This document shows, in pieces, positions 1 through 64,000 of a stretch of DNA of 64,000 nucleotides. Position numbers and translations under genes: made by a program. Numbering within the stretch: position 1 is the stretch's first letter; each line of letters starts with the position of its first letter. The notes under the pieces are model-generated. The model did not search any database, was not told where the DNA came from, and saw only the letters and a list, made by a program, of their open reading frames with translations. The DNA is from Sediminibacter sp. Hel_I_10 (GTDB lineage Bacteria; Bacteroidota; Bacteroidia; Flavobacteriales; Flavobacteriaceae). Location: assembly GCF_000688335.1 (NCBI RefSeq), contig NZ_JHZX01000001.1:3658001-3722000 (forward strand), in the 5' to 3' direction.

Positions 1-120
1 CCGTCTTCCGTCTCCCGTCTTCCGTCTTCCGTCCTCCATCCCAATCCATAATCCCCAATCTCCACCCATCTCTACTTTGTACTCAATACTTACTACTTTG
101 TACTCAACCCCAAAAAACCC
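1..120. repeat. Pyrimidine-rich low-complexity repeat block
   Basis: This stretch is built of short variants of CCGTCTTCCGT, AATCCCCAATC and TACTTTGTACTCAATAC. The same word set recurs at 5042-5316 and 9431-9825, always between genes. No open frame of interest lies in it. Its 5' end is cut by the window edge, so the real block may be longer. Function unknown. Confidence 0.6.
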
Positions 121-176
121 AGTTCTAAAATGAGTATCTTTAAGACCAGAAATGTACACCCAAACCCAATTTTTAA

Positions 177-1124
177 ATGAGAATTTTTTCAGTCATTCTA
201 GTACTCGCCCTAGTACTATGTTCCAGTTGTAACGAGATCAATCCTAGAGAGGAAGACCAAATCAAGGCATTTGTAATTAAATGGAACGAAAATCATACCA
301 CCATTCGTGCGACTTACCTCAAGCAACAGTATATGGATGTGGTAGAATATTACGATACCGAACGTACCAAGGAAATTGTGGCAACCGATAAAAAATTGTT
401 GTTCGAAGACTTTCCTGATTATCGTCAAACCCTTGTAGGAGATCAGATAGAAATAGTGGAAGAGGAGGGCAATTTTTTGGCCACCTTTGAGAATAAGGTA
501 AGCTATAAAGACGTGAATACGACCTATTCCTGCTACCTCGCTGTGATATATAAAAACGGGGAATTCAAAATCCTTAGAGAAGGCGTGATTGGTGCCGAAG
601 ATCTAGAGGCTCCCATCTTTCCAAAAGAACGCATCCGCAATGCCCAGATTTCTAAGAATCCGAGGCTGTATGGTGACTTTAATGGCGACGGACTCTCAGA
701 CTACGCCAGTGTAGAGTCGCCCGTCATCATCTCAAAAGACTCTAATAACGGATTGAGTAAAAACAGGGTAATTTGTAAAGGCGGTTGCAATAGCGTGATT
801 CGCTTTAGCAATCCAGAGTTGGAGTCGGTGCTAGTAGAAGATGTCTACCAATCCCAACTCGAGAACCTCAAGGACCTCAATGGGGACGGTGCCGATGAAA
901 TTGGGTTTTGGGACCTAAAGCCCAATACTGAGCGTCTCTTTATTTTTGACGTAAAAAATAGCAGGTTGGTAACCCCGCCGCTGGAGATCAATACTGAGGT
1001 TCATAAAAATCTCAAATTGATCGATGTCATTAAAAAATCGGGACCAGGTAAAATCAGGGTCACCGAGAGTGTTGATGTGGATGGGCAATGGAAATTAGTA
1101 AGTAGGCTAGTGGAGGTAGAGTAA
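177..1124 (+). CDS. Lipoprotein with FG-GAP/EF-hand-like repeats, function unknown
   Basis: A 315-residue protein that starts with a lipoprotein signal peptide: a basic-hydrophobic N-terminus ends in the lipobox LCSSC at about residues 14-18, so Cys18 would be lipidated and the protein anchored to a membrane facing the periplasm or outside. Two short calcium-loop-like motifs are visible, DFNGDGLSDYASV near residue 165 and DLNGDGADEIGFW near residue 235. Such DxNGDGxxD repeats occur in FG-GAP/VCBS surface proteins. The middle part has no family I recognise. It stands alone, upstream of a 42-residue membrane peptide. Membership of a defined family is inference only. Confidence 0.75.
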   Translation: MRIFSVILVLALVLCSSCNEINPREEDQIKAFVIKWNENHTTIRATYLKQQYMDVVEYYDTERTKEIVATDKKLLFEDFPDYRQTLVGDQIEIVEEEGNFLATFENKVSYKDVNTTYSCYLAVIYKNGEFKILREGVIGAEDLEAPIFPKERIRNAQISKNPRLYGDFNGDGLSDYASVESPVIISKDSNNGLSKNRVICKGGCNSVIRFSNPELESVLVEDVYQSQLENLKDLNGDGADEIGFWDLKPNTERLFIFDVKNSRLVTPPLEINTEVHKNLKLIDVIKKSGPGKIRVTESVDVDGQWKLVSRLVEVE

Positions 1125-1370
1125 CCAAGCATCACTTTTCAGAAAAAAGTCAAACACCAAAACAGCACAGGAGCGCAATCATGAGAATGGTGGCGTTTTT
1201 TTTATTTGTAATGTTTATGGCAGTAAAGTAAAAGTCTTTCGGTGGCCATTATAGTATAGCAAAAATCACTTTAGTCAATCTATAAAAGCACCTCTTTACA
1301 GCAATACAGTCTATAGCATACCAATTTCAAGAGTAATTTTAACGGTCAGAATTCACAATCTAAAAAGAGT
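1125..1370. other. Intergenic region without clear gene
   Basis: Contains a T-run (about 1196-1203) after a weakly paired GC-richer stretch that might end the lipoprotein transcript, but the pairing is too poor to call a terminator. Nothing else was recognised. Confidence 0.4.
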
Positions 1371-1499
1371 ATGGAAAAGTTGTTAAGATTTATTGGTGCG
1401 GCTTGGGGCGCAAAAAAAATAGGTGGCGGTAAATGTGGCTGTATTGGGGTAGTGGTGGTGTTCTTGATCTTGTATTGGCTTCTAGGTTATGTATTTTAG
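1371..1499 (+). CDS. Small membrane peptide (42 aa)
   Basis: A short frame beginning with ATG and ending with TAG encodes a 42-residue peptide. The first 20 residues are basic and glycine-rich (MEKLLRFIGAAWGAKKIGGG), a KCGC motif follows, and residues 25-42 form one hydrophobic segment (GVVVVFLILYWLLGYVF). This is the layout of a small single-pass membrane protein with a cytoplasmic Cys pair. No purine-rich ribosome site is obvious except AAAAAGAGT just upstream, which may serve. The composition is not random for the AT-rich surroundings. Function unknown. It could also be a spurious frame. Confidence 0.45.
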   Translation: MEKLLRFIGAAWGAKKIGGGKCGCIGVVVVFLILYWLLGYVF

Positions 1500-1741
1500 A
1501 CCAATACGCTAAGGAGGTGCAGGTTTTTTTATTTGTAGGAAAATTAAATACTTATTATCGAGATGGTTAGATAGGTGTCCTAAAAAATTTAGCAAGTATA
1601 AATACCATAATTGTAATGAATTGGGGGCTTTAGCGACTACGTTTTAGAACAGAAATTGAAATTTTAGAACAATTGATTTTTTATTTTACTTTAATAATTC
1701 TAAAATTGTAGATACTAATGGCTTAGCCATACCTTGCTAAT

Positions 1742-3670
1742 TTGAACGATATAAAATTGAGGGACTTTATAAAGCGTTTGCCAGAGACCGCCATCTTCGT
1801 GGTCATACTTCTGCTATGCTTAAATCTCACTCAAGCCCAAACTTCATTGGAGGATGCCTACATCGTGGCGCCAGACTTCACTGTAGTTCCTGAATCGGTT
1901 CCAGATTTAAAACGCTATTCAAAAGAAGATCTTGCAGAAATGGAGGCCCATGCAAAATCCTATTCATCCAAACTCAATTCAGACCGAGATCGCCTTTTAA
2001 GAGCTGGCGCTTACCATAGTATCGTTGCCATCAATTTAGAGCTAGGAGATCGGGATGACGCGCTATATTACCTGTATGAATTATTGGATATTCCAGGATT
2101 TAAGGATTCCAAGGGAGCCATAGAGGTCTATTGGGCCATTTTCAAATGGTACAGTTATTCTGGAAATACGGTGGGCATGCTCGAGCAATTTTCTGAATTA
2201 CGAAGACTCGGGCCGCTTCACAATTTCTATGATGAAACAGAGCCAGAGAATCTAAATAAAGTTTATGGAGAACTTATAATAAAAGCAGGATACTACAAAG
2301 AAGCAAAAGACTTCTATGTCAATCAATTGCTAAAGGATTCTTTAACTTTAGGGCCAACTCGTTTTGCGGTTTTAAATAATGATTTAGCCTCAATTTATAA
2401 TAAGTTCAATCAACCAGATAGTGTCACCTACTACCGTAATAAGGCCTTTAAGTCTATCAACTCAAACGTAAAAGATAGATTTCCAGAAGAATACCGCAAT
2501 TATATAAGAGATTACATCCAATTGCATGATTTTTGGTATAAAAAGCAGTTCACCCAAGCACATTTAGAGTTTGCAAAATTATTCTTGAGCGAAGCAGCCG
2601 CTTATGATGTTTGGGAAACACATACCTCAGTTTATGCGTATCATTACATAGCCACTCATTTTTTTGAAAAAGGAGATTATAATCAAGCATTAGAATATAT
2701 CAATCAAGCCATTAAGCTCGGGTTAAATAAAGTGCCCATCAATACGTTAAATGATCTTTTTATATTGAAAGGTCGGCTTTTGGATGCTTTGGGGCAAAGG
2801 GATGAAACAGAATTAGTGATAAAGCAGTTCAATCGCATCCGCGACTCATTAGCAGCAAGTCTTCGCAACGTAGATCTTACGCGTTTTGAGGTAGATAAAA
2901 TCAGGGACGGGCAGAGTAGGGCCGAAAAATCAGCCATTGAAAATGAGAATAAGTTTATACTCGCCTTCAGTACCGCTATTTTTACCATTGCCATCTGTGC
3001 GATCTCCATTGTAAGTTTAGTGGTTATTGGCCGAAGTAGAAAGCGCTTACGGTTAGCCAAAGTGGATATTTCAGATAAATTAGTAGAGCGCGAAATGCTC
3101 TTAAAAGAACTCAACCACCGCGTTAAAAATAACCTCTCGCTCATCATTAGTCTGATAAAATTCCAAAGTGAAGAGTTTGAAGATCCGCGTTACATCGAAA
3201 AACTCAATAACCTAGAGCACCGCATCAGTGCCATAGCCATTGCACATGAGCAATTTGTATATGCTGATCAGCAAATAGAGGGCAGCTTCTATGATCTGGA
3301 AGATTATCTAAACAAAATCTCCAACGCACTCATAAGCATTTCAGCAAGAACCATCAATTACCAGCAGTGGGTAGAGCGCATTAAAGTGACCATTGATACC
3401 GCCTTGCCAATGGGCATCATTATCAATGAGCTCTTGAGCAATAGTATTGAGCATGCAGAAACCGTTGGGGTTTTAGACGTCGAGCTGCGCATTGAGTCCA
3501 AAAATGAGTGGATCATTATGATGTACTCAGACTCTGGAAATAATTTTGAAGACAAACCAAAGGGCGAAAGTTTAGGGGGCTTCATCATTCAAAGTATGGT
3601 AGAGCAGCTTAATGGCAAGTTGGTACGCTACGGCTCATCTTACCATATCAAATTAAAACACAAAGTATAA
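1742..3670 (+). CDS. TPR sensor histidine kinase (HisKA_2/HATPase)
   Basis: A 642-residue membrane sensor kinase. Residues 1-33 form a signal peptide. Residues about 80-370 are helical TPR-like repeats placed outside the membrane, and residues 405-430 are a transmembrane helix. The cytoplasmic part begins with a HisKA_2 dimerisation box, KELNHRVKNNL, whose His459 is the predicted phospho-acceptor. The C-terminus is a HATPase domain with the N-box INELLSNSIEHA and a G-box around GGFIIQSM. The start codon is TTG: it is the only start that keeps the signal peptide, since the first internal ATG lies well downstream of it. The gene ends 14 bases before a LytTR response regulator, which is its likely partner. 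Ligand of the TPR region unknown. Confidence 0.85.
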   Translation: MNDIKLRDFIKRLPETAIFVVILLLCLNLTQAQTSLEDAYIVAPDFTVVPESVPDLKRYSKEDLAEMEAHAKSYSSKLNSDRDRLLRAGAYHSIVAINLELGDRDDALYYLYELLDIPGFKDSKGAIEVYWAIFKWYSYSGNTVGMLEQFSELRRLGPLHNFYDETEPENLNKVYGELIIKAGYYKEAKDFYVNQLLKDSLTLGPTRFAVLNNDLASIYNKFNQPDSVTYYRNKAFKSINSNVKDRFPEEYRNYIRDYIQLHDFWYKKQFTQAHLEFAKLFLSEAAAYDVWETHTSVYAYHYIATHFFEKGDYNQALEYINQAIKLGLNKVPINTLNDLFILKGRLLDALGQRDETELVIKQFNRIRDSLAASLRNVDLTRFEVDKIRDGQSRAEKSAIENENKFILAFSTAIFTIAICAISIVSLVVIGRSRKRLRLAKVDISDKLVEREMLLKELNHRVKNNLSLIISLIKFQSEEFEDPRYIEKLNNLEHRISAIAIAHEQFVYADQQIEGSFYDLEDYLNKISNALISISARTINYQQWVERIKVTIDTALPMGIIINELLSNSIEHAETVGVLDVELRIESKNEWIIMMYSDSGNNFEDKPKGESLGGFIIQSMVEQLNGKLVRYGSSYHIKLKHKV

Positions 3671-3684
3671 AGAAGATTGCAAAC

Positions 3685-4374
3685 ATGCTTAAAAATATAA
3701 AAAACATCCTCATTGTAGAAGATGAGGTCTTACTGGCACAACAACTCAAACAAGCCATGCTCAAGCATGGCTATAGATGCGCCGGCATTGCTATAGATTA
3801 TAAAGGGGCTCAAGCCATTCTAGACTCTACCAAGGTAGATATGGTGCTTCTGGATATTAAGATTTCAGGAGAAAAAACAGGCATTGATGTGGCCCAGTAC
3901 ATCAATGCCAATTACGGTTTGCCCTTTATATTCATGACCTCTTATAATGATGAAGATACCCTAACTAAAATAAAAGCACTGCACCCTAAGGGCTATATCA
4001 ACAAACCGCTCAATCATGCCACCTTGTTAATGACCATGGATATCATTTTTGATAATATGGGAGATAACGAGAGCAACTACACCAGCATCACTATTGGCAC
4101 CACCACCTATAACATCAACCTTTCAGAATTACTTTATGTAGAAGCAGAGCATGTCTATATAAAGTTGCATTACCAAAGCAAAAACACCTTAATACGGTCT
4201 TCTTTAACCTCCTTTTTAGAGCTCATGCCCAAAAACACACTCGTACAAATAAGTAGAGGTGTGGCCATCAACCCTAAATATATAGAGAAAATTGAAGCCG
4301 CTAAGGTCACACTGGCCGGAGTAGAGCTCAAACGCTCCAAAAATTACGCAACTAACTTAGATCAAGCCATCTAA
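3685..4374 (+). CDS. LytTR-family response regulator
   Basis: A 229-residue response regulator. The receiver domain (residues 5-125) has the acidic pocket E12/D13, the phospho-acceptor Asp57 in MVLLDIKIS, a Thr/Ser in FMTSYND and the Lys in YINKPL. Residues about 135-229 are a LytTR DNA-binding domain, recognisable from LLYVEAEHVYIKLHY and the end region VQISRGVAINPKYIEKIE. The protein most likely accepts phosphate from the adjacent HisKA_2 kinase and controls transcription. LytTR regulators of Bacteroidetes more often sit beside His_kinase (PF06580) sensors, so the pairing with a HisKA_2 kinase is worth noting. The two genes are 14 bases apart and probably co-transcribed. Confidence 0.9.
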   Translation: MLKNIKNILIVEDEVLLAQQLKQAMLKHGYRCAGIAIDYKGAQAILDSTKVDMVLLDIKISGEKTGIDVAQYINANYGLPFIFMTSYNDEDTLTKIKALHPKGYINKPLNHATLLMTMDIIFDNMGDNESNYTSITIGTTTYNINLSELLYVEAEHVYIKLHYQSKNTLIRSSLTSFLELMPKNTLVQISRGVAINPKYIEKIEAAKVTLAGVELKRSKNYATNLDQAI

Positions 4375-4577
4375 CGGCGTATAGCCCTGTTTTAGAGGGA
4401 AAATCTAAAAAAGAGCAGTTTTTGTTTTAGAACAAAATTGAGGGTTTCAGAACATTTTACATAAAAAACATCCATTTTAATGCGTTCTTTAATCAAGCAT
4501 TTACTTGTCTGTCTAAGATGTATTGATAGCTAAATACAGTAAACGCTACTAAATAATAATAGAGGGCTATTGTTGAA

Positions 4578-4615
4578 AATCCCACCACTGTGCTATGTTG
4601 GTGGGATTATTTTTT
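4578..4615 (+). terminator. Rho-independent terminator
   Basis: AATCCCACCA and TTGGTGGGATT pair over 10 bp around a 10-base loop and are followed by ATTTTTTGG. It lies about 200 bases after the response regulator. The space between (4375-4577) has no gene longer than a few codons, so the hairpin ends either a long 3' UTR or a short separate transcript. The rest of 4375-4765 holds nothing I recognise. Confidence 0.75.
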
Positions 4616-4765
4616 GGTAGCAACTCCAGTTTCCGCTCTAGCTTAGTTTTAGATCTTCCTTCAACCGCATTGATATCAATGAAATAACAGCTCCTAATCA
4701 TCAAAGTCATCAACATGCTACAAATAGAAGCAAGGTTCTGCTACAGATATGAGTAGCTTTGTAAT

Positions 4766-5041
4766 ATGCATTACAAATACATTAGAACCATCGTCAAGTC
4801 CGCAGGCATCCCAAACCTCAATGCAGAGCAGTTTGTTAGGCTTATGGACATTGCCTACTATGAAGGCGCGCTCAACTATTTAAAGAAAAAACAATCGGAC
4901 ACCAAGAACCGTGACGAACGGCACAAGTACGCTCTAGAGATCCTCCATCTCGAAGATCGATTGGCGGTGCTGCTCAATTCACCTTACCACAAAATAAAGC
5001 CCAATGAGGTGCTTAACGTATTGCTGGTAAACTCAAGGTAA
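4766..5041 (+). CDS. Hypothetical protein, 91 aa
   Basis: A 91-residue soluble, charged, mostly helical protein (MHYKYIRTIVKSAGIPNLNA at its start). I do not recognise a family. It has no signal peptide, no membrane segment and no cysteine cluster. The codon pattern looks coding (no low-complexity runs). It sits alone between the two-component system with its terminator and a repeat-rich intergenic region, so context gives no role. Confidence 0.6.
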   Translation: MHYKYIRTIVKSAGIPNLNAEQFVRLMDIAYYEGALNYLKKKQSDTKNRDERHKYALEILHLEDRLAVLLNSPYHKIKPNEVLNVLLVNSR

Positions 5042-5316
5042 TGGGATGTAGTATCAAGTATCAAGAATTAAGAATTAAGAATTAAGTACACAAAGCAATG
5101 CTAAGCTCCAAATTCGTTCATCCCCAATCTTCCCACCCAGCCATACTAAATACTTAGTACTTTATACTTCATACTTTTTTCTCCCGTCCTCGGTCTTCCG
5201 TCCTTATACTTCATCCCTAATACTTAATACCCAATATCCCCACCTAGCCATACTAAATACTTAGTACTTTATACTCAATACTTTTTTCTCCCGTCCTCAT
5301 CCTTCATCCCTCATCA
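5042..5316. repeat. Pyrimidine-rich repeat block, two long units
   Basis: Two near-identical units run in tandem. Each begins with CCAGCCATACTAAATACTTA (the second with CCTAGCC) and continues with AGTACTTTATACTTCATACT, TTTTTTCTCCCGTCCTC and short TAATACT/AATCCC words. The starts are about 115 bases apart. The block runs directly into the broken YkgJ-type gene, replacing its 5' two thirds of reading frame. The same units occur at 9431-9825 upstream of the intact YkgJ-type gene. Confidence 0.75.
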
Positions 5317-5519
5317 TACTTGCGCTGCTCAAAACAAAACCGTTCGGCCAACTGTAAGAACATTAAAAAAGGGCAGGCAAACAGTATGCCGATACCGTCG
5401 AGTCCATTTCCAAAGGGCTTTATGAGCCCATCAACAAAGCCTTGAAACGTGCCATTGAAGAAGTCTTACAGTATTATGCCTTCAGACCATTGCCTGATGC
5501 AGCAATACGCTTGGTTTAG
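5317..5519 (+). pseudogene. Broken copy of the YkgJ-type Cys-cluster gene
   Basis: This is a decayed duplicate of the gene at 9880-10482. It aligns from about codon 67 to the stop codon, but the 5' part is missing and the frame is broken by a one-base insertion near CTCAAAACAAAACC. Two internal segments are absent. The first corresponds to 132 bases of the intact gene bounded by two copies of GGCCACCTGT (10110 and 10242). The second is 66 bases bounded by two copies of CCCATC (10324 and 10390). Deletion between short direct repeats points to replication slippage. The 3' flank (to about 5600) is also related to the flank of the intact copy. Confidence 0.85.
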
Positions 5520-5843
5520 GGTATTGAATTCTTAATTTATTTTGAATTGCACAAAAAACCACTGTAAGAAAAATCATTAACTAACCCTGGGTTGACCCGA
5601 AGGAGAAGCAAAGGAAACACAAAGGAAAATTTGAAATAATGACCAATCATCGACTATTAGATGTAGACTCAAATTTTGGAATCCATTTCTTATTGTTATT
5701 TAATTAAGAGATATAATGGAATTGGATAAATTATAATTAGAACTGGGAGAGCGAAAACGAACAATAGCTTTTTGGTTCCAATATTTATGGTAAAGCAACT
5801 GAGCCTATTTTTTGAATTGACATAAGTTAGATTTCTAAATGCG
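5520..5843. other. Intergenic, decayed YkgJ flank then AT-rich sequence
   Basis: The first 70 bases keep similarity to the 3' flank of the intact YkgJ-type gene (for example CACTGTAAGAAAAATC and a TTGACCCGAAGG remnant of the 11-bp repeat). The rest is AT-rich and no gene or RNA was seen. Confidence 0.5.
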
Positions 5844-8639
5844 CTAATATTTAATAAATTTCTTATTTACTACTATTCCGTTACCAAGTGTAATTTTAGC
5901 TATATAAGCGGCGTTTGGTAAGTTTTGAACATTCATTGTCGTAGATAAGGTGAAGTTGATCAATCTTCCGGTCATATCATAAACTTCAACTTGTCGAATG
6001 CTTTGGTTTACACTGTGAAAATTAATTATTCCGTTTGAAGGATTTGGGAATATGACAGCGTCATTTTGAGACTTTTCGATTCTAATAGTACCTAGAGTGT
6101 TTTTTATGCTTGAATATTTATGAATGAAGCCACGTGCCCAGCCATAATGATGAAACGTTCCAACATGATAACCATTTTGACCCGTTAAAACTAAATCGCC
6201 TTCGGAATCAATAATAGCATGACGCGTAAATAGACTACTTGGAATATGAAATTCATCCACAACTGAGCAATTTTCATCTACCACTCGCACATTATTGTTA
6301 AATGGGGTATTGACCAAAATAAAAGCCCCGTATTCAAAAAAAATGGGCATGTTTAAAAATTCTTCGGTGGAGGTGGTTACTAAATTTAAGTCATAATCAT
6401 ACATCCTAATATGGTCATCAGAATGATAGGTAAAGATTTTGTTATTAATCTCTTTAATGTTAGCCACACCTTCATTTGTAGAAATATAGTCAAAAACATT
6501 ATCAAGCGTTAAACGATACAGTTTTTCGTTAATCTGATTATAAGAAGAAGAAAAGATGATATTTCCACTATGGTCAATATACCGTGCATTAAGACTTCCA
6601 AAATTACTACCCGTATATAAGTCCTGCTCAATTTCCAAAGCCATATTTTTATAAATCTTTATATAGGGTTCGTCATTGTTAGTAAACATATAAATGTAAG
6701 ATTCATTGTCAGCGTTTTTAAACTGATCAAGAAATTCTAATCCGGGAAAGACATTTTCTTCAACAAAACTGCCGTCATCAATACTAAGCGTATAGATGTT
6801 AGTGTCATTAACATTTGAATCATAATTATATACTGGCGGGGATACTATTTTGATATTGTTATTTTCGTCAAAATACATATTCGCTGTTCTATAACTCGGT
6901 ACTTGATAAATAATCGTTCCATCAGAGGAAACCTTTATTAGCTCGAAAGTATCGGGATTTGCCATTGTATTGATATAGATATCGTTATTCTCATCAATTA
7001 AAAAATTTTTGTCGTCTGGAGAGTAGGCACTTACCATTGCGTTTTCTATTACAAGGCTCCAGATAAGATTTAAATCATTGTCATACTTATAGAGGGTTCT
7101 TCTTAAAGGCGCAAGATTTGTGATGCTCCAATCATCTGGTCCTAACTTTTCCTCGGAAGCCACGATGTAATTCCCAAGGCCGTCCTGAATTATTTTTTGT
7201 CTATTTGCTTTCGAGGTACCCTCACCACTAAACGTATAGCTACTAATAATTTGATTTTCATCTATTTTATGAATCTCCATGTCCTGCTGGCTTTGAAAGG
7301 AGCTGCCTGGAAACATACTTGAAGCATTAGTTTTACCAATAACCAAATTGGTATTATCAAGGCTATTGAAATCATTTACAGCATCATAGTTACCGTTAAA
7401 TTGGCCGAGAGGTTCCAAGGTAGCACTAAACAATTTAAAGTTTGTATTTGAATATACTAAAACCTTCCCTTCATTATTTAATTTTAGACCATCAACGTAA
7501 GTGTCCCCAACGGTAACATTAAAAACGATATTGCCAGTATCATCATACTCTGTTTTATTGAAGGTAAGGTTACCTGACGAGGATGAGGGTTTACTGTTGG
7601 TAAATAGTATAAGATTATCATCACCATTTATGGTCGCATCAATTATCTCCTTATCAAAACCTACTTCAGAATTTATATTGTACACTAGAGCTCCACTACT
7701 ATTCAATTTTAGAATTTCGAAACTATTACCCACTGTTTGCGGCTGTATAAAATAGATACCTCCATCAATACCAATCTTCATTTTACTTTCATTAAAATTG
7801 TAGATGTTGGTGAGGTCAATAATATCATCCAGTTGATAGGTTTCCATAGAAGATGTATTGAATTTTTTGATAAAATGCTCTGATACATAATCATTATCTA
7901 TACTAGTGGCCTTTCTGTATTTCAGGTAGTAATGTCCATTGAAATAGGCAACTTCATAGTCGAAACTGTTTGAATTGATATGATCTATTTCCGTGAGGTT
8001 ATCCTCGGTGAAGCTATCAATGATTTCGCCATTAGGATATATAGTATAAAAGTGAAAACGCTGCAGTGGTGCTACGTCGTAATTCTTGGTTTGTACAATT
8101 CTTAAATGACCAGTTTCATCCATAAATGAATTTTGATATTCATAATCATCGTAGGAGGAGGTGTTAAATTCATCTACATTGACATCCCATAACAGATTAC
8201 CTTGGGAATCATACTTTATAACATATAACAAACCACTGCGAATGGAGTTTTTTGTTAGACTTCGACAAACAAGGGTTAGATTATTATCGGAATCGATATA
8301 AGGTTTTATCGGAACATCATAAGACAAATCTGTACCCAAGGAATATCGTTTTTGCCAGAGTTGCACCATATTGGTATCAAGTTTGGTAACCAAAATATCA
8401 TTAAAGGTAGAATCCCTTTCGGTCGTCCCGATGACCAGAACCTCCTGGACGGCGTCAACTTCGGTAAAATAAACGATATCACGATTGGTATGTTGATTCA
8501 ACCCAAACGATGCTTTATGACTAGGGATTAAAAAGCCGTCTTCAGAAACCGGGTTGTTGAAATCTGCGGTAGAGGGCCATTGCTGTTGCCCAATGGCACA
8601 GATAGACCAAAAGAAAAATAGGAATAATAATTTGAACAT
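5844..8639 (-). CDS. Secreted T9SS protein, beta-propeller-like, type A sorting domain
   Basis: A 931-residue protein with an N-terminal signal peptide ending near IGQQQW. The long middle part consists of repeated short strands with motifs such as KLDTNMVQLWQKRY, KYDSQGNLLWDVN and KYDNDLNLIWSL, each a 'Y/L D . . G N . . W' blade typical of beta-propeller surface proteins. Residues about 850-931 are a T9SS type A sorting domain: IFPNPSNGIINFHS, VYDMTGRL, LPNAAYIAKI and the final KKFIKY. The protein is therefore predicted to cross the outer membrane by the type IX system and be attached or released at the surface. Ligand or enzyme activity is not evident. It is transcribed alone, toward the repeat region. 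Confidence 0.85.
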   Translation of the reverse strand: MFKLLFLFFFWSICAIGQQQWPSTADFNNPVSEDGFLIPSHKASFGLNQHTNRDIVYFTEVDAVQEVLVIGTTERDSTFNDILVTKLDTNMVQLWQKRYSLGTDLSYDVPIKPYIDSDNNLTLVCRSLTKNSIRSGLLYVIKYDSQGNLLWDVNVDEFNTSSYDDYEYQNSFMDETGHLRIVQTKNYDVAPLQRFHFYTIYPNGEIIDSFTEDNLTEIDHINSNSFDYEVAYFNGHYYLKYRKATSIDNDYVSEHFIKKFNTSSMETYQLDDIIDLTNIYNFNESKMKIGIDGGIYFIQPQTVGNSFEILKLNSSGALVYNINSEVGFDKEIIDATINGDDNLILFTNSKPSSSSGNLTFNKTEYDDTGNIVFNVTVGDTYVDGLKLNNEGKVLVYSNTNFKLFSATLEPLGQFNGNYDAVNDFNSLDNTNLVIGKTNASSMFPGSSFQSQQDMEIHKIDENQIISSYTFSGEGTSKANRQKIIQDGLGNYIVASEEKLGPDDWSITNLAPLRRTLYKYDNDLNLIWSLVIENAMVSAYSPDDKNFLIDENNDIYINTMANPDTFELIKVSSDGTIIYQVPSYRTANMYFDENNNIKIVSPPVYNYDSNVNDTNIYTLSIDDGSFVEENVFPGLEFLDQFKNADNESYIYMFTNNDEPYIKIYKNMALEIEQDLYTGSNFGSLNARYIDHSGNIIFSSSYNQINEKLYRLTLDNVFDYISTNEGVANIKEINNKIFTYHSDDHIRMYDYDLNLVTTSTEEFLNMPIFFEYGAFILVNTPFNNNVRVVDENCSVVDEFHIPSSLFTRHAIIDSEGDLVLTGQNGYHVGTFHHYGWARGFIHKYSSIKNTLGTIRIEKSQNDAVIFPNPSNGIINFHSVNQSIRQVEVYDMTGRLINFTLSTTMNVQNLPNAAYIAKITLGNGIVVNKKFIKY

Positions 8640-9147
8640 TAAATCAAGGTATTTTATTCAAAAAAATTGCAATCAGGTGAACTTATGTAAAGCCGTTACA
8701 ATGCAAAATACTGTTAATACGCGTTTTTGCCTAATTATTAGAGGGTATCTTAGTAAAATTAAGTGAACGTTAATATGGCAATTGTTTGAATTTAGGCATG
8801 GATTTATAGTTATGACTTCAGATTTATGGTCTTTAACCTTCAAATTAAAAGTTTGATTTTGAAACCACTGCAATCATCTCATTTGGTATTTCTTGGTTAG
8901 TAAAAGGGGGGGGGTAATTAATAATGTTAAGGATTTTGATCCTAGGGTAATGAGTTGATATTTTATTAGATACCATTAACGATTTATTAGGTATTCCATC
9001 CTTTTTATGATATAAATAAAATCGTCATTGTATAACTTAGGGTTGTCCCTAAATGCCGTACTACCTTTACGGCGTAAAATTAATAAATCAATTTACTAAT
9101 TGCTAATCAGTAATATACATTGTATTGGGTATGGTTTACTTTGCTGC
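8640..9147. other. AT-rich intergenic region
   Basis: Holds the 5' flank of the T9SS gene, a run of nine G at about 8906-8914, and AT-rich sequence. No supported gene or RNA. Confidence 0.4.
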
Positions 9148-9420
9148 TTGCTATTGAGTTTGAATATTAACGAAACCGATCATATTCTGAAATGTTATCG
9201 TTTTTCAATTTCTATTTATTTCTTCATTCTATTTTTTATTTTAACAAAGACAGCAATTGGTCAAGAAAACTAAAATTCTAAATTATCAGTAGCACTTGAA
9301 AGTTTCACTTTTATAAAGGGTACTATTGACCTAGATGTATTACGAAAAATAATTGTTAAAAATAAAATGAGCTCAAAAAAGAGAAGGTCTAAAGGGATAT
9401 GTGTTTACAAAGGTTCCTGA
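9148..9420 (+). pseudogene. Remnant of a signal-peptide protein with an in-frame stop
   Basis: One frame reads through a strongly hydrophobic signal-like segment (about residues 20-38, ISIYFFILFFILTKTAIGQ) with a typical AIGQ-E cleavage site, then meets TAA at 9271-9273. After that stop the same frame stays open for 48 codons (LSVALESFTFIKGTIDLDVL and a Lys/Arg-rich tail) to TGA at 9418. Possible starts are TTG at 9148, 9154 or 9160. The 3' end runs into the pyrimidine-rich repeat. I read this as the 5' end of an exported or membrane-anchored protein that lost its remainder. The evidence is the continuing frame and signal peptide only. Confidence 0.45.
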
Positions 9421-9430
9421 ATACAATTAC

Positions 9431-9825
9431 ACCACCCAGCCATAATTAATACTTAGTACTTTATACTTCATACTTTTTTCTCCTGTCCTCGGTCTTCCGT
9501 CCTTATACTTTATCCCTAATCCCTAATCCCTAATCCCTAATCCCTAATCCCTCATACCTAATAACTAATCTTCCCAACCAGCCATACTAAATACTTAGTA
9601 CTTTATATTTCATACTTTCATCTCCCGTCCTCGGTCTCCCGTCCTTATACTTTATCCCTAATCCCTAATCCCTAATCCCTAATCCCTCATACCTAATAAC
9701 TAATCTTTCCACCCAGCCATACTAAATACTTAGTACTTTATACTTAATACTTTTCTCTCCCGTCCTCGGTCTTCCGTCCATATACTTCATCCCAGATCCC
9801 TCATCCCCAATTTTCCCCCAACCAT
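9431..9825. repeat. Pyrimidine-rich repeat block, three long units with TAATCCC tandem runs
   Basis: Three units start with CCAGCCATA at about 9438, 9579 and 9714. Each carries CTAAATACTTAGTACTTTA, a CTCCCGTCCTCGGTC segment and CTTCCGTCCTTATACTT. The first two contain perfect 7-bp TAATCCC tandem runs (about 9512-9552 and 9655-9688). The block ends about 50 bases before the intact YkgJ-type gene. Units match those at 5042-5316. Confidence 0.8.
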
Positions 9826-9879
9826 AAGTTAATTCCTGCACTAACGGCCTAAAATAAGACTACCTTTCCTAAAAAATAC

Positions 9880-10482
9880 ATGACCATAGTGCAAAGAGTG
9901 GAACTGGTAGAAGCCCTGTTTCTTCAATTAGAGCAAGAAAGCGCTCAGTTTCAACAAGCATCAGGTCTAGGCTGTGTCGCAGGCTGTGGCAAATGCTGTA
10001 CCTATCCAGATATTGAGGCCTCGCCTTTAGAGTTTTTGCCTTGGGCCTTTCATCTTTTTTTGAACGGTGAGGCAGAAAACACACTCGCGCTACTCAACAA
10101 AACCCATTCGGCCACCTGTTTTATTTATGCACCACTCACCAAATTGGATCATGGGCGCTGTAGCGATTACAAATACCGCGGACTCATTTGCAGGCTCTTT
10201 GGTTTTGCCGCCAATACCGATAAGTATGGCAACCTCAGGTTGGCCACCTGTAAGATCATTAAAGAAGGACAGGCAGAACGGTATGCCGATACCGCCGAGG
10301 CCATTTCCAAAGGGCTTTATGTGCCCATCTTTACAGAGTACTACATGCAATTGAACCAAATAGATTTCCATATGGGGAATATTATTCTACCCATCAACAA
10401 AGCATTGAAACATGCCATTGAAGAAGTCTTACAGTATTATGCCTACAGGCCATTGCCTGATGCAGCGATACGAGCGGTTTAG
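9880..10482 (+). CDS. YkgJ-family Cys-cluster (putative zinc/iron-chelating) protein
   Basis: A 200-residue cytoplasmic protein. The diagnostic feature is the cluster C32-x3-C36-x2-C39-C40 (GCVAGCGKCCTYP). Further cysteines are C80, C94, C104 (GLICRLFGF) and C124, the layout of YkgJ/UPF0153-type proteins presumed to bind Zn or an Fe-S cluster. Its biochemical role is unknown. The start ATG follows CTTTCCTAAAAAATAC. It is the intact member of three related loci in this window: a 5'-truncated copy lies at 5317-5519 and a 36-base tail at 16822-16857. Array A of the 320-bp repeat begins about 140 bases after its stop, and the same succession is found after the tail at 16857. Confidence 0.8.
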   Translation: MTIVQRVELVEALFLQLEQESAQFQQASGLGCVAGCGKCCTYPDIEASPLEFLPWAFHLFLNGEAENTLALLNKTHSATCFIYAPLTKLDHGRCSDYKYRGLICRLFGFAANTDKYGNLRLATCKIIKEGQAERYADTAEAISKGLYVPIFTEYYMQLNQIDFHMGNIILPINKALKHAIEEVLQYYAYRPLPDAAIRAV

Positions 10483-10543
10483 GGTTTTGAATTCTTGATT
10501 TGTTTTGAAGTGTACTAAAAACTACTGTAAGAAAAATCTATAG

Positions 10544-10620
10544 GTGACCCGAGGATAACCCGAGAATGACCCGAGAATGATCTGGGAATGATCTGGGGAT
10601 GATCTTTGAGTGATTTGTTG
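10544..10620 (+). repeat. 11-bp minisatellite
   Basis: Seven units of 11 bases in a row: GTGACCCGAGG, ATAACCCGAGA, ATGACCCGAGA, ATGATCTGGGA, ATGATCTGGGG, ATGATCTTTGA, GTGATTTGTTG. Consensus ATGAYCYGRGA. It lies between the YkgJ-type gene and the first unit of array A. A shorter version of the same tract is at 16919-16973. Confidence 0.85.
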
Positions 10621-12180
10621 TATCTGTTGTTCTTTTTTGTGCCCAAAAAAGAACCAAAAAAGGCTTTTGCGTCCGAAGGCATTTTTAATGGCGTTTTCTC
10701 GCCATTAAAACCAGAGCTCACTCCCTAAATCGCCTCCAAGGCTTCGGCGATTCTTTACGGAAGTGAGCTCTATATGCTGACGTCCGCGTTTTCCGACGTT
10801 GTCGGAATGCTGTTGCGATGGAGGGTGGTGTTTGGTGTTTGTTTTTGACTGTGTGGTTTGTCTTCGCTTAAATTGTGCGGGATTGCCGCGCTCGTCCCTC
10901 GCTCGCAATGATCTTTACTTGATATTCCTTTTCTTATTATGCTGTTCTTTTTTGTGCCCAAAAAAGAACCAAAAAAGGCTTTTGCTCTCGTAGGTATTTT
11001 CAATGGCTTTTCTGCGCCATTGAAACCAAGAACCATTTCCTAAATCGCTTCCAAGGTTTCAGCGATTCTTAACGGAAATGGTTCTTTATACTGACGAGCG
11101 CTTTTCCGACATTGTCGGAATGGTGTTGCGATGATGTTGTTGCTTGGTGTTGGTTTTGGTGTATCGGTTTTGTTTTGGATAGTAATTTTAAATATCTAAC
11201 TGCCGTTGGTCATTGCGAGTGAGGTACGAGCGTGGCAATCTCCTTCTTCATATTTTCTATTGTGTTGTTCTTTTTTGTGCCCAAAAAAGAACCAAAAAAG
11301 GCTTTTGCGTACGAAGGCATTTTTAATGGCGTTTTCTCGCCATTAAAACCAGAGCTCACTTCCTAAATTGCTTCCAAGGCTTCGGCGATTCTTTACGGAA
11401 GTGAGCTCTATATGCTGACGTCCGCATTTTCCGACTGCTTCGGAATGCTGTTGCGATGTTGGTTGTTGCTTGGTATTGGTTTTGGTGTGTCGGTTTTGTT
11501 TTACCTGGTAATGCTCTAAATATCAAACTGGCGTTGGTCATTGCGAGTGAGGTAAGAGCGTGGCAATCTGCTTCTTCATATGTTCTATTTTCTATTGTGT
11601 TGTTCTTTTTTGTGCCCAAAAAAGAACCAAAAAAGGCTTTTGCGTCCGAAGGCATTTTTAATGGCGTTTTCTCGCCATTAAAACCAGAGCTCACTCCCTA
11701 AATCGCCTCCAAGGCTTCAGCAATTTTTTACGGAAGTGAGCTCTATATGCTGACGTCCGCATTTTCCGACGTTGTCGGAATGGTGTTGCGATGGAGGTTG
11801 TTGTTTGGTGTTTGTTTTTGACTGTGTGGTATGTCTTCGCTTAAATTGTGTGGGATTGCCGTGCTCGTACCTTGCTCGTAATGACCTATAGATACTATTC
11901 CTTTTTCTTTTTCATGTTGTTGTTCTCTTTTGTGCCCAAAAAAGAACCAAAAAAGGCTTTTACGCTCAAAGGTATTTTCAATGGTTTTACTGCGCCATTG
12001 AAACCAAGAACCATTTCCTAAATAGCTTCCAGGGCTTCAGCGATTTTTAACGGAAATGGTTCTTTATACTGACGAGCGCTTTTCCGACGCTGTCGGAATG
12101 GTGTTGCGATGATGGTTCGTGTTTGTTATTGGTTGTGGTTTGTCTATTGTGTTTTTGAATTTGTGGTAGTATTTCAAATA
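10621..12180 (+). repeat. Structured repeat array A (five units of about 320 bp)
   Basis: Five units whose first inverted repeat starts at 10629, 10944, 11267, 11602 and 11932. In unit 1 the pairing arms are: H1 10629-10638/10645-10654; H2 10683-10693/10700-10710; H3 10713-10725/10759-10771; H4 10728-10734/10746-10752 nested in H3; H5 10791-10797/10801-10807. A GT-rich tail and a CATTGCGAG-type palindrome in either orientation (for example 10881-10913 minus, 11209-11240 plus) link one unit to the next. Units fall into two types. Alpha (units 1, 3, 4) has GAGCTCACT in H3 and ACGTCCGC before H5. Beta (units 2, 5) has GAACCATTT and ACGAGCGC. Reverse-strand frames of up to about 110 codons cross H1-H3 but are explained by the palindromes. 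No protein is claimed. Confidence 0.85.
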
Positions 12181-12215
12181 ACTAATTATCGCTACTCATA
12201 CTTCACGGTTGCCAT

Positions 12216-12258
12216 AAAAAAAACTTCGGAACCTCCATATGGGGTCCCGAAGCTTTTT
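12216..12258 (-). terminator. Terminator of the SprB-repeat gene
   Basis: On the minus strand GCTTCGGGACCCC pairs with GGTTCCGAAG around an ATATGGA loop and is followed by seven to eight T (A-run 12216-12223 on the plus strand). It lies about 40 bases after the stop codon of the adhesin gene and has a perfect position for it. Confidence 0.85.
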
Positions 12259-12295
12259 AAATACATACTCCTTTGAAGCGATATGTACTGATAAT

Positions 12296-15200
12296 TTAGT
12301 TTTTGATAAATCGGATGACATGGTTTCCAATGGTTATAAAATACATACCGCTCGATAGATCCTGAACATTGATGACTGCTTTGTTAGAGGTATTGCCCTT
12401 CAGCATTAATTTACCTAAAGTGTCATAAATACTATAGCTTTCAGTAGTTTGCAACCCAGACACCTGAATCTCAGCGGAAGCAGGATTTGGATATACCCTT
12501 ACTTTCAAAGCATTAGGCGTCACTGGGTTCAAGCCTAAAGTGGTCACTGTAATACATTCCGAAGTAACGGTACAGCTATTGCTATTTGTAAGCACCACTT
12601 TATAATCGCCTACTGCTGTAGGAGTAAAGCTCTGATTGGTTTCACCAATCAATTCTGTATTCGGACATGCAAACCATTGGTAAGTCACGTCAGTGGCGTT
12701 AGCTGTCAATACGCCGTCGGTTAGAACAACACTATTGTCTATAATAGCAGGCTCCGTAATGGTTACCGATGTTGTGGCGCTACAGCCATTGGCATCGCTG
12801 GTGGTTATGGGGTAGGTTCCCGCAGGCAATCCTGAAACTTCTAAAGTTGGATCAGGAAAATTACTGTAAGTGGTGCCGTTGATGGTATATTCAAACGGGG
12901 ACACCCCACCGGTAATACTAATGGTAACGTCACCCGTACCACCGTTACAGGCCGCATTGGCATCCACCACGGCACTGGCCACTAGGGCAACTGGCTCCGT
13001 AATGGTTACCGAGGTTGTGGCGCTACAGCCGTTGGCATCGCTGGTGGTGATGGGGTAGGTTCCCGCAGGCAATCCTGAAACTTCTAAAGTTGGATCAGGA
13101 AAACCGCTATAGGTAGTTCCATTGATGGTATATTCAAAAGGGGACACCCCACCGGTAATACTAATGGTGACCTCACCCGTGCCACCGTTACAGGCCGCAT
13201 TGGCATCCACCACGGCACTAGCCACTAAGGCAACCGGCTCCGTAATGGTTACCGAGGTTGTGGCACTACAGCCGTTGGCATCGCTGGTGGTGATGGGGTA
13301 AGTTCCCGCAGGCAATCCAGAAACTTCTAAAGTTGGATCAGGAAAACCGCTATAGGTAGTTCCATTGATGGTATATTCAAATGGGGACACCCCACCGGCA
13401 ATACTAATGGTCACATCACCTGTGCCACCGTTACAGGCCGCATTGGCATCCACTACGGCACTAGCTACTAGGGCAACCGGCTCTGTAATGGTTACACTAG
13501 CGGTATCGGTACAGCCGTTAGCATCCGTGATGGTCACATCATAAGTTCCAGCTGCAACGCCTACTATTGAAGCGGTTGTTGCAGCGTTACTCCATGAATA
13601 AGTGTATGGTGCTGTTCCACCTGTTGCACTTGCAGTAGCTGCGCCATCCGTTGCCCCATTACAGGTTGCATTGGCATCTACAACGGTATTAGCTGATAAT
13701 ATAGTTGGCTGGGTAACGGTAAACGATTGGCTAGCGGTACAGCCATTGGCATCGGTTACGGTACAGGTCCATGTGCCTGCCGAAAGACCTAAGACCGATG
13801 TAGTACCGTCGCCTGTTGGGTTTCCTGGCGTCCAGTTATAAGTATATCCACCAGCTCCTCCAGTAGCAACATTTACAGTTGCAGCACCTGTTGTTCCACC
13901 ATTACAAGCGATGTTGGTTTGTGATGCAGGGGTAAGGTTTAATGCCGCTGCAGGTTGGGTAACGGTAAACGATTGGCTAGCGGTACAGCCATTGGCATCG
14001 GTTACGGTACAAGTCCATGTGCCTGCCGAAAGACCTGTGACAGATGTTGTTCCATCACCTGTTGGGTTTCCTGGCGTCCAGTTATAGGTATAGCCACCAG
14101 CTCCTCCAGTAGCAACATTTACAGTTGCAGCACCTGTTGTTCCACCATTACAAGCGATGTTGGTTTGTGATGCAGGGGTAAGGTTTAATGCCTCTGCAGG
14201 TTGGGTTACTGTAAAACTTTGCGAAGCGGTACAGCCATTGGCATCGGTTACGGTACAGGTCCATGTGCCTGCCGAAAGGCCTGTGACAGATGTTGTTCCG
14301 TCGCCTATTGGGTTTCCTGGCGTCCAGTTATAAGTATATCCACCAGCTCCTCCAGTAGCAACATTTACATTTGCAGCACCTGTTGTTCCACCATTACAAG
14401 CGATGTTGGTTTGTGATGCAGGGGTAAGGTTTAATGCCTCTGCAGGTTGGGTTACTGTAAAACTTTGCGAAGCGGTACAGCCATTGGCATCGGTTACGGT
14501 ACAGGTCCATGTGCCTGCCGAAAGGCCTGTGACAGATGTTGTTCCGTCGCCTATTGGGTTGCCTGGTGTCCAGTTATAAGTATATCCACCAGCTCCTCCG
14601 GTAGCAACATTTACAGTTGCAGCACCCGTTGTTCCACCATTACAAGCGATGTTGGTTTGTGATGCAGGGGTAAGGTTTAATGCTTCTGCAGGTTGGGTTA
14701 CTGTAAAACTTTGCGAAGCGGTACAGCCATTGGCATCGGTTACGGTACAGGTCCATGTGCCTGCGCTAAGTCCTGAAACAGATGTTGTGCCATCTCCCGT
14801 TGGGTTTCCCGGTGTCCAGTTATAAGTATATCCACCAGCTCCTCCAGTAGCAACATTTACAGCTGCAGCTCCTGTTGTACCGCCATTACAAGCGATGTTG
14901 GTTTGTGATGCAGGGGTAAGGTTTAATGCCGCTGCAGGTTGGGTAACGGTAAACGATTGGCTAGCGGTACAGCCATTGGCATCGGTTACGGTACAGGTCC
15001 ATGTGCCTGCCGAAAGACCTGTGACAGATGTTGTGCCGTCGCCTATTGGGTTTCCTGGCGTCCAGTTATAGGTATATCCACCAGCTCCTCCAGTAGCAAC
15101 ATTTACAGTTGCAGCACCTGTTGTTCCGCCATTACAAGCGATGTTGGTTTGTGATGCAGGGGTGAGGCTTAACACTGTAGGCTGGGTAACGGTAAACGAT

Positions 15201-16477
15201 TGGCTAGCAGTACAGCCGTTGTCATCGGTTACAGTACAGGTCCATGTACCAGCGCTAAGTCCTGATACCGATGTGGTACCGTCACCTGTTGGGTTGCCCG
15301 GTGTCCAGTTGTAGGTATAGAATCCAGCTCCTCCTGTAGCAGCGTTTACGGTGGCCGCGCCTGTTGTTCCACCATTACAAGCGATGTTGGTTAGGGATGC
15401 CGGTGTAAGGCTTAATCCAGTTGCAGGTTGACTTATAGTTGCACTGGCGGTAGCAGTACATCCGTTAGTGTCGGTAACTGTTACTTCATATGTTCCGGCA
15501 CTAAGTCCTGAAGCAGTAGCCGAAGTTTGGGCAGAACCATCATCCCATAAATAGGTATAAGGAGATGCGCCATCTGCCGGTGTAACGGTTAAAGAACCGG
15601 TTGCTCCACCATTACAAGCAATATTGGTTTGTGATGTAATAGAGGCTGTCATGGTACATGAAGGCCCAGACGGCGTGATACTGGGTGTAGCATAGCTTGA
15701 AGGGGAAATGTCGTAGCTAGCATCATCTTCAAACTCCCATTGGGTTCTGTCGTTGATCAGTGCTCTAATAGCATCCGCAGTCCCATTTAAGGAACCTGTA
15801 TATCTACCATTATCATTTTCAGAAACAGACTCTAAAATTGGGGCAGGATATAAATGTACAGCATCAACGCCATTGGTCAATCCTGGCGGAATACCTGAAG
15901 CATTTGAGTTATTGGATAGTTCACCATCTGGGGTAAAGTCAGAAGCACAAGGAGTGCCGTTATACCAACCTTGACTACCATCACAATCCGTGTTATGGCC
16001 AAAGTTGTCATCCGTATAAATGCCTGCTAAAAACGTGGCGTTGGTGGCCGCAGGTTGTGCACCCGTAGTACTTTGATAAGCAAGAATAACGTCGCCAGAC
16101 TGTATTAAAGAAAAATCTCCCCCAGTCTCTTTGGACATGGTACCTGTGGTTGCCGACAAGATATTGGTTGCTGAACCCGTTTCGGTAACTGTCACGATGG
16201 TGCCAATGGATACCGGAGAGGTAGCAGTCCAAGCGTAGTGGGCATCCGCTGTGTTGTTATGCCAAGTGTTAAAGGAATAGGACCAACTATGGTCTGTAAA
16301 ATAAATGACTTCCCCACTTGGAATATCTTTTAAAGTAATAAAAGTAAAACCATCATTATCGTCCAGATGAAAGCCGATAAAAGCAATATCACCTGCCGAT
16401 AGGGTTTGTGCGTACACGCTGCGATCACTGCCTAATGCGCACAGCATCAAGACAACAGCTAGTAAAAATTTTTTCAT
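12296..16477 (-). CDS. Giant SprB-repeat surface adhesin with T9SS type A sorting domain
   Basis: A 1393-residue secreted protein. A signal peptide (to about residue 24) is followed by an N-terminal domain of about 240 residues (GDIAFIGFHLDDND at its start). Twelve SprB-type repeats follow, recognised by ACNGGTTG near the start and GTYxVTVTDxNGC near the end of each: one divergent unit, seven almost identical 82-residue units, one intermediate, and three almost identical 80-residue units. After them come an Ig-like segment and a type A sorting domain (VYPNPASAEIQVSG, IYDTLGKLML, LSSGMYFITI, final RFIKN). Proteins of this build are exported by the T9SS and act as cell-surface adhesins, some in gliding. 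The near identity of the repeats suggests recent expansion. The gene lies between repeat arrays A and B. Confidence 0.9.
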   Translation of the reverse strand: MKKFLLAVVLMLCALGSDRSVYAQTLSAGDIAFIGFHLDDNDGFTFITLKDIPSGEVIYFTDHSWSYSFNTWHNNTADAHYAWTATSPVSIGTIVTVTETGSATNILSATTGTMSKETGGDFSLIQSGDVILAYQSTTGAQPAATNATFLAGIYTDDNFGHNTDCDGSQGWYNGTPCASDFTPDGELSNNSNASGIPPGLTNGVDAVHLYPAPILESVSENDNGRYTGSLNGTADAIRALINDRTQWEFEDDASYDISPSSYATPSITPSGPSCTMTASITSQTNIACNGGATGSLTVTPADGASPYTYLWDDGSAQTSATASGLSAGTYEVTVTDTNGCTATASATISQPATGLSLTPASLTNIACNGGTTGAATVNAATGGAGFYTYNWTPGNPTGDGTTSVSGLSAGTWTCTVTDDNGCTASQSFTVTQPTVLSLTPASQTNIACNGGTTGAATVNVATGGAGGYTYNWTPGNPIGDGTTSVTGLSAGTWTCTVTDANGCTASQSFTVTQPAAALNLTPASQTNIACNGGTTGAAAVNVATGGAGGYTYNWTPGNPTGDGTTSVSGLSAGTWTCTVTDANGCTASQSFTVTQPAEALNLTPASQTNIACNGGTTGAATVNVATGGAGGYTYNWTPGNPIGDGTTSVTGLSAGTWTCTVTDANGCTASQSFTVTQPAEALNLTPASQTNIACNGGTTGAANVNVATGGAGGYTYNWTPGNPIGDGTTSVTGLSAGTWTCTVTDANGCTASQSFTVTQPAEALNLTPASQTNIACNGGTTGAATVNVATGGAGGYTYNWTPGNPTGDGTTSVTGLSAGTWTCTVTDANGCTASQSFTVTQPAAALNLTPASQTNIACNGGTTGAATVNVATGGAGGYTYNWTPGNPTGDGTTSVLGLSAGTWTCTVTDANGCTASQSFTVTQPTILSANTVVDANATCNGATDGAATASATGGTAPYTYSWSNAATTASIVGVAAGTYDVTITDANGCTDTASVTITEPVALVASAVVDANAACNGGTGDVTISIAGGVSPFEYTINGTTYSGFPDPTLEVSGLPAGTYPITTSDANGCSATTSVTITEPVALVASAVVDANAACNGGTGEVTISITGGVSPFEYTINGTTYSGFPDPTLEVSGLPAGTYPITTSDANGCSATTSVTITEPVALVASAVVDANAACNGGTGDVTISITGGVSPFEYTINGTTYSNFPDPTLEVSGLPAGTYPITTSDANGCSATTSVTITEPAIIDNSVVLTDGVLTANATDVTYQWFACPNTELIGETNQSFTPTAVGDYKVVLTNSNSCTVTSECITVTTLGLNPVTPNALKVRVYPNPASAEIQVSGLQTTESYSIYDTLGKLMLKGNTSNKAVINVQDLSSGMYFITIGNHVIRFIKN
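12749..13468 (-). repeat. Three 240-bp coding tandem repeats
   Basis: Starts of the matching segment CTCCGTAATGGTTACCG recur at about 12750, 12990 and 13230, exactly 240 bases apart. Each codes for one 80-residue SprB-type unit of the adhesin. Differences between copies are a handful of bases, many synonymous. Confidence 0.85.
13708..15420 (-). repeat. Seven 246-bp coding tandem repeats
   Basis: Seven units with a 246-base period (for example GCGGTACAGCCATTGGCATC recurring at 13979, 14225, 14471, 14717, 14963) encode the 82-residue SprB units. Several neighbouring copies differ at only a few positions. Because 246 is divisible by three, unit gain or loss would keep the frame. Confidence 0.85.
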
Positions 16478-16821
16478 AATGTTTAGGTTTGGGTTCTAAT
16501 AATGGGGTGCAAAGTATTTAAAAAAATGATTATAAAAAAATATAAATCGTAAATAAACCTATTTATTTGCACTTAATCGATTAGATGTAAGTTATATCTT
16601 TCATTAAGAGGCGCGGCTCTGCAAACTATAGCCTCAGCTTTTTCAATAATGCTCCAACAGATAAGGGTATAGCATGGCTCTACCGCCCTTAATGAGTCAT
16701 TTAAAGAAAAATGCACTTTAGCAGATATTTAGTCTTGCACATCTTAAGGCTAAGGGCACACTCCATGCGTAAGATGGTATAACCCCTTGCAGTATGAGAG
16801 ATGTCATGGGATTGCATCATT
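16478..16821. other. Intergenic region upstream of the adhesin
   Basis: Contains the adhesin 5' flank, including TACTTTGC (minus strand, about 16509-16516), which resembles a Bacteroidetes -7 element but lacks a good -33 partner. No gene recognised. Confidence 0.4.
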
Positions 16822-16857
16822 AGACCATTGCCTAAAGCAGCGATCCGAGCGGTTTAG
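16822..16857 (+). pseudogene. Tail fragment of the YkgJ-type gene
   Basis: AGACCATTGCCTAAAGCAGC through the stop codon TAG matches the last 12 codons of the gene at 9880-10482. The match continues without break into the 3' flank (TTTGTTTTGAAGTGTACTAA, CTACTGTAAGAAAAA) and the 11-bp minisatellite. It is therefore part of a duplicated segment, not a gene. Confidence 0.8.
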
Positions 16858-16918
16858 GGGTTCGAATTTTTGATTTGTTTTGAAGTGTACTAAAAACTAC
16901 TGTAAGAAAAACCGATAG

Positions 16919-16973
16919 GTGGACTGAGGATGACCTGAGGATGATCTGGGAATGAGCTTTGGGTGATTTGTTA
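16919..16973 (+). repeat. 11-bp minisatellite, second copy
   Basis: Five 11-base units (TGGACTGAGG, ATGACCTGAGG, ATGATCTGGGA, ATGAGCTTTGG, GTGATTTGTTA; the first is degenerate). It is orthologous in position and sequence to 10544-10620 and shorter by two units. Confidence 0.75.
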
Positions 16974-18870
16974 GATGTGTTGTTCTTTTTTGAGCCCAAA
17001 AAAGAACGAAAAAGGCTTTTACGCTCGAAGGTATTTTCAATGGCTTTTCTGAGCCATTGAAACCAGAGCTCACTTCCTAAATTGCTTCCAAGGCTTCGGC
17101 GATTCTTTACGGGAGTGATCTCTATATGCTGATGTCCGCGTTTTCCGACGTTGTCGGAATGGTGTTGCGATGGTGGTTGTTGTTTGGTGTTTATTTTGGT
17201 GTGTCGGTTGTGTTTTTGATTAATGAGGCTTGATAGGTTCAACTGCCGTTGGTCATTGCGGGTGAGGTAGGAGCGTGGCAATATGCTTTTTCATATGTCT
17301 TGTTGCGTTGTTCTTTTTTGAGCCCAAAAAAGAACCAAAAAAGGCTTTTACGCTCGAAGGTATTTTCAATGGCTTTACTGCGCCATTGAAACCAAGCCCC
17401 ATTTCCTAAATCGCTTCCAAGGCTTCAGCGATTTTTAACGGAAATGGGTCTTTATACTGACGAGCGCTTTTCCGACTTTGTCGGAATGGTGTTGCGATGG
17501 AGGTGTTTCTTTGGTGTTGGTTTTGGTGTGTCGGTTTTGTTTTGGATAGTAATGCTTGAAATATCAAACTGCCGTTGGTCATTGCGAGTGAGGTACTAGC
17601 ATGGCAACCTGCTTCTTCAAATGTTTTATTTTTTGTTTTTTATTGTGTTGTTCTTTTTTGAGCCCAAAAAAGAACCAAAAAAGGCTTTTGCGTCCGAAGG
17701 CATTTTTAATGGCGTTTTCGCACCATTAAAACCAGAGCTCACTTCCTAAATTGCTTCCAAGGCTTCAGCAATTTTTTACGGAAGTGAGCTCTATATACTG
17801 ACGTCCGCGTTTTCCGAGTGCGTCGGAATGATGTTGCGATGGAGGTTGTTGTTTGGTGTTTGTTTTTGACTGTGTGTTATGTCTTCGCTTAAATTTTGTG
17901 GAATTGCCGTGCTCGTACCTTGCTCGCAATGACCTATAGATACTATTCCTTTTTCTTTTTTTATTGTACTGTTCTTTTTTGAGCCCAAAAAAGAACCAAA
18001 AAAGGCTTTTGCGTCCGAAGGCATTTTTAATGGCGTTTTCGCGCCATTAAAACCAGAGCTCACTTCCTAAATTGCTTCCAAGGCTTCAGCAATTTTTTAC
18101 GGAAGTGATCTCTATATGCTGACGTCCGCATTTTCCGACTGCGTCGGAATGATGTTGCGATGGCGGTTGTTGTTTGGTGTTTGTTTTTGACTGTGTGGTG
18201 TGTCTTCGCTTAAATTGTGTGGAATTGCCGTGCTCGTACCTTGCTCGCAATGACCTATAGATACTATTCCTTTTTCTTTTTTTATTGTACTGTTCTTTTT
18301 TGAGCCCAAAAAAGAACCAAAAAAGGCTTTTGCGACCGAAGGCATTTTTAATGGCGTTTTTGCGCCATTAAAACCAAAGCTCACTCCCTAAATCGCCTCC
18401 AAGGCTTCGGCGATTCTTTACGGAAGTGATCTCTATATGCTGACGTCCGCGTTTTCCGACTGCGTCGGAATGATGTTGCGATGGAGGTTGTTGTTTGGTG
18501 TTTGTTTTTGACTGTGTGGTATGTCTTCGCTTAAATTTTGTGGGATTGCTGCGCTCGTTTCTCGCTCTTAATGATCTGTACTTGATATTCCTTTTCTTTC
18601 TTTTGATTGTGTTGTTCTTTTTTGTGCCCAAAAAAGAACCAAAAAAGGCTTTTACGCTCGAAGGCATTTTTAATGGCGTTTTTGCGCCATTAAAACCAGA
18701 GCACACTCCCTAAATCGCTTCCAAGGCTTCAGCGATTCTTAACGGAAATGGCTCTTTATACTGACGAGCGCTTTTCCGACTGCGTCGGAATGGTGTTGCG
18801 ATGATGGTTTGTGTTTGGTATTGGTTGTGGTTTGTCTGTTGTGTTTTTGATTAATGAGGCTTGATTGCTT
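16974..18870 (+). repeat. Structured repeat array B (six units of about 320 bp)
   Basis: Six units with the first inverted repeat at 16982, 17310, 17650, 17971, 18292 and 18614. Orientation and helix order are as in array A. Units 1, 3, 4 and 5 are alpha type and unit 2 is beta. Unit 6 is a chimera: its H3 left arm is alpha-like (GAGCACACTCCC) while the right arm and tail are beta (GGAAATGGCTC, ACGAGCGC), so H3 pairs poorly. H4 shows both AATCGC/GCGATT and AATTGC/GCAATT pairs among copies. Units 3, 4 and 5 are almost identical, which indicates recent duplication. The terminal tail (GGTATTGGTTGTGGTTTGTC) is shared with the ends of arrays A and C. Confidence 0.85.
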
Positions 18871-19217
18871 ATTTTGGGTTATAGTTTACATAAAACCAGT
18901 GGTTTGCATTTTTATGAGATTTGTATTTGGGATTCGGGTTGGTACGCTAATTGTTTAAAAAAGGATCTGATTTTTATGTCTTTTATGAGAAATTATACAT
19001 AATTGAATGGTTTTTATGTAAATACTTAAAAATAAATAATTTACGAATTAAAAAATATTTTATATGTTTGACTTACAGCTGTTTGTAAAATTCGATTTTA
19101 TGAACCTTTAATTGGTCCATTTTGCCCTCGATCTCGTGCGTCTATACGGCGCAGAAGTAAACCAGATTGTGTTCGCCATTGGATGCCATGGGCGGCACAA
19201 TCATAAACTTCTTTATT
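18871..19217. other. AT-rich junction between array B and the defence region
   Basis: AT-rich sequence (notably 18950-19080) with no gene. The part just before 19218 is open in the frame of the following gene but its composition and lack of a start context make it unlikely to be coding. Confidence 0.4.
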
Positions 19218-20018
19218 ATGGCAAAGAATAATTCCTTTATCAGAATTGAAGGGACTCTTGATGGGTTGACCTTCTACAGAAAAAACGGTGAGTCTTTAAT
19301 AAAGACCAAAAACCGTTTGAGCCGTAACAGGATTATGAATGATCCTGCGTACAAGCGTACTCGTGAAAACATGCGCGAATTTGGTGGTTCTGCCGTTTGT
19401 GGCAAATCTTTTAGAGAATCTTTTGCCGGTATTGTGCGCTTGGTTGCCGATACCTTTATCAGTAGCCGGGTTACTGGCTTGATGCGTACTGTAGTTGCGA
19501 GTGGGGCAGGACTGCGTGGTGAACGTGCCATAAGTCTTGTGGACCATTTGGACACGTTTGTTGGCTTTAACTTTAATATTAAAAAGCCATTTGACAGTCA
19601 TTTTAATGCGCCTGCGCCTGCACCTGTTCTTAATGCCAACCGTGATACGTTGACCTGGAACGTGCCCGACTTTAATAGCGATACTTATGTATTAAGGCCA
19701 GAGGGCGCTACCCATTTTAAACTGGCATTAGCTGCTGGGTTTGTAAGCAATTACGAGTGGGATCCTGCTACCAAAACCTATGTTCCTGTTGAGGCCAGCC
19801 CTAATGGGATTGGAGGGGTTATTTATAGTGCCCCAATTGCGCTTGGCGGGATGGTTGGTGCTGCTACAGATTTGGAGGTAGATCTTTCTGCCCAAGGTCC
19901 AGTACCGGCAACCACGGCTGTTTTTGGTGGTACTGCCATTGTGTTTTACCAAATGGTGAACGGTGAGCTCTATGAGCTTGCGCAAGGGCATTGTATGAAA
20001 ATTGCCGTTGGTGGTTGA
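19218..20018 (+). CDS. Hypothetical protein (MAKNNSF... type)
   Basis: A 266-residue soluble protein. I chose the ATG at 19218 (MAKNNSFIRIEGTLDGLTFY) because upstream codons in the frame look non-coding. The first 60 residues, with the series TFYRKNGESLIKTK, SRNRIMNDPAYKRTRENMRE, form a basic, conserved-looking segment. The middle and end are beta-rich and contain no cysteine cluster or catalytic motif that I can see. I have the impression of a Bacteroidetes family of unknown function whose members begin this way, but cannot name it. It stands between array B and the type I restriction operon and is closed by a terminator at 20072, so it is transcribed separately. Confidence 0.7.
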   Translation: MAKNNSFIRIEGTLDGLTFYRKNGESLIKTKNRLSRNRIMNDPAYKRTRENMREFGGSAVCGKSFRESFAGIVRLVADTFISSRVTGLMRTVVASGAGLRGERAISLVDHLDTFVGFNFNIKKPFDSHFNAPAPAPVLNANRDTLTWNVPDFNSDTYVLRPEGATHFKLALAAGFVSNYEWDPATKTYVPVEASPNGIGGVIYSAPIALGGMVGAATDLEVDLSAQGPVPATTAVFGGTAIVFYQMVNGELYELAQGHCMKIAVGG

Positions 20019-20071
20019 TGGTTAATTGCTTTAGGCTTTTAGCTGTAGGCCTTTAGCTTTGTATTTTGATG

Positions 20072-20106
20072 AATCCCGTAATGGTTTTACTGTTACGGGA
20101 TTTTTG
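20072..20106 (+). terminator. Rho-independent terminator
   Basis: AATCCCGTAA pairs with TTACGGGATT around a loop of about 11 bases and is followed by TTTTTG. It ends the transcript of the hypothetical gene 53 bases upstream. Confidence 0.85.
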
Positions 20107-20303
20107 TTGACATGCTTTTAATATGTATGAAGCGGTCTATTTTTACGGTTATCGTTTTTTATTAGGTTTTAGGTATGGTTTTTCTATCTTTAAACTCCCT
20201 TTCGAATAAATAGCGCTTTTAAAATTCCAACTGACTTAATTTTTAGAATAGATTACATCCTAAATGCGCTTAATCCATCCATCAAAAAACATTCTTTTTT
20301 ATA

Positions 20304-22652
20304 ATGAACAAATCATCACACAATAAATTAGTATCCTTCATTTGGTCTATAGCAGACGACTGTCTTCGAGACGTTTACGTACGAGGAAAATACCGTGATG
20401 TTATTTTGCCAATGATCGTATTACGTCGTTTAGACGCGTTGTTAGAACCAACAAAAGACGCAGTTTTAGAAGAACTGGCCTTTCAACGTGACGAAGCCAA
20501 GTTCACAGAATGGGATGAATCTGGACTTCGTGATGCTTCGGGTTATGTGTTTTATAATGTAAGCACGTGGACACTTCAAAAATTAAAAGATACCGCAACC
20601 AACAGCCAACAAATTTTACAGGCTAATTTTGAAGATTATCTAAACGGTTTCAGTCCTAATGTGAAGGAAATTATTGAGAAATTTAAATTACGTAGTCAGG
20701 TACGTCACATGGCAACCAAAGATGTGTTGTTAGATGTGTTGGAAAAATTTACATCGTCATACATTAATTTAACACCTTTTGAGAAAGAAGATCCAGAAGG
20801 TAGAAAATTACCAGCGCTTTCTAATTTAGGAATGGGTTATGTGTTTGAAGAACTCATTAGAAAATTCAACGAAGAAAATAACGAAGAAGCTGGAGAGCAC
20901 TTCACACCGCGTGAAGTGATTGATTTAATGACCCACATTATCTTCGATCCCATAAAAGACAATTTACCACCAGTAATGACTATTTATGATCCTGCTTGTG
21001 GTTCTGGAGGGATGCTTACCGAAAGCCAGAACTTTATAAAAGACGAAGAAGGTGCTATTAAAGCGATGGGTGATGTCTATTTATACGGAAAAGAAATAAA
21101 CGACGAAACCTACGCCATTTGTAAAAGTGATATGATGATTAAAGGTAATAACCCTGAAAACATAAGAGTTGGTTCTACATTGTCTACAGACGAGTTTGCA
21201 GGCAAGTCGTTCGATTTTATGCTATCCAATCCACCGTACGGAAAATCATGGTCTAGTGAGCAAAAATATATCAAGGATGGCAAAGATGTGATTGATCCTC
21301 GTTTTCAAATCAGTCTAAAAAATTATTGGAATGTCGAAGAAGAAGCAGATGCCATTCCAAGATCTTCAGACGGGCAATTACTGTTTTTAATGGAAATGGT
21401 AGATAAAATGAAAGCCTTATCCCAAAGTCCCACAGGAACACGCATTGCTTCGGTACATAACGGAAGTAGCCTATTTACAGGAGATGCAGGAGGTGGCGAA
21501 AGCAACATCCGCAGACACATTATAGAAAACGATTGGCTAGAAGCGATTGTGCAATTACCAAACAACCTGTTTTATAATACTGGGATTACCACGTATATCT
21601 GGATTTTAAGTAACCATAAAGCGGCTAACCGTAAAGGCAAAGTACAATTGATTGATGCAGGACAATTGTATAGAAAACTGCGTAAAAACTTAGGAAACAA
21701 AAATTGCGAGTTCTCAACAAAGCACATTAGCATAATTGTAAATACCTATACCAACATGAGCGTTGCAGAACGTGAAGGCGAGCAAGGTATTTCTGCTCAG
21801 GTTTTTGACAATGAAGATTTTGGATATTTCAAAACCACTATAGAAAGACCAAAACGCTTAAAAGCACAATTTACGGCACAACGAATAGAAACCTTACGTT
21901 ACGACAGAGTATTGCAAGAACCGATGCAATATGCGTTTGAAACGTTTGGGGGAAGTATATACAGCAAAACCAAAGAACACGGAAAAGAATTGCTAGAATG
22001 GTGCGAAAAAAACGAGTTAAATTTATCATCTGCTAATAAAACAAAACTGACCAAGCCAGCAACATGGCAAAAGCATTTTAACTTAGTAAAAACAGGCACG
22101 TTGTTGTTAAAAGCCATTGGTGAAGACGAATATACCGATTTTAACGAGTTTAAAAAACTAGTTGATACTGAAATTAAAAAGCAAAAACTAAATATTTCTG
22201 CAAGCGATAAAAAAGCCATTTTAAACGCCGTAAGTTGGTACGATGCTGAGGCTGAAAAAGTCATTAAAAAAGTAGAAAAACTATCTGGTGATAAATTAAA
22301 CAAACTCTTAACGCATTTAGATTGCGAAGAAAAAGATTTAGCAGACTTTGGGTATTATGCGACTTCTAAAAAAGGAGAGTACACAACCTACGAAACCGAA
22401 AGTGATCTACGCGACACCGAAAACGTACCATTGAAAGACAACATACACAGCTACTTTAAACGCGAAGTACAAACACACGTACCAGAAGCGTGGATAAACC
22501 TAGACGCTACTAAAATTGGGTATGAGATTAGTTTTAACAAATACTTTTACAAGCATACACCATTGCGTAACATAGAAGACGTAATTAAAGATATTAGAGA
22601 CTTAGAAAAACTAAGCGATGGTTTAATTTCTGAAATTTTAAACTTGGTGTAA
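20304..22652 (+). CDS. hsdM: Type I restriction-modification methyltransferase subunit
   Basis: A 782-residue N6-adenine DNA methyltransferase. Residues 1-150 are the helical HsdM N-terminal domain (LPMIVLRRLDALLEP). The S-adenosylmethionine motif is DPACGSGGM at about 229-237, and the catalytic motif IV is NPPYG at about 309-313. GEHFTPREVIDLM precedes motif I as usual. The protein is longer than the roughly 500-550 residues of classical HsdM, with a Lys-rich helical C-terminal extension (about 560-782). It would form the M2S modification complex with the adjacent specificity subunit and add HsdR for cleavage. The stop overlaps the hsdS start (TAATG). Confidence 0.93.
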   Translation: MNKSSHNKLVSFIWSIADDCLRDVYVRGKYRDVILPMIVLRRLDALLEPTKDAVLEELAFQRDEAKFTEWDESGLRDASGYVFYNVSTWTLQKLKDTATNSQQILQANFEDYLNGFSPNVKEIIEKFKLRSQVRHMATKDVLLDVLEKFTSSYINLTPFEKEDPEGRKLPALSNLGMGYVFEELIRKFNEENNEEAGEHFTPREVIDLMTHIIFDPIKDNLPPVMTIYDPACGSGGMLTESQNFIKDEEGAIKAMGDVYLYGKEINDETYAICKSDMMIKGNNPENIRVGSTLSTDEFAGKSFDFMLSNPPYGKSWSSEQKYIKDGKDVIDPRFQISLKNYWNVEEEADAIPRSSDGQLLFLMEMVDKMKALSQSPTGTRIASVHNGSSLFTGDAGGGESNIRRHIIENDWLEAIVQLPNNLFYNTGITTYIWILSNHKAANRKGKVQLIDAGQLYRKLRKNLGNKNCEFSTKHISIIVNTYTNMSVAEREGEQGISAQVFDNEDFGYFKTTIERPKRLKAQFTAQRIETLRYDRVLQEPMQYAFETFGGSIYSKTKEHGKELLEWCEKNELNLSSANKTKLTKPATWQKHFNLVKTGTLLLKAIGEDEYTDFNEFKKLVDTEIKKQKLNISASDKKAILNAVSWYDAEAEKVIKKVEKLSGDKLNKLLTHLDCEEKDLADFGYYATSKKGEYTTYETESDLRDTENVPLKDNIHSYFKREVQTHVPEAWINLDATKIGYEISFNKYFYKHTPLRNIEDVIKDIRDLEKLSDGLISEILNLV

Positions 22653-23998
22653 TGGTAGAAGTAGAAAATAAAGTACAACGTTACGAGAAGTATAAAGATT
22701 CTGGAGTAGAATGGTTGGGTGAAATTCCTTTGAATTGGGGTTTACAAAAACTTAAATCTTTTTTAACTGTTCATGGAAGAATTGGTTTTAGAGGATACAC
22801 AGTTAATGATTTAGTTAGTAAAGGTGAAGGAGCAGTAACAATAAGTCCTTCCAATATGGGAGAATCTAATATGATTTGGGATAAAGTTAGTTATTTGTCT
22901 TGGCAGAAATATTACGAATCACCCGAAATAATTGTTGAAGAAGGAGATTTGTTGATTGTGAAAACTGCATCAATTGGAAAAATTGCTTATGTAAGAGAGT
23001 TAAATGAGAAAGCAACAATAAACCCTCAAATTCTGATTTTGAAAAACGTCAAGATTGATAAAGACTTTTTTTACTATCAATTGGTCTCTAGAGTTTTTCA
23101 GCATCAATTAGAAACCGAAAAAATAGGAAGTACGATTTACACAATATCTGAAAATAAAATTTTGAATTTTAGAGCTATAATTCCACCACTTCCAGAACAA
23201 ACAAAAATAGCCCAATTTTTAGACGATAGAACCACCAAAATAGACAAGGCTATTGCCATCAAAGAGCATCAAATAAGCTTGCTTAAAGAACGTAAACAAA
23301 TTCTCATACACAAAGCAGTCACGCGTGGTTTAGATGAAAGTGTTAACTTTAAAGACTCTGGCGTGGAGTGGATTGGTGAGATTCCTGAGCATTGGAAGGT
23401 GAAGCGAATAAAGCATTTATTAAATAAGTCATTTAGTGGAGGAACACCCTCTACAGATAAATTAGATTATTGGGACGGAGGTATTTCCTGGGTTTCATCT
23501 GTTGATGTTAAGAAAGATTATCTTTTTAAAACTGCTAGAGAAATATCTCAAAAAGGACTAACACATTCTTCTTCAAAAGTAGCACCAAAAGGAGCTCTTA
23601 TTTTTGTTACAAGGTCAGGAATTCTTCAGCATACATTTCCTCTTTCAATACTAAAAAAAGATATGGCAATTAATCAAGATATTAAATGTTTAATTTTCAA
23701 TGATGTAATTTTATCAGAATATTTTCAAAAAATTATTAAAGGAAATAATGACAGGATATTAGTAGAAGTTAGGCAACAAGCAGCAACAGTCGAAAGTATT
23801 GATATGGAAGCTTTTTTTAACTTACAGATTCCTGTCTGTAGTCAAAATGAACAAAAAGAAATTTCAGGATATATAGAAAATAGTTGTAAAAAAATAGAAA
23901 CTGCTATTGGCTTAAAACAGCAGGAAATAGAAAAGTTGAAAGAGTTTAAGAGTAGTTTAATAAATGGGGTGGTGACTGGTAAGGTTAGGGTGTGTTAA
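22652..23998 (+). CDS. hsdS: Type I restriction-modification specificity subunit
   Basis: A 448-residue DNA-recognition subunit with two target-recognition domains. Each half opens with the same motif, DSGVEWLGEIPLNW (about 13-26) and DSGVEWIGEIPEHW (about 231-244), and closes with a conserved helical segment (IPPLPEQTKIAQFLDDRT near 182 and NEQKEISGYIENSC near 405). The two halves therefore read the two parts of a bipartite target. The target cannot be read from sequence. The start ATG overlaps the stop of hsdM by one base, showing translational coupling. The next gene begins 43 bases later, and the usual partner hsdR is displaced by three inserted genes. Confidence 0.93.
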   Translation: MVEVENKVQRYEKYKDSGVEWLGEIPLNWGLQKLKSFLTVHGRIGFRGYTVNDLVSKGEGAVTISPSNMGESNMIWDKVSYLSWQKYYESPEIIVEEGDLLIVKTASIGKIAYVRELNEKATINPQILILKNVKIDKDFFYYQLVSRVFQHQLETEKIGSTIYTISENKILNFRAIIPPLPEQTKIAQFLDDRTTKIDKAIAIKEHQISLLKERKQILIHKAVTRGLDESVNFKDSGVEWIGEIPEHWKVKRIKHLLNKSFSGGTPSTDKLDYWDGGISWVSSVDVKKDYLFKTAREISQKGLTHSSSKVAPKGALIFVTRSGILQHTFPLSILKKDMAINQDIKCLIFNDVILSEYFQKIIKGNNDRILVEVRQQAATVESIDMEAFFNLQIPVCSQNEQKEISGYIENSCKKIETAIGLKQQEIEKLKEFKSSLINGVVTGKVRVC

Positions 23999-24016
23999 AA
24001 GAACACGTTAATATTG

Positions 24017-24024
24017 TAGATTTG
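24017..24024 (+). promoter_or_regulatory. Possible -7 promoter element before the DUF262 gene
   Basis: TAGATTTG fits the Bacteroidetes -7 consensus TAnnTTTG and lies 18 bases before the ATG. No good TTTG is present 19-21 bases upstream, so the call is weak. If real, the three inserted genes plus hsdR could be expressed separately from hsdMS. Confidence 0.3.
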
Positions 24025-24041
24025 TAAAAAGGATATTAGAT

Positions 24042-25196
24042 ATGTCAGATAATATGATACACACAGACCCAGAACTAGATGAAGAGGTTGTAGAGGTAGA
24101 AGAAATTGATGCATCTTTGGGATTGATGGAGAAACCCTTTGATCCAACTAAGATTAACATCGAGACTAAAACACCATCTCTTGACACGCTCATTAAACGT
24201 ATACAGCACAAGAGCATTGAGATGAATACTGAAAATTACTTTCAGCGTCAAGACGATTTGTGGGATATTGAAAAACAAAGTAGGTTGATTGAATCGATAC
24301 TGATTAGGTTTCCGCTGCCAGCATTTTTCTTTGATGCATCGGACGACAACAAATGGTTGGTGGTTGACGGGTTACAGCGATTGAGCAGTATCCGTAATTT
24401 CTGCGTGGTTAAGGATCCAAAGAAGCAATTGAAATTAACTAACCTTGAGTTCCTGACCCATTTAAACGGAAAAACCTATGACGATTTGAGCCATGATCTG
24501 CAGCGTATCATTGAGGAATCGCAGGTGGTAATTTATAAAATTATGCCTGGGACGCCTACCGATGTGAAGTTCAATATCTTTAAGCGTATCAATACTGGTG
24601 GATTGGTGCTGGAGCCTCAAGAAATTAGACATGCCCTTTTTCAGGGACGACCAGCCACGTTTATCGCTGAATTAGGTAAGAATCAAGAGTTTCTTAACGC
24701 CACCAATTGGAAAATTAAAACCCACCGTATGCTGGATAGGGATTTTGCCAATCGGTTTTTAGGTTTTTACCTGTATGACTATAAAAGTTATACGCCAGAT
24801 TTAGATACGTTTATGAGTAAGGCGATGGCGAGTATAAATGATTTAACTGAAAATGAACTTCAAACTATAAAAAATGATTTTAGTAAGTCAATGAAACTTG
24901 CACATACCATTTTTAAGAACGAAGCATTTAGAAAAATTTATACCGATAAACCACGTTTGCCACCTATCAATAAAGCTTTGTTTGATGCGATAGCAACTCA
25001 GTTTGCTTTGTTATCGGATGAAGAACGCGCATTGTTAAAAGCAAAAGGAAGAGTATTCAAAAAAGAATTAAAGCAGAAACTGGCTCATGACCCTGAATTT
25101 TTTACTTCGTTATCAAGTTCAACAGGAGATAGGAATAGAGTTATAAAGCGGCATAGCACAATTGAAGAATTGATACAACACGTAATTCATAATTAA
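24042..25196 (+). CDS. DUF262 (ParB/Srx-like nuclease fold) protein inside the RM operon
   Basis: A 384-residue protein with a DUF262 domain. The visible marks are YFQRQDDLWDIEKQSRLIES (66-85), FPLPAFFFD, the DGLQR box at 109-113 (DGQQR in many relatives) and FNIFKRINTGG at about 177-187. DUF262 occurs in GmrS of the GmrSD modification-dependent restriction system, usually with a DUF1524 HNH domain. No such HNH domain is visible in the C-terminal half here, which is helical. The N-terminal 40 residues are acidic and probably disordered. One base separates its stop from the ATG of the ATPase gene, so the two are translationally linked. A defence role is inferred from family and context. Confidence 0.8.
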   Translation: MSDNMIHTDPELDEEVVEVEEIDASLGLMEKPFDPTKINIETKTPSLDTLIKRIQHKSIEMNTENYFQRQDDLWDIEKQSRLIESILIRFPLPAFFFDASDDNKWLVVDGLQRLSSIRNFCVVKDPKKQLKLTNLEFLTHLNGKTYDDLSHDLQRIIEESQVVIYKIMPGTPTDVKFNIFKRINTGGLVLEPQEIRHALFQGRPATFIAELGKNQEFLNATNWKIKTHRMLDRDFANRFLGFYLYDYKSYTPDLDTFMSKAMASINDLTENELQTIKNDFSKSMKLAHTIFKNEAFRKIYTDKPRLPPINKALFDAIATQFALLSDEERALLKAKGRVFKKELKQKLAHDPEFFTSLSSSTGDRNRVIKRHSTIEELIQHVIHN

Positions 25197-25197
25197 A

Positions 25198-26348
25198 ATG
25201 ATAGAGCAGCTAGATTTAAAAACTTTAAATCCATAAAAGACAAATGTTTCAAATTAAAGAATTTGAACCTTGAGTTGGGACTCAATGGAATGGGTAAATC
25301 ATCATTTATTCAAGCTTTACTTGCACTTCGCCAGTCTGATCAATTGCAATATGGTACCTTAAGGCTCAATGGAAAATACGTTAAAATCGGAACAACCAAG
25401 GATGCTCTTTATCAATATTCAAAAAAAGATGATGGTCTTTCTATAGGTATTAAGTTTAAAAATGCCAACTTCCATACGATGAATTTCAACTATAAAATTG
25501 ATGCAGATGTTTTTCAAAATAAGGACATAAAAGATGGTTATAGCGATGGAGGTTTAGAAGGTATAAAGACACAATCATTATTCAACAATAATTTTCAATA
25601 CCTGAACGCCAATAGAGACGCTCCGAAATCCATATATTCTAAAAGTTATACAAATGTAGTAACAGATAATAATCTGGGTATTAATGGGGAATTTACAGCG
25701 CATTATATCGAAACTCACGGTAATGACGACATAATATTTTCGAATTTATTGCATAAAGATTCTACCACAAAAGACTTGACCACAGGCAAGGATATCATCA
25801 ACAACACACTCATCAATCAAGTCAATTTATGGATGGGAGAAATCTCTCCAGGAATCAATATCAGAACAACTTCTATTTCTTCGGAATATGTGCTTTTAGA
25901 ATATGTTTACAAACAACCCAATTACGGCAACACCAATCGTTACAAACCAGAAAATGTGGGTTTTGGTATTACTTATGGCTTACCAGTGGTTACCGCCTTA
26001 TTAACAGCAAGACCCAATCAATTAATCATCATTGAAAACCCTGAATCTCATATACATCCGCGTGGACAAGCGGAGTTGGGAAGACTTATTGCAAAAACAG
26101 CTATGAACGATGTACAAATAATTATTGAAACCCATAGTGACCATGTGCTCAATGGAATCAGGGTTGCAGTCAAAGAAGCTGATATTTCAAAAGATAAAAT
26201 TGCGATATTCTATTATGACAAGGTTGTTGATGCGAGTGAACAATATACAAAGGTGACCGACATTCAGATAGACAAACATGGTACTTTAAGTGAATATCCA
26301 GATAATTTGCTGGATGAATGGAGTAATCAGCTATCTAAATTACTATAA
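25198..26348 (+). CDS. AAA ATPase (OLD/RecF-like, DUF3696-type) with 5' frameshift
   Basis: The main frame (uninterrupted from about 25212) encodes an ATPase with Walker A GLNGMGKSS, Walker B LIIIENPESHIHP followed by an H-motif IIETHSDHV, and a C-terminus ending in a G-x-L-x-x-YPDNLLDEW segment as in DUF3696 proteins. The natural start appears to be ATG 25198, one base after the preceding stop: it reads MIEQL and then falls out of frame at 25210-25212. The plus-one frame continues with RFKNFKSIKDKCFKLKNLNL, the expected first strand of this fold. One missing base (for example CTTAGA to CTAGA) would explain this. A TTG at 25263 could restart translation but would omit the first strand. So the gene is either disrupted, phase-variable, or carries a sequencing error. 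Confidence 0.8.
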
Positions 26349-26351
26349 TTC

Positions 26352-27194
26352 ATGGAGATGCTGTTTAATGAGTTAAGTGTCGAACCGCTTTCTGGAGATA
26401 TTTATGAGGCCAATAAGAAAATGGAACTTTTTGCACGAACCGTTGGTGAAGCGCGAAAAAGAAATTTTAGAAATATTCGGTCATATCATGATACAAATAA
26501 CATAAAATTAGCCGATGACTATTCGCTCTACGATTGGTTACACAAAAAGGAAGTTCCAGAATTATATAGAAATTTTATTTATGGTATGATAATCCGTCCT
26601 TTCATCAATGAGGAGGATGAAGAAGTGGAAGAACATTATATAACTTCTAATTATTATTTTGAATCCATTGACCCTTCTGTTCCAAAAACAGAAACGGTCG
26701 GTCTAGCTGCAGCTTATCTTTACGAAACATTAAGTATCAGTCTGTCTTCTATGTTTTTATGGGATGAAGTAACACTTCCAATTATTATTGAAAGTGATGA
26801 AGATGGAGGTTTAGTTCAAAATGTCTTTAACGTCTCCAGAAGAGAGTCGTTTGAACAACCTGTAATATCCGAGTTTGTTGAAAAATTAGGAGTTGTCGAA
26901 ATTATAGAAACAGATATAGAACCCGGTGAGAAAAAAATCCATTTTTCTGACCATCATGGTAAAGACGAGTTACGGGCATTTGCAGATAAACTGAAATTAA
27001 GCCCTTATGTTGTTGAAATGCGAGGTACAAATTGGGGCGGTAAAAAATTCATTAGAAAAATCTATAAAGATGGTACCCTAGAAATAGTCTTAACCAATTC
27101 ATCAAGAAGTTATGCATTATGGGTTCAAACTACAGGAAGAAACATGAGAGAAACAAATGCAATCGCAGAAATTCTCACAACAAAATATTCTTAA
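26352..27194 (+). CDS. Unknown protein partnered with the ATPase
   Basis: A 280-residue soluble protein. The N-terminal half is helical and acidic. The C-terminal third carries a compact motif set: HHGKDELRAFADKL, SPYVVEM, then IYKDGTLEIVLT and LWVQTTGRNMRETNAIAEIL. Its HHGKD and QTTGRN...ET boxes look like conserved active or binding sites, but I do not recognise a named family. It starts three bases after the ATPase stop and ends directly on the ATG of hsdR. The tight packing and the ATPase-plus-unknown layout suggest an effector of a two- or three-gene defence cassette. That is inference from context, not from a known domain. Confidence 0.7.
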   Translation: MEMLFNELSVEPLSGDIYEANKKMELFARTVGEARKRNFRNIRSYHDTNNIKLADDYSLYDWLHKKEVPELYRNFIYGMIIRPFINEEDEEVEEHYITSNYYFESIDPSVPKTETVGLAAAYLYETLSISLSSMFLWDEVTLPIIIESDEDGGLVQNVFNVSRRESFEQPVISEFVEKLGVVEIIETDIEPGEKKIHFSDHHGKDELRAFADKLKLSPYVVEMRGTNWGGKKFIRKIYKDGTLEIVLTNSSRSYALWVQTTGRNMRETNAIAEILTTKYS

Positions 27195-30100
27195 ATGTAT
27201 AGCCAAACCAACGAACAAGCCTTAGAGGCAGCGATAGAAAAAACATTAACTGGTACGTGTTTGGAAGAACTCAAAAACCAAGGCCTTTCAGTTAATGCTG
27301 TTAACGAAGACGCTGAGGTATACAGAACAGGTAAAGGCTATTATATTGGACAACCTTCAAACTTCAATGCGCATTTTGCAATTGATGAACAGTTTTTTTG
27401 GAATTTTTTAGAAAGTACGCAAAAAGAAGCGCTAGAAAAGCTTAAAAAACAAAGGGACTGGAAATTAAAAATCCTAAATCGCTTAGATCGCATGATCAAA
27501 AAATATGGGGTGTTGCATCTGCTCAAAAAAGGATTGGAGGTAGATGATGCGCATTTTGTATTATTTTATGAATCACCATTAGCGAGCAGCAGCAAGCAAG
27601 TTAAAGAGCATTTTGAGCAAAACCGTTTTAGTGAGACGCGGCAATTGCGGTATAGCTTAGACAACCCAAGAGAAGAAATAGACTTGGTATTGTTTATTAA
27701 TGGGTTACCCATAGTCACTATGGAACTTAAAAACCATTGGACTGGACAAAATGCAAGGGTTCATGGACAACATCAATACAAAACCCAACGCGATACCAAA
27801 CAACCTTTATTACAATTTGCACGTTGCGTAGTGCACTTTGCGGTAGACACAGACGAAGCGTTTATGACCACCAAGTTAGATGGAAAAAACACCTTTTTCT
27901 TGCCATTTAACAAAGGAAACAAACACGGGAAAGGCAATCCAGAAATACCTAAAGGTGAAATGGGTCATCGCACCAATTATTTATGGCATGAGGTATTTAC
28001 CAGAGAAAGTCTGGCAAATATCATTCAGCATTTTGTGCGTTTAGATGGCAAAAAGAAAGACCCGCTACAATCCAAAACCTTATTTTTTCCGCGTTACCAT
28101 CAAATGGATGTGGTACGCAAAATTATTGAAGACGCCGGTAAAAAAGGCGTAGGACAAACGTACTTGATTCAACATTCTGCAGGTTCAGGAAAATCTAATT
28201 CTATTACTTGGGCTGCTTATCAACTTATAGAAACGTATCCAGATAACGATACGGTGCCTGGTAGTAAAGGGATAGAACAGCCTTTGTTCGATTCGGTCAT
28301 TGTGGTGACTGATAGACGATTGTTAGACAAACAAATACGTGATAACATTGCCGATTTTTCCGAGGTAAAAAACATCATAGCACCAGCATATTCCTCTAAA
28401 GAATTAAGGGATAGCTTAGAACAAGGTAAAAAGATAATTATTACTACCATACAGAAGTTTCCGTTTATTATCGACGGGATTGCAGATCTAAGTGAAAAGC
28501 GTTTCGCAGTTATTATTGACGAAGCCCACAGTAGTCAAAGTGGTTCTGCTCATGATAATATGAATAGAGCTATGGGACAGCAAATTTATGAGGAAGAGGA
28601 AACTGATGCACAGGATAAAATAGTTCAGGCCATGCAATCACGTAAAATGCGTGGTAACGCTAGTTATTTGGCATTTACAGCCACACCAAAACCAATTACA
28701 TTAGAAAAGTTTGGAGTAAAAGATAATGAAGGTAAATTCAAACCGTTTCATTTATACTCCATGAAACAAGCGATTGAAGAGGGTTTCATTTTAGATGTGT
28801 TGGCTAACTACACTACATTAAAGAGTTATTACGAAATAGAGAAATCTATAGAGGAAAATCCATTATTTGATTCAACAAAGGCCCAGAAAAAATTACGGTC
28901 TTATGTAGAGCAACATCAGCAAACTATCAACACAAAAGCAGAGATTATACTCGACCATTTTATTCCAAAAATAGTAAATCAAAAGAAGCTCAAAGGAAAA
29001 GGAAAAGCAATGGTTATAACCCAAAGTATTGAATCTGCTATTCGCTATTATCAATCCTTGCTACGTATTTTAAAAGATAAAGGCAATCCCTTTAAAATTG
29101 CCATTGCATTTTCGGGAACAAAAAAAGTAGATGGGATTGAGTATACTGAAGCCGAGATGAATGGTTTTGCCGAAAAGGACACGCGGCATAAGTTTGATGA
29201 AGACGATTATAGAATTTTAGTGGTCGCTAATAAATACTTAACAGGCTTTGACCAGCCGAAATTGTGTGCAATGTATGTAGATAAAAAATTGCAGGGCGTA
29301 TTGGCAGTGCAAGCATTATCGCGATTAAACAGAGCAGCAACAAAATTAGGTAAGAAGACCGAAGATGTTTTTGTGTTGGATTTTTTCAACTCAACAGACG
29401 ACATAAAGAGTTCATTTGATCCATTTTACACAGCAACTTCTTTAAGTGAAGCAACAGATGTAAACGTATTGCATGAGTTAAAAACCATACTAGATTATGT
29501 TGGCGTTTATGAATGGAGTGAAGTAGAACATTTTAACGAACTATTTTTCAACAAGGTGAATGCGCAAGTATTGAGCCCCATCATAGAAAGAGCAGCAGAG
29601 CGTTTTATAAATGAACTAGAATTAGAAGACGATGATAAAGCAGACTTTAAAATTAAAGCCAAACAGTTTGTCAAAATTTATGGCCAAATGGCTTCCATAA
29701 TGCCTTACGAAATTGTGAATTGGGAAAAACTTTTTTGGTTTTTAAAATTCTTAATACCAAAATTAACCGTAAAACCAGATGCTATTGATGGTTTGGATGA
29801 ACTACTGGAGTCGGTAGACTTATCGACGTATGGTCTAGAACGTGTAAAATTGAATCAAAGTATTGGTTTAGATGATACAGAGAGTGAAGTAACCCCTCAA
29901 AACCCGAATCCAAGAGGAGCCCATGGATCCGAAGAAGAACAAGATCCTTTAGATTTAATTATCAATAGTTTTAATGAACGTTGGTTTCAGGGTTGGGAAG
30001 CTACTCCAGAGGATCAAAGAGTGAAATTTATTAATCTTACAAAATCTATTCAAGCACATCCTGATTTTCAATCTAAGGTTGCCGAGAACTCAGATCAACA

Positions 30101-30251
30101 AAACAAGGATTTAGCCTTTAAAAAAATATTGGATGAGGTCATGTCAAAGCAGCGTAAACAAGAATTGGACCTTTATCGTTTATACGCTAAAGACGATACT
30201 TTTAAGCAAGCTTTTCTAGATACCATGAAACGGATGGCGAGCGCCTCGTAG
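27195..30251 (+). CDS. hsdR: Type I restriction endonuclease subunit
   Basis: A 1018-residue ATP-dependent translocase and nuclease. A PD-(D/E)xK nuclease lies at the N-terminus, with D163 and E177-x-K179 (IDLVLF..., VTMELKNHW). The SF2 motor follows: Walker A SAGSGKSN at about 328-335, motif Ia VVTDRRLLDKQI, the DEAH box VIIDEAHSSQSG at about 439-450, motif III FTATP, and motif VI region ALSRLNRA. The C-terminal 250 residues are helical and would dock on the methylase. All key motifs look intact. Its ATG follows the stop of the preceding gene without spacing, so it depends on the inserted cassette for expression. Confidence 0.93.
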   Translation: MYSQTNEQALEAAIEKTLTGTCLEELKNQGLSVNAVNEDAEVYRTGKGYYIGQPSNFNAHFAIDEQFFWNFLESTQKEALEKLKKQRDWKLKILNRLDRMIKKYGVLHLLKKGLEVDDAHFVLFYESPLASSSKQVKEHFEQNRFSETRQLRYSLDNPREEIDLVLFINGLPIVTMELKNHWTGQNARVHGQHQYKTQRDTKQPLLQFARCVVHFAVDTDEAFMTTKLDGKNTFFLPFNKGNKHGKGNPEIPKGEMGHRTNYLWHEVFTRESLANIIQHFVRLDGKKKDPLQSKTLFFPRYHQMDVVRKIIEDAGKKGVGQTYLIQHSAGSGKSNSITWAAYQLIETYPDNDTVPGSKGIEQPLFDSVIVVTDRRLLDKQIRDNIADFSEVKNIIAPAYSSKELRDSLEQGKKIIITTIQKFPFIIDGIADLSEKRFAVIIDEAHSSQSGSAHDNMNRAMGQQIYEEEETDAQDKIVQAMQSRKMRGNASYLAFTATPKPITLEKFGVKDNEGKFKPFHLYSMKQAIEEGFILDVLANYTTLKSYYEIEKSIEENPLFDSTKAQKKLRSYVEQHQQTINTKAEIILDHFIPKIVNQKKLKGKGKAMVITQSIESAIRYYQSLLRILKDKGNPFKIAIAFSGTKKVDGIEYTEAEMNGFAEKDTRHKFDEDDYRILVVANKYLTGFDQPKLCAMYVDKKLQGVLAVQALSRLNRAATKLGKKTEDVFVLDFFNSTDDIKSSFDPFYTATSLSEATDVNVLHELKTILDYVGVYEWSEVEHFNELFFNKVNAQVLSPIIERAAERFINELELEDDDKADFKIKAKQFVKIYGQMASIMPYEIVNWEKLFWFLKFLIPKLTVKPDAIDGLDELLESVDLSTYGLERVKLNQSIGLDDTESEVTPQNPNPRGAHGSEEEQDPLDLIINSFNERWFQGWEATPEDQRVKFINLTKSIQAHPDFQSKVAENSDQQNKDLAFKKILDEVMSKQRKQELDLYRLYAKDDTFKQAFLDTMKRMASAS

Positions 30252-30678
30252 TTGCTATATTTTTGAATTAGGACAGACAAAGTTTCCCTCTTCCTTTAAA
30301 ACATCATAGGTTTTAGCTTATCTCACAATTTGATTCAGCTGATGACTATATACCCATGGCTATGACCCTTTTCAAATCACTAACGATTTTTATAGCTTCA
30401 ACAGGCTTATGAAAGCGATTCATCAATAGAATTTCATCGGGTCTAGTGCTAGAGGAGTATTGTTCCCTAAATCTAATGTTTTTCAAAAAAAAATCATAAA
30501 ACCAATACTAAAGACTGTTAACAGCACCACCCAAGCGCCGATAATTGAGTATCTTGTAAGCACAACAAAACAAAAGCAATCCACTTGATAGAAATGGCGA
30601 TACCATTGTGATCAGCACCTATGGGTAACCTGCCAGCAAGTGCCATTGCACACTCTATAATTTAAAACAAACGAAGCT
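30252..30678. other. Intergenic region downstream of the RM operon
   Basis: No gene, clear terminator or RNA seen. Some stretches (30300-30480) have coding-like composition but no supported frame. It contains the 5' region of the peroxiredoxin gene. Confidence 0.4.
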
Positions 30679-31320
30679 ATGAGTACATTAAGATTAGGCG
30701 ACGAAGCGCCAAACTTTACAGCACAAACCACAGAAGGTGAGATCAATTTTCACGATTGGTTAGGAGAGGGATGGGGCATACTCTTTTCGCACCCAGCAGA
30801 CTATACACCCGTGTGCACCACCGAACTGGGTACTGTGGCCAGATACAAACCCGAATTCGACAAAAGAAACGTCAAGGTCATCGCCCTCAGTGTCGATGGT
30901 CTAGAATCTCATAAAGGCTGGATAAAAGACATTAACGAAACCCAACATACCACGGTGAATTTCCCCATCATTGCCGATGAAGATAAAAAGGTGTCTAAGT
31001 TGTATGACATGATTCATCCCAATGCAGACAGCCAACATACGGTAAGATCGGTATTTGTGATTGGTCCAGATAAAAAGATCAAGCTCACCATTACTTATCC
31101 TGCATCTACTGGGAGAAACTTTGATGAGCTCTTAAGAATCATAGATTCCTTACAATTAACGGCCTACCATAAAGTGGCAACCCCTGCCAATTGGAAATCT
31201 GGTGAAGATTGTGTGATTGTGCCTTCAGTGGCCGATGCCGATATTCCTAAGTTGTTTCCGAAAGGACATACGGAGGTGAAACCGTATTTGAGAGTAACGC
31301 CTCAGCCAAATATGGACTAA
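30679..31320 (+). CDS. 1-Cys peroxiredoxin (Prx6/AhpC-TSA family)
   Basis: A 213-residue thiol peroxidase. The active site is FSHPADYTPVCTTELG with the peroxidatic Cys46, preceded by the conserved Pro and Thr of PxxxT/SxxC, and Arg in HTVRSVFVIG completes it. The long C-terminal part (from about residue 155, YHKVATPANWKSGEDCVIVP) is the dimer domain of the Prx6 subfamily. The enzyme reduces H2O2 and organic peroxides in the cytoplasm. It is a single gene with its own terminator and lies between the restriction operon and array C. It would be lost with the operon if arrays B and C recombined. Confidence 0.92.
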   Translation: MSTLRLGDEAPNFTAQTTEGEINFHDWLGEGWGILFSHPADYTPVCTTELGTVARYKPEFDKRNVKVIALSVDGLESHKGWIKDINETQHTTVNFPIIADEDKKVSKLYDMIHPNADSQHTVRSVFVIGPDKKIKLTITYPASTGRNFDELLRIIDSLQLTAYHKVATPANWKSGEDCVIVPSVADADIPKLFPKGHTEVKPYLRVTPQPNMD

Positions 31321-31349
31321 GAGTCTTTTTTTAGAACACTTATAAATCA

Positions 31350-31382
31350 TCCCGCAACTTGAAATCGTTGCGGGATTTTTTT
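31350..31382 (+). terminator. Terminator of the peroxiredoxin gene
   Basis: CCCGCAAC pairs with GTTGCGGG around the loop TTGAAATC, followed by ATTTTTTT. It lies 30 bases after the stop codon. Confidence 0.9.
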
Positions 31383-31429
31383 GTGGTAAAGTGTTGTTTG
31401 TTATTGCGATTGAGGGGTGAGTGGGGGCA

Positions 31430-32300
31430 ATCTTAATTTGTATGTTCTTTTTTGTGCCCAAAAAAGAACCAAAAAAGGCTTTTACGCTCGAAGGTATTTT
31501 CAATGGCTTTTCTGCGCCATTGAAACCAAAAACCATTTCCTAAATCGCTTCCAAGGCTTCAGCGATTTTTAACGGAAATGATTTTTTATACTGACGAGCG
31601 CTTTTCCGACGTTGTCGGAATGCTGTTGCGACGATGGTTCTTGTTTGATGTAGGTTGTGGTTTGTCTGCTGTGTTTTTGCTTAGTGATGTTTTATGGGCT
31701 AAACTGTTAGTCATTGCGAGTGAGGGGTAAGTGGGGGGCAATCTTAATTTGTATGTTCTTTTTTATGCCAAAAAAAGAACCAAAAAAGGCTTTTGCTCTC
31801 GAAGGTATTTTCAATGGCTTTACTGCGCCATTGAAACCAAGCCCCATTTCCTAAATCGCTTCCAAGGCTTCAGCGATTTTTGAAGGAAATGATTTTTTAT
31901 ACTGACGAGCGCTTTTCCGACGTTGTCGGAATGCTGTTGCGATGATGGTTCGTGTTTGGTATTGGTTGTGGTTTGTCTGCTGTGTTTTTGCTTAGTGATG
32001 CTTTAAGGGCTAAACTGTTAGTCATTGCGAGTGAGGGGTGAGTGGGGCAATCTTAATTTGTATGTTCTTTTTTGAGCCCAAAAAAGAACCAAAAAAGGCT
32101 TTTACGCTCGAAGGTATTTTCAATGGCTTTACTGCGCCATTGAAACCAAGACCCATTTCCTAAATCGCTTCCAAGGTTTCAGCGATTCTTAACGGAAATG
32201 GTTCTTTATACTGACGAGCGCTTTTCCGACGTTGTCGGAATTGTGTTGCGATGATGGTTCGTGTTTGGTATTGGTTGTGGTTTGTCTGTTGTGTTTTGCT
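31430..32300 (+). repeat. Structured repeat array C (three beta-type units)
   Basis: Three units with the first inverted repeat at 31444, 31755 and 32064, periods 311 and 309 bases, same orientation as arrays A and B. All are beta type (CATTTCC/GGAAATG in H3, ACGAGCGC before H5). The linking palindrome (GTCATTGCGAGTGAGGGGT) is a distinct variant with GGGG, different from arrays A and B. The last unit ends in the tail shared by all three arrays and is followed within 20 bases by the end of the blh gene. Confidence 0.85.
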
Positions 32301-32315
32301 TAGTGATTCTTTAGA

Positions 32316-33224
32316 TCACTGCTCCTTAACAGAACCGTCCTTTCGCTGAAACATCGTATGAATCAATAACGAATGTGGCAAAGTTACCGCAGCTAAAAAG
32401 GAAAAGAATAAGGCGTTGAATATGGTAAGGTCCTTGAAGAGATAGTACAGCCCGAGCAAGCCTACAATAGAAATCAGCCAATAGGGCAGCGCTTTCTTAA
32501 CGTAGGCCAGCACCGTGGCTTTATAAAACCCCTGGTACATAAAGGTCACTTGGTCATATAAGGAGGGCAGGCTATGCCAAAAGATAAAATAAATGGCAAA
32601 GCCCCAGATGAGGGACGAGACCTTAAAGATCACAGCAAACACCAAAAGATACACCAGTTCTAGGATGGCGCCGTCCCTAAAGTCTGGGTCGGTGATTAAG
32701 AGGTAAGCACTCAGTGCTATAAAAACACCGCTTACGGCGTAAAACAGCATGCTCAGCGCCGAAGCGGGTAGTGGTTGTTGAATAATTTCTTCTACAATAC
32801 CCATCACTTCAGTACTGTTTAAAAGCAAAAGCAGACTTATGATAAAGAGGCCGTAGCCTACATAAAAGAAGTTCTTGATGGTTGCGCCTGTGTCAATGAC
32901 CTTGTGCGTCCAGTGCTGTTCTCCAAAATGATAGGCACTACACAACACAAAAAGACCCAGCGCCACCATAGGGAGCCAGTGGAAGAGCATTAAGATAAGC
33001 AGTACTATAGAGACATAAATGCCGAGAATGAGCAAGTAGGGCAGTTTTGACTGAAATTTAGAGACCTTATCAAACAACACAATATCATTAGCGCCATGCA
33101 GTAATCCGAAGGAGAGAATGAGAAAAAATCCCAATAATAGTTCGAGCTCTGCCGTGAGGTAAGCCGATAGCCATAAACAGACGAAACTCGCTATTATTGA
33201 TATATTTCTAAATTTTATGCTCAT
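32316..33224 (-). CDS. blh: Brp/Blh family beta-carotene 15,15'-dioxygenase
   Basis: A 302-residue integral membrane enzyme with about eight hydrophobic segments. Conserved histidines sit in FGLLHGANDIVLFDK, SAYHFGEQHW and FWHSLPSLYDQ, with HSLLIH near the C-terminus. These bind the catalytic iron in Blh proteins, which cleave beta-carotene symmetrically to two retinals. It is divergent from the proteorhodopsin gene with a 110-base shared upstream region, so it very likely supplies the chromophore. No carotenoid synthesis genes (crtE, crtB, crtI, crtY) are in this window and they must lie elsewhere. Its 3' end abuts array C. Confidence 0.92.
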   Translation of the reverse strand: MSIKFRNISIIASFVCLWLSAYLTAELELLLGFFLILSFGLLHGANDIVLFDKVSKFQSKLPYLLILGIYVSIVLLILMLFHWLPMVALGLFVLCSAYHFGEQHWTHKVIDTGATIKNFFYVGYGLFIISLLLLLNSTEVMGIVEEIIQQPLPASALSMLFYAVSGVFIALSAYLLITDPDFRDGAILELVYLLVFAVIFKVSSLIWGFAIYFIFWHSLPSLYDQVTFMYQGFYKATVLAYVKKALPYWLISIVGLLGLYYLFKDLTIFNALFFSFLAAVTLPHSLLIHTMFQRKDGSVKEQ

Positions 33225-33261
33225 GATTTAGTGTTGTTGTAAAAATAACTCATTTTCAGTA

Positions 33262-33291
33262 TTGAATTATCAATAGTTTTGTTTAACTTTA
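33262..33291 (+). promoter_or_regulatory. Possible promoter of the proteorhodopsin gene
   Basis: TTG at 33262-33264 is followed by a 19-base spacer and TAACTTTA at 33284-33291, close to the Bacteroidetes consensus TTTG-N19-21-TAnnTTTG. It would give a leader of about 40 bases. A second -7-like word, TAGTTTTG at 33274, overlaps but lacks a -33 partner. Confidence 0.4.
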
Positions 33292-33334
33292 TAAAAAAAT
33301 AACTAAACAAAATTACCAATTAAATTCAACTATT

Positions 33335-34069
33335 ATGAAAAACATGTTACTATTTGCGGATGTATCCAGTAAATTGGATCCAACAGATTACGTCGGGTTT
33401 ACTTTTTTCGTAGGAAGTATGGCCATGATGGCTGCTTCGGCATTCTTTTTTCTTTCTTTAAGTCAATTTGACCGTAAGTGGCGTACCTCCATTTTAGTGT
33501 CTGGTTTGATTACTTTTATTGCAGCAGTACACTATTTTTACATGCGGGATTACTGGTTTGCCAACGCCGAGTCACCTACCTTTTTTAGATATGTAGACTG
33601 GTTGCTGACTGTGCCATTAATGTGTGTAGAGTTCTACTTAATCTTGAAAATCGCTGGCGCGAAACAATCGTTAATGTGGAAATTGATCTTTGCATCGGTT
33701 ATTATGCTGGTAACAGGCTACTTTGGTGAAGCCGTGTTTATGGATGCTGCAGCTCTTTGGGGCGGTATCTCTGGTGCAGCGTATTTCTACATCGTTTATG
33801 AAATCTGGTTTGGAAGTGCTAAGAAATTGGCTGAAGCCGCTGGTGATGACGTTTTACGTTCTCACAAACTACTTTGCTGGTTTGTATTGGTAGGATGGGC
33901 CATTTACCCATTAGGCTACATGTTGGGTACCGAAGGATGGTACACAGCGTTAATAGGTTCTGGTAGTGTAGATGTGGTGTATAACATTGCAGATGCCATT
34001 AATAAAATTGGTTTTGGTTTAGTGATCTATGCCTTGGCCATTAAAAAACAAGAGGCAAACCCTTCATAA
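33335..34069 (+). CDS. Proteorhodopsin, light-driven proton pump (DTE type)
   Basis: A 244-residue seven-helix retinal protein. The retinal Schiff-base lysine is K224 (DAINKIGFG). Helix C reads RYVDWLLTVPLMCVEFY, giving D88 as proton acceptor, T92 and E99 as proton donor: the DTE motif of outward proton pumps rather than NDQ or NTQ sodium or chloride pumps. The position that tunes colour (residue 105 of the reference proteorhodopsin) is M96, a residue typical of green-absorbing flavobacterial forms. H66 corresponds to the His that pairs with the acceptor Asp. There is no cleaved signal peptide that I can be sure of. It is divergent from blh and ends with its own terminator. Confidence 0.95.
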   Translation: MKNMLLFADVSSKLDPTDYVGFTFFVGSMAMMAASAFFFLSLSQFDRKWRTSILVSGLITFIAAVHYFYMRDYWFANAESPTFFRYVDWLLTVPLMCVEFYLILKIAGAKQSLMWKLIFASVIMLVTGYFGEAVFMDAAALWGGISGAAYFYIVYEIWFGSAKKLAEAAGDDVLRSHKLLCWFVLVGWAIYPLGYMLGTEGWYTALIGSGSVDVVYNIADAINKIGFGLVIYALAIKKQEANPS

Positions 34070-34091
34070 TGTTTTAATCTCTTGTTGATTG

Positions 34092-34127
34092 AAAAAGCGT
34101 GATCCATGTCCAACGGTCACGCTTTTT
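34092..34127 (+). terminator. Terminator of the proteorhodopsin gene
   Basis: AAAAAGCGTGA pairs with TCACGCTTTTT around a 13-base loop, followed by GTTTTT. It starts 23 bases after the stop codon. Confidence 0.9.
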
Positions 34128-34194
34128 GTTTTTATGTTTGCAGTGCCTATAGAAACAGCGACGTCTGTTTGATAAGAAATCGGCACCTTTGCAC

Positions 34195-35427
34195 ATGACT
34201 TTTACACTTCCCACAAGCATTTCAGCCCCAGCAAAACCTAAGCGTTTGGCTGTTAAGCTCACCTATAAAGGCGAAAACTACGTACAACAGGGACATCCTT
34301 GGGTGTTTTCAGACAGTATTGTTAAGATTAATGCAGATGCTAAAACTGGTGATCTGGCCATTATTTTTGCAAAGCGTAAAAATGCCATGATCGGGATTGG
34401 GCTTTATGATGCCGATTCGCCCATACGCATCAAGATGATCTACAGTTCCTCAGACCCTGTAAGCATTGACGCAGATTTCTTTCTTCGGAAAGTGCAACAG
34501 GCCTATCAAAAACGGCTTCCGTTATTGCAAACCGATACCAACAGTTACCGATTACTCTTTGGTGAGAATGATGATTTTCCATCTCTTATTGCCGATGTGT
34601 ATGACAAGGTCTTGGTGGTAAAACTCTATTCTGAAATATGGCTCCCTTATTTAAACACGATTTTAGAACGCTTGGTTGAAGTCTCTCAAGTAGAGACCGT
34701 CGTTATGCGTTTGAGTCGTGGGCTACAACAGTCCCAATCTCATGGGCTTGAAGATGGGGCCGTGATCTATGGCAGTTTAAAGCATGAGGTAGTGCCTTTT
34801 GTGGAACATGGGGTGCAGTTTTCGGCCAACGTGATCAAGGGCCATAAAACGGGATACTTTTTAGACCATAGAGAGAATAGGAGGCAGGTAGGACTGCTCA
34901 GCAAAGGCAAGACCGTACTCGATGTGTTTTCTTATGCGGGCGGATTCTCGGTACATGCTCTTGCCAATGGCGCTACCGAAGTGACCAGTGTAGACATAAG
35001 CCATCATGCCTTAGAGATTGCCAAATATAACGGCACTTTAAATGCGCATACCGGTGCACATCACACTTTGGCTGGTGATGCTTTTAAACTCATGGCGCAG
35101 CTCATTTCCGAAGAACAAACCTTTGACGTGGTGGTGATTGATCCACCTAGTTTTGCCAAACAACAAAGTGAAGTGGTGCTTGCCAAAAAGAAATACGCAC
35201 AATTGGCAGACCTTGGTGCCCAACTCACCGCTAAAAAAGGATTATTGGTACTGGCTTCTTGTTCCTCTAGAGTCCCGGCACAGGCTTTTTATGATATCAA
35301 TGACCAGGTGCTTACCGCCACAGGCCGTGTGTATGATGTGCTGCAAAAAACGCAGCATGATGTTGATCACCCTATCGGTTTTGCAGAAGGGGCTTATTTA
35401 AAGTGCGGGTATTACCAATTTTTATAA
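34195..35427 (+). CDS. rlmI: RlmI-type 23S rRNA (cytosine-C5) methyltransferase
   Basis: About 410 residues: an N-terminal PUA domain (residues about 15-90, with GHPWVFSDSI), an intermediate domain, and a C-terminal Rossmann methyltransferase. Visible motifs are FSANVIKGHKTGYFLDHREN, the S-adenosylmethionine loop VLDVFSYAGGFSVHA, and the catalytic VVIDPPSFAK. A Cys follows in LVLASCSS. RlmI of E. coli methylates C1962 of 23S rRNA, and orthologues in this phylum are similar, so the symbol is by similarity. I chose ATG 34195 over a TTG two codons upstream because that TTG is part of a CACCTTTGC element that resembles a -7 box. This would leave almost no leader. The gene is monocistronic. Confidence 0.85.
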   Translation: MTFTLPTSISAPAKPKRLAVKLTYKGENYVQQGHPWVFSDSIVKINADAKTGDLAIIFAKRKNAMIGIGLYDADSPIRIKMIYSSSDPVSIDADFFLRKVQQAYQKRLPLLQTDTNSYRLLFGENDDFPSLIADVYDKVLVVKLYSEIWLPYLNTILERLVEVSQVETVVMRLSRGLQQSQSHGLEDGAVIYGSLKHEVVPFVEHGVQFSANVIKGHKTGYFLDHRENRRQVGLLSKGKTVLDVFSYAGGFSVHALANGATEVTSVDISHHALEIAKYNGTLNAHTGAHHTLAGDAFKLMAQLISEEQTFDVVVIDPPSFAKQQSEVVLAKKKYAQLADLGAQLTAKKGLLVLASCSSRVPAQAFYDINDQVLTATGRVYDVLQKTQHDVDHPIGFAEGAYLKCGYYQFL

Positions 35428-35511
35428 GGGACGTTTGGGGTTGAGATGTTACGATTTCCTTATGCGTGCATAATAAAAAATGGTATCTTTACTTTTACTA
35501 AATGAACAAGC

Positions 35512-36459
35512 ATGAGCACTAAATTAACCCAACTTCTTGGCATAACCCATCCTATTATCATGGCACCGATGTTTTTGGTGTCTAATGTGGCCATGGTCAC
35601 CGAGGCGATGCATAGCGGTATTGCAGGTTGCATCCCCGCCCTTAATTATAGAACTTTGGAAGAATTAAGAGCAGCGGCACAACAGCTCAAGGCTAATAAA
35701 GTGCCCGGAGGCTCTTATGGGTTTAACTTGATTGTCAATAAATCGAATATCAAATATGATGACCAACTCACCGTGCTTTGTGAAGAAGGTTGCGATTTTA
35801 TCATCACTTCTTTAGGAAGCCCTGAGGAAACCATTAAGCGTGCCCACGCGGCAGGCATTAAGGTGTTTTGTGATGTCACCGACCTTCGCTTTGCGAAAAA
35901 AGTGGACGATCTAGGCGCCGATGCGGCCATTGCCGTCAATAACGAAGCGGGTGGTCACCGTGGGAATATATCCCCCGAAGATTTGATTAAAGAATTGAAC
36001 GCTCATTTGTCTATCCCTGTCATTTCTGCAGGAGGTGTGGGGTGTAAAGCCGATGTGGATGAAATGTTAGGCTATGGTGCCGAAGGCGTTTCCGTGGGGA
36101 GTCCGTTTATTGCTTCCGAAGAAGCCGAAGTCACCGATGAGTACAAGCAGGCCTGTGTAGATTATGGTGCCGATGACATTGTGATGACCGAACGTATTTC
36201 TGGAACCCCTTGTTCTGTCATCAATACACCATACGTTCAGAAAATTGGGACCAAGGCGACATGGATAGAAGGGATTCTTAATAAGAACAAGACCTTAAAG
36301 AAATGGGTGAAGATGATTCGGTTCTCCATAGGCATGAAAGCTACAGAAAAGGCGGCCACCCAAGCGACCTATAAAACGGTTTGGGTAGCAGGACCAAGTA
36401 TTTCTCATACAAAGGGCGTTCTGCCCGTTCGAAAGATTGTTCAGCATTTGACGGTTTAA
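35512..36459 (+). CDS. Nitronate monooxygenase-like FMN flavoprotein
   Basis: A 315-residue TIM-barrel flavoprotein of the NPD/2-nitropropane dioxygenase family (IMAPMFLVSNVAMVTE at the start, IPVISAGGVGCKADV for the phosphate-binding loop, GVSVGSPFIASEEA at the C-terminal edge). NNEAGGHRGN holds the conserved His of the family's active site. Members oxidise alkyl nitronates or act as enoyl reductases, and the exact substrate cannot be read here. It starts 84 bases after the rRNA methyltransferase, with a TATCTTTA element at 35484-35491 that may be its own -7 box. Confidence 0.85.
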   Translation: MSTKLTQLLGITHPIIMAPMFLVSNVAMVTEAMHSGIAGCIPALNYRTLEELRAAAQQLKANKVPGGSYGFNLIVNKSNIKYDDQLTVLCEEGCDFIITSLGSPEETIKRAHAAGIKVFCDVTDLRFAKKVDDLGADAAIAVNNEAGGHRGNISPEDLIKELNAHLSIPVISAGGVGCKADVDEMLGYGAEGVSVGSPFIASEEAEVTDEYKQACVDYGADDIVMTERISGTPCSVINTPYVQKIGTKATWIEGILNKNKTLKKWVKMIRFSIGMKATEKAATQATYKTVWVAGPSISHTKGVLPVRKIVQHLTV

Positions 36460-36540
36460 GCGTTATATGGTTAAAGAAAATTGTGATTAGGCTTTACCGC
36501 CTATGCAATTTGTAATACCTTTAATTGAACTTTAATCGTA

Positions 36541-37824
36541 TTGTCCTTGAAACGAATTCTAAAACTCCTTCTTGCATTTGTATTATTGTTTATTGGCCTG
36601 GTGTATTGGTCGGTCTCTGGCGTCGATGAGACCTTTGGGCAGTGCCAGCTCTATGAACCTAAGACAGCAGAGGGTGTTGATTTTAAAACTTACGATTCCG
36701 TGTTGGTGGCTGCCAGTACGATTTATGATGCCAGTTTGGTAAAGCGCTTTATGCAAGGCAATAATTACCGAGATGCATGGGCAACGCCAACCGTAGTGCC
36801 GGTGTTGTATTTAGATACGCTTTATGGCGGTGTCACCATTGTAAAAGAGGGAGGAGGGCACCAAACCCATTCCCTAAAGCTAGAAGATTCCATTGGTACC
36901 GAGTATACGTTGCGGAGCATCAATAAAGATCCCACACCATTAATTCCAGAGATTGCACGTACCCTTAAACTAGAGAACGTTATTGTAGATGGAATTTCTG
37001 CGCAACATCCTTACGGAGCCATTTTAACGGCAGCCTTGGCCGATGCTGTAGATGTTTTACATACCCGACCTAAAGTGGTGTTCTTACCTAAACAACCTGG
37101 CTTAACTACGTATAACGATGCTTTTGGCGATCGGTTGTTTTTGTTGGAGTATGAGCCTAAGGGACCTAATAATTGGACCGATCTGGACAATGTCTTTGAT
37201 ATTGCAGACACCGATAATCTTCAAGAGCATAAACAAGAACTAGGAGCTGCGTTGACGGTTGATAAGCGTGCGGTAATCCGTGCCCGACTCTTTGACTTCT
37301 TGATAGGCGATTGGGACCGACATGCCAAACAATGGGGTTGGGTGGTACAAGATCTAGGTGACCGAAAAATCGCTAGACCCATTGCAGCAGATCGTGATAA
37401 CGCCTTTTTTAGTAATGATGGGGTGTTGCCCAAAATACTGAGTAGCCGTTACCTCGTGCCTCGACTGCGGCCTTATGATGAGGATATTGATTTTATGGAA
37501 GGCTTGGTCTATCCCTTTGACCGCTACTTTTTAATTGATACCGATATGGCGCTTTTTACTTCGGAAGCGAAAGCACTACAACAGTTATTGACGGATGAGG
37601 TGATTGCCAATGCATTTAAAGTGTGGCCAGATCAAATTACCAAGTTAGATGCCGAAGCGATTACTAAAAAGCTCAAGCAACGTCGTGAGGATTTGGTAGA
37701 TTATGCCAAAGCATATAAAGAAGAAATAGACCGTCAAGGGCTGGTGCATGAACCTCTAAAAGGTTCTGAAGACAAGGGCTTTCCTGAAGCATTGACCCGT
37801 TGTTTTGAATGTGGCGATCAATAA
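36541..37824 (+). CDS. Membrane-anchored protein with a HipA/FAM20-like kinase core
   Basis: A 427-residue protein with an uncleaved N-terminal anchor (LKLLLAFVLLFIGLVYWSV). The motif FLIGDWDRHAKQWGW (about residues 256-270) followed by IAADRDNAFF (about 280-289) matches the catalytic-loop and metal-binding pattern GDxDRHxxNx...DxxxAF of HipA/PI4K/FAM20-type kinases. The rest lacks a family I can name. The chain after the anchor would lie in the periplasm, as for Bacteroidetes secretory kinases of unknown target. The start must be TTG (36541 or 36547), since no ATG precedes the anchor. The 3' end overlaps the convergent T9SS gene by seven bases. Kinase activity is inference. Confidence 0.7.
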   Translation: MSLKRILKLLLAFVLLFIGLVYWSVSGVDETFGQCQLYEPKTAEGVDFKTYDSVLVAASTIYDASLVKRFMQGNNYRDAWATPTVVPVLYLDTLYGGVTIVKEGGGHQTHSLKLEDSIGTEYTLRSINKDPTPLIPEIARTLKLENVIVDGISAQHPYGAILTAALADAVDVLHTRPKVVFLPKQPGLTTYNDAFGDRLFLLEYEPKGPNNWTDLDNVFDIADTDNLQEHKQELGAALTVDKRAVIRARLFDFLIGDWDRHAKQWGWVVQDLGDRKIARPIAADRDNAFFSNDGVLPKILSSRYLVPRLRPYDEDIDFMEGLVYPFDRYFLIDTDMALFTSEAKALQQLLTDEVIANAFKVWPDQITKLDAEAITKKLKQRREDLVDYAKAYKEEIDRQGLVHEPLKGSEDKGFPEALTRCFECGDQ

Positions 37825-39596
37825 TTGACGTACACCCAACCAAACTGCGCTTTGTAGTTAGGATCGTTTAGCTGAAGCAAATAAAAATAGGTGCCTACGG
37901 GTACTAAATTTCCGTGGTTATCGAGTCCGCGATTAACCAGACCTTCCCAACGTTTACTATTATCACCTTCAAAGATGAGGGTGCCGTAGCGGTTATAGAT
38001 TTTAAGTTCATGCGCTTCAAACACATCATAAAGCCCTTGGATGTTGAACCAATCGTTGGTGCCATCACTATTAGGCGAAAACCCCTGAGGTACAATGGGC
38101 GGACAATTTTCTACAGACAATTCAAACGCATAACTGTCATAACAGGGTTCATTAGCGACTCTTGCATACACCGTTTGCGGATTGCTCTGCGATAGGTAAT
38201 TGCTAGGATCTATAATATCAAAGGATGCGCTTTCTAGGTCGGCAAGGCTTTCGTAGAACAAGACGTCTGTACTTACGGTAATTTGCGCGTCTAACAGTGC
38301 TATTAAATCAAAGGTTCCAGAACCTAGGCCTTCATTACAAGCTGTTCCGCCCTCTAGGGTTTGTAATGATGGCGCCACAAGAAGTTGAAGTACTTGGGCA
38401 TCGGTATTGTTAGTTTCATTATTTTCAACCACAACCCCTGCACCAGTACCATCATCATCTACCACAGCAGTTAAGGTAATACTATCTCCAACATCTATTG
38501 GTAGAAGAATCGACACCGAGCCATTTTCCGAAGCATTAATAGCAATACTATTTTGAGTGAACGCTTGTGCCACTAAATCGCCATTGATGTAAAAAGCGAT
38601 GGGCGTATTGGCAGGAAGCGGGTCTGTACTGTTGGAATTATACACCGTATAATCTACATTAATGCTATCGTCTCCACAATTGACAAAAGTATCCGCCATA
38701 GTGATGGTGGCATCTGGCAATTGGCTGTTTAAAACGGTAATGATGTTATTGATCATTACAAAATCCTGACCAGACGTCAAGCTGATGGTCGCTGAGGTAT
38801 CGCCAATATCGATGTTATTTTGAATGCTATAGACGTCGATATCCATATTGTACAAATCATTAGCCCCTGTAAAGCTATTGGTGCCATTAAAGGCGTTGTT
38901 TATAGGGTTGAGCGGTGGATTGCTTATGGCGTTTCCGTTAATAGACAGTTGTTCATTAACCGCAAGAGAAGAATCCCCTTCCCAAGCGATAAAGCCTATT
39001 TTGGCATCTTGATTGTCTAAAACGTTTAAATTATCTAAGGTGATGGTCAAGTTGGTTGGGACACTCTGTAGGCCATCATAAACGTTTAATTGATTGAGCG
39101 GTAAGGCATCATTTTCGTAAATGATCGTGATGGCCCATCCTGCAAAGTTGGTGCCTGATGGGCAGTAGGGACTTATGATGGAGGTTAGGTCAAATTCTGA
39201 AAGGGTATAATTGGTGCTCCCTTCGTCTTGAATAATAGGGGTAACATCGGCAAAGGCAGCAAAAAAGATGCGGTCGTCATCCAATGCATCACTAAAGGTG
39301 CGCTCTGCGGAAATGGGTACACCATTTAATAGCACGTCAAAATCCCCTGGACCAGAACCTGCCCAATAGAGGTAAGCGGCCACAATGTTTTCACCTGGAT
39401 TTAAATTAAGATCTGCGGAAGATGAGGTAAAAATGACACAATTGGTTGAAGGCCCATTTTCGAGGGTGTTCAACGTATTTCCAATAGCCGTATAATCATA
39501 GCGTCCGTTAAACTGTTGGTACAGTTCAATGTCTTGACCATGAACGTAGGTGGTTATTATTAAGAGTAAAAGAAAGGACAGTTTGGTCATCCTCAT
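37818..39596 (-). CDS. T9SS type B surface protein (CHU_C/gliding-associated sorting domain)
   Basis: A 592-residue secreted protein. The signal peptide ends near YVHGQDIEL. The first half resembles beta-rich adhesive domains with AAYLYWAGSGPGDFDVLLNG, a recurrent opening in Bacteroidetes surface proteins. The C-terminus is a type B sorting domain: PQGFSPNSDGTNDWFNI, LKIYNRYGTLIFEG, VPVGTYFYLLQL. These signals direct T9SS export and attachment through the SprF/PorP-dependent branch. It is followed by two further type B genes on the same strand. Expression with them is likely but spacing (43 bases) leaves room for separate control. Confidence 0.85.
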   Translation of the reverse strand: MRMTKLSFLLLLIITTYVHGQDIELYQQFNGRYDYTAIGNTLNTLENGPSTNCVIFTSSSADLNLNPGENIVAAYLYWAGSGPGDFDVLLNGVPISAERTFSDALDDDRIFFAAFADVTPIIQDEGSTNYTLSEFDLTSIISPYCPSGTNFAGWAITIIYENDALPLNQLNVYDGLQSVPTNLTITLDNLNVLDNQDAKIGFIAWEGDSSLAVNEQLSINGNAISNPPLNPINNAFNGTNSFTGANDLYNMDIDVYSIQNNIDIGDTSATISLTSGQDFVMINNIITVLNSQLPDATITMADTFVNCGDDSINVDYTVYNSNSTDPLPANTPIAFYINGDLVAQAFTQNSIAINASENGSVSILLPIDVGDSITLTAVVDDDGTGAGVVVENNETNNTDAQVLQLLVAPSLQTLEGGTACNEGLGSGTFDLIALLDAQITVSTDVLFYESLADLESASFDIIDPSNYLSQSNPQTVYARVANEPCYDSYAFELSVENCPPIVPQGFSPNSDGTNDWFNIQGLYDVFEAHELKIYNRYGTLIFEGDNSKRWEGLVNRGLDNHGNLVPVGTYFYLLQLNDPNYKAQFGWVYVNY

Positions 39597-39639
39597 GATT
39601 GGGTGCTTGATTGGGAGGATAAGTTACATAAAAAAATCA

Positions 39640-42108
39640 TTACCGCTTTAATGTAAAATGTCCGTTAAGAGTTCTACCGTCCTGTAAATTCACCTTAAAC
39701 CAATAATCACTAGTAGGCATGGGGTTGCCTTTATAGTTGCCATCCCAGCCACTACCAAGTGGATTTAGCGTTGCTAGTAGTTTTCCGGTACGGTCAAAAA
39801 TTAATATTTCGGTTTCGGGTTGAAAGTCTTCTGAAATGCCCTGCACTTGCCAATACGGATGAAATTGATCGCCGTTAGGCGTAAAATACTTCGGAAAGCC
39901 AATGACGGAAATATCCTGTTCTACAATCCCACAATCGTTCTTAATATCTTTTACATACACCGTATGCAGACCAAATGGTGCATTGTCAAACACCGGACTG
40001 TCTTGATAGGGGCCTTGAGGGTTATCTAACGCATACTGATATGAGCCTTCACCGGAGACGATTACAGAGATGGTATTATTAGATGTCGCATCGGTGATGT
40101 CAATATCCACAAATGAGGCCGTATTTGAAGGGGATACGGTGATGGTTCTATCTTTAAAACAACCGTCGGTTGAGGTTACCCTTACAGAGTAGGTTCCGGG
40201 TTCGTTGATTTCAATCTCAATCGTATCTTCACCGGTGGACCAATTGTAATAATAATTGTTGGGAATGTCGTCTATAAATCCGCTACCTAATGTGATGGTC
40301 TCTGGAAAGGTATTTAAACAGTAGAATACTTCTTCTTGGGTGATGATGTTGGGCAGTTGAAACACCGTGAGCTCAATACGGCTGATGCCATAACAGGCAT
40401 TGGCATTTTCTACACGTGCATACACCGTTTGCTCATAAGTAATGGTATTGGTGAAATTGGTGGCTATTGGATTGTCTTCAGTAAGTGCCTCGTCATAGGT
40501 TTCGTAATAGGCAATGTCTAAATTGGTAGGAAGTCCAGACAAGATTACGTTTTCTGCATCTTCAAGGTTGAACGTGTATAGGCCATCTTCGGTACCATCA
40601 TCATCACAAGCTTGTAAAAACGTGTCATTAGATGCGGTAGAGCTGGTTTCTAGTGTAATTTCGGCGGTGTTGACGCATCCTGTTGCAGTATTGGTTACCA
40701 GAGCGAAGACTGTTTGCGGATTCATATAGTTTTCAAATATATGATCTACAATGACGTCCTCGTTATTTTGTAAATCCTCGAATGATTCGTAAAAGCGCAC
40801 CGATCGGTTATCTTCACCATCAGTAATATCTGCAATCACGTCGTTAAGATCATAGGTGGTGTATCCTTCGGGAATGCCGTCTTCATCACACTGAACAATG
40901 GAAAGGTCATTGGCCGTCGGGTTGTCAAGCACATTAATCTCGAAGGCCGTATAACCAATACAGCCACTATCATTATCTTGAATACGCACAGTAATCTCCA
41001 AAGGCGTAGGGGTGGTATTGGTATAGTTTAAAGGCAGTGCGCCAGAGTTGGATTGCGCGTCTGCTGGGCTTAAAAAGTAAGAGATATCATAATTGATGTC
41101 TGGGATGGCAGAGATGATTTCCTGAGTTTTGGTGCTAAAGTCAAAGGTGCTTTGGCCATTGTTGGCATCACCGTCTGACAAGTCATCACAGACCTCAAAA
41201 AGCGTTGGCTCGTTAAAGTTGGTAAGTGCCCCAACGAGGATACTGAAGTCATTTAAGATAAAGCAGCCCGTGGTTGTGTTTTCAATTCTAATATACACGT
41301 CTTGTGATGCAGAACTGGTATTGAATATGGTTCCTAACGGATTGGTATTGATGTTGGCATCACTTTCAGACGCATGATAACTTACGGTGACATCAGATTC
41401 CCCATTAACAATATCCTGGGTTAAGGAGGTAAGATCTACTTGAGTGCTATTATCGTCAAAAGGTGCCACATTATCACATAGGTTGAGGTCTGGTAAGCTT
41501 GTGGATTCTGGTTGAGTGATCAAAGGGTTTGATGGATTGTCTGGGAATGATGCGGTTCCCGTCCATTCTAAAGAAAAAGGACTATTACCAATTGGTCTAT
41601 CAATCACTATAAAATAGCTTTCTCCAGCCAATACATTCAATTGACTTACAAAGCTATCTCCATCTGCCCCAGGACCATTAGTTGGATCTGTAGATGTAGC
41701 ATTCAATCCCGTTAAGTTATTGCCTTGGTTGGCTGCTGCTGGATTTGTGGTGGAACATCTAATGGCTTGCCCAATATTGCCGCAGCTGACGTTGGGACCA
41801 AAGACAAAGAAATCATAATCTTCATTAATATTGGTGCTTGCGGGTGTTAATATAAAACCTAAAGTACCAGAAGCAGCAATATTGATTTTTAGCCAAATGC
41901 TATTGTTTTCTTGACTTTGGCAGGTGTTGGAGTTGTTTAATTCTTGAGTGCCGATGCCATTGACATCTAAACTAAAGCTAGAGTTTCCACAAACGGTCAC
42001 AGAATTTTGACAGTCGTTTGGTTCTTGGCCGTAGCTCCAAGCCATACATAAAAAATATAAAATAATGAATACTAAAGATTTGGAACGGATGCGTTGGTGT
42101 GATATCAT
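39640..42108 (-). CDS. T9SS type B surface protein, paralogue 1
   Basis: An 822-residue secreted protein with a signal peptide (ends near WSYGQEPND). The N-terminal domain carries CGNSSFSLDVNG, GTLGFILTP and FVIDRPIGNSPFSLEWTG, a beta-sandwich seen before PKD-like repeats. About 80-residue repeats with ITFYESFEDL-like and YARVENxNxCY motifs follow. The end is a type B sorting domain (PKYFTPNGDQFHPYWQV, ILIFDRTGKLLATL, YWFKVNL). The last 400 residues are near-identical to those of the next gene upstream on the strand, showing duplication. The gap to that gene is 8 bases, so they form an operon. Confidence 0.85.
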   Translation of the reverse strand: MISHQRIRSKSLVFIILYFLCMAWSYGQEPNDCQNSVTVCGNSSFSLDVNGIGTQELNNSNTCQSQENNSIWLKINIAASGTLGFILTPASTNINEDYDFFVFGPNVSCGNIGQAIRCSTTNPAAANQGNNLTGLNATSTDPTNGPGADGDSFVSQLNVLAGESYFIVIDRPIGNSPFSLEWTGTASFPDNPSNPLITQPESTSLPDLNLCDNVAPFDDNSTQVDLTSLTQDIVNGESDVTVSYHASESDANINTNPLGTIFNTSSASQDVYIRIENTTTGCFILNDFSILVGALTNFNEPTLFEVCDDLSDGDANNGQSTFDFSTKTQEIISAIPDINYDISYFLSPADAQSNSGALPLNYTNTTPTPLEITVRIQDNDSGCIGYTAFEINVLDNPTANDLSIVQCDEDGIPEGYTTYDLNDVIADITDGEDNRSVRFYESFEDLQNNEDVIVDHIFENYMNPQTVFALVTNTATGCVNTAEITLETSSTASNDTFLQACDDDGTEDGLYTFNLEDAENVILSGLPTNLDIAYYETYDEALTEDNPIATNFTNTITYEQTVYARVENANACYGISRIELTVFQLPNIITQEEVFYCLNTFPETITLGSGFIDDIPNNYYYNWSTGEDTIEIEINEPGTYSVRVTSTDGCFKDRTITVSPSNTASFVDIDITDATSNNTISVIVSGEGSYQYALDNPQGPYQDSPVFDNAPFGLHTVYVKDIKNDCGIVEQDISVIGFPKYFTPNGDQFHPYWQVQGISEDFQPETEILIFDRTGKLLATLNPLGSGWDGNYKGNPMPTSDYWFKVNLQDGRTLNGHFTLKR

Positions 42109-42116
42109 TGATTTGG

Positions 42117-45100
42117 TTAGCGTTTTAATGCAAAATGCCCTGTAAAGGTACGACCGTCTTCTAAATTAACCATGAACCAATAGTCACTAGAAGGCATATT
42201 AAAGCCATTGTAGGTGCCATCCCAACCAGGCCCCAAAGGATCTAATTCTGTGATTAGCTTGCCATGACGGTCATAAATTAAAATTTGTGACTGTGGTTGG
42301 AATAATTCTGAAATGCCCTTGACTTGCCAATATGGGTTAAAGGTGTCGCCATTGGGCGTAAAGAACTTTGGAAACCCAATAACAGATACTTGCTCTTCAA
42401 TTATGCCGCAATCATTTTTTATATCCTGAACATAAACCGTATGTAAGCCGAAAGGCACATTGTCAAATATGGGACTATCTTGGTACGGTCCATTAGGATC
42501 ATCTAAGGCATACTGATACGTACCTTCACCAGAAACCAGTACCGAAATGCTGTTATTTGATGTGGCATCTGTAATGTTTATCTCTACAAAGGTGGCGGTA
42601 TTTGAAGGAGATACGGTGATGGTTCTGTCTTTAAAACAGCCATCGGTTGAGGTCACCCTTACGGTATAAACACCAGGGGTATTGACCTCAATCTCAATTG
42701 TGTCTTCACCGGTAGACCAATTGTAATAATAGTTGTTGGGGATGTCATCTATAAATCCGCTATCTAATGTGATGGTCTCTGGGAAGGTGTTTAAACAATA
42801 AAAGACTTCTTCTTCAGTGATGATGTTTGGCAATTCAAATACAGTAAGATCAATCTCACTAATTCCAAAACAGGCGTTAGCGTTTTCAACCCGAGCGTAT
42901 ACGGTTTGTGCATAGGGAATGGTGTTGGTGAAATTGTTGGCAATGGGATTGTTTTCAGAAAGCGCCTCATCATAAGTTTGGTAATAGGAGACCTCTAAGT
43001 CTGGAGACAAGCCTAATAAAATCGATGCTCTAGCATCTTCTAAATCGAAATTATAAATACCGTCCTCAATGCCATCATCATCACAGGCTTCTAAACTGGT
43101 GTCGCTAGATGCCGTTGTACTAATTTCTAGAGTAATTTCTGCAATGTTGGCACAACCAGTTTGCGTATTGGTAACTAAGACATAAAGTGTTTGAGGGGTA
43201 AGGTAATTATCGAAGAGGTTACTTTCAAGAGCATTTTCGTTGTTTTCTAAATCGGATACGGATTCGTAGAATATGACCGATCTGTCATCTTCACCATTGG
43301 TAATAGCATTGATGACATCATTTAGATCATAGGTTGTAAAACCTTCGGGGATGCCATCTTCATCACATTGAATGATGGTGATGGCATTGGCTGTTGGCAC
43401 ATCGTTCACATTGAGTGTAAGCTCTCGGGTTAGAAAGCAATTGGTATTGCCGTTACTTTCAATTCTAAGCACAATGGTTTCCGTATAAGGCGTTACATTA
43501 TAATACGGCAGAGTTAGTTGTTGTTGATTATCTTCCGCATCTTGCTGATTAGGATGAAAGCTCACCGTATATGCCAACTGCTCTTGAGTGTTTAGAATTT
43601 CGGGAATTATCTCGCTCAAATCAAATAGGCCAATACCGTCTGAGGTGTTTCCATCTAGACTATTATCACAGATGGTGCGTTCTTGTAATGGATCTATGGT
43701 TGGAAGTTCTACAACGCTTATTTCAAATGAGGTAATGTCAAAACAGTTGGGGCTATTGGTGTTTTCAACTCTTGCGTAAATGGTCTGCGGATTCTCTGTA
43801 TTAGAAAAATCAGTTGTAATTTCATTGGTGCCGTTTTCTGCTTCGTCAAGCTCAGTAAAATACTTAACGGTGTATTCCGAAGCATTTTGTCCGTTTAAAA
43901 TAGCAGCGTCTTGGGAGCTCAGATCAAATGTGGAGGTTGTGGCATTGTCACAGGCCAGCATATTTGTAGGAGGACTTGCCGTGGGGATTTCAAAAACACC
44001 AACAACCGCTTGCCCTTCTATGGGACATTCGCCATTGTTGGGTTCAATATAAACTTCATAGAAGCCTGGTTGATCTACGAAAAGTTCAAACGTCGTTTCA
44101 GTAAGCGCTACGCCGTCTTTGGTCCATGCATAGGTTCCGCCGGGGACATCTTCTGCAATTAAGGTGTAACTATCACCTTCGCAAAGTTTTAATTCTGTGG
44201 TACTAATACCATTTTGAATGATGTCTATCTGGCTATTAAAAAGGGATTGAATGAAAGGCGGTAGTCCAAGACGAGTGGTATTTTGCAAGCCCCCACTAAT
44301 GTCTAATAATATACCTGTTGCGTCATAATTGGCGCTGGTGCCATCTGCTTCAGGATTATTAATCACCCCAAGATAGCGCCCGGTAACAAATGGGCTAGAA
44401 AGATCGACTTGCGCCCGGTAAATGCGTTTGTCCAACCCCAATTGAAGTGCACCACCGTAAAACACATTAGATTGATGGATGATGGCCATAGATCCAGGGA
44501 TATCTGAACTTTCTAAATTCCATTGCAGTACACTGCTTGGTCCAGTTCCATTGGCACCACCATCTACTGTTGCATATACTTTCTTGTTTTCTGCGGAAAA
44601 TTCTACGCCATAAGGGCTATCTCCCATACTCGGACTGTAGAGTTCTAAAGAATTAGAAACCGTACCAGTATTATTGTCAAAGTCCATAAGATAAACTCCT
44701 CCTGGCGCATCGGTTCCCTGTTGTGTGCTAAAGCCCAAATGTGCCACTGCTAATTTTGTACCGTCAGGGGACGCCTTGATATAGCCCAAGGCATTTCTGC
44801 GGTATCCAGAAATAGGGACTTCTGGACCCACAACCGATATTTGAGGTTCTGTGTTTACCCCGTTAATATCTACTTTATAAGCGTAGTAAGTATCTACAAA
44901 GTGCGTAATGACCCAAAATGAAGAGCAATCATCTGCTTTTACAGCAGTAATTTTTTCTGAACACTTGTATTTTATAGCTTCAGGATCGTTAATATCATAG
45001 CTAATAAGTGGGATGTTTTTTTCTAAAGGGTCCACATCGCCGAGTCCATCTTCTAAATTGATATCTATTAAAGAATAGTTGAGGCCGTTATTGAAGCCGT

Positions 45101-45557
45101 CATCTCCGCTAGGGACTGTTGCTCCTTCAGCGTATATTCCTGTAAACTGATTGGGATAGACATTGGCATTATCGTGATGAGGTTCATCAACCGTAAAGAG
45201 ATAGAATTTTGTAGGATCCTGAGGTTTTGGTACAATTAGACCTGACGAGGTACTTGAAGGATCTCCCAGAAGTCCAGTGCCAGCAAAATAATTGGCATTA
45301 GGCATGGGTTGATGTTGTGCGTTCCAAATGGTACGTCCATCCGAATAAAACAAAAGATCACCGTTGGTATCAGAAATAGATGTGCAGCCTTCTAAGGTGT
45401 TAATCTGTCCATCGGTAATGGCTGTAACACCGCCTGTAGCGGCATTGAACCGTAAGCCCGCATTTTGGCCGAAATACCAATATGAGGCTTCCTCTTGTGC
45501 ATAGCTTGAGCTAGCCACAATAAAAAGGAAGGCTAATAAGAGACTATTTTTTTTCAT
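42117..45557 (-). CDS. T9SS type B surface protein, paralogue 2 with propeller-like N-terminus
   Basis: An 1146-residue secreted protein. After the signal peptide (ends near SSYAQEEA) the first 430 residues form a beta-propeller-like domain (YWYFGQNAGLRFNA, GDLLFYSDGRTIWNA, GYIKASPDGTKLAVA), as in a common group of Bacteroidetes surface proteins. Ig-like repeats of about 80-90 residues follow, and the C-terminal 400 residues are shared with the gene at 39640-42108, ending in a type B sorting domain (PKFFTPNGDTFNPYWQV, ILIYDRHGKLI, SSDYWFMVNL). Ligand unknown. It leads a three-gene run of type B proteins. Confidence 0.85.
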   Translation of the reverse strand: MKKNSLLLAFLFIVASSSYAQEEASYWYFGQNAGLRFNAATGGVTAITDGQINTLEGCTSISDTNGDLLFYSDGRTIWNAQHQPMPNANYFAGTGLLGDPSSTSSGLIVPKPQDPTKFYLFTVDEPHHDNANVYPNQFTGIYAEGATVPSGDDGFNNGLNYSLIDINLEDGLGDVDPLEKNIPLISYDINDPEAIKYKCSEKITAVKADDCSSFWVITHFVDTYYAYKVDINGVNTEPQISVVGPEVPISGYRRNALGYIKASPDGTKLAVAHLGFSTQQGTDAPGGVYLMDFDNNTGTVSNSLELYSPSMGDSPYGVEFSAENKKVYATVDGGANGTGPSSVLQWNLESSDIPGSMAIIHQSNVFYGGALQLGLDKRIYRAQVDLSSPFVTGRYLGVINNPEADGTSANYDATGILLDISGGLQNTTRLGLPPFIQSLFNSQIDIIQNGISTTELKLCEGDSYTLIAEDVPGGTYAWTKDGVALTETTFELFVDQPGFYEVYIEPNNGECPIEGQAVVGVFEIPTASPPTNMLACDNATTSTFDLSSQDAAILNGQNASEYTVKYFTELDEAENGTNEITTDFSNTENPQTIYARVENTNSPNCFDITSFEISVVELPTIDPLQERTICDNSLDGNTSDGIGLFDLSEIIPEILNTQEQLAYTVSFHPNQQDAEDNQQQLTLPYYNVTPYTETIVLRIESNGNTNCFLTRELTLNVNDVPTANAITIIQCDEDGIPEGFTTYDLNDVINAITNGEDDRSVIFYESVSDLENNENALESNLFDNYLTPQTLYVLVTNTQTGCANIAEITLEISTTASSDTSLEACDDDGIEDGIYNFDLEDARASILLGLSPDLEVSYYQTYDEALSENNPIANNFTNTIPYAQTVYARVENANACFGISEIDLTVFELPNIITEEEVFYCLNTFPETITLDSGFIDDIPNNYYYNWSTGEDTIEIEVNTPGVYTVRVTSTDGCFKDRTITVSPSNTATFVEINITDATSNNSISVLVSGEGTYQYALDDPNGPYQDSPIFDNVPFGLHTVYVQDIKNDCGIIEEQVSVIGFPKFFTPNGDTFNPYWQVKGISELFQPQSQILIYDRHGKLITELDPLGPGWDGTYNGFNMPSSDYWFMVNLEDGRTFTGHFALKR

Positions 45558-45694
45558 TTAATATCTCGCAATCTCCTTTAGTACTCTAAAAACATAGCGT
45601 GCATCACAACCTGATAACCAATTTTTTTAAAAAACATATCTAGCTGCTAATTAACTGGTTGGCTAAAACAGTGTTCTAAAGGTTCCTAAAGATA

Positions 45695-46519
45695 TTATAA
45701 ATCGCGCTGCTTTAATAATCTATAGGACGAAAATATAAATAGGGCTGTCCAAAATAGTACAATTGCAATCTCATACCAGTGCACTCCAAAATCATACATG
45801 AGTTCTTGGCTATTTGGCATTTTTGAGATGGCAATGCGCTGAAAAGGTTGGTCAATGAGATTCCACATGGACTTTAACGGAAAGAAATTCTGAATCTTAT
45901 CGGCTGTATCTTCATTGATTTGCCAAGTGAGTATCCCATAGATGATCCATTCCACTATAAAAATCATGAATAAGAAGGCTAGTGCAAAGGCAGATCTTTT
46001 GACTAACATCCCTAGGAAAAGGCAGAGACTGAAGAACCCAACGAGCTTTATAAAATAAGCAAGCAGAAACTCGGTATCCCTAAAGATTAAGCTCAACTCG
46101 TTAATACTTGAGTAGTAGAGACCGATAGAAAGACAGATGATGAAAATCAAAACGGTTGCCACTGCGGAAAAGAACACGATGGTGTAAAATTTTGAAAGAA
46201 TGAATTCCTTTTTGCTTAAGCCGTCAATTAAGTTCTGCTTGATGGTTTTGTTACTGTATTCATTACCGATCATACTGACCACTACAATAGCAAAAAAGAA
46301 TTTGAACTGTGCTGCAAAAAAGGTAGTGATGTGCCAAACGATTGGGAAATTGAACAAGCCATAATGACCTAATTCCAATACGAACAATCCGAAGAAATTA
46401 ATTCTAAGAGAAGATAGGATGATGACGAAAAAAGGCAAGATAAAAGAGATGAATATCAATACCTTACTGGCTCTATTGAGCAGTAGTTTTTGAAGTTCTA
46501 GTTGTAATAATCGTAGCAT
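45695..46519 (-). CDS. ABC-2 type transporter permease
   Basis: A 274-residue integral membrane protein with six hydrophobic segments (for example VLIFISFILPFFVIILSSL, FFFAIVVVSMIGNEYSNKTI, TVLIFIICLSIGLYY). The extended loop EYSNKTIKQNLIDGLSKKEF is typical of ABC-2 permeases with an ATPase partner. The ATP-binding protein is encoded 70 bases upstream on the same strand. Together they would form an exporter or gene product involved in membrane traffic. The substrate cannot be inferred. Confidence 0.85.
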   Translation of the reverse strand: MLRLLQLELQKLLLNRASKVLIFISFILPFFVIILSSLRINFFGLFVLELGHYGLFNFPIVWHITTFFAAQFKFFFAIVVVSMIGNEYSNKTIKQNLIDGLSKKEFILSKFYTIVFFSAVATVLIFIICLSIGLYYSSINELSLIFRDTEFLLAYFIKLVGFFSLCLFLGMLVKRSAFALAFLFMIFIVEWIIYGILTWQINEDTADKIQNFFPLKSMWNLIDQPFQRIAISKMPNSQELMYDFGVHWYEIAIVLFWTALFIFSSYRLLKQRDL

Positions 46520-46589
46520 GATGGTTGTTATTAGGAGGCGTCTGAACGGATTCGTTCAAAAATGACGTGATTGATTTTAATAATTTGAT

Positions 46590-47489
46590 TTAGTCTTGAT
46601 TGTCTGTTAACTTGAGGAACTGTTCTTCTAAGCTTTCCTTACGTTTGACAAGGTGGGAGAGCACAATACCTTTTTCAAACATTAAGGTGTTGAAGGTTGT
46701 GGCATCCATGGGTTCATTGAGAATGACCTTTATTAACTCGTTCTCTACGGTAATGTTTCCAAAATTAACATCGCTTTCTAACACTTTAATGAGTTCTGCA
46801 TGCTGTTGTGATTTCAGCTCAAAGAAACCGTGGCTTGAGATCATTTCATCCACACGACCAGAGTAAAGTTTTTGACCTTTTCTAAGTACAACAACATGAG
46901 AGCATACCTTTTCTACTTCATCCAATAAATGCGATGCCAATAAAATGGTAGTGCCATTACTGGCAATGTCTTTTATAATTTGTCGTATTTGATGAATCCC
47001 TTGAGGATCAAGTCCGTTAGTAGGTTCATCTAAAATTAAGATTTCAGGGTCGTTCAATAGGGCAGAGGCAATGGCTAATCGCTGTTTCATCCCTAAAGAG
47101 TAGGTTTTAAACTTATGGTCTTTACGATCTAACAGGCCTACGACTTGAAGTTTTTCAGCAATCTTAATTTCGTTAACCCCTTTAATTTTACAGACCAGTT
47201 TTAGGTTCTGCTGGGCAGTCATGTAGGGGTAAAAATTAGGCCTTTCGATAATGGCACCCACCTTTTTAAGCGCATCATGGGTTGAGGTGTTGCCGTCAAA
47301 CCAATGAAAAGTCCCTTCGGTTTTATTAACGACGTTTAAGACAATACCGAGAGTAGTAGACTTACCGCTGCCGTTAGGGCCAAGGATGCCGTAAACATTG
47401 CCTTTATTGATGGTAAAGGAGAGGTCTTTAACGGCAGTAAGGTAACCAAATTTCTTTGTGAGGTTGTTGATGGTTAGTATAGATTCCAA
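46590..47489 (-). CDS. ABC transporter ATP-binding protein
   Basis: A 299-residue ATPase with Walker A GPNGSGKSTT (about 37-46), signature YSLGMKQRLAIA, Walker B EILILDEPTNGLDP and H-loop LLASHLLDEVEKVC. The C-terminal 85 residues are the accessory segment usual in ABC-2 export ATPases. It is the partner of the permease that follows. All catalytic motifs look intact. Confidence 0.93.
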   Translation of the reverse strand: MESILTINNLTKKFGYLTAVKDLSFTINKGNVYGILGPNGSGKSTTLGIVLNVVNKTEGTFHWFDGNTSTHDALKKVGAIIERPNFYPYMTAQQNLKLVCKIKGVNEIKIAEKLQVVGLLDRKDHKFKTYSLGMKQRLAIASALLNDPEILILDEPTNGLDPQGIHQIRQIIKDIASNGTTILLASHLLDEVEKVCSHVVVLRKGQKLYSGRVDEMISSHGFFELKSQQHAELIKVLESDVNFGNITVENELIKVILNEPMDATTFNTLMFEKGIVLSHLVKRKESLEEQFLKLTDNQD

Positions 47490-47704
47490 AATGTGATTGT
47501 TTTTTCTGCTGAAAGCAATCAGCAGGATGGTTCGTTTAAGTACGACGAGTAGAATTGTAAATTGTTACAACATTTAAAATTTCAGAAGAAGAATCTTAAG
47601 AACATTGATCATTAGTGATGTTTAAAACATGTCACGATAGATTAGAAAATATGGAGGGAACGGTAAATATAATAGCAATAAAACTATTGCTCGCATTTTG
47701 TTAT

Positions 47705-48277
47705 TTAGCCAAACATCATCAAAAGTACCAAAAGCACAATAATGGAATTTACCGTAAGTCTGACCCATTTTAATTGTGTCATGATCAAGCTTAGTAATGC
47801 CATAACCCCTAAGAAAAGAGCAATAATAATTAATTGTGCCAACTCAATCCCGATGTTAAAGCCAAGTAGCGGTAATACGATAGACTCATCATCAAACAGC
47901 ATCATTTTGATGTAATTGGAGAATCCTAGACCGTGAATAAGACCAAAGGCTAAGAGAATACCATAAGTGATCCCTAAGGATTGGTTGCTGCTTTTATCTT
48001 TAAAAATAAGCCAATAATTATTGAGACAGCTTATCAAAATGGTGATGGGAATCAGCGTTTCTACCAGATCAGAATTAATGGATACCAACTCTAAACCCGA
48101 AAGAAATAAGGTGAGGCAATGCCCAAGAGTAAAGGCTGTAACGAGCCCGAGCAGTTTACGCCAGTCTTTAAAGGTGTAGAGTAAACAAAAGGAAATGATA
48201 AAATAGAGGTGATCTAGAGCAGATAGATCGAGAATGTGATTGACACCTTCGTTTAAATAGAATAAAATATCACTCAT
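47705..48277 (-). CDS. HupE/UreJ-like membrane protein
   Basis: A 190-residue protein with about six membrane helices. The His/Asp signature of the HupE/UreJ_2 family is visible as GVNHILDLSALDHLYFI (N-terminus), FTLGHCLTLFLS and GLIHGLGFSNYI, probable metal-binding positions in the membrane. Relatives are linked to nickel or other metal import, but the Bacteroidetes branch has no assigned substrate. Its start overlaps the end of the upstream gene at 48270 by eight bases, so both are co-expressed. Confidence 0.8.
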   Translation of the reverse strand: MSDILFYLNEGVNHILDLSALDHLYFIISFCLLYTFKDWRKLLGLVTAFTLGHCLTLFLSGLELVSINSDLVETLIPITILISCLNNYWLIFKDKSSNQSLGITYGILLAFGLIHGLGFSNYIKMMLFDDESIVLPLLGFNIGIELAQLIIIALFLGVMALLSLIMTQLKWVRLTVNSIIVLLVLLMMFG

Positions 48278-48752
48278 TGTATATTATTTGCTTTTTGCTA
48301 AGTGTATGGCGTTTGTTGTTCGTTTTAAAATGTACCGAGTTTGTTTGGGACGAGAATACTTCTTGAAATATTGTATTTTTAAGAGAAAAAGACGTTAAAC
48401 TATCAATCATATTATGGCTTTTGGTCTCTACGGTAAGAATTGAATTTTTTTCTGAATAAAAGACATTCTCGATGTCAAAAGTAATGCTTTTATCATTTTG
48501 ATAAATGACTAAATGCTCTTTAAGGTAATTTTGAAGTACCAAAGTGCCATTTGAGTGTAAAGTTGAAAAATCTGCTTGTTTTAATCGGTATTTTTTTTCT
48601 ATTTGAGCGCAGAGATCGTCTGCGAAAAAGTTGGTTTTTAAATAGACATAATTATCAGCAATACTCATTTTGCTAAAGGTCATCTTTAAAGGGTGGTACC
48701 CTTTAAAAGAAAAAAAGAAAACAACTACAAAAATCAATACGACGTTCTTCAT
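48270..48752 (-). CDS. Small secreted or membrane-anchored protein (DUF6702-like)
   Basis: A 160-residue protein with an N-terminal hydrophobic segment (NVVLIFVVVFFFSFKGYHPL). The 'FHPxKMTxSxMxxxxxxxxL' type start (here GYHPLKMTFSKMSIADNYVY) is the mark of a family often located next to HupE/UreJ-like genes. The remainder is beta-rich and unknown. The overlap with the HupE-like gene supports a joint role, perhaps in metal handling at the periplasmic side, which is inference. Confidence 0.7.
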   Translation of the reverse strand: MKNVVLIFVVVFFFSFKGYHPLKMTFSKMSIADNYVYLKTNFFADDLCAQIEKKYRLKQADFSTLHSNGTLVLQNYLKEHLVIYQNDKSITFDIENVFYSEKNSILTVETKSHNMIDSLTSFSLKNTIFQEVFSSQTNSVHFKTNNKRHTLSKKQIIYNE

Positions 48753-48825
48753 AACTATTACATTAGAAAATGTCTCTATAGTGGACCCATAGAGACATTT
48801 TTTAAATTTGAGTGATTGTGTTTTC

Positions 48826-51800
48826 TTATTTTAGAGCTAACTTCAATGTTTTTGAAGTTCCGTTAAAGGAGACTTTAACAAAATAAACGCCGTTTGAAAA
48901 AGACCTTAAATTCAAGGTTGCGTTATCATTGTTGATTTGAAATTTCACATCAAGATCTTTACCATTTTGATCAAAGACCTGAACGTTTTCAATAGTTTGA
49001 CCTTTCAGTTGTACATATGCAATCCCTGTTGTGGGGTTTGGATATATTTTGAGATCACCATCTTTTAAAATAACGTCATCTGCACTCAATGTTGGTACGA
49101 CTTCAAAATAAAATCGTTCAGATATTTCGTTATAGCCATCATTTTCAAAAAAGGCCAAGAAGTAGTCTCCTGGTTGGTTGATGGCATCTAAGGTTCTGAC
49201 TCCTGAACTTAAGTTATCAGGATCTACATATTCCCAACTTGTAGACGTTGGCCCGCCAGGTGTTTGCCCTACAAGATAGGTTCCTAACCAATCGGTAGTG
49301 TTACCAGGACCATTGGCATAGTTTACCAAGAAATTTGTTCCTGTTTCAATCACATCTGAGTCCATGCTCACAGTAGGACCTACGTTAATTGTAAAGCTTG
49401 TTCTATTGGAAATTTCATCCCCGGTTGTAGGGTCAATAATGACCGCAAAGTAATTTCCAGTGGTTTGTGGCAAGATATTTTCTTCACCTTCAGCTCCTGT
49501 TAAGCCATCTAAGGTTATGGTTCCGTCAGTTTGTAAATTAAGATTTAAGAATGTGCTCAAAGGATCAACTGTTGGATTGCTGCCTTCGGAAAACACAGCA
49601 ATAAAATCTTCATTATCTCCAGTGCTATTTGCAAATGTGAAAGCAATAGGTTGATTGATATAAAAATTGTTAACGCTAGTGGTTAAAGTTGCCACTTGAT
49701 TTCCAACTTGAAAGTTAACGCGCTCACCTACTTCCTGAAATGTGTCTTCTGTATGATAAGTGGCATAGTAAAGACCATCACTGAACATCCCGAAATTATA
49801 AATCTCTGGAGTTGCAAGTACATCTATACGTTGTATCAAATGAGATTGATTTGGCTCATCGTCTTGAAGGTAAATACCTATCCAATCGGAAACATTTGCT
49901 AAACCTCCAGCTTCTAAATTAACAATGACATCTTCATCAGATTCAAAAATGGTTTCAGTAGTACTCAATATGGGGGTTTGCCTTACTGTAAAAGCGATTC
50001 TTTCGGATAGTTCTGTGTAACCATCGTTCTCAAAAAAACCAGCAAAATGTTCCCCTTCAGAAGATAAGGTAAATGATCGTGATCCATTGATTTCTCCATC
50101 AATATATTCATATGATTGTGATGTCACATTTGTAGGTGTTTGGCCTTCCAAATATAATCCAATCCAATCTGTATTGTTACCAGGCGCGTTCACGAAGTTT
50201 ACAGTAAACGGTTCATTTTGATTAACAATCACTTCATCCATGTAGATTGCAGGATCATCGGTTATTGTTATGGCTATGGCATTTGATACTTGTGTATAGC
50301 TGTCGTTTGTGTACATTGCTAAATAATAGCTTCCAACAACGGGCAGTTGATTAGGTCCTCCTTGTAAGAAATCTGTGCCAGTTATGGTAGTTGTTCCGTT
50401 GGCAAGTCCTCCAAAATATTTATAGCTCCAAAGGTTGTCTGTACCTGCGGTTTGGCCATCATCAATAATGGTTCCTATATAATCTTTTTCAATAGCAGGA
50501 CCATCCACAAAATCTATAGTGATTGGCTCTCCTTGAGAAAAGGTTGTTTTTTCAGTTGAAATAACAGCGATTTCTGTTCCAACTTGGAAATTGATTGATT
50601 CTCCAGCTGTGAGATAGGTATCTTGTATATGGTATATAGCGTAATAGTAAGCACTGGGTAGATTGCTGAATGTGAGTTGACTTAAGTTTGTGTCAACATC
50701 CAATCTCATAATTTCATTATTCTCACCAATTGGGATCCCTGCTTTATAGATTCCAATCCAGTCAGATTCGTTATTAGGATGATCTGTAAAACTAATGATG
50801 ACATCGTCACCTTGATCATAAATGATTTCGTTAGAAGATAATATTGGCTCAGCACCTACCCAAAAGTAAACCCTATCTGCAATTTCTTGATAGCCATCAT
50901 TAATAAAGAATCCGGCATAAAATATTCCGCTAGTATCTAAATTGAAGGTTTTTATTCCGTTGGCGGCACCACTTGTATATTGATAAGCGGCAGATCCACT
51001 TTCACCAGGAACGATTTCATTTTGATAAATGCCTATCCAATCCAAATTACCGCCAGGCCCGTTTAAGAAAGTGACTTCAATAGGTTCGTTTAAATTATAA
51101 GATGCCTGATTTATTGAAAGACCAGGTTCACCATCTAAGCTTCCTACGACTTCAAAGGAAATTGGCTCAGACCAGGCACTCCATCCTAAATTTTCATCGC
51201 GATGTCTAACCCGTGCATGATAAATACCATTATTTAAAAAATTTTCAGGGATGTTATAATTTAAGATTTCCATGCCTTCACCTATATTCATAGTTTCATC
51301 TGTTTGGCTACCTTCAGGGCCAAAAAAATTATCAACGTGTCTAAAGGTATCAAGCTCTAGGATAGAGAAGTTTTCTGTTGAGGAGATTTGAAACTGGGTT
51401 GAGTTTAGAGCTTCTGTTGTTGAGCTGTCGTAAGAAGAACTGTTGAGCGTAATAGGAAGATTTACGGGCTCTATAAATTCATTAATGATATTGGGTTGGT
51501 TGGGTACATTAATGTTCCTTTTGTAGTGCATTTCATCTAGAAGCACATTGTTTTTGGTAGTATTTAAGCTGCCAATGGTATAAGATTGTACATTAATTTC
51601 GTCAGTATCGTTGTTGATCTCAATTAATTGATATGCAAAATTTGACCAACTACCTTGAGTCTCTTCACGATCGTCTTCATTATTGCTGTCTCCCCAATAT
51701 TGAGGCCATGCGGTACCTCCAGAAATCATATGATAAGCATTATGGTCTTCAAATTGACCACGAGCATAAAGATGATGGTGGCCCCCAATATGAAGGACAA

Positions 51801-52773
51801 ATTTATCCGTAGTTTTCAATTTTGGTAAAATATCATTACCAAACCAAGACGAATAGTCATTAGAATATTGCTCAGCTTGATATGGTCGATGTCCAATAGA
51901 AATAATCCATTCTACATTTGAATCGGCAATGGCATAATCAATCACGCTTTCAGCCCAAGCTTTTTGAGTGGTTGTTGTCGCCTCCGTATCTAGTACTAAA
52001 AACAGAACATTAGCTAATTGATAAGCGTAATATCGTTCTGTGCCAGAATTGATGCCACCATAGGTCCATTCATCATCAAGTATAAAATGGTCAAAATAAG
52101 ATTGGATTCCTCCATTTTGATAAGAGGAGCCGTAAGTCTCGTGATTTCCAACAGCGGTAATGATAGGCAAGTTAGGAGTTAAGTAACTTGATTTTTGAAA
52201 ATGTATTTTTTCGTAATGCTCTAATTTTCCTAAGTCTACTTGATCACCATCATTTAAAATGAGATTAAAATTATCAGCAATTGGAGTGCCATAAAGCTCT
52301 TCTGCCTTAGATTTTGCAGCCTGTACAAGCTCATTGAACTTCATGTAAGGTGCTCCTTGATAATTTATGATTTGATGATCTCCCAGAGCAATAAACCTTA
52401 ATGTTCCAGAATTATCGCCAAGCGAAGGAGGTGTTTTGAAATATTCAATCTCAGATTCATCTGTATCACCACTATACACTTTGTAATAGTAGCCTGTATT
52501 TTCGAATAAATCTGTTAATTTTACCGTGTGATAATGGTAAGGCGTACTGTAGTCTGAATCTTTAGGCTCTAAATTTTCCGTGACTCCGTAAATAATGGTG
52601 CTTAAATCATTTTGAGTTAACCCATACTCAACTCTAGGGTTGGTTCCATTATCGGTTTTCCAATTGATATGGATGGAGTTTGGTTTTGCAGCTTGTAAAT
52701 ATGGTTTAATTGTTTGTGAAACCCCGAGGTATGCTATGCAACACAATAGGAGGGAAAGCGTAGTTTTTTTCAT
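48826..52773 (-). CDS. Giant T9SS metallophosphoesterase with repeated C-terminal modules
   Basis: A 1315-residue secreted enzyme. After the signal peptide an Fn3/purple-acid-phosphatase N domain (about 20-120) leads into a calcineurin-like phosphoesterase (about 125-400) with FIALGDHQI, NDGDQVD, GNHET, SIGHRPY and GGHHHLYARG: the full set of metal ligands. Seven modules of about 90 residues follow, each with a DWIGIY-type SKICH-like motif. They fall in a higher-order order A-B-C-A-B-C-A: A modules share FFENDGY-like ends, B modules IQRIDV and YYAxYHxxDTF, C modules DFIA or DYIG. A type A sorting domain closes the chain (IYPNPTTGIAYVQL, FSNGVYFVKV). It would hydrolyse phosphoesters at the cell surface and is independent of neighbours. 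Confidence 0.88.
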   Translation of the reverse strand: MKKTTLSLLLCCIAYLGVSQTIKPYLQAAKPNSIHINWKTDNGTNPRVEYGLTQNDLSTIIYGVTENLEPKDSDYSTPYHYHTVKLTDLFENTGYYYKVYSGDTDESEIEYFKTPPSLGDNSGTLRFIALGDHQIINYQGAPYMKFNELVQAAKSKAEELYGTPIADNFNLILNDGDQVDLGKLEHYEKIHFQKSSYLTPNLPIITAVGNHETYGSSYQNGGIQSYFDHFILDDEWTYGGINSGTERYYAYQLANVLFLVLDTEATTTTQKAWAESVIDYAIADSNVEWIISIGHRPYQAEQYSNDYSSWFGNDILPKLKTTDKFVLHIGGHHHLYARGQFEDHNAYHMISGGTAWPQYWGDSNNEDDREETQGSWSNFAYQLIEINNDTDEINVQSYTIGSLNTTKNNVLLDEMHYKRNINVPNQPNIINEFIEPVNLPITLNSSSYDSSTTEALNSTQFQISSTENFSILELDTFRHVDNFFGPEGSQTDETMNIGEGMEILNYNIPENFLNNGIYHARVRHRDENLGWSAWSEPISFEVVGSLDGEPGLSINQASYNLNEPIEVTFLNGPGGNLDWIGIYQNEIVPGESGSAAYQYTSGAANGIKTFNLDTSGIFYAGFFINDGYQEIADRVYFWVGAEPILSSNEIIYDQGDDVIISFTDHPNNESDWIGIYKAGIPIGENNEIMRLDVDTNLSQLTFSNLPSAYYYAIYHIQDTYLTAGESINFQVGTEIAVISTEKTTFSQGEPITIDFVDGPAIEKDYIGTIIDDGQTAGTDNLWSYKYFGGLANGTTTITGTDFLQGGPNQLPVVGSYYLAMYTNDSYTQVSNAIAITITDDPAIYMDEVIVNQNEPFTVNFVNAPGNNTDWIGLYLEGQTPTNVTSQSYEYIDGEINGSRSFTLSSEGEHFAGFFENDGYTELSERIAFTVRQTPILSTTETIFESDEDVIVNLEAGGLANVSDWIGIYLQDDEPNQSHLIQRIDVLATPEIYNFGMFSDGLYYATYHTEDTFQEVGERVNFQVGNQVATLTTSVNNFYINQPIAFTFANSTGDNEDFIAVFSEGSNPTVDPLSTFLNLNLQTDGTITLDGLTGAEGEENILPQTTGNYFAVIIDPTTGDEISNRTSFTINVGPTVSMDSDVIETGTNFLVNYANGPGNTTDWLGTYLVGQTPGGPTSTSWEYVDPDNLSSGVRTLDAINQPGDYFLAFFENDGYNEISERFYFEVVPTLSADDVILKDGDLKIYPNPTTGIAYVQLKGQTIENVQVFDQNGKDLDVKFQINNDNATLNLRSFSNGVYFVKVSFNGTSKTLKLALK

Positions 52774-52795
52774 TAGAATTTGTTTTGGATTGTCG

Positions 52796-52803
52796 CAAAA
52801 CTA
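52796..52803 (-). promoter_or_regulatory. -7 promoter element of the phosphoesterase gene
   Basis: TAGTTTTG (followed by C) on the minus strand matches TAnnTTTG exactly and lies 22 bases before the ATG, leaving a leader of about 15 bases. No good TTTG 19-21 bases upstream. Confidence 0.4.
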
Positions 52804-52877
52804 ATTCTGAAAAAACGATAGTATATTATGGGATTGTTACTAAAACATTAAGCTGTATAATGGTTAAAGCACTTGCT

Positions 52878-53396
52878 CTAATTCCAATTCTCATCAAAAT
52901 CTAAACTTTCGTAATCGTCAAGATCGAGATCGTCATCAAACTCATTGAAATCATCATCAAAATTTTCTGCTTCAAATGCTTTTTCTGGGGCAGTGTCTGG
53001 AATTTGACCATGTACAAACATCAAGCTTGGGTAATCTGTACCTTCAGCTTCTTCAACGATTTCAGCCAATTCTACCAAAAAGGTCCACATGCTTAAAAAA
53101 TCATAAATATAAATGAGTTTGGTTTGTGTTTTATCTACCACCTCATTCAGTTTGGTTTCGCTCATGGTACGAATGGTATCATGACCTTCACTCACGTCAA
53201 ACATTGAAATTTCTTCGCCTTGATCCCATTGCTCATTACTCACGTAGAAGGAGGCCATCTCGAGACCGTCAAATCCAAAAGATTGTGTAATGCTATTATG
53301 TAGGTCTTCTAGAGAGTCGGTTTCCCTGATTTCGATATCGCGGAAAACGTCTTCTTCTTTTTCTGTGTCTAGTAAGATTCTGAATCTGTAAATCAT
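52878..53396 (-). CDS. IS1096/pRiA4b ORF-3-like protein
   Basis: A 172-residue acidic protein. I start it at the ATG at 53396 (MIYRFRILLDTEKEED) because the longer frame begins with TTG inside a TATCTTTGC element that looks like a promoter. The segment YRFRILLD...VFRDIEI and HNSITQSFGFDGLEMASFYV is typical of the plasmid pRiA4b ORF-3/IS1096 TnpR-like fold, but here there is no transposase. The C-terminus is a long acidic tail (FDDDFNEFDDDLDLDDYE). Function unknown. It lies between the phosphoesterase and heme A synthase genes, on the same strand as both. Confidence 0.7.
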   Translation of the reverse strand: MIYRFRILLDTEKEEDVFRDIEIRETDSLEDLHNSITQSFGFDGLEMASFYVSNEQWDQGEEISMFDVSEGHDTIRTMSETKLNEVVDKTQTKLIYIYDFLSMWTFLVELAEIVEEAEGTDYPSLMFVHGQIPDTAPEKAFEAENFDDDFNEFDDDLDLDDYESLDFDENWN

Positions 53397-53414
53397 CCTG
53401 AAAAAATTTGTGTG

Positions 53415-53422
53415 CAAAGATA
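53415..53422 (-). promoter_or_regulatory. -7 promoter element (TATCTTTG)
   Basis: TATCTTTGC on the minus strand, a perfect match to the TAnnTTTG -7 consensus, lies about 19 bases before ATG 53396 and 4 bases after heme A synthase stops at 53427. It supports the ATG start and a separate transcript. Confidence 0.45.
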
Positions 53423-53426
53423 CTAT

Positions 53427-54476
53427 TTAACTCTCAACTATAGAAGTCCTTTGCGAGCGATTAATGTGCCTACTCTCTAAAATGATATAAAACTGAACAC
53501 CAAACATTATCGTGGCAATCACTAGGTGTGCTGGCTGAGATAAAAACGGAAAATCAAAATAATACATCAAAATGCCTGTTGCTATTTCTGCAAGAATGCA
53601 TAGCATCAAGATGTTTATTTTTTTATAATTTAAATTCAATTTTCGATTGCGGTACCAAAGCCAGCCGTTAAGTAATAGTACCAAAACAGACATGCTGCGG
53701 TGTATGTAAAATTTAATGGTTGGCGTATCAAGCCATTGGGATTTGACATAACCAATGCTTTTCACTTGTTCATCAACATATTGTCTCACCTGTGTGCCCA
53801 ATACAATTTGAGCGAGAGAGAGAATTAGGGCCAGTACCAATAATTTTTTGAATCGTACATCGTACAACTGCATTTTGTAAGTGGATTTTGCAGCACAAAT
53901 TAAATACAGAATAAAAGCTACAATCACCATGGCCATGACCATGTGAATGGTAATTTTATAAGGGGCAAGATTAGAGTCTACAACGGTTTTGCCTAGCCAA
54001 GCTTGAAAGGCCATCCCAAAAACGGTGGCTATGGAAAGGATAGTGAGCCATTTGTTTTTACGCCACAACCAAAACGAAAGTATGGTAAAGAGTAAAATAG
54101 GAATCCCGGAGAGTACACCAATGAGTCGGTTAATATATTCTACCCAAGTGTGGGTGGGATTAAATTGGGCGTAATCATGTTTGTTGTACGTTTCCCAATT
54201 GGATAGGTCTAGCGCTACGCCTGACTTAAAATCTTTAGACGCCACCAATAAGGCCTCGTTTTTGATAATCACGACTCCTTCCTTATACTCATGGTTTGCC
54301 TTAAATTCTAGTTGTTCAATCTCGGTAGGAGGAATGTAATACCCAAAACATTTAGGCCAATCTGGACAGCCCATACCAGAGCCCGTCATTCTTACAACGG
54401 CACCAGCGATGATGACCAAGTAGACCAATACCAACGCTACCTTAGCCGACTTTCTGAATGTTTTTTGAATGTTCAT
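53427..54476 (-). CDS. ctaA: Heme A synthase (COX15/CtaA)
   Basis: A 349-residue integral membrane enzyme with eight hydrophobic segments. The N-terminal signature VVRMTGSGMGCPDWPKCFG is the characteristic of COX15/CtaA, and His residues in WVEYINRLIG (near HTWVEY), TIHMV and FYIHRSM are heme ligands. The enzyme oxidises the C8 methyl of heme O to the formyl of heme A for aa3-type oxidases. Its start overlaps the stop of the CCA-adding enzyme by four bases (ATGA), so they are translationally coupled. Symbol by family. Confidence 0.9.
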   Translation of the reverse strand: MNIQKTFRKSAKVALVLVYLVIIAGAVVRMTGSGMGCPDWPKCFGYYIPPTEIEQLEFKANHEYKEGVVIIKNEALLVASKDFKSGVALDLSNWETYNKHDYAQFNPTHTWVEYINRLIGVLSGIPILLFTILSFWLWRKNKWLTILSIATVFGMAFQAWLGKTVVDSNLAPYKITIHMVMAMVIVAFILYLICAAKSTYKMQLYDVRFKKLLVLALILSLAQIVLGTQVRQYVDEQVKSIGYVKSQWLDTPTIKFYIHRSMSVLVLLLNGWLWYRNRKLNLNYKKINILMLCILAEIATGILMYYFDFPFLSQPAHLVIATIMFGVQFYIILESRHINRSQRTSIVES

Positions 54477-55891
54477 ACATTTACTTTTAAACCTAATTTT
54501 TCACCTTCCTTCAGCATCAATTCATAAGCAGCTTCACGCTCGTTAGGAATGTCTCCTTCTAAAATAGCCTCCTTGATTTTTTCTTTTATGGTGCCGATTG
54601 CTCTAGAGGGTTTCAAATTAAAGGCTTCCATAATTTCCTCTCCTGAAATGGGCGGTTGAAAATTTCTAACATGGTCCCGTGCTTCGACCTCGTCCATCTT
54701 TTCACGAACAATCTTAAAGTTGTTATGGTATTTTTTAAAACGTCTTGGATTTTTGGTGGTAATATCAGCTTCACACAAGGTCATCAAATCTTCTATGTAA
54801 TCACCAGCATCAAAAACAAGGCGTCTCACGGCGGAGTCCGTCACCATATCTTGAGATAAGACGATAGGACGGGAGCTCATAAGTACCATTTTTTGAACGA
54901 ACTTCATCTTGTCATTTAATGGCATTTTGAGACGTTTAAACAAGTGGTATACCATTTTAGCACCAACAAATTCATGTCCGTGAAACGTCCAACCTACTTT
55001 TTTACTAAACTTTTTTGTTGGTGCCTTGCCGATATCATGTAAGAGCGCTGACCAACGGAGCCAAACGTCGTTGGTGTTTTTTGCAATATTATCTACAACC
55101 TCAAGCGTATGGTAAAAGTTGTCTTTATGGGTTTGGCCTTCTTTTTCATCAATACCTTTAAGGGCGGTCAGTTCTGGAAGGATATAGTGTAATAGTCCGG
55201 TTTTTTCAAGCAAAAGAAATCCTATAGACGGTACTTCGCTCTCTAGAATTTTATGAAGTTCAACCACAATGCGTTCATTGGTGATGATCTTTATCCTGGA
55301 TTTGTTTTTGGTGATTGCAGATAAGGAGGTGTCTTCAATTTTAAAATTGAGCTGTGTTGCAAAACGAATGGCACGTAACATGCGTAACGGATCATCAATA
55401 TAGGTGATATCTGGATCGAGTGGTGTGCGTATGATTTTGTCTTCTAAATCCTTAATCCCGTCAAAAGGGTCAAGAAGATTTCCGAAGTCATTTTCAGAAA
55501 GGCTAAACGCCATAGCATTGATGGAGAAGTCCCGACGATTTTGATCATCTTGAAGGGTGCCATTTTCTACTATTGGGTTTCGACTATCTTTTAAATACGA
55601 TTCTTTTCTAGCTCCTACAAACTCAATATCCATATCCTCATAGCGCAACATGGCTGTGCCGTACGTTTTGAAGATTTGAACTTTGGGCTTGTTCGGGAGG
55701 TTTTTTGCGACTTGCTTTGCTAAGTCAATCCCGCTACCAATAGCAACAATATCAATATCCTTATGTTCGCCTCTATTTAAGATATGATCACGAACAAAAC
55801 CACCAATCACATAGCTATCAACACCTAACTCTTGGGCAGCGTTCGAAATTATCTTGAAAATAGGGTTGCTTAGCGCTTGTTTATAATTCAT
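54473..55891 (-). CDS. CCA tRNA nucleotidyltransferase with HD domain
   Basis: A 472-residue class II nucleotidyltransferase. The catalytic motif GGFVRDHILNR...DIDIVAIG (about 32-52) supplies the Gly-Gly and the paired Asp, followed by NRRDFSINAMAF and the flexible loop DPLRMLRAIRFATQL. The C-terminal half has an HD hydrolase domain with LLHDIGKAPTKK. The enzyme adds or repairs the 3'-CCA end of tRNA, and the HD domain likely gives phosphohydrolase activity. Start ATG 55891 is in good context. Essential housekeeping gene. Confidence 0.92.
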   Translation of the reverse strand: MNYKQALSNPIFKIISNAAQELGVDSYVIGGFVRDHILNRGEHKDIDIVAIGSGIDLAKQVAKNLPNKPKVQIFKTYGTAMLRYEDMDIEFVGARKESYLKDSRNPIVENGTLQDDQNRRDFSINAMAFSLSENDFGNLLDPFDGIKDLEDKIIRTPLDPDITYIDDPLRMLRAIRFATQLNFKIEDTSLSAITKNKSRIKIITNERIVVELHKILESEVPSIGFLLLEKTGLLHYILPELTALKGIDEKEGQTHKDNFYHTLEVVDNIAKNTNDVWLRWSALLHDIGKAPTKKFSKKVGWTFHGHEFVGAKMVYHLFKRLKMPLNDKMKFVQKMVLMSSRPIVLSQDMVTDSAVRRLVFDAGDYIEDLMTLCEADITTKNPRRFKKYHNNFKIVREKMDEVEARDHVRNFQPPISGEEIMEAFNLKPSRAIGTIKEKIKEAILEGDIPNEREAAYELMLKEGEKLGLKVNV

Positions 55892-55969
55892 AACGATCTT
55901 CTAAATTCTGATCATCAACACCATGATTTCTAAAGATAGTATCAACATTTAGAGGTTAATATTTTGATG

Positions 55970-56530
55970 TTAAGCCCTTATTGTACTGACGGTACCGTCT
56001 TTTTCTAGCCTAATAATTGTTGATGGTGCTGATGCTGTTTTTTCGTTTTGCAAATTTACGACATAGTCCACACCTTTTAAAATCTCTTCACTTATTTCAT
56101 CAAATATTGTTGGAGTGGGTTGTCCGCTAATATTGGCCGAAGTTGAGACTATGGGCTGGCCTAATTTTGCTATTAAGTGTTCGCAAAATGCGTGTTTTAC
56201 CAATCTAATCGCTAAGGTGTTTTCTGCGGAAATCACATTTTTTGCAACCCCGATCGGATTATCATAAATCACGGTTGTTGGTCTTGTGGCACCTTCAATC
56301 ACATTGTAAATGGCAGAGGGCATATCCTTAACATGGTTTTCTAGCATGGTTGGTGTGTTCACTAAGCAGACCAGTGCTTTGGAATCGTCCCGTTGTTTAA
56401 GCTCATAGACTTTTTTGACGGCTGCTTCATTTGTGGCATCACAACCAACTCCCCAAACGGTGTCTGTTGGGTAGAGTATGAGTCCGCCGTTTTTTAAAAC
56501 CTTAAGCGCTTCATTGATTTGAGAATTCAT
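55970..56530 (-). CDS. L-threonylcarbamoyladenylate synthase (TsaC/Sua5/YrdC)
   Basis: A 186-residue YrdC-fold enzyme. Marks are GGLILYPTDTVWGVGCDA (about 15-32), KQRDDSKALVCLV and the PIVSTSANISGQPTP loop. It makes threonylcarbamoyl-AMP from threonine, bicarbonate and ATP for t6A37 of tRNAs. Short form without a Sua5 C-terminal domain. It overlaps the downstream end of the sugar nucleotidyltransferase gene by four bases. Confidence 0.92.
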   Translation of the reverse strand: MNSQINEALKVLKNGGLILYPTDTVWGVGCDATNEAAVKKVYELKQRDDSKALVCLVNTPTMLENHVKDMPSAIYNVIEGATRPTTVIYDNPIGVAKNVISAENTLAIRLVKHAFCEHLIAKLGQPIVSTSANISGQPTPTIFDEISEEILKGVDYVVNLQNEKTASAPSTIIRLEKDGTVSTIRA

Positions 56531-57273
56531 GGTAACGTATTGATTTGTCTAAAATTTAGAGTTTTGATAGCCTCATTGGCTTTTTTATAATCTTCGGGCT
56601 TACCGATGTCAAGCCAATACGCATTGAACGGATAGTCTTGAACGTCTTTGTCTTGATTAAGTAGTTCTTTAATAAAATCTGTAGTATGAAAAAATGTGTT
56701 TTGAGGAATATGTTTGAGACATTCCTTTTTGAAAATGTACATTCCAGCATTGACATTATAGGAGAATGAGGGCTCTTCAATAATTTGGCTGACTTTATGC
56801 TGTTTTGTTTCAACGATGCTATAGGGAACATCAACTTTGAAGGGAACTGTAGCCATTAGGAGGTCACAGTCCTTTTCGATATAGTAAGCATACATTTTTT
56901 TAAAATCTATGGTCGTAAGAATATCAGAATTCATTACCAAAATATGATCGTGATAAAAGCTACTCTCCAAGCTTAAAGCTCCAATTGTGCCTAATGGTCT
57001 TGTTTCCTTTAAATAAGAGATATCGATTTTCTTATGAGATCCATCTCTAAAATAGTGTTCAATTTGGTGTCCAAGATAATTTACAGCGATGTGAAAATGA
57101 TTTACTCCGAAAGACCTTAGATGATCAATATTATGCTCAAGAATTGGTTTATCACCAATTAAGAGCATTGGTTTGGGCGTGTCTTTTGTAAGCGGTAATA
57201 GTCTTGTTCCCTTGCCACCAGCCATTAACACCACCTCTAAGTCTAATGTTTCTTTAATTTTCAAACTCCCCAT
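56527..57273 (-). CDS. Sugar nucleotidyltransferase (NTP_transferase)
   Basis: A 248-residue sugar-1-phosphate nucleotidyltransferase. The signature MAGGKGTRLLPLTKDTPKPM (18-37) binds the nucleotide, and VMNSDILTTIDF gives the metal-binding Asp. The C-terminal WLDIGKPEDY is typical. It belongs to the group found in surface-sugar clusters (PtmE-like, of nonulosonate and mannose type). It precedes the aminotransferase and dehydratase on the same strand and would activate a sugar for the surface glycan. The exact sugar cannot be read from the sequence. Confidence 0.85.
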   Translation of the reverse strand: MGSLKIKETLDLEVVLMAGGKGTRLLPLTKDTPKPMLLIGDKPILEHNIDHLRSFGVNHFHIAVNYLGHQIEHYFRDGSHKKIDISYLKETRPLGTIGALSLESSFYHDHILVMNSDILTTIDFKKMYAYYIEKDCDLLMATVPFKVDVPYSIVETKQHKVSQIIEEPSFSYNVNAGMYIFKKECLKHIPQNTFFHTTDFIKELLNQDKDVQDYPFNAYWLDIGKPEDYKKANEAIKTLNFRQINTLP

Positions 57274-57288
57274 AGTGCTGCTGCTTTC

Positions 57289-58449
57289 TTATTCTGCTGC
57301 TTCATTTTTAACATTAACGACGCTACTTGGTAAATTTACGATACGTTCTTGAAGCCATATGGCATTTTCTAAGTTTCCTTGTTGAGCTGTTGTGTAAATA
57401 TCAAGATGATTCATCAATTGCCATAAAGGTCTGGTTTTTATGTTTTCGCTATTGGTTTCACTTAAAAAAAGATCGCGTTGCTCTATGTTTTCTAGACAAA
57501 TAGCATTAAGCCAGTAATTTGAGTGAGAGTCTTTAGGTTCTTTGATAAAATCTATAGATTTAGATTTAAAAAATTGAGCATAGCGCTGCGCTAATCTTCG
57601 TTTTTGAAGTAATATGTTATTTAGCTCTTCCATTTGAGCACAACCTAGTGCAGCATTTAGTGCTGGCATTCTATAATTGTAGCCGATACTATCATGAACA
57701 TAACCCCAGCTATCTTCTTTTTTGGCGTTGGTAGACAAATGCTTTGCTTTTAATGCTATGGCTTTATCGTTGGTTAAAATAATTCCGCCACCACCTGTAG
57801 TTATGGTTTTATTGCCATTAAAACTAAGAACTCCCAATAAGCCAAATGTGCCTGTATGCTGATCTTTGTAAAAACTCCCAAGTGATTCTGCTGCATCCTC
57901 TATCACTTTCAATTGATAGGATTGACATACATCCAGAATATCATTAATTCTTGAAGGAAAACCGAGCGTATGCATGGGGACCACCGCTTTGATTTGCTTT
58001 CCTGTGGTTTTATTAAAACAGCACCCATTTTTTACTGTGGTTTGGGTTTTTAGAAAGTGTTCTAATTTTTCTGGTGATAGACCTAAGGTTGTTTTTTCGA
58101 CATCAATAAAGATTGGTTGTGCACCAATGTAGCTTATAGCGTTTACGGTTGCAACATAGGTTAGTGGTTGGGTAATAACTTCATCTCCTTTGTTAACACC
58201 GGCTAATATCAAAGCAAGATGTAATGCAGCCGTTCCATTAATTGTAGCAATGGCATAGGTGGCATTTGTATACTTTGCCACCATGTTTTCAAAGCGATTT
58301 ACAAAGGAGCCAACAGAAGATACATGAGAGGATTCTATACATTCATTGACATAGTTTTTTGCATTACCGCTTAAAAATGGCTCATGCAGAGGTATGCTGT
58401 CTTTGCCTTGATATTCTGATTTTATGAATGCTATACTATCTTCAAACAT
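57289..58449 (-). CDS. DegT/DnrJ/EryC1/StrS aminotransferase (LegC-like)
   Basis: A 386-residue PLP-dependent sugar aminotransferase. TINGTAALHLAL binds the cofactor phosphate, VIEDAAESLGSFYKD gives the PLP Asp, and K214 in SFNGNKTITTGGGG is the Schiff-base lysine. The family adds an amino group at C4 of 4-keto-6-deoxy UDP-sugars. The neighbour dehydratase (3 bases upstream) would supply this substrate, so the two likely make UDP-4-amino-4,6-dideoxy-N-acetyl sugar for a surface glycan. Confidence 0.88.
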   Translation of the reverse strand: MFEDSIAFIKSEYQGKDSIPLHEPFLSGNAKNYVNECIESSHVSSVGSFVNRFENMVAKYTNATYAIATINGTAALHLALILAGVNKGDEVITQPLTYVATVNAISYIGAQPIFIDVEKTTLGLSPEKLEHFLKTQTTVKNGCCFNKTTGKQIKAVVPMHTLGFPSRINDILDVCQSYQLKVIEDAAESLGSFYKDQHTGTFGLLGVLSFNGNKTITTGGGGIILTNDKAIALKAKHLSTNAKKEDSWGYVHDSIGYNYRMPALNAALGCAQMEELNNILLQKRRLAQRYAQFFKSKSIDFIKEPKDSHSNYWLNAICLENIEQRDLFLSETNSENIKTRPLWQLMNHLDIYTTAQQGNLENAIWLQERIVNLPSSVVNVKNEAAE

Positions 58450-58452
58450 GCG

Positions 58453-59640
58453 CTACATTTGCTGGTCTAAGTGATTGTCTTTTTCATCGTGTGTAAAGTT
58501 AGGAATCGCCTGCTCGAATATTTTAATAAGTTCCTGCTTTTTTCGCTTATGGGAGGTTTTCCATTTCGAAATCTGTTCAGAAAATGCCTCCAATGTCGCT
58601 TTGTGATTTTGAAATTCTTTTTTAATAATGCCAATATCTTCAAAACGCTTTTGATCTAGAACTTCATTTTCAGTGTAAAATGCCTCAATATCTTTCTCTC
58701 CTGTGGTGATTGTTGCAGGAAATAGACAAGGCCATTTGCCTTCTTTAGGTAGCGTTTTGACCAATTGTCTTGCTTCCTCTTCGGTCTTACATTCAAAGGC
58801 CGCAAATCCAATGGTATTGAGGTATCTTTTTGTGATCGCTGGAAAACCCTTTAGATGTTCTTGACTATTTAGTTTTGGAAAAAATAGATCTCTGTTGTCA
58901 CCGAAAATACAGGATAATAGACAAAGCTCTCCAGATTCTTGAGCTGTAATAAAATAGCGTTTGATATCATTTGGAGCTACTAAAGGTTGTTGCTTTAGGA
59001 TGCGTTTTTCAAACCCATATAGCAATGATCCGTCTGAAAAAGCCACATTGGCAAAGCGTGCTGAAGATACTTGTATCTCATTACTGTAACTTATGAGCAA
59101 CATCTCCATAAGTTTTTTTGAAGCTCCCATGACGTTTACAGGATTTGTAGCTTTATCTGTAGAAACAGAAAAGTATTTTTTTACATTTTTTTGTATGGAT
59201 TGCTGAAGTGTTTTTTCAGTATTGAAAATATTGACTTGCATTAATCGCATTAATGTATACGGATCTTTTTCGCTTCTTACGTGTTTGAGGGCAGACAGAT
59301 TGATCACGTAATCGTATTGGCCATCTTCTGTAATAAACATGTCATATTCTTCAGATGCTATGTCTAAGACAAACGTTTTGAAGTCACCAGAAATATACCC
59401 TAAAGCACTTCTCACATCTCTAACCAGCTCTACGAGGTTATTTTCGCTAATATCGACAACATGTAATTTTTTTGGATTTCGTTTAAAAATTTCTTTGGTC
59501 ACAGCTTGACCTATTGAGCCAGCACCACCTAGCACTAGAAATTTAGATGTGCTAACCGTTTTAGATAGCTCTGCTTTTAATGATTCAATGTCGTTTTGAA
59601 AAAGCTTTTTTTCTCTTCCAATTATTTCCAAAATATCCAT
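58453..59640 (-). CDS. NAD-dependent UDP-sugar 4,6-dehydratase (polysaccharide biosynthesis)
   Basis: A 395-residue short-chain dehydrogenase. The cofactor loop is LVLGGAGSIGQAVTKEI (36-52). NLSALKHVRSEKDP and the active site STDKATNPVNVMGASKK (with M replacing Y in the YxxxK box) are those of UDP-GlcNAc 4,6-dehydratases (CapD/FlaA1/LegB type). A C-terminal extension of about 110 residues (from FAAFECKTEEE) is Lys/Glu-rich. It would make the 4-keto-6-deoxy substrate for the adjacent aminotransferase. Confidence 0.85.
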   Translation of the reverse strand: MDILEIIGREKKLFQNDIESLKAELSKTVSTSKFLVLGGAGSIGQAVTKEIFKRNPKKLHVVDISENNLVELVRDVRSALGYISGDFKTFVLDIASEEYDMFITEDGQYDYVINLSALKHVRSEKDPYTLMRLMQVNIFNTEKTLQQSIQKNVKKYFSVSTDKATNPVNVMGASKKLMEMLLISYSNEIQVSSARFANVAFSDGSLLYGFEKRILKQQPLVAPNDIKRYFITAQESGELCLLSCIFGDNRDLFFPKLNSQEHLKGFPAITKRYLNTIGFAAFECKTEEEARQLVKTLPKEGKWPCLFPATITTGEKDIEAFYTENEVLDQKRFEDIGIIKKEFQNHKATLEAFSEQISKWKTSHKRKKQELIKIFEQAIPNFTHDEKDNHLDQQM

Positions 59641-59703
59641 GGGAACGTTTTTTGTTGTAGAGGTATTGAGACACAGCTCAATTGTTAAGTGGGGAGCTCA
59701 TAT

Positions 59704-60888
59704 CTAATGTCTATCTTTAGATTTCAAAATTTTCTCGTAATATTCAATACTTCTTTTGGTCATCAACTCTTGAGTAAAATTATCCAGTACTTTTTGCCGA
59801 GCTTTTTTTCTTAAACCGTCGTACGCTTCGGGATGGTTGAAAACATCGGATATGTATTTGGAAAAGGTATCTTTGTCTTCGGCTATAAATCCATCTTCTT
59901 TGTGGTTAATAATTTCCTTTGCTACGGGGATGTTGGATACTATGGTGACTTTTTCTAAAGCCATTGCCTCAACAATTGTGAAGCCAAAAGTTTCTCCTTT
60001 TGAAGGCACGGCTATAATCGACGCCTGCGATAGTGCTTCAGGAATGCTGTCAAATGGAACATGACTGTAATATGTTGTTGCAGTTCGTGCTTGGTTGGAT
60101 AACACGTCTTGTTCGAGATGTTTAAAATAAGATTCTCCTCGTCCTATAAGATGAAGCGTTGCATCTGAGTGTTTCCCTATAACTATATTAAAGATTTCAG
60201 CCAAATCATCAACCCCTTTTGCTTTTGAAATAGTCCCGATATAGAATATGGATTTGGGAATGACTTTTACATTTCTATGTAGTTTAAATACATCGGTATT
60301 GATTCCATTAGGAATGACTGTATCCACATTTACTTTATAGTAATCTCTTATGAAATTACTTGAAAAATGAGAATTTGCAACAGTATATGGGGTAATTTCT
60401 AGTGCTCGCTTTTCCATAGCGATTTTTAGAGTATCATTTGGCTTATCTAAATAAAAATGCCAGAACCCTCTAGATCCATGATATCTGGTGACTAAAGGGA
60501 TGCTATTGTCCCAATAGGCTGTAAATCCGTTAAAGGTAAAAGATTGTATGATGTCAATATCTTTAGAAATGGCATAATTCTTTAATTTTTTAGCCAAAAA
60601 CATACGCTCCTGCTTTAACCAATATTTTGTAATTGTTTCATAACCTAATCGAGAGCTTATAGATCTCAACAATTCAGAAATAGGATTGGATTTTGAATAC
60701 TGTTTAAAAAATCTAACATCAATGCCGTTGTCATCTATGAGGTAGTTTTTTTTAGAGAATCCGTATATGTATACATCATGACCTCTAACTTGAAGTTCTT
60801 TCGAAATCGTTTTAAAAAAAGTACCGACTCCACCATTTGGAGGTAATTTTGGATGTGAATATTCATTTGTGAAAAATAGTATTTTCAT
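59704..60888 (-). CDS. Glycosyltransferase family 4
   Basis: A 394-residue GT-B fold retaining glycosyltransferase. The N-terminal PPNGGVGTFFKTISKEL opens the acceptor domain, and the donor site is SKAKGVDDLAEIFN ... VPSKGETFGFTIVEAMALEK (the E-x7-E motif). The sugar is unknown. It is followed by another GT4 gene 8 bases upstream on the same strand, and both belong to the surface-glycan cluster. Confidence 0.88.
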   Translation of the reverse strand: MKILFFTNEYSHPKLPPNGGVGTFFKTISKELQVRGHDVYIYGFSKKNYLIDDNGIDVRFFKQYSKSNPISELLRSISSRLGYETITKYWLKQERMFLAKKLKNYAISKDIDIIQSFTFNGFTAYWDNSIPLVTRYHGSRGFWHFYLDKPNDTLKIAMEKRALEITPYTVANSHFSSNFIRDYYKVNVDTVIPNGINTDVFKLHRNVKVIPKSIFYIGTISKAKGVDDLAEIFNIVIGKHSDATLHLIGRGESYFKHLEQDVLSNQARTATTYYSHVPFDSIPEALSQASIIAVPSKGETFGFTIVEAMALEKVTIVSNIPVAKEIINHKEDGFIAEDKDTFSKYISDVFNHPEAYDGLRKKARQKVLDNFTQELMTKRSIEYYEKILKSKDRH

Positions 60889-60896
60889 AACTAAAA

Positions 60897-62012
60897 CTAA
60901 CGCTTGAAGTTTGTTGTCACCTCTTTAAGGGCATCATAGAATTTTGCTGAAATCACATTTTTTGTAAAATTAGCTTTTAAATATTGGTATCCATTCTCAA
61001 CCAAATCCTTTTGTAGTGCTTCGTTATTGATAAGATACTCCACTTTATCTGCGAAATCCTCTGGATTACCAACTTCTGCCAATAATCCAGTTTTTTTATC
61101 AACAATAACCTCAGGAATTCCTCCCGCATTTGCCGCCACAATCGGAACTTTACAGGCATAACATTCTAACAGAACGCCACCTGTTGGCTCGTTGTTAGAT
61201 GTGAACATAAAGACATCAAATTCAGGTAGTATTTGAGGAATGTCTTTTCTAAAACCAGTAAAAATGATATGATCGTCTAGATTTTTTTTGGCTACATAGG
61301 CTTTGATATCTTCTTCTAAACTACCAATGCCCACTAGTATGTATTTGGCCTTAATCTGTTGCCGATTTACTAAGATTTCGACGGCGTCTACCCAAGTATA
61401 ATGATCTTTGAACCCTGTAAAAGCAGCGATATTACCAATGATTTTAAATTCTTTAGAAATATTAAATTGTTCATTAAGCAAGCCATTAGGTTCTTGCTTC
61501 TCAAATTTTGACAGATCTGTGACACTTCCTATAATACTGAGTTTGCGATGATCTTTCACTGCAAATTTCAGAACATCTACAACGGCCTGTGACACACAAA
61601 GAATTTTTTTGATGCCCTTATAATTGTATTTCCATTTACGAAGCATATTAGTATCAACGCGTCTTATCAATGTACGGCACAAAACCAACGGTGCCGGCAT
61701 TTTAAAAAATTTATGAGCTAATACAGCTAAGGTGTGCGCTTTACTGTTATGTAATAAAACCACATCGATATCTTTATCTCTAACAAATTTTGAAAGTGCT
61801 TTTGCAAATTTGAAATCATATTCAGATTTAAAATCAAAGCCAATCACTTGCATTCCTTTCTCTTTAGCTACATCGTAAATAGGCGTATTTTTTGCACAGA
61901 TAATGTATTGGTCTTCAAAGGTGTTATAGTCTCTGTAGGCCTCATAGAGATAAATGATTTTTTGTTCATGACCTCTCCAGACAGGAGAAGCAGTAAATTG
62001 TAATAGCTTCAT
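60897..62012 (-). CDS. Glycosyltransferase family 4
   Basis: A 371-residue GT4 protein. The start SPVWRGHEQKIIYLYEAYRD is of the type that follows a short acceptor loop. GNIAAFTGFKDHYTWVDAVE and TSNNEPTGGVLLECYACKVP (donor E-x7-E region) are the family marks. Shares the strand and the operon with the other GT4. Divergent from the GT2 gene at 62114 with about 100 bases between them. Confidence 0.88.
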   Translation of the reverse strand: MKLLQFTASPVWRGHEQKIIYLYEAYRDYNTFEDQYIICAKNTPIYDVAKEKGMQVIGFDFKSEYDFKFAKALSKFVRDKDIDVVLLHNSKAHTLAVLAHKFFKMPAPLVLCRTLIRRVDTNMLRKWKYNYKGIKKILCVSQAVVDVLKFAVKDHRKLSIIGSVTDLSKFEKQEPNGLLNEQFNISKEFKIIGNIAAFTGFKDHYTWVDAVEILVNRQQIKAKYILVGIGSLEEDIKAYVAKKNLDDHIIFTGFRKDIPQILPEFDVFMFTSNNEPTGGVLLECYACKVPIVAANAGGIPEVIVDKKTGLLAEVGNPEDFADKVEYLINNEALQKDLVENGYQYLKANFTKNVISAKFYDALKEVTTNFKR

Positions 62013-62076
62013 TATGGTAATTGGCGTTTATCGCATGCAAATTAATCAAAAAACATGGAGTAACATGATCTACATA

Positions 62077-62108
62077 TTTGAGTTCAATTTTTAAAAATTG
62101 TAGTTTTG
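62077..62108 (+). promoter_or_regulatory. Bacteroidetes promoter of the GT2 gene
   Basis: TTTG at 62077-62080, a 20-base spacer and TAGTTTTG at 62101-62108 give a full match to TTTG-N19-21-TAnnTTTG. The predicted start of transcription (about 62112-62114) coincides with ATG 62114, so the mRNA may be nearly leaderless. It decides the start of that gene. Confidence 0.7.
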
Positions 62109-62113
62109 TGCTC

Positions 62114-62923
62114 ATGAATTCTAAAGCACATCTGAAAGCCTCTTTGATTATTTCCACTTATAATTGGAAAGAAGCCCTAGAATTAGTGCTTAAGAGTGTG
62201 CTAAATCAAAAGGTGATGCCTTCCGAAATCATCATTGCAGATGATGGCTCAAGTGCTGAAACAAAACTTCTAATAGATCAATTTAAAACAAGACTTAAAA
62301 TCCCCTTACATCACGTTTGGCAGGAAGATAAAGGTTTTAGAAAATCGATGATTCTCAATAAGGCGATAGCTAAAGCTTGTGGTGAATATATCATTCAAAT
62401 TGACGGTGATTGTATAGTGCATCCATCTTTTATAGAAGATCATTTACGCTATGCAATAAAAGGAACGTATCTCTCAGGAAGTCGTGTTTCCATTAACAAA
62501 GATGCTCTAAAGTCAATTTTTAGTAAGCAAAAGGTAACCTATCATTTTCTGTCTAAAGGCTTGAAAAAAAGAGGACGTGCCTTGCATCTACCTTTTTTAA
62601 GTAGGTTCTATAAGGCTAGTATTGAATTTAATTTGAGAAATAGAGGGTGTAATATGTCATATGCCCGTGAGGATTTTATTTCAGTTAATGGCTATAATGA
62701 AGATTTTGAAGGTTGGGGTAGAGAAGACTCCGAGCTGGGGAGACGTTTTCATAATTACGGATTGATGAATAGACGCTTAAAAAATATTGCTATTGTCTAT
62801 CATATTTATCATTTCGCCAAACCAAAAGATAAATTAGAAGAAAATCATCAAATGGAAATCTTTGCAAGGGATCATAAGACTTCTTGGTGCGATAACGGAA
62901 TTGATAAATATTTAAATGAATAG
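62114..62923 (+). CDS. Glycosyltransferase family 2
   Basis: About 270 residues, GT-A fold. LIISTYNWKEALELVLKSVL and IIIADDGSS give the nucleotide-binding start, IQIDGDCIVHPSF the DxD, and NGYNEDFEGWGREDSELGRR the acceptor-side region of the galactosyltransferase-type N-terminal/C-terminal pair. I start it at ATG 62114 because of the promoter just upstream; a longer frame from 62078 would lie inside that promoter. It overlaps the next gene by eight bases. Confidence 0.85.
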   Translation: MNSKAHLKASLIISTYNWKEALELVLKSVLNQKVMPSEIIIADDGSSAETKLLIDQFKTRLKIPLHHVWQEDKGFRKSMILNKAIAKACGEYIIQIDGDCIVHPSFIEDHLRYAIKGTYLSGSRVSINKDALKSIFSKQKVTYHFLSKGLKKRGRALHLPFLSRFYKASIEFNLRNRGCNMSYAREDFISVNGYNEDFEGWGREDSELGRRFHNYGLMNRRLKNIAIVYHIYHFAKPKDKLEENHQMEIFARDHKTSWCDNGIDKYLNE

Positions 62924-63686
62924 AACCAAACGCCTACACGAATCTTATAGATTACACGAGTCTTTTCTTGATGACATCATTACCAATTTTGATAAAAAAG
63001 GGTCTGATTATGGCAATCAAGATCGAAATTCACTCAAATTATTTCAATTAGAAGGTAAAACGCTTAACGTAAAATCGTTTCGTATTCCCAATGTAGTGAA
63101 TCAAATCGCTTATCGTTTTTTTAGAAAAAGTAAAGCACAGCGGTCTTTTGAGTATGCTATTCGCTTAAAATCTCTAAATATTGGCACTCCAGACCCAGTA
63201 GCCTATTATGAGTATACAACATCGTTATTATTTAAAAACAGCTACTACATTAGTCAGCATTTGGACTATGATCTCACTTACAGGGAGCTTACGAAAGATC
63301 TCAATTATCCTAATCATGAGGAAATTTTAAGAGCCTTTACTCGATTTACCTACAAATTACATGAGAATAACGTAGAGTTTTTAGATCATTCTCCAGGCAA
63401 TACCTTAATAAAAATAACCCCGAACGGTTACGATTTTTATTTAGTGGATCTTAATCGCATGAAATTTCACGCTATGGATCTCGATTTACGAATTAAAAAC
63501 TTTGCAAAATTAACCGTTCATGAGTCTATGGTGGCTGTAATGAGTGATGAGTATGCTAAATGTGCGCATGTCTCTTCGGAAATGGTCTTTACAAAAATGT
63601 GGAAATGTACTCAAGACTTTCAAGAACGCTTTTGGAGACGAAGAAGATTAAAAAATAAGGTTCTATTTTGGCGTCGCAAGCCATAA
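62916..63686 (+). CDS. LPS core kinase-like protein (Kdo/WaaP family)
   Basis: A 256-residue protein kinase-fold enzyme. The catalytic loop LDHSPGNTLIKI (with H/D and N) and metal-binding FYLVDLNRMKF (VDLN) correspond to the HDxxxGNxxxxx...DxxR pattern of lipopolysaccharide kinases. It starts inside the GT2 gene by eight bases, so they are coupled. It likely phosphorylates Kdo or heptose of the LPS core. It converges on the next, minus-strand gene with a 24-base overlap of coding ends. Confidence 0.75.
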   Translation: MNRTKRLHESYRLHESFLDDIITNFDKKGSDYGNQDRNSLKLFQLEGKTLNVKSFRIPNVVNQIAYRFFRKSKAQRSFEYAIRLKSLNIGTPDPVAYYEYTTSLLFKNSYYISQHLDYDLTYRELTKDLNYPNHEEILRAFTRFTYKLHENNVEFLDHSPGNTLIKITPNGYDFYLVDLNRMKFHAMDLDLRIKNFAKLTVHESMVAVMSDEYAKCAHVSSEMVFTKMWKCTQDFQERFWRRRRLKNKVLFWRRKP

Positions 63687-64000
63687 TCGCTCTAAAGTTT
63701 TATAACGATACCAAACTCCATAAGCATTTAGATAGCAGATGCTATAACCTGCTTTACCATCTAAAAATCCCAATCTAAAAATATAATTACTCAAAAACTT
63801 GTAAGTAGGTTTGACGTAGAAATGAAAGGCATTAGGACGTTTCCCTTTTTTGAATAATTCTTCTGCTTTTAATTGTCCGTAATGCTCTGCCTTTTGCTTG
63901 TAGCTCTCTCGATTTGCAAATGAATAATGGAGCATTTTATGCTTAAGTACGCCGTAACTGTCCTTGACATCTAAAATTTCGTGGACTAATCGGTCTTCAA
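63663..64000 (-). CDS. Glycosyltransferase family 2, WaaE/KdtX-like (C-terminal part)
   Basis: The frame is open through the window edge; 112 residues are visible. The visible part contains EDRLVHEILDV, LKHKMLHYSFANRESYKQKA, HFYVKPTYKFLSNYIFRLGF and GYSICYLNAYGVWYRYKTLE, the C-terminal pattern of WaaE-like LPS GT2 proteins (the ExR/K loop, then an HYSF box). The N-terminal domain lies beyond 64000. It belongs to the glycan cluster and is convergent to the LPS kinase-like gene. Confidence 0.75.
   Translation of the reverse strand, partial: EDRLVHEILDVKDSYGVLKHKMLHYSFANRESYKQKAEHYGQLKAEELFKKGKRPNAFHFYVKPTYKFLSNYIFRLGFLDGKAGYSICYLNAYGVWYRYKTLERLWLATPK

Follow-up and report, generated by a model that had tools for sequence, protein, structure and literature searches.

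The window analyzed here, a stretch of 64,000 nucleotides from the genome of Sediminibacter sp. Hel_I_10, contains 14 units of a repeat, which share a common order and orientation and form three arrays of 5, 6 and 3 units. The first and second arrays flank an SprB-repeat gene, and the second and third flank a type I restriction island. All the units described in an earlier note on this DNA exist; the segment to which it assigned them covers 11, and the other three lie outside it, at around 31.4–32.4 kb. The 14-nt core of the inverted repeat H1 has 28 matches on the two strands with at most 2 mismatches, versus 1.11 expected in shuffled sequences. The units, of alpha, beta or recombinant type, are listed below with their scores under model R1.

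10631–10788, minus strand: u01 (alpha), unit start 10629; predicted three-way junction and triple-helix pseudoknot; 116.6 bits
10946–11102, minus strand: u02 (beta), unit start 10944; part of the R1 seed; 136.5 bits
11269–11426, minus strand: u03 (alpha), unit start 11267; 115.8 bits
11604–11761, minus strand: u04 (alpha), unit start 11602; 117.4 bits
11924–12080, minus strand: u05 (beta), unit start 11922; 124.3 bits
16984–17140, minus strand: u06, alpha/beta recombinant by alignment, unit start 16982; 89.8 bits
17312–17468, minus strand: u07 (beta), unit start 17310; 131.2 bits
17652–17809, minus strand: u08 (alpha), unit start 17650; 119.4 bits
17973–18130, minus strand: u09 (alpha), unit start 17971; 116.5 bits
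18294–18451, minus strand: u10 (alpha), unit start 18292; 111.4 bits
18616–18772, minus strand: u11, alpha/beta recombinant by alignment, P3 damaged, unit start 18614; 116.1 bits
31446–31602, minus strand: u12 (beta), first of the third array, unit start 31444; 135.0 bits
31755–31913, minus strand: u13 (beta), unit start 31755; 116.2 bits
32066–32222, minus strand: u14 (beta), unit start 32064; 129.4 bits

The element is about 155 nt long and comprises two domains, a three-way junction of the helices P1–P4 followed by a tail in the form of an H-type pseudoknot. Unit u09 serves as the example:

18010–18130, minus strand: 5′ domain, in the order P1, CAGYAUA, P3, P4 with the GAAGCCUUGGA loop, P2, P1′
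17967–18009, minus strand: 3′ tail, in the order a (GCC), third strand (UUUUUU), GGUUC, b (UUUUUU), a′ (GGC), b′ (AAAAAA)

The structure of the element is well supported. The three-way junction shown by comparison of the sequences consists of the closing helix P1, J31 (CAGUAUA), the hairpin P3-P4 and the hairpin P2 (GGUUUU...AAAAnACC), and P3-P4 has a conserved internal loop and the terminal loop GAAGCCUUGGA. This replaces the five-helix anatomy of the earlier note, which overlooked P1 and treated as the helix H1 what is one half of the putative triple-helix pseudoknot. The arms it quoted for H2, H3 and H4 are found in the units. The H5 arms CCGAC/GTCGG occur in most units, the ones with starts at 11267 and 17650 being deviant; H5 is not part of the conserved element, and only some relatives have it.

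The strand of the first description also had to be reversed. When 130 distinct P3 helices were parsed on the plus strand, with G.T treated as paired, 1432 Watson–Crick pairs, 98 A.C and 7 G.T were counted (p 1e-21). Since A.C far outnumbers G.T on that strand, the wobble pairs identify the minus strand as the folded one. Read on the minus strand, the model-aligned rows contain 446 G.U and 85 A.C; the two alignments have 20 rows in common. The minus strand gives the more stable fold in 84.5% of 155 elements, and for the 245 nt around u09 the folding z is −4.43 (minus strand) versus −3.96 (plus strand).

The covariation among the 14 units alone is thin and largely reflects the alpha/beta contrast. 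Both sides change in 10 of 53 pairs (7.0 in shuffles, 26 of 500 of which reach 10) and 29 cells do so versus 13.2 in shuffles (0 of 500); further pair types show no excess (20 versus 19.9). P1 is paired in only 69% of the cells of the window's own units, being mispaired in the alpha units, and u06 and u11 are recombinant; therefore, not every copy is fully constrained. The addition of Bacteroidota relatives makes the covariation overwhelming, with two-sided changes in 44 of the 47 base pairs in the model. In 139 matches (136 distinct), 94.6% of 6,071 cells are paired, against at most 62.5% in slid controls, and the covariation score is 0.670 versus 0.148 and 0.155 for one-column slides (0 of 500 shuffles), figures which lean towards the model because the alignment was fitted to it. 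The model searches covered 100 loci in one set and 71 in a second, 9 of them common to both. The 174 instances collected include 169 with enough flank, 12 of which were not parsed; for the P3 alignment, 143 instances passed a score of 10.5 (40 non-redundant), and a score of at least 7 gave 155.

The 3′ tail is, by sequence comparison, an H-type pseudoknot built of a, the pyrimidine third strand, b, a′ and the purine strand b′, in this order. The covariation of a with a′ is seen in a permutation test on 76 distinct elements, where the mean complementary run is 4.16 versus 2.86 (sd 0.09) in permuted pairs. This test supersedes a fixed-register parse (30–34 of 48 Watson–Crick pairs per position, no mirror in 23 elements), whose rigidity made it unsuitable for all-A arms. 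The third strand and b′ match in parallel register, the arrangement that a major-groove triple helix of U.A-U and C+.G-C would require. The register of each tail was picked by a/a′ pairing and purine content, independently of the mirror match, and 19 of 62 rows in the mirror-register parse are without strict a/a′ pairing. Among 43 distinct tails the mirror register gives the better fit in 23 and the direct register in 1, with 19 ties; matching cells number 253 of 299 versus 213 of 299, and C stands opposite G 22 versus 4 times. A third-strand C is present in 17 of 17 distinct rows with the AAAGAAA arm and in 0 of 20 distinct rows whose arms have at least five A and lack the inner G. Where the G sits at another position, the picture is uneven: AAAAGAA is accompanied by the C in 2 of 3 rows, and the window units at 11924 (u05) and 31755 (u13) are among the exceptions. 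For 7-nt arms, the parallel and antiparallel readings are tied (5.98 versus 6.00 of 7), since AAAGAAA reads the same in both directions, and only longer arms separate the two. At locus L220, AAGAGAAAG is matched by UUCUCUUUC and a/a′ is UUGAC/GUCAA. Perfect tail arms are found in only 125 of 174 instances, some copies of the element are without the tail, and a tail from Burkholderia has no good a/a′.

The repeat is not private to its source genome, as relatives carry elements, and within the genus 8 of 23 genomes contain family A. The strict tail pattern is found in 2 of 296 Bacteroidota genomes and model R2 in 8 of 296, including the source genome (stricter filters recovered 10 of its 14 copies), so the element is patchy rather than universal. 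A scan for the tail gave 134 instances (119 distinct), versus 3 on reversed sequence. The GAAGCCUUGGA head is absent from 24 of the 134, which carry other 5′ domains, proportions that are not representative because the loci were mostly chosen for holding family A. The tail also occurs in Pseudomonadota and once, on a single record, in Fusobacteriota. By sequence comparison, the tail is a module that follows various 5′ domains and is present in three phyla, counting the single Fusobacteriota record. The element itself is a discrete unit, dispersed and locally tandem. At paaD-paaG, comparison of sister species places it inside an insertion of about 195 nt that one species has and its sisters lack. 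A phage origin was considered and rejected: three of the element and tail patterns matched 0 contigs of the viral_contigs set, and the fourth matched 1.

With respect to the neighboring genes, the element lies in sense within an apparent paa operon, with genes read by eye (3 of 3 copies in genome G004, 4 of 4 matches at locus L144). Codirectional gaps hold 42 sense and 20 antisense elements (p 0.007, ORFs of at least 110 aa), a bias weakened by stricter gene calls (36:26, p 0.25; 33:21, p 0.13). Relative to each of its two neighboring genes, the Burkholderia tail is antisense. No motif of a promoter of its own was enriched: TA..TTTG stands upstream of 14 of 165 elements versus 12, 10 and 8 in controls, counts that are rough because some short loci gave overlong slices.

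The leading explanation, which we place just short of an even chance, is that of a dispersed RNA element which stabilizes RNA through a 3′ triple helix resistant to exonucleases. Both its transcription and its function are what we infer, and the analogy suggests that it may work like the end of MALAT1. The minus strand of a unit would encode an RNA of about 155 nt, acting once transcribed, and the element is probably part of longer transcripts, since a promoter signal was not found. The A-rich 3′ strand would be buried in the triple helix and block 3′-to-5′ exonucleases, and such a block would stabilize the upstream RNA or the element itself. The exchangeable 5′ head may add further blocking or protein binding. 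The spread of the copies would be non-autonomous, and unequal recombination may enlarge arrays such as those of the window. A wider proposal, possible but doubtful, is a superfamily of mobile RNAs that spans bacterial phyla and combines a MALAT1-type tail with interchangeable heads, a counterpart of SINEs that would stabilize its carrier transcripts.

In eukaryotic pairs of short and long retroelements, a common 3′ tail is joined to freely varying 5′ heads. It is conceivable, if unlikely, that the element is a SINE-like retro-mobile RNA, in which the 3′ tail would be recognized by a reverse transcriptase acting in trans and the 5′ heads would vary freely. The single type of tail with several heads suits this reading, as do the patchy presence of family A in the genus and the recurrent ends of the copies, many of which lose similarity near the tail. 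The insertion at paaD-paaG, present in one species and not in its sisters, fits as well. However, this one insertion compared has no clear target-site duplication, which together with terminal inverted repeats is a hallmark of MITEs, and no partner gene was seen, as the largest of the 15 largest protein clusters near elements is found at 9 of 139 loci. A KNNSFIRLEGTLDGL-type gene lies close to elements at 7 of 139 loci, which is probably no more than its usual abundance.

Quite unlikely, too, is a single-stranded DNA element similar to REPs or the ends of IS200/IS605, one strand of which would fold in replication and be moved by an HUH-type or other transposase in trans, the triplex being a DNA fold-back. 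The strand asymmetry would equally fit a folded single strand of DNA, and the recurrent borders are also expected. In 23 of 28 multi-copy stretches (strands entered by hand, some stretches overlapping) all copies lie on one strand, but tandem duplication also yields such clustering. One gap in Pasteurella holds two head-to-head copies, a sense and an antisense one, whose heads form inverted repeats with 69% similarity over 262 nt, and this pair also suits a DNA palindrome. However, inverted pairs are not the rule, as 23 of 30 pairs of tails less than 700 nt apart lie on one strand, versus 4 convergent and 3 divergent. The invariant unpaired motifs over about 155 nt and the sense placement in the paa operon exceed the needs of a transposase end.

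An attC-like attachment site of a gene-cassette system, recognized by its fold, is very improbable. The arrays do bracket variable genes, namely the SprB-repeat gene and the restriction island, and most of the copies in a given stretch share a strand; however, the genes between elements have no common orientation among the loci listed, no gene family is common near the elements, and many loci are single-copy among the matches listed. Even less credit is given to paired changes arising without selection, by template-switch correction of quasi-palindromes that renders the arms complementary. This would yield compensatory changes in long perfect arms, and the inner end of P3 is nearly perfect, but it leaves unexplained the invariant loops, the strand-specific wobble, the a/a′ pairing across another helix and the parallel mirror matches. 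Finally, a selected reverse-strand protein has a negligible probability and is contradicted by stops in every frame, despite reverse-strand ORFs of 88–149 aa over the units: on both strands each frame is closed in at least one of the 14 cores, 7 of 11 unit lengths cannot be divided by three, and 0 of 5 tested reverse-strand ORFs reach the Pfam gathering score. The earlier note's attribution of the paired changes to constraint on a folded strand rather than on a reading frame is thus upheld.

If the triple helix of the preferred exonuclease-resistant RNA forms in cells, bacteria would guard RNA ends by a MALAT1-type trick, with the portable tail carried by dispersed repeats of several phyla. 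The same trick guards the end of the herpesvirus PAN RNA. Such a tail would offer an overlooked point of access to RNA stability in bacteria and a natural test, through Hoogsteen covariation, of how triple helices evolve; it may also mark a class of RNA-borne mobile elements.

The SAM-V riboswitch, in the part of its description consulted, is an H-type pseudoknot with a major-groove triple helix. The SAM-II and preQ1-II riboswitches and telomerase RNA have this architecture as well. In contrast to all four, the pseudoknot here is the 3′ tail of a repeat and not a ligand-binding leader.

The earlier note's remark that it knew of no described element with this layout agrees with 0 matches of Rfam 15 in the window at the gathering score. 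A permissive scan of 17600–18900 gave Phe_leader as its best match (31 bits of the 55 needed, plus strand), and five related loci gave 0 matches at E 1. The literature searched, which is thin on subscription journals and consulted in part (including PMC2864571, PMC2267715 and PMC12306157), yielded no paper on the element. The GUCCY-hairpin motif (Weinberg et al. 2010) is listed for Bacteroidetes and Proteobacteria with the RNA status "?" and no Rfam entry (PMC2864571, Table 1); it is alike in its phyla and, compared by this table row only, may be identical with part of the tail. Similarly to REP, BIME and REPIN sequences, the element is a dispersed, structured, intergenic and at times clustered bacterial repeat. 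REPs are described, in the part of the source consulted, as palindromes of 20–40 bp (PMC3733652), whereas the element has about 155 nt with a junction and a pseudoknot.

The closest likeness is to MALAT1, MENbeta and the viral ENE, with which the tail shares the succession of two pyrimidine tracts and an A-rich 3′ strand, as well as a parallel Hoogsteen strand with C+.G-C inside. By its sequence, the tail has the order of parts of an ENE-type triple helix, namely pyrimidine tract 1, tract 2 and purine strand, with tract 1 parallel to the purine strand. According to the part of the source consulted, MALAT1 is protected by its 3′-terminal triple helix (PMC11411715). In contrast to these systems, the tail is bacterial, about 45 nt long and without a poly(A) tail, and a short a/a′ pseudoknot stem replaces the long stem-loop; the comparison is one of analogy, and homology is not claimed.

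Each of the 14 units contains an element of about 155 nt, which consists of a 5′ three-way junction (the head, helices P1-P4) and a 3′ pseudoknot (the tail). The earlier note was right that the repeat is real, and its units, which all share one orientation, lie among the following features of the window:

10.6-12.2 kb, elements on the minus strand: array 1, five units
17.0-18.9 kb, elements on the minus strand: array 2, six units
31.4-32.4 kb, elements on the minus strand: array 3, three units
10447-10595 and 16822-16970: a 149-nt segment including the end of gene 9880-10482, 84% alike, before arrays 1 and 2
11209-11241, 11538-11571, 11853-11886 and others: GTCATTGCGAG...GGCAATCT-like repeat in the spacers, both orientations
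12296-16477, minus strand: secreted protein of 1393 aa, between arrays 1 and 2, with a type IX sorting tail and 12 matches to the SprB repeat
19167-20018, plus strand: gene with a MAKNNSFIRIEGTLDGLTFY segment and no match in Pfam; relatives lie close to the element at 7 of the 139 loci, the window's own included
20304-30251, plus strand: Type I restriction-modification island (hsdM, hsdS, GmrSD-like, AAA/DUF3696, hsdR) between arrays 2 and 3

Searches of the whole 4.1-Mb genome confine the element to this 21-kb stretch (14 model matches). Arrays 1 and 3 lie on the 3′ side of the SprB-repeat gene and of a gene encoding a carotene-dioxygenase (BCD) domain, and have the same sense as these genes. 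Two units, at 16984 and 18616, align as alpha/beta chimeras, and the arrays have evidently grown through unequal recombination. Since P3 is damaged in the unit at 18616 and P1 is mispaired in the alpha units, the tandem copies are probably not all functional. The compensatory changes reported between units are present in the window, but they are statistically modest there and mostly reflect the alpha/beta contrast, so the case must rest on relatives.

The search pattern was the conserved stretch TCCAAGGCTTC NNNN ATTNTTNACG (plus strand, one mismatch), which occurred in 10 of the 395 genomes sampled from the order, whereas the reversed control gave 0. A longer exact form matched at least 120 stretches in named genomes; among the matches listed are Kordia, Leeuwenhoekiella, Arenibacter, Winogradskyella, Maribacter, Mesonia, Salinimicrobium and Dokdonia, as well as MAGs of Saprospiraceae and Lentimicrobiaceae. 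The instances collected number 174 (L-numbers denote loci). The element is patchy in the window's genus (8 of 23 genomes), one locus of which has flanks in common with Winogradskyella ouciana (L043/L085, 1804 nt at 80%), so that Winogradskyella may be this genus.

Between lineages, the helix arms are wholly different and the loops are kept. The consensus is a three-way junction closed by P1, with P2 and a long P3-P4 hairpin as branches; the linker J31 is CAGUAUA, J12 has one or two nucleotides, and P3 directly adjoins P2. A covariance model seeded with 13 sequences gave 139 matches in 100 loci (E up to 0.01), all 14 units among them. With relatives added, the covariation expected of a folded molecule is found, as both-sided changes occur in 44 of 47 pairs of the model alignment. 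In this alignment, which is fitted to the model and leans towards it, 94.6% of the cells are paired; sliding one arm lowers the share to at most 62.5%. The sequence-only parse agrees, with Watson-Crick pairing in 159 of 160 pairs and up to four pair types at P3 positions 0-3. In some copies (L116 and L081, both Kordia, and L173), the P1 arm is interrupted by a segment ending in ATGAATCTTCGA or ATGAATCTTTGA.

The inverted repeats had been described on the plus strand, where P3 contains 98 A.C against 7 G.T mismatches in 130 distinct helices, an excess opposed by the bias of the parser, which counted G.T as paired. As A.C on one strand is G.U on the other, this points to the minus strand; P4 (A.C 13, G.T 6, p 0.17) and P1 (35 of each) allowed no decision. 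The model-based count on the minus strand, biased the opposite way and sharing 20 rows with the other alignment, gave 446 G.U against 85 A.C and was significant in five of five helices. Of 155 elements, 84.5% also fold more stably on the minus strand. The p-values of these counts overstate independence because the rows are related. Wobble counts and fold stability thus disfavour the plus strand, and the minus strand is most likely the functional one.

On the minus strand, the tail reads a - UUUCUUUU - linker - UUUUCUUUG - a′ - AAG - CAAAGAAAA. What had been taken for a plain inverted repeat (H1) is replaced by a predicted H-type pseudoknot, formed by pairing of segment a with a′, which lies in the loop of the hairpin. 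The a/a′ pairs include GUC/GAC, GCC/GGC, UGUA/UACA, CGCA/UGCG and UUGAU/AUCAA, and complementary runs far exceed those with permuted partners. The pyrimidine segment falls at the point where loop 1 spans the major groove of stem b/b′. Read in parallel, this segment matches the purine strand: AAAGAAAA with UUUCUUUU, AAAAGAAA with UUUUCUUU (L038), AAGAGAAAG with UUCUCUUUC (L220). In 43 distinct tails, the register was picked from a/a′ complementarity together with purine content; the parallel fit was better in 23 of them and the opposite in 1, with 19 ties. Judged from these sequences, such a match is what marks a U.A-U / C+.G-C triple helix. There are exceptions: strict a/a′ pairing is absent in 19 of 62 rows, and some arms, two window units included, have a displaced G without the third-strand C.

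The tail also occurs behind other heads. A complete-tail scan of the collected loci gave 134 matches (119 distinct), against 3 in reversed sequence; of the 134, 110 have the GAAGCCUUGGA head upstream and 24 lack it. Most of the 24 fall, by eye, into groups; singletons also occur, and at least L139, L145 and the plus-strand match in L240 are left unassigned.

Groups of other-headed tails, assigned by eye
Group 1: P1 and P2 kept, different P3-P4 arm, AGCUCCGANNGACAGGAGCG...GCGGAGCU-like; L111, L157, L227, L144, L222, L223
Group 2: GUAAAAUUUGAAG...AAAAUUUAG-like; L177, L077, L111, L230, L232
Group 3: GUAGUAAAACC...CUAGCGCAGCG; L035, L101

An all-U tail pattern is present in 15 of 23 genomes of the window's genus (reversed control 0). 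In L056, L076 (6778), L101 (222) and L111 (1489), the three-way junction is kept and the pseudoknot tail is seemingly absent.

A DNA search of a plasmid collection with two tails found matches including Pseudoalteromonas, Burkholderia, Pasteurella and Haliovirga (Fusobacteriota): 14 records for the first query (E 3e-5 to 6e-1) and 12 for the second (E 6e-6 to 2e-4). The sole match under a listed gene is a Spiroplasma row, the gene tables of the collection being incomplete. Six loci were read, and those of Pasteurella (two tails), Pseudoalteromonas (two loci) and Haliovirga show a/a′ pairing as well as the parallel match. In Burkholderia, the tail is antisense and has no good a/a′. An Azospirillum locus was rejected as a tail on reading its sequence. 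The Pasteurella DUF484-dapF gap (L263, 1129-1540) holds a head-to-head pair of tailed copies, one per sense, with their 3′ ends pointing outward; compared as inverted repeats, their heads are 69% alike across 262 nt. Two more Pseudoalteromonas tails, with a/a′ CGACG/CGTCG, lie on the minus strand of L264 (926-965 and 1641-1680).

When similar copies were aligned in 1,020 pairs, the alignments ended on one side most often at +50 to +60, the end of P1 (548), and on the other at -120 to -110, the tail (248), at -60, the P1 border (172), and at -30 (134). These repeated end points indicate that the element recurs as a unit and that the junction is also found without the tail. In one genome, the paaD-paaG gap contains an insertion of ~195 nt, made up of the 161-nt element and some 30 nt more, which is absent in four aligned sisters; in other species this gap holds other structured elements. 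Upstream of paaG in several species of the genus (L233, L237, L242, L245, L247, L249) lies a different structured repeat, which reads GCGTTACCC..TAACGC and includes a hairpin that is paired but variable. Where a stretch has at least two model matches, they share a single strand in 23 of 28 cases (strands hand-entered, some stretches overlapping). At the paa genes of two genomes (operon read by eye), 7 of 7 matches have the sense orientation, although two of the seven are weak or carry the alternative P3-P4 arm. Sense copies in codirectional gaps start at a median of 49-66 nt past the upstream gene, and the sense bias over all copies is weak.

The main rival explanations are that the tail serves a retro-mobile role and that the element acts as single-stranded DNA. 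Protection of the RNA from 3′-to-5′ exonucleases is the most likely single function, at slightly less than an even chance: the folded head and a 3′-terminal triple helix burying the A-rich strand would stop these enzymes. The GUCCY-hairpin of 2010 may represent a previous sighting of one portion of the tail. For protection, the proposed parallel is the MALAT1 end of animals, which stops 3′-to-5′ exonucleases, and the bacterial tail may act alike.
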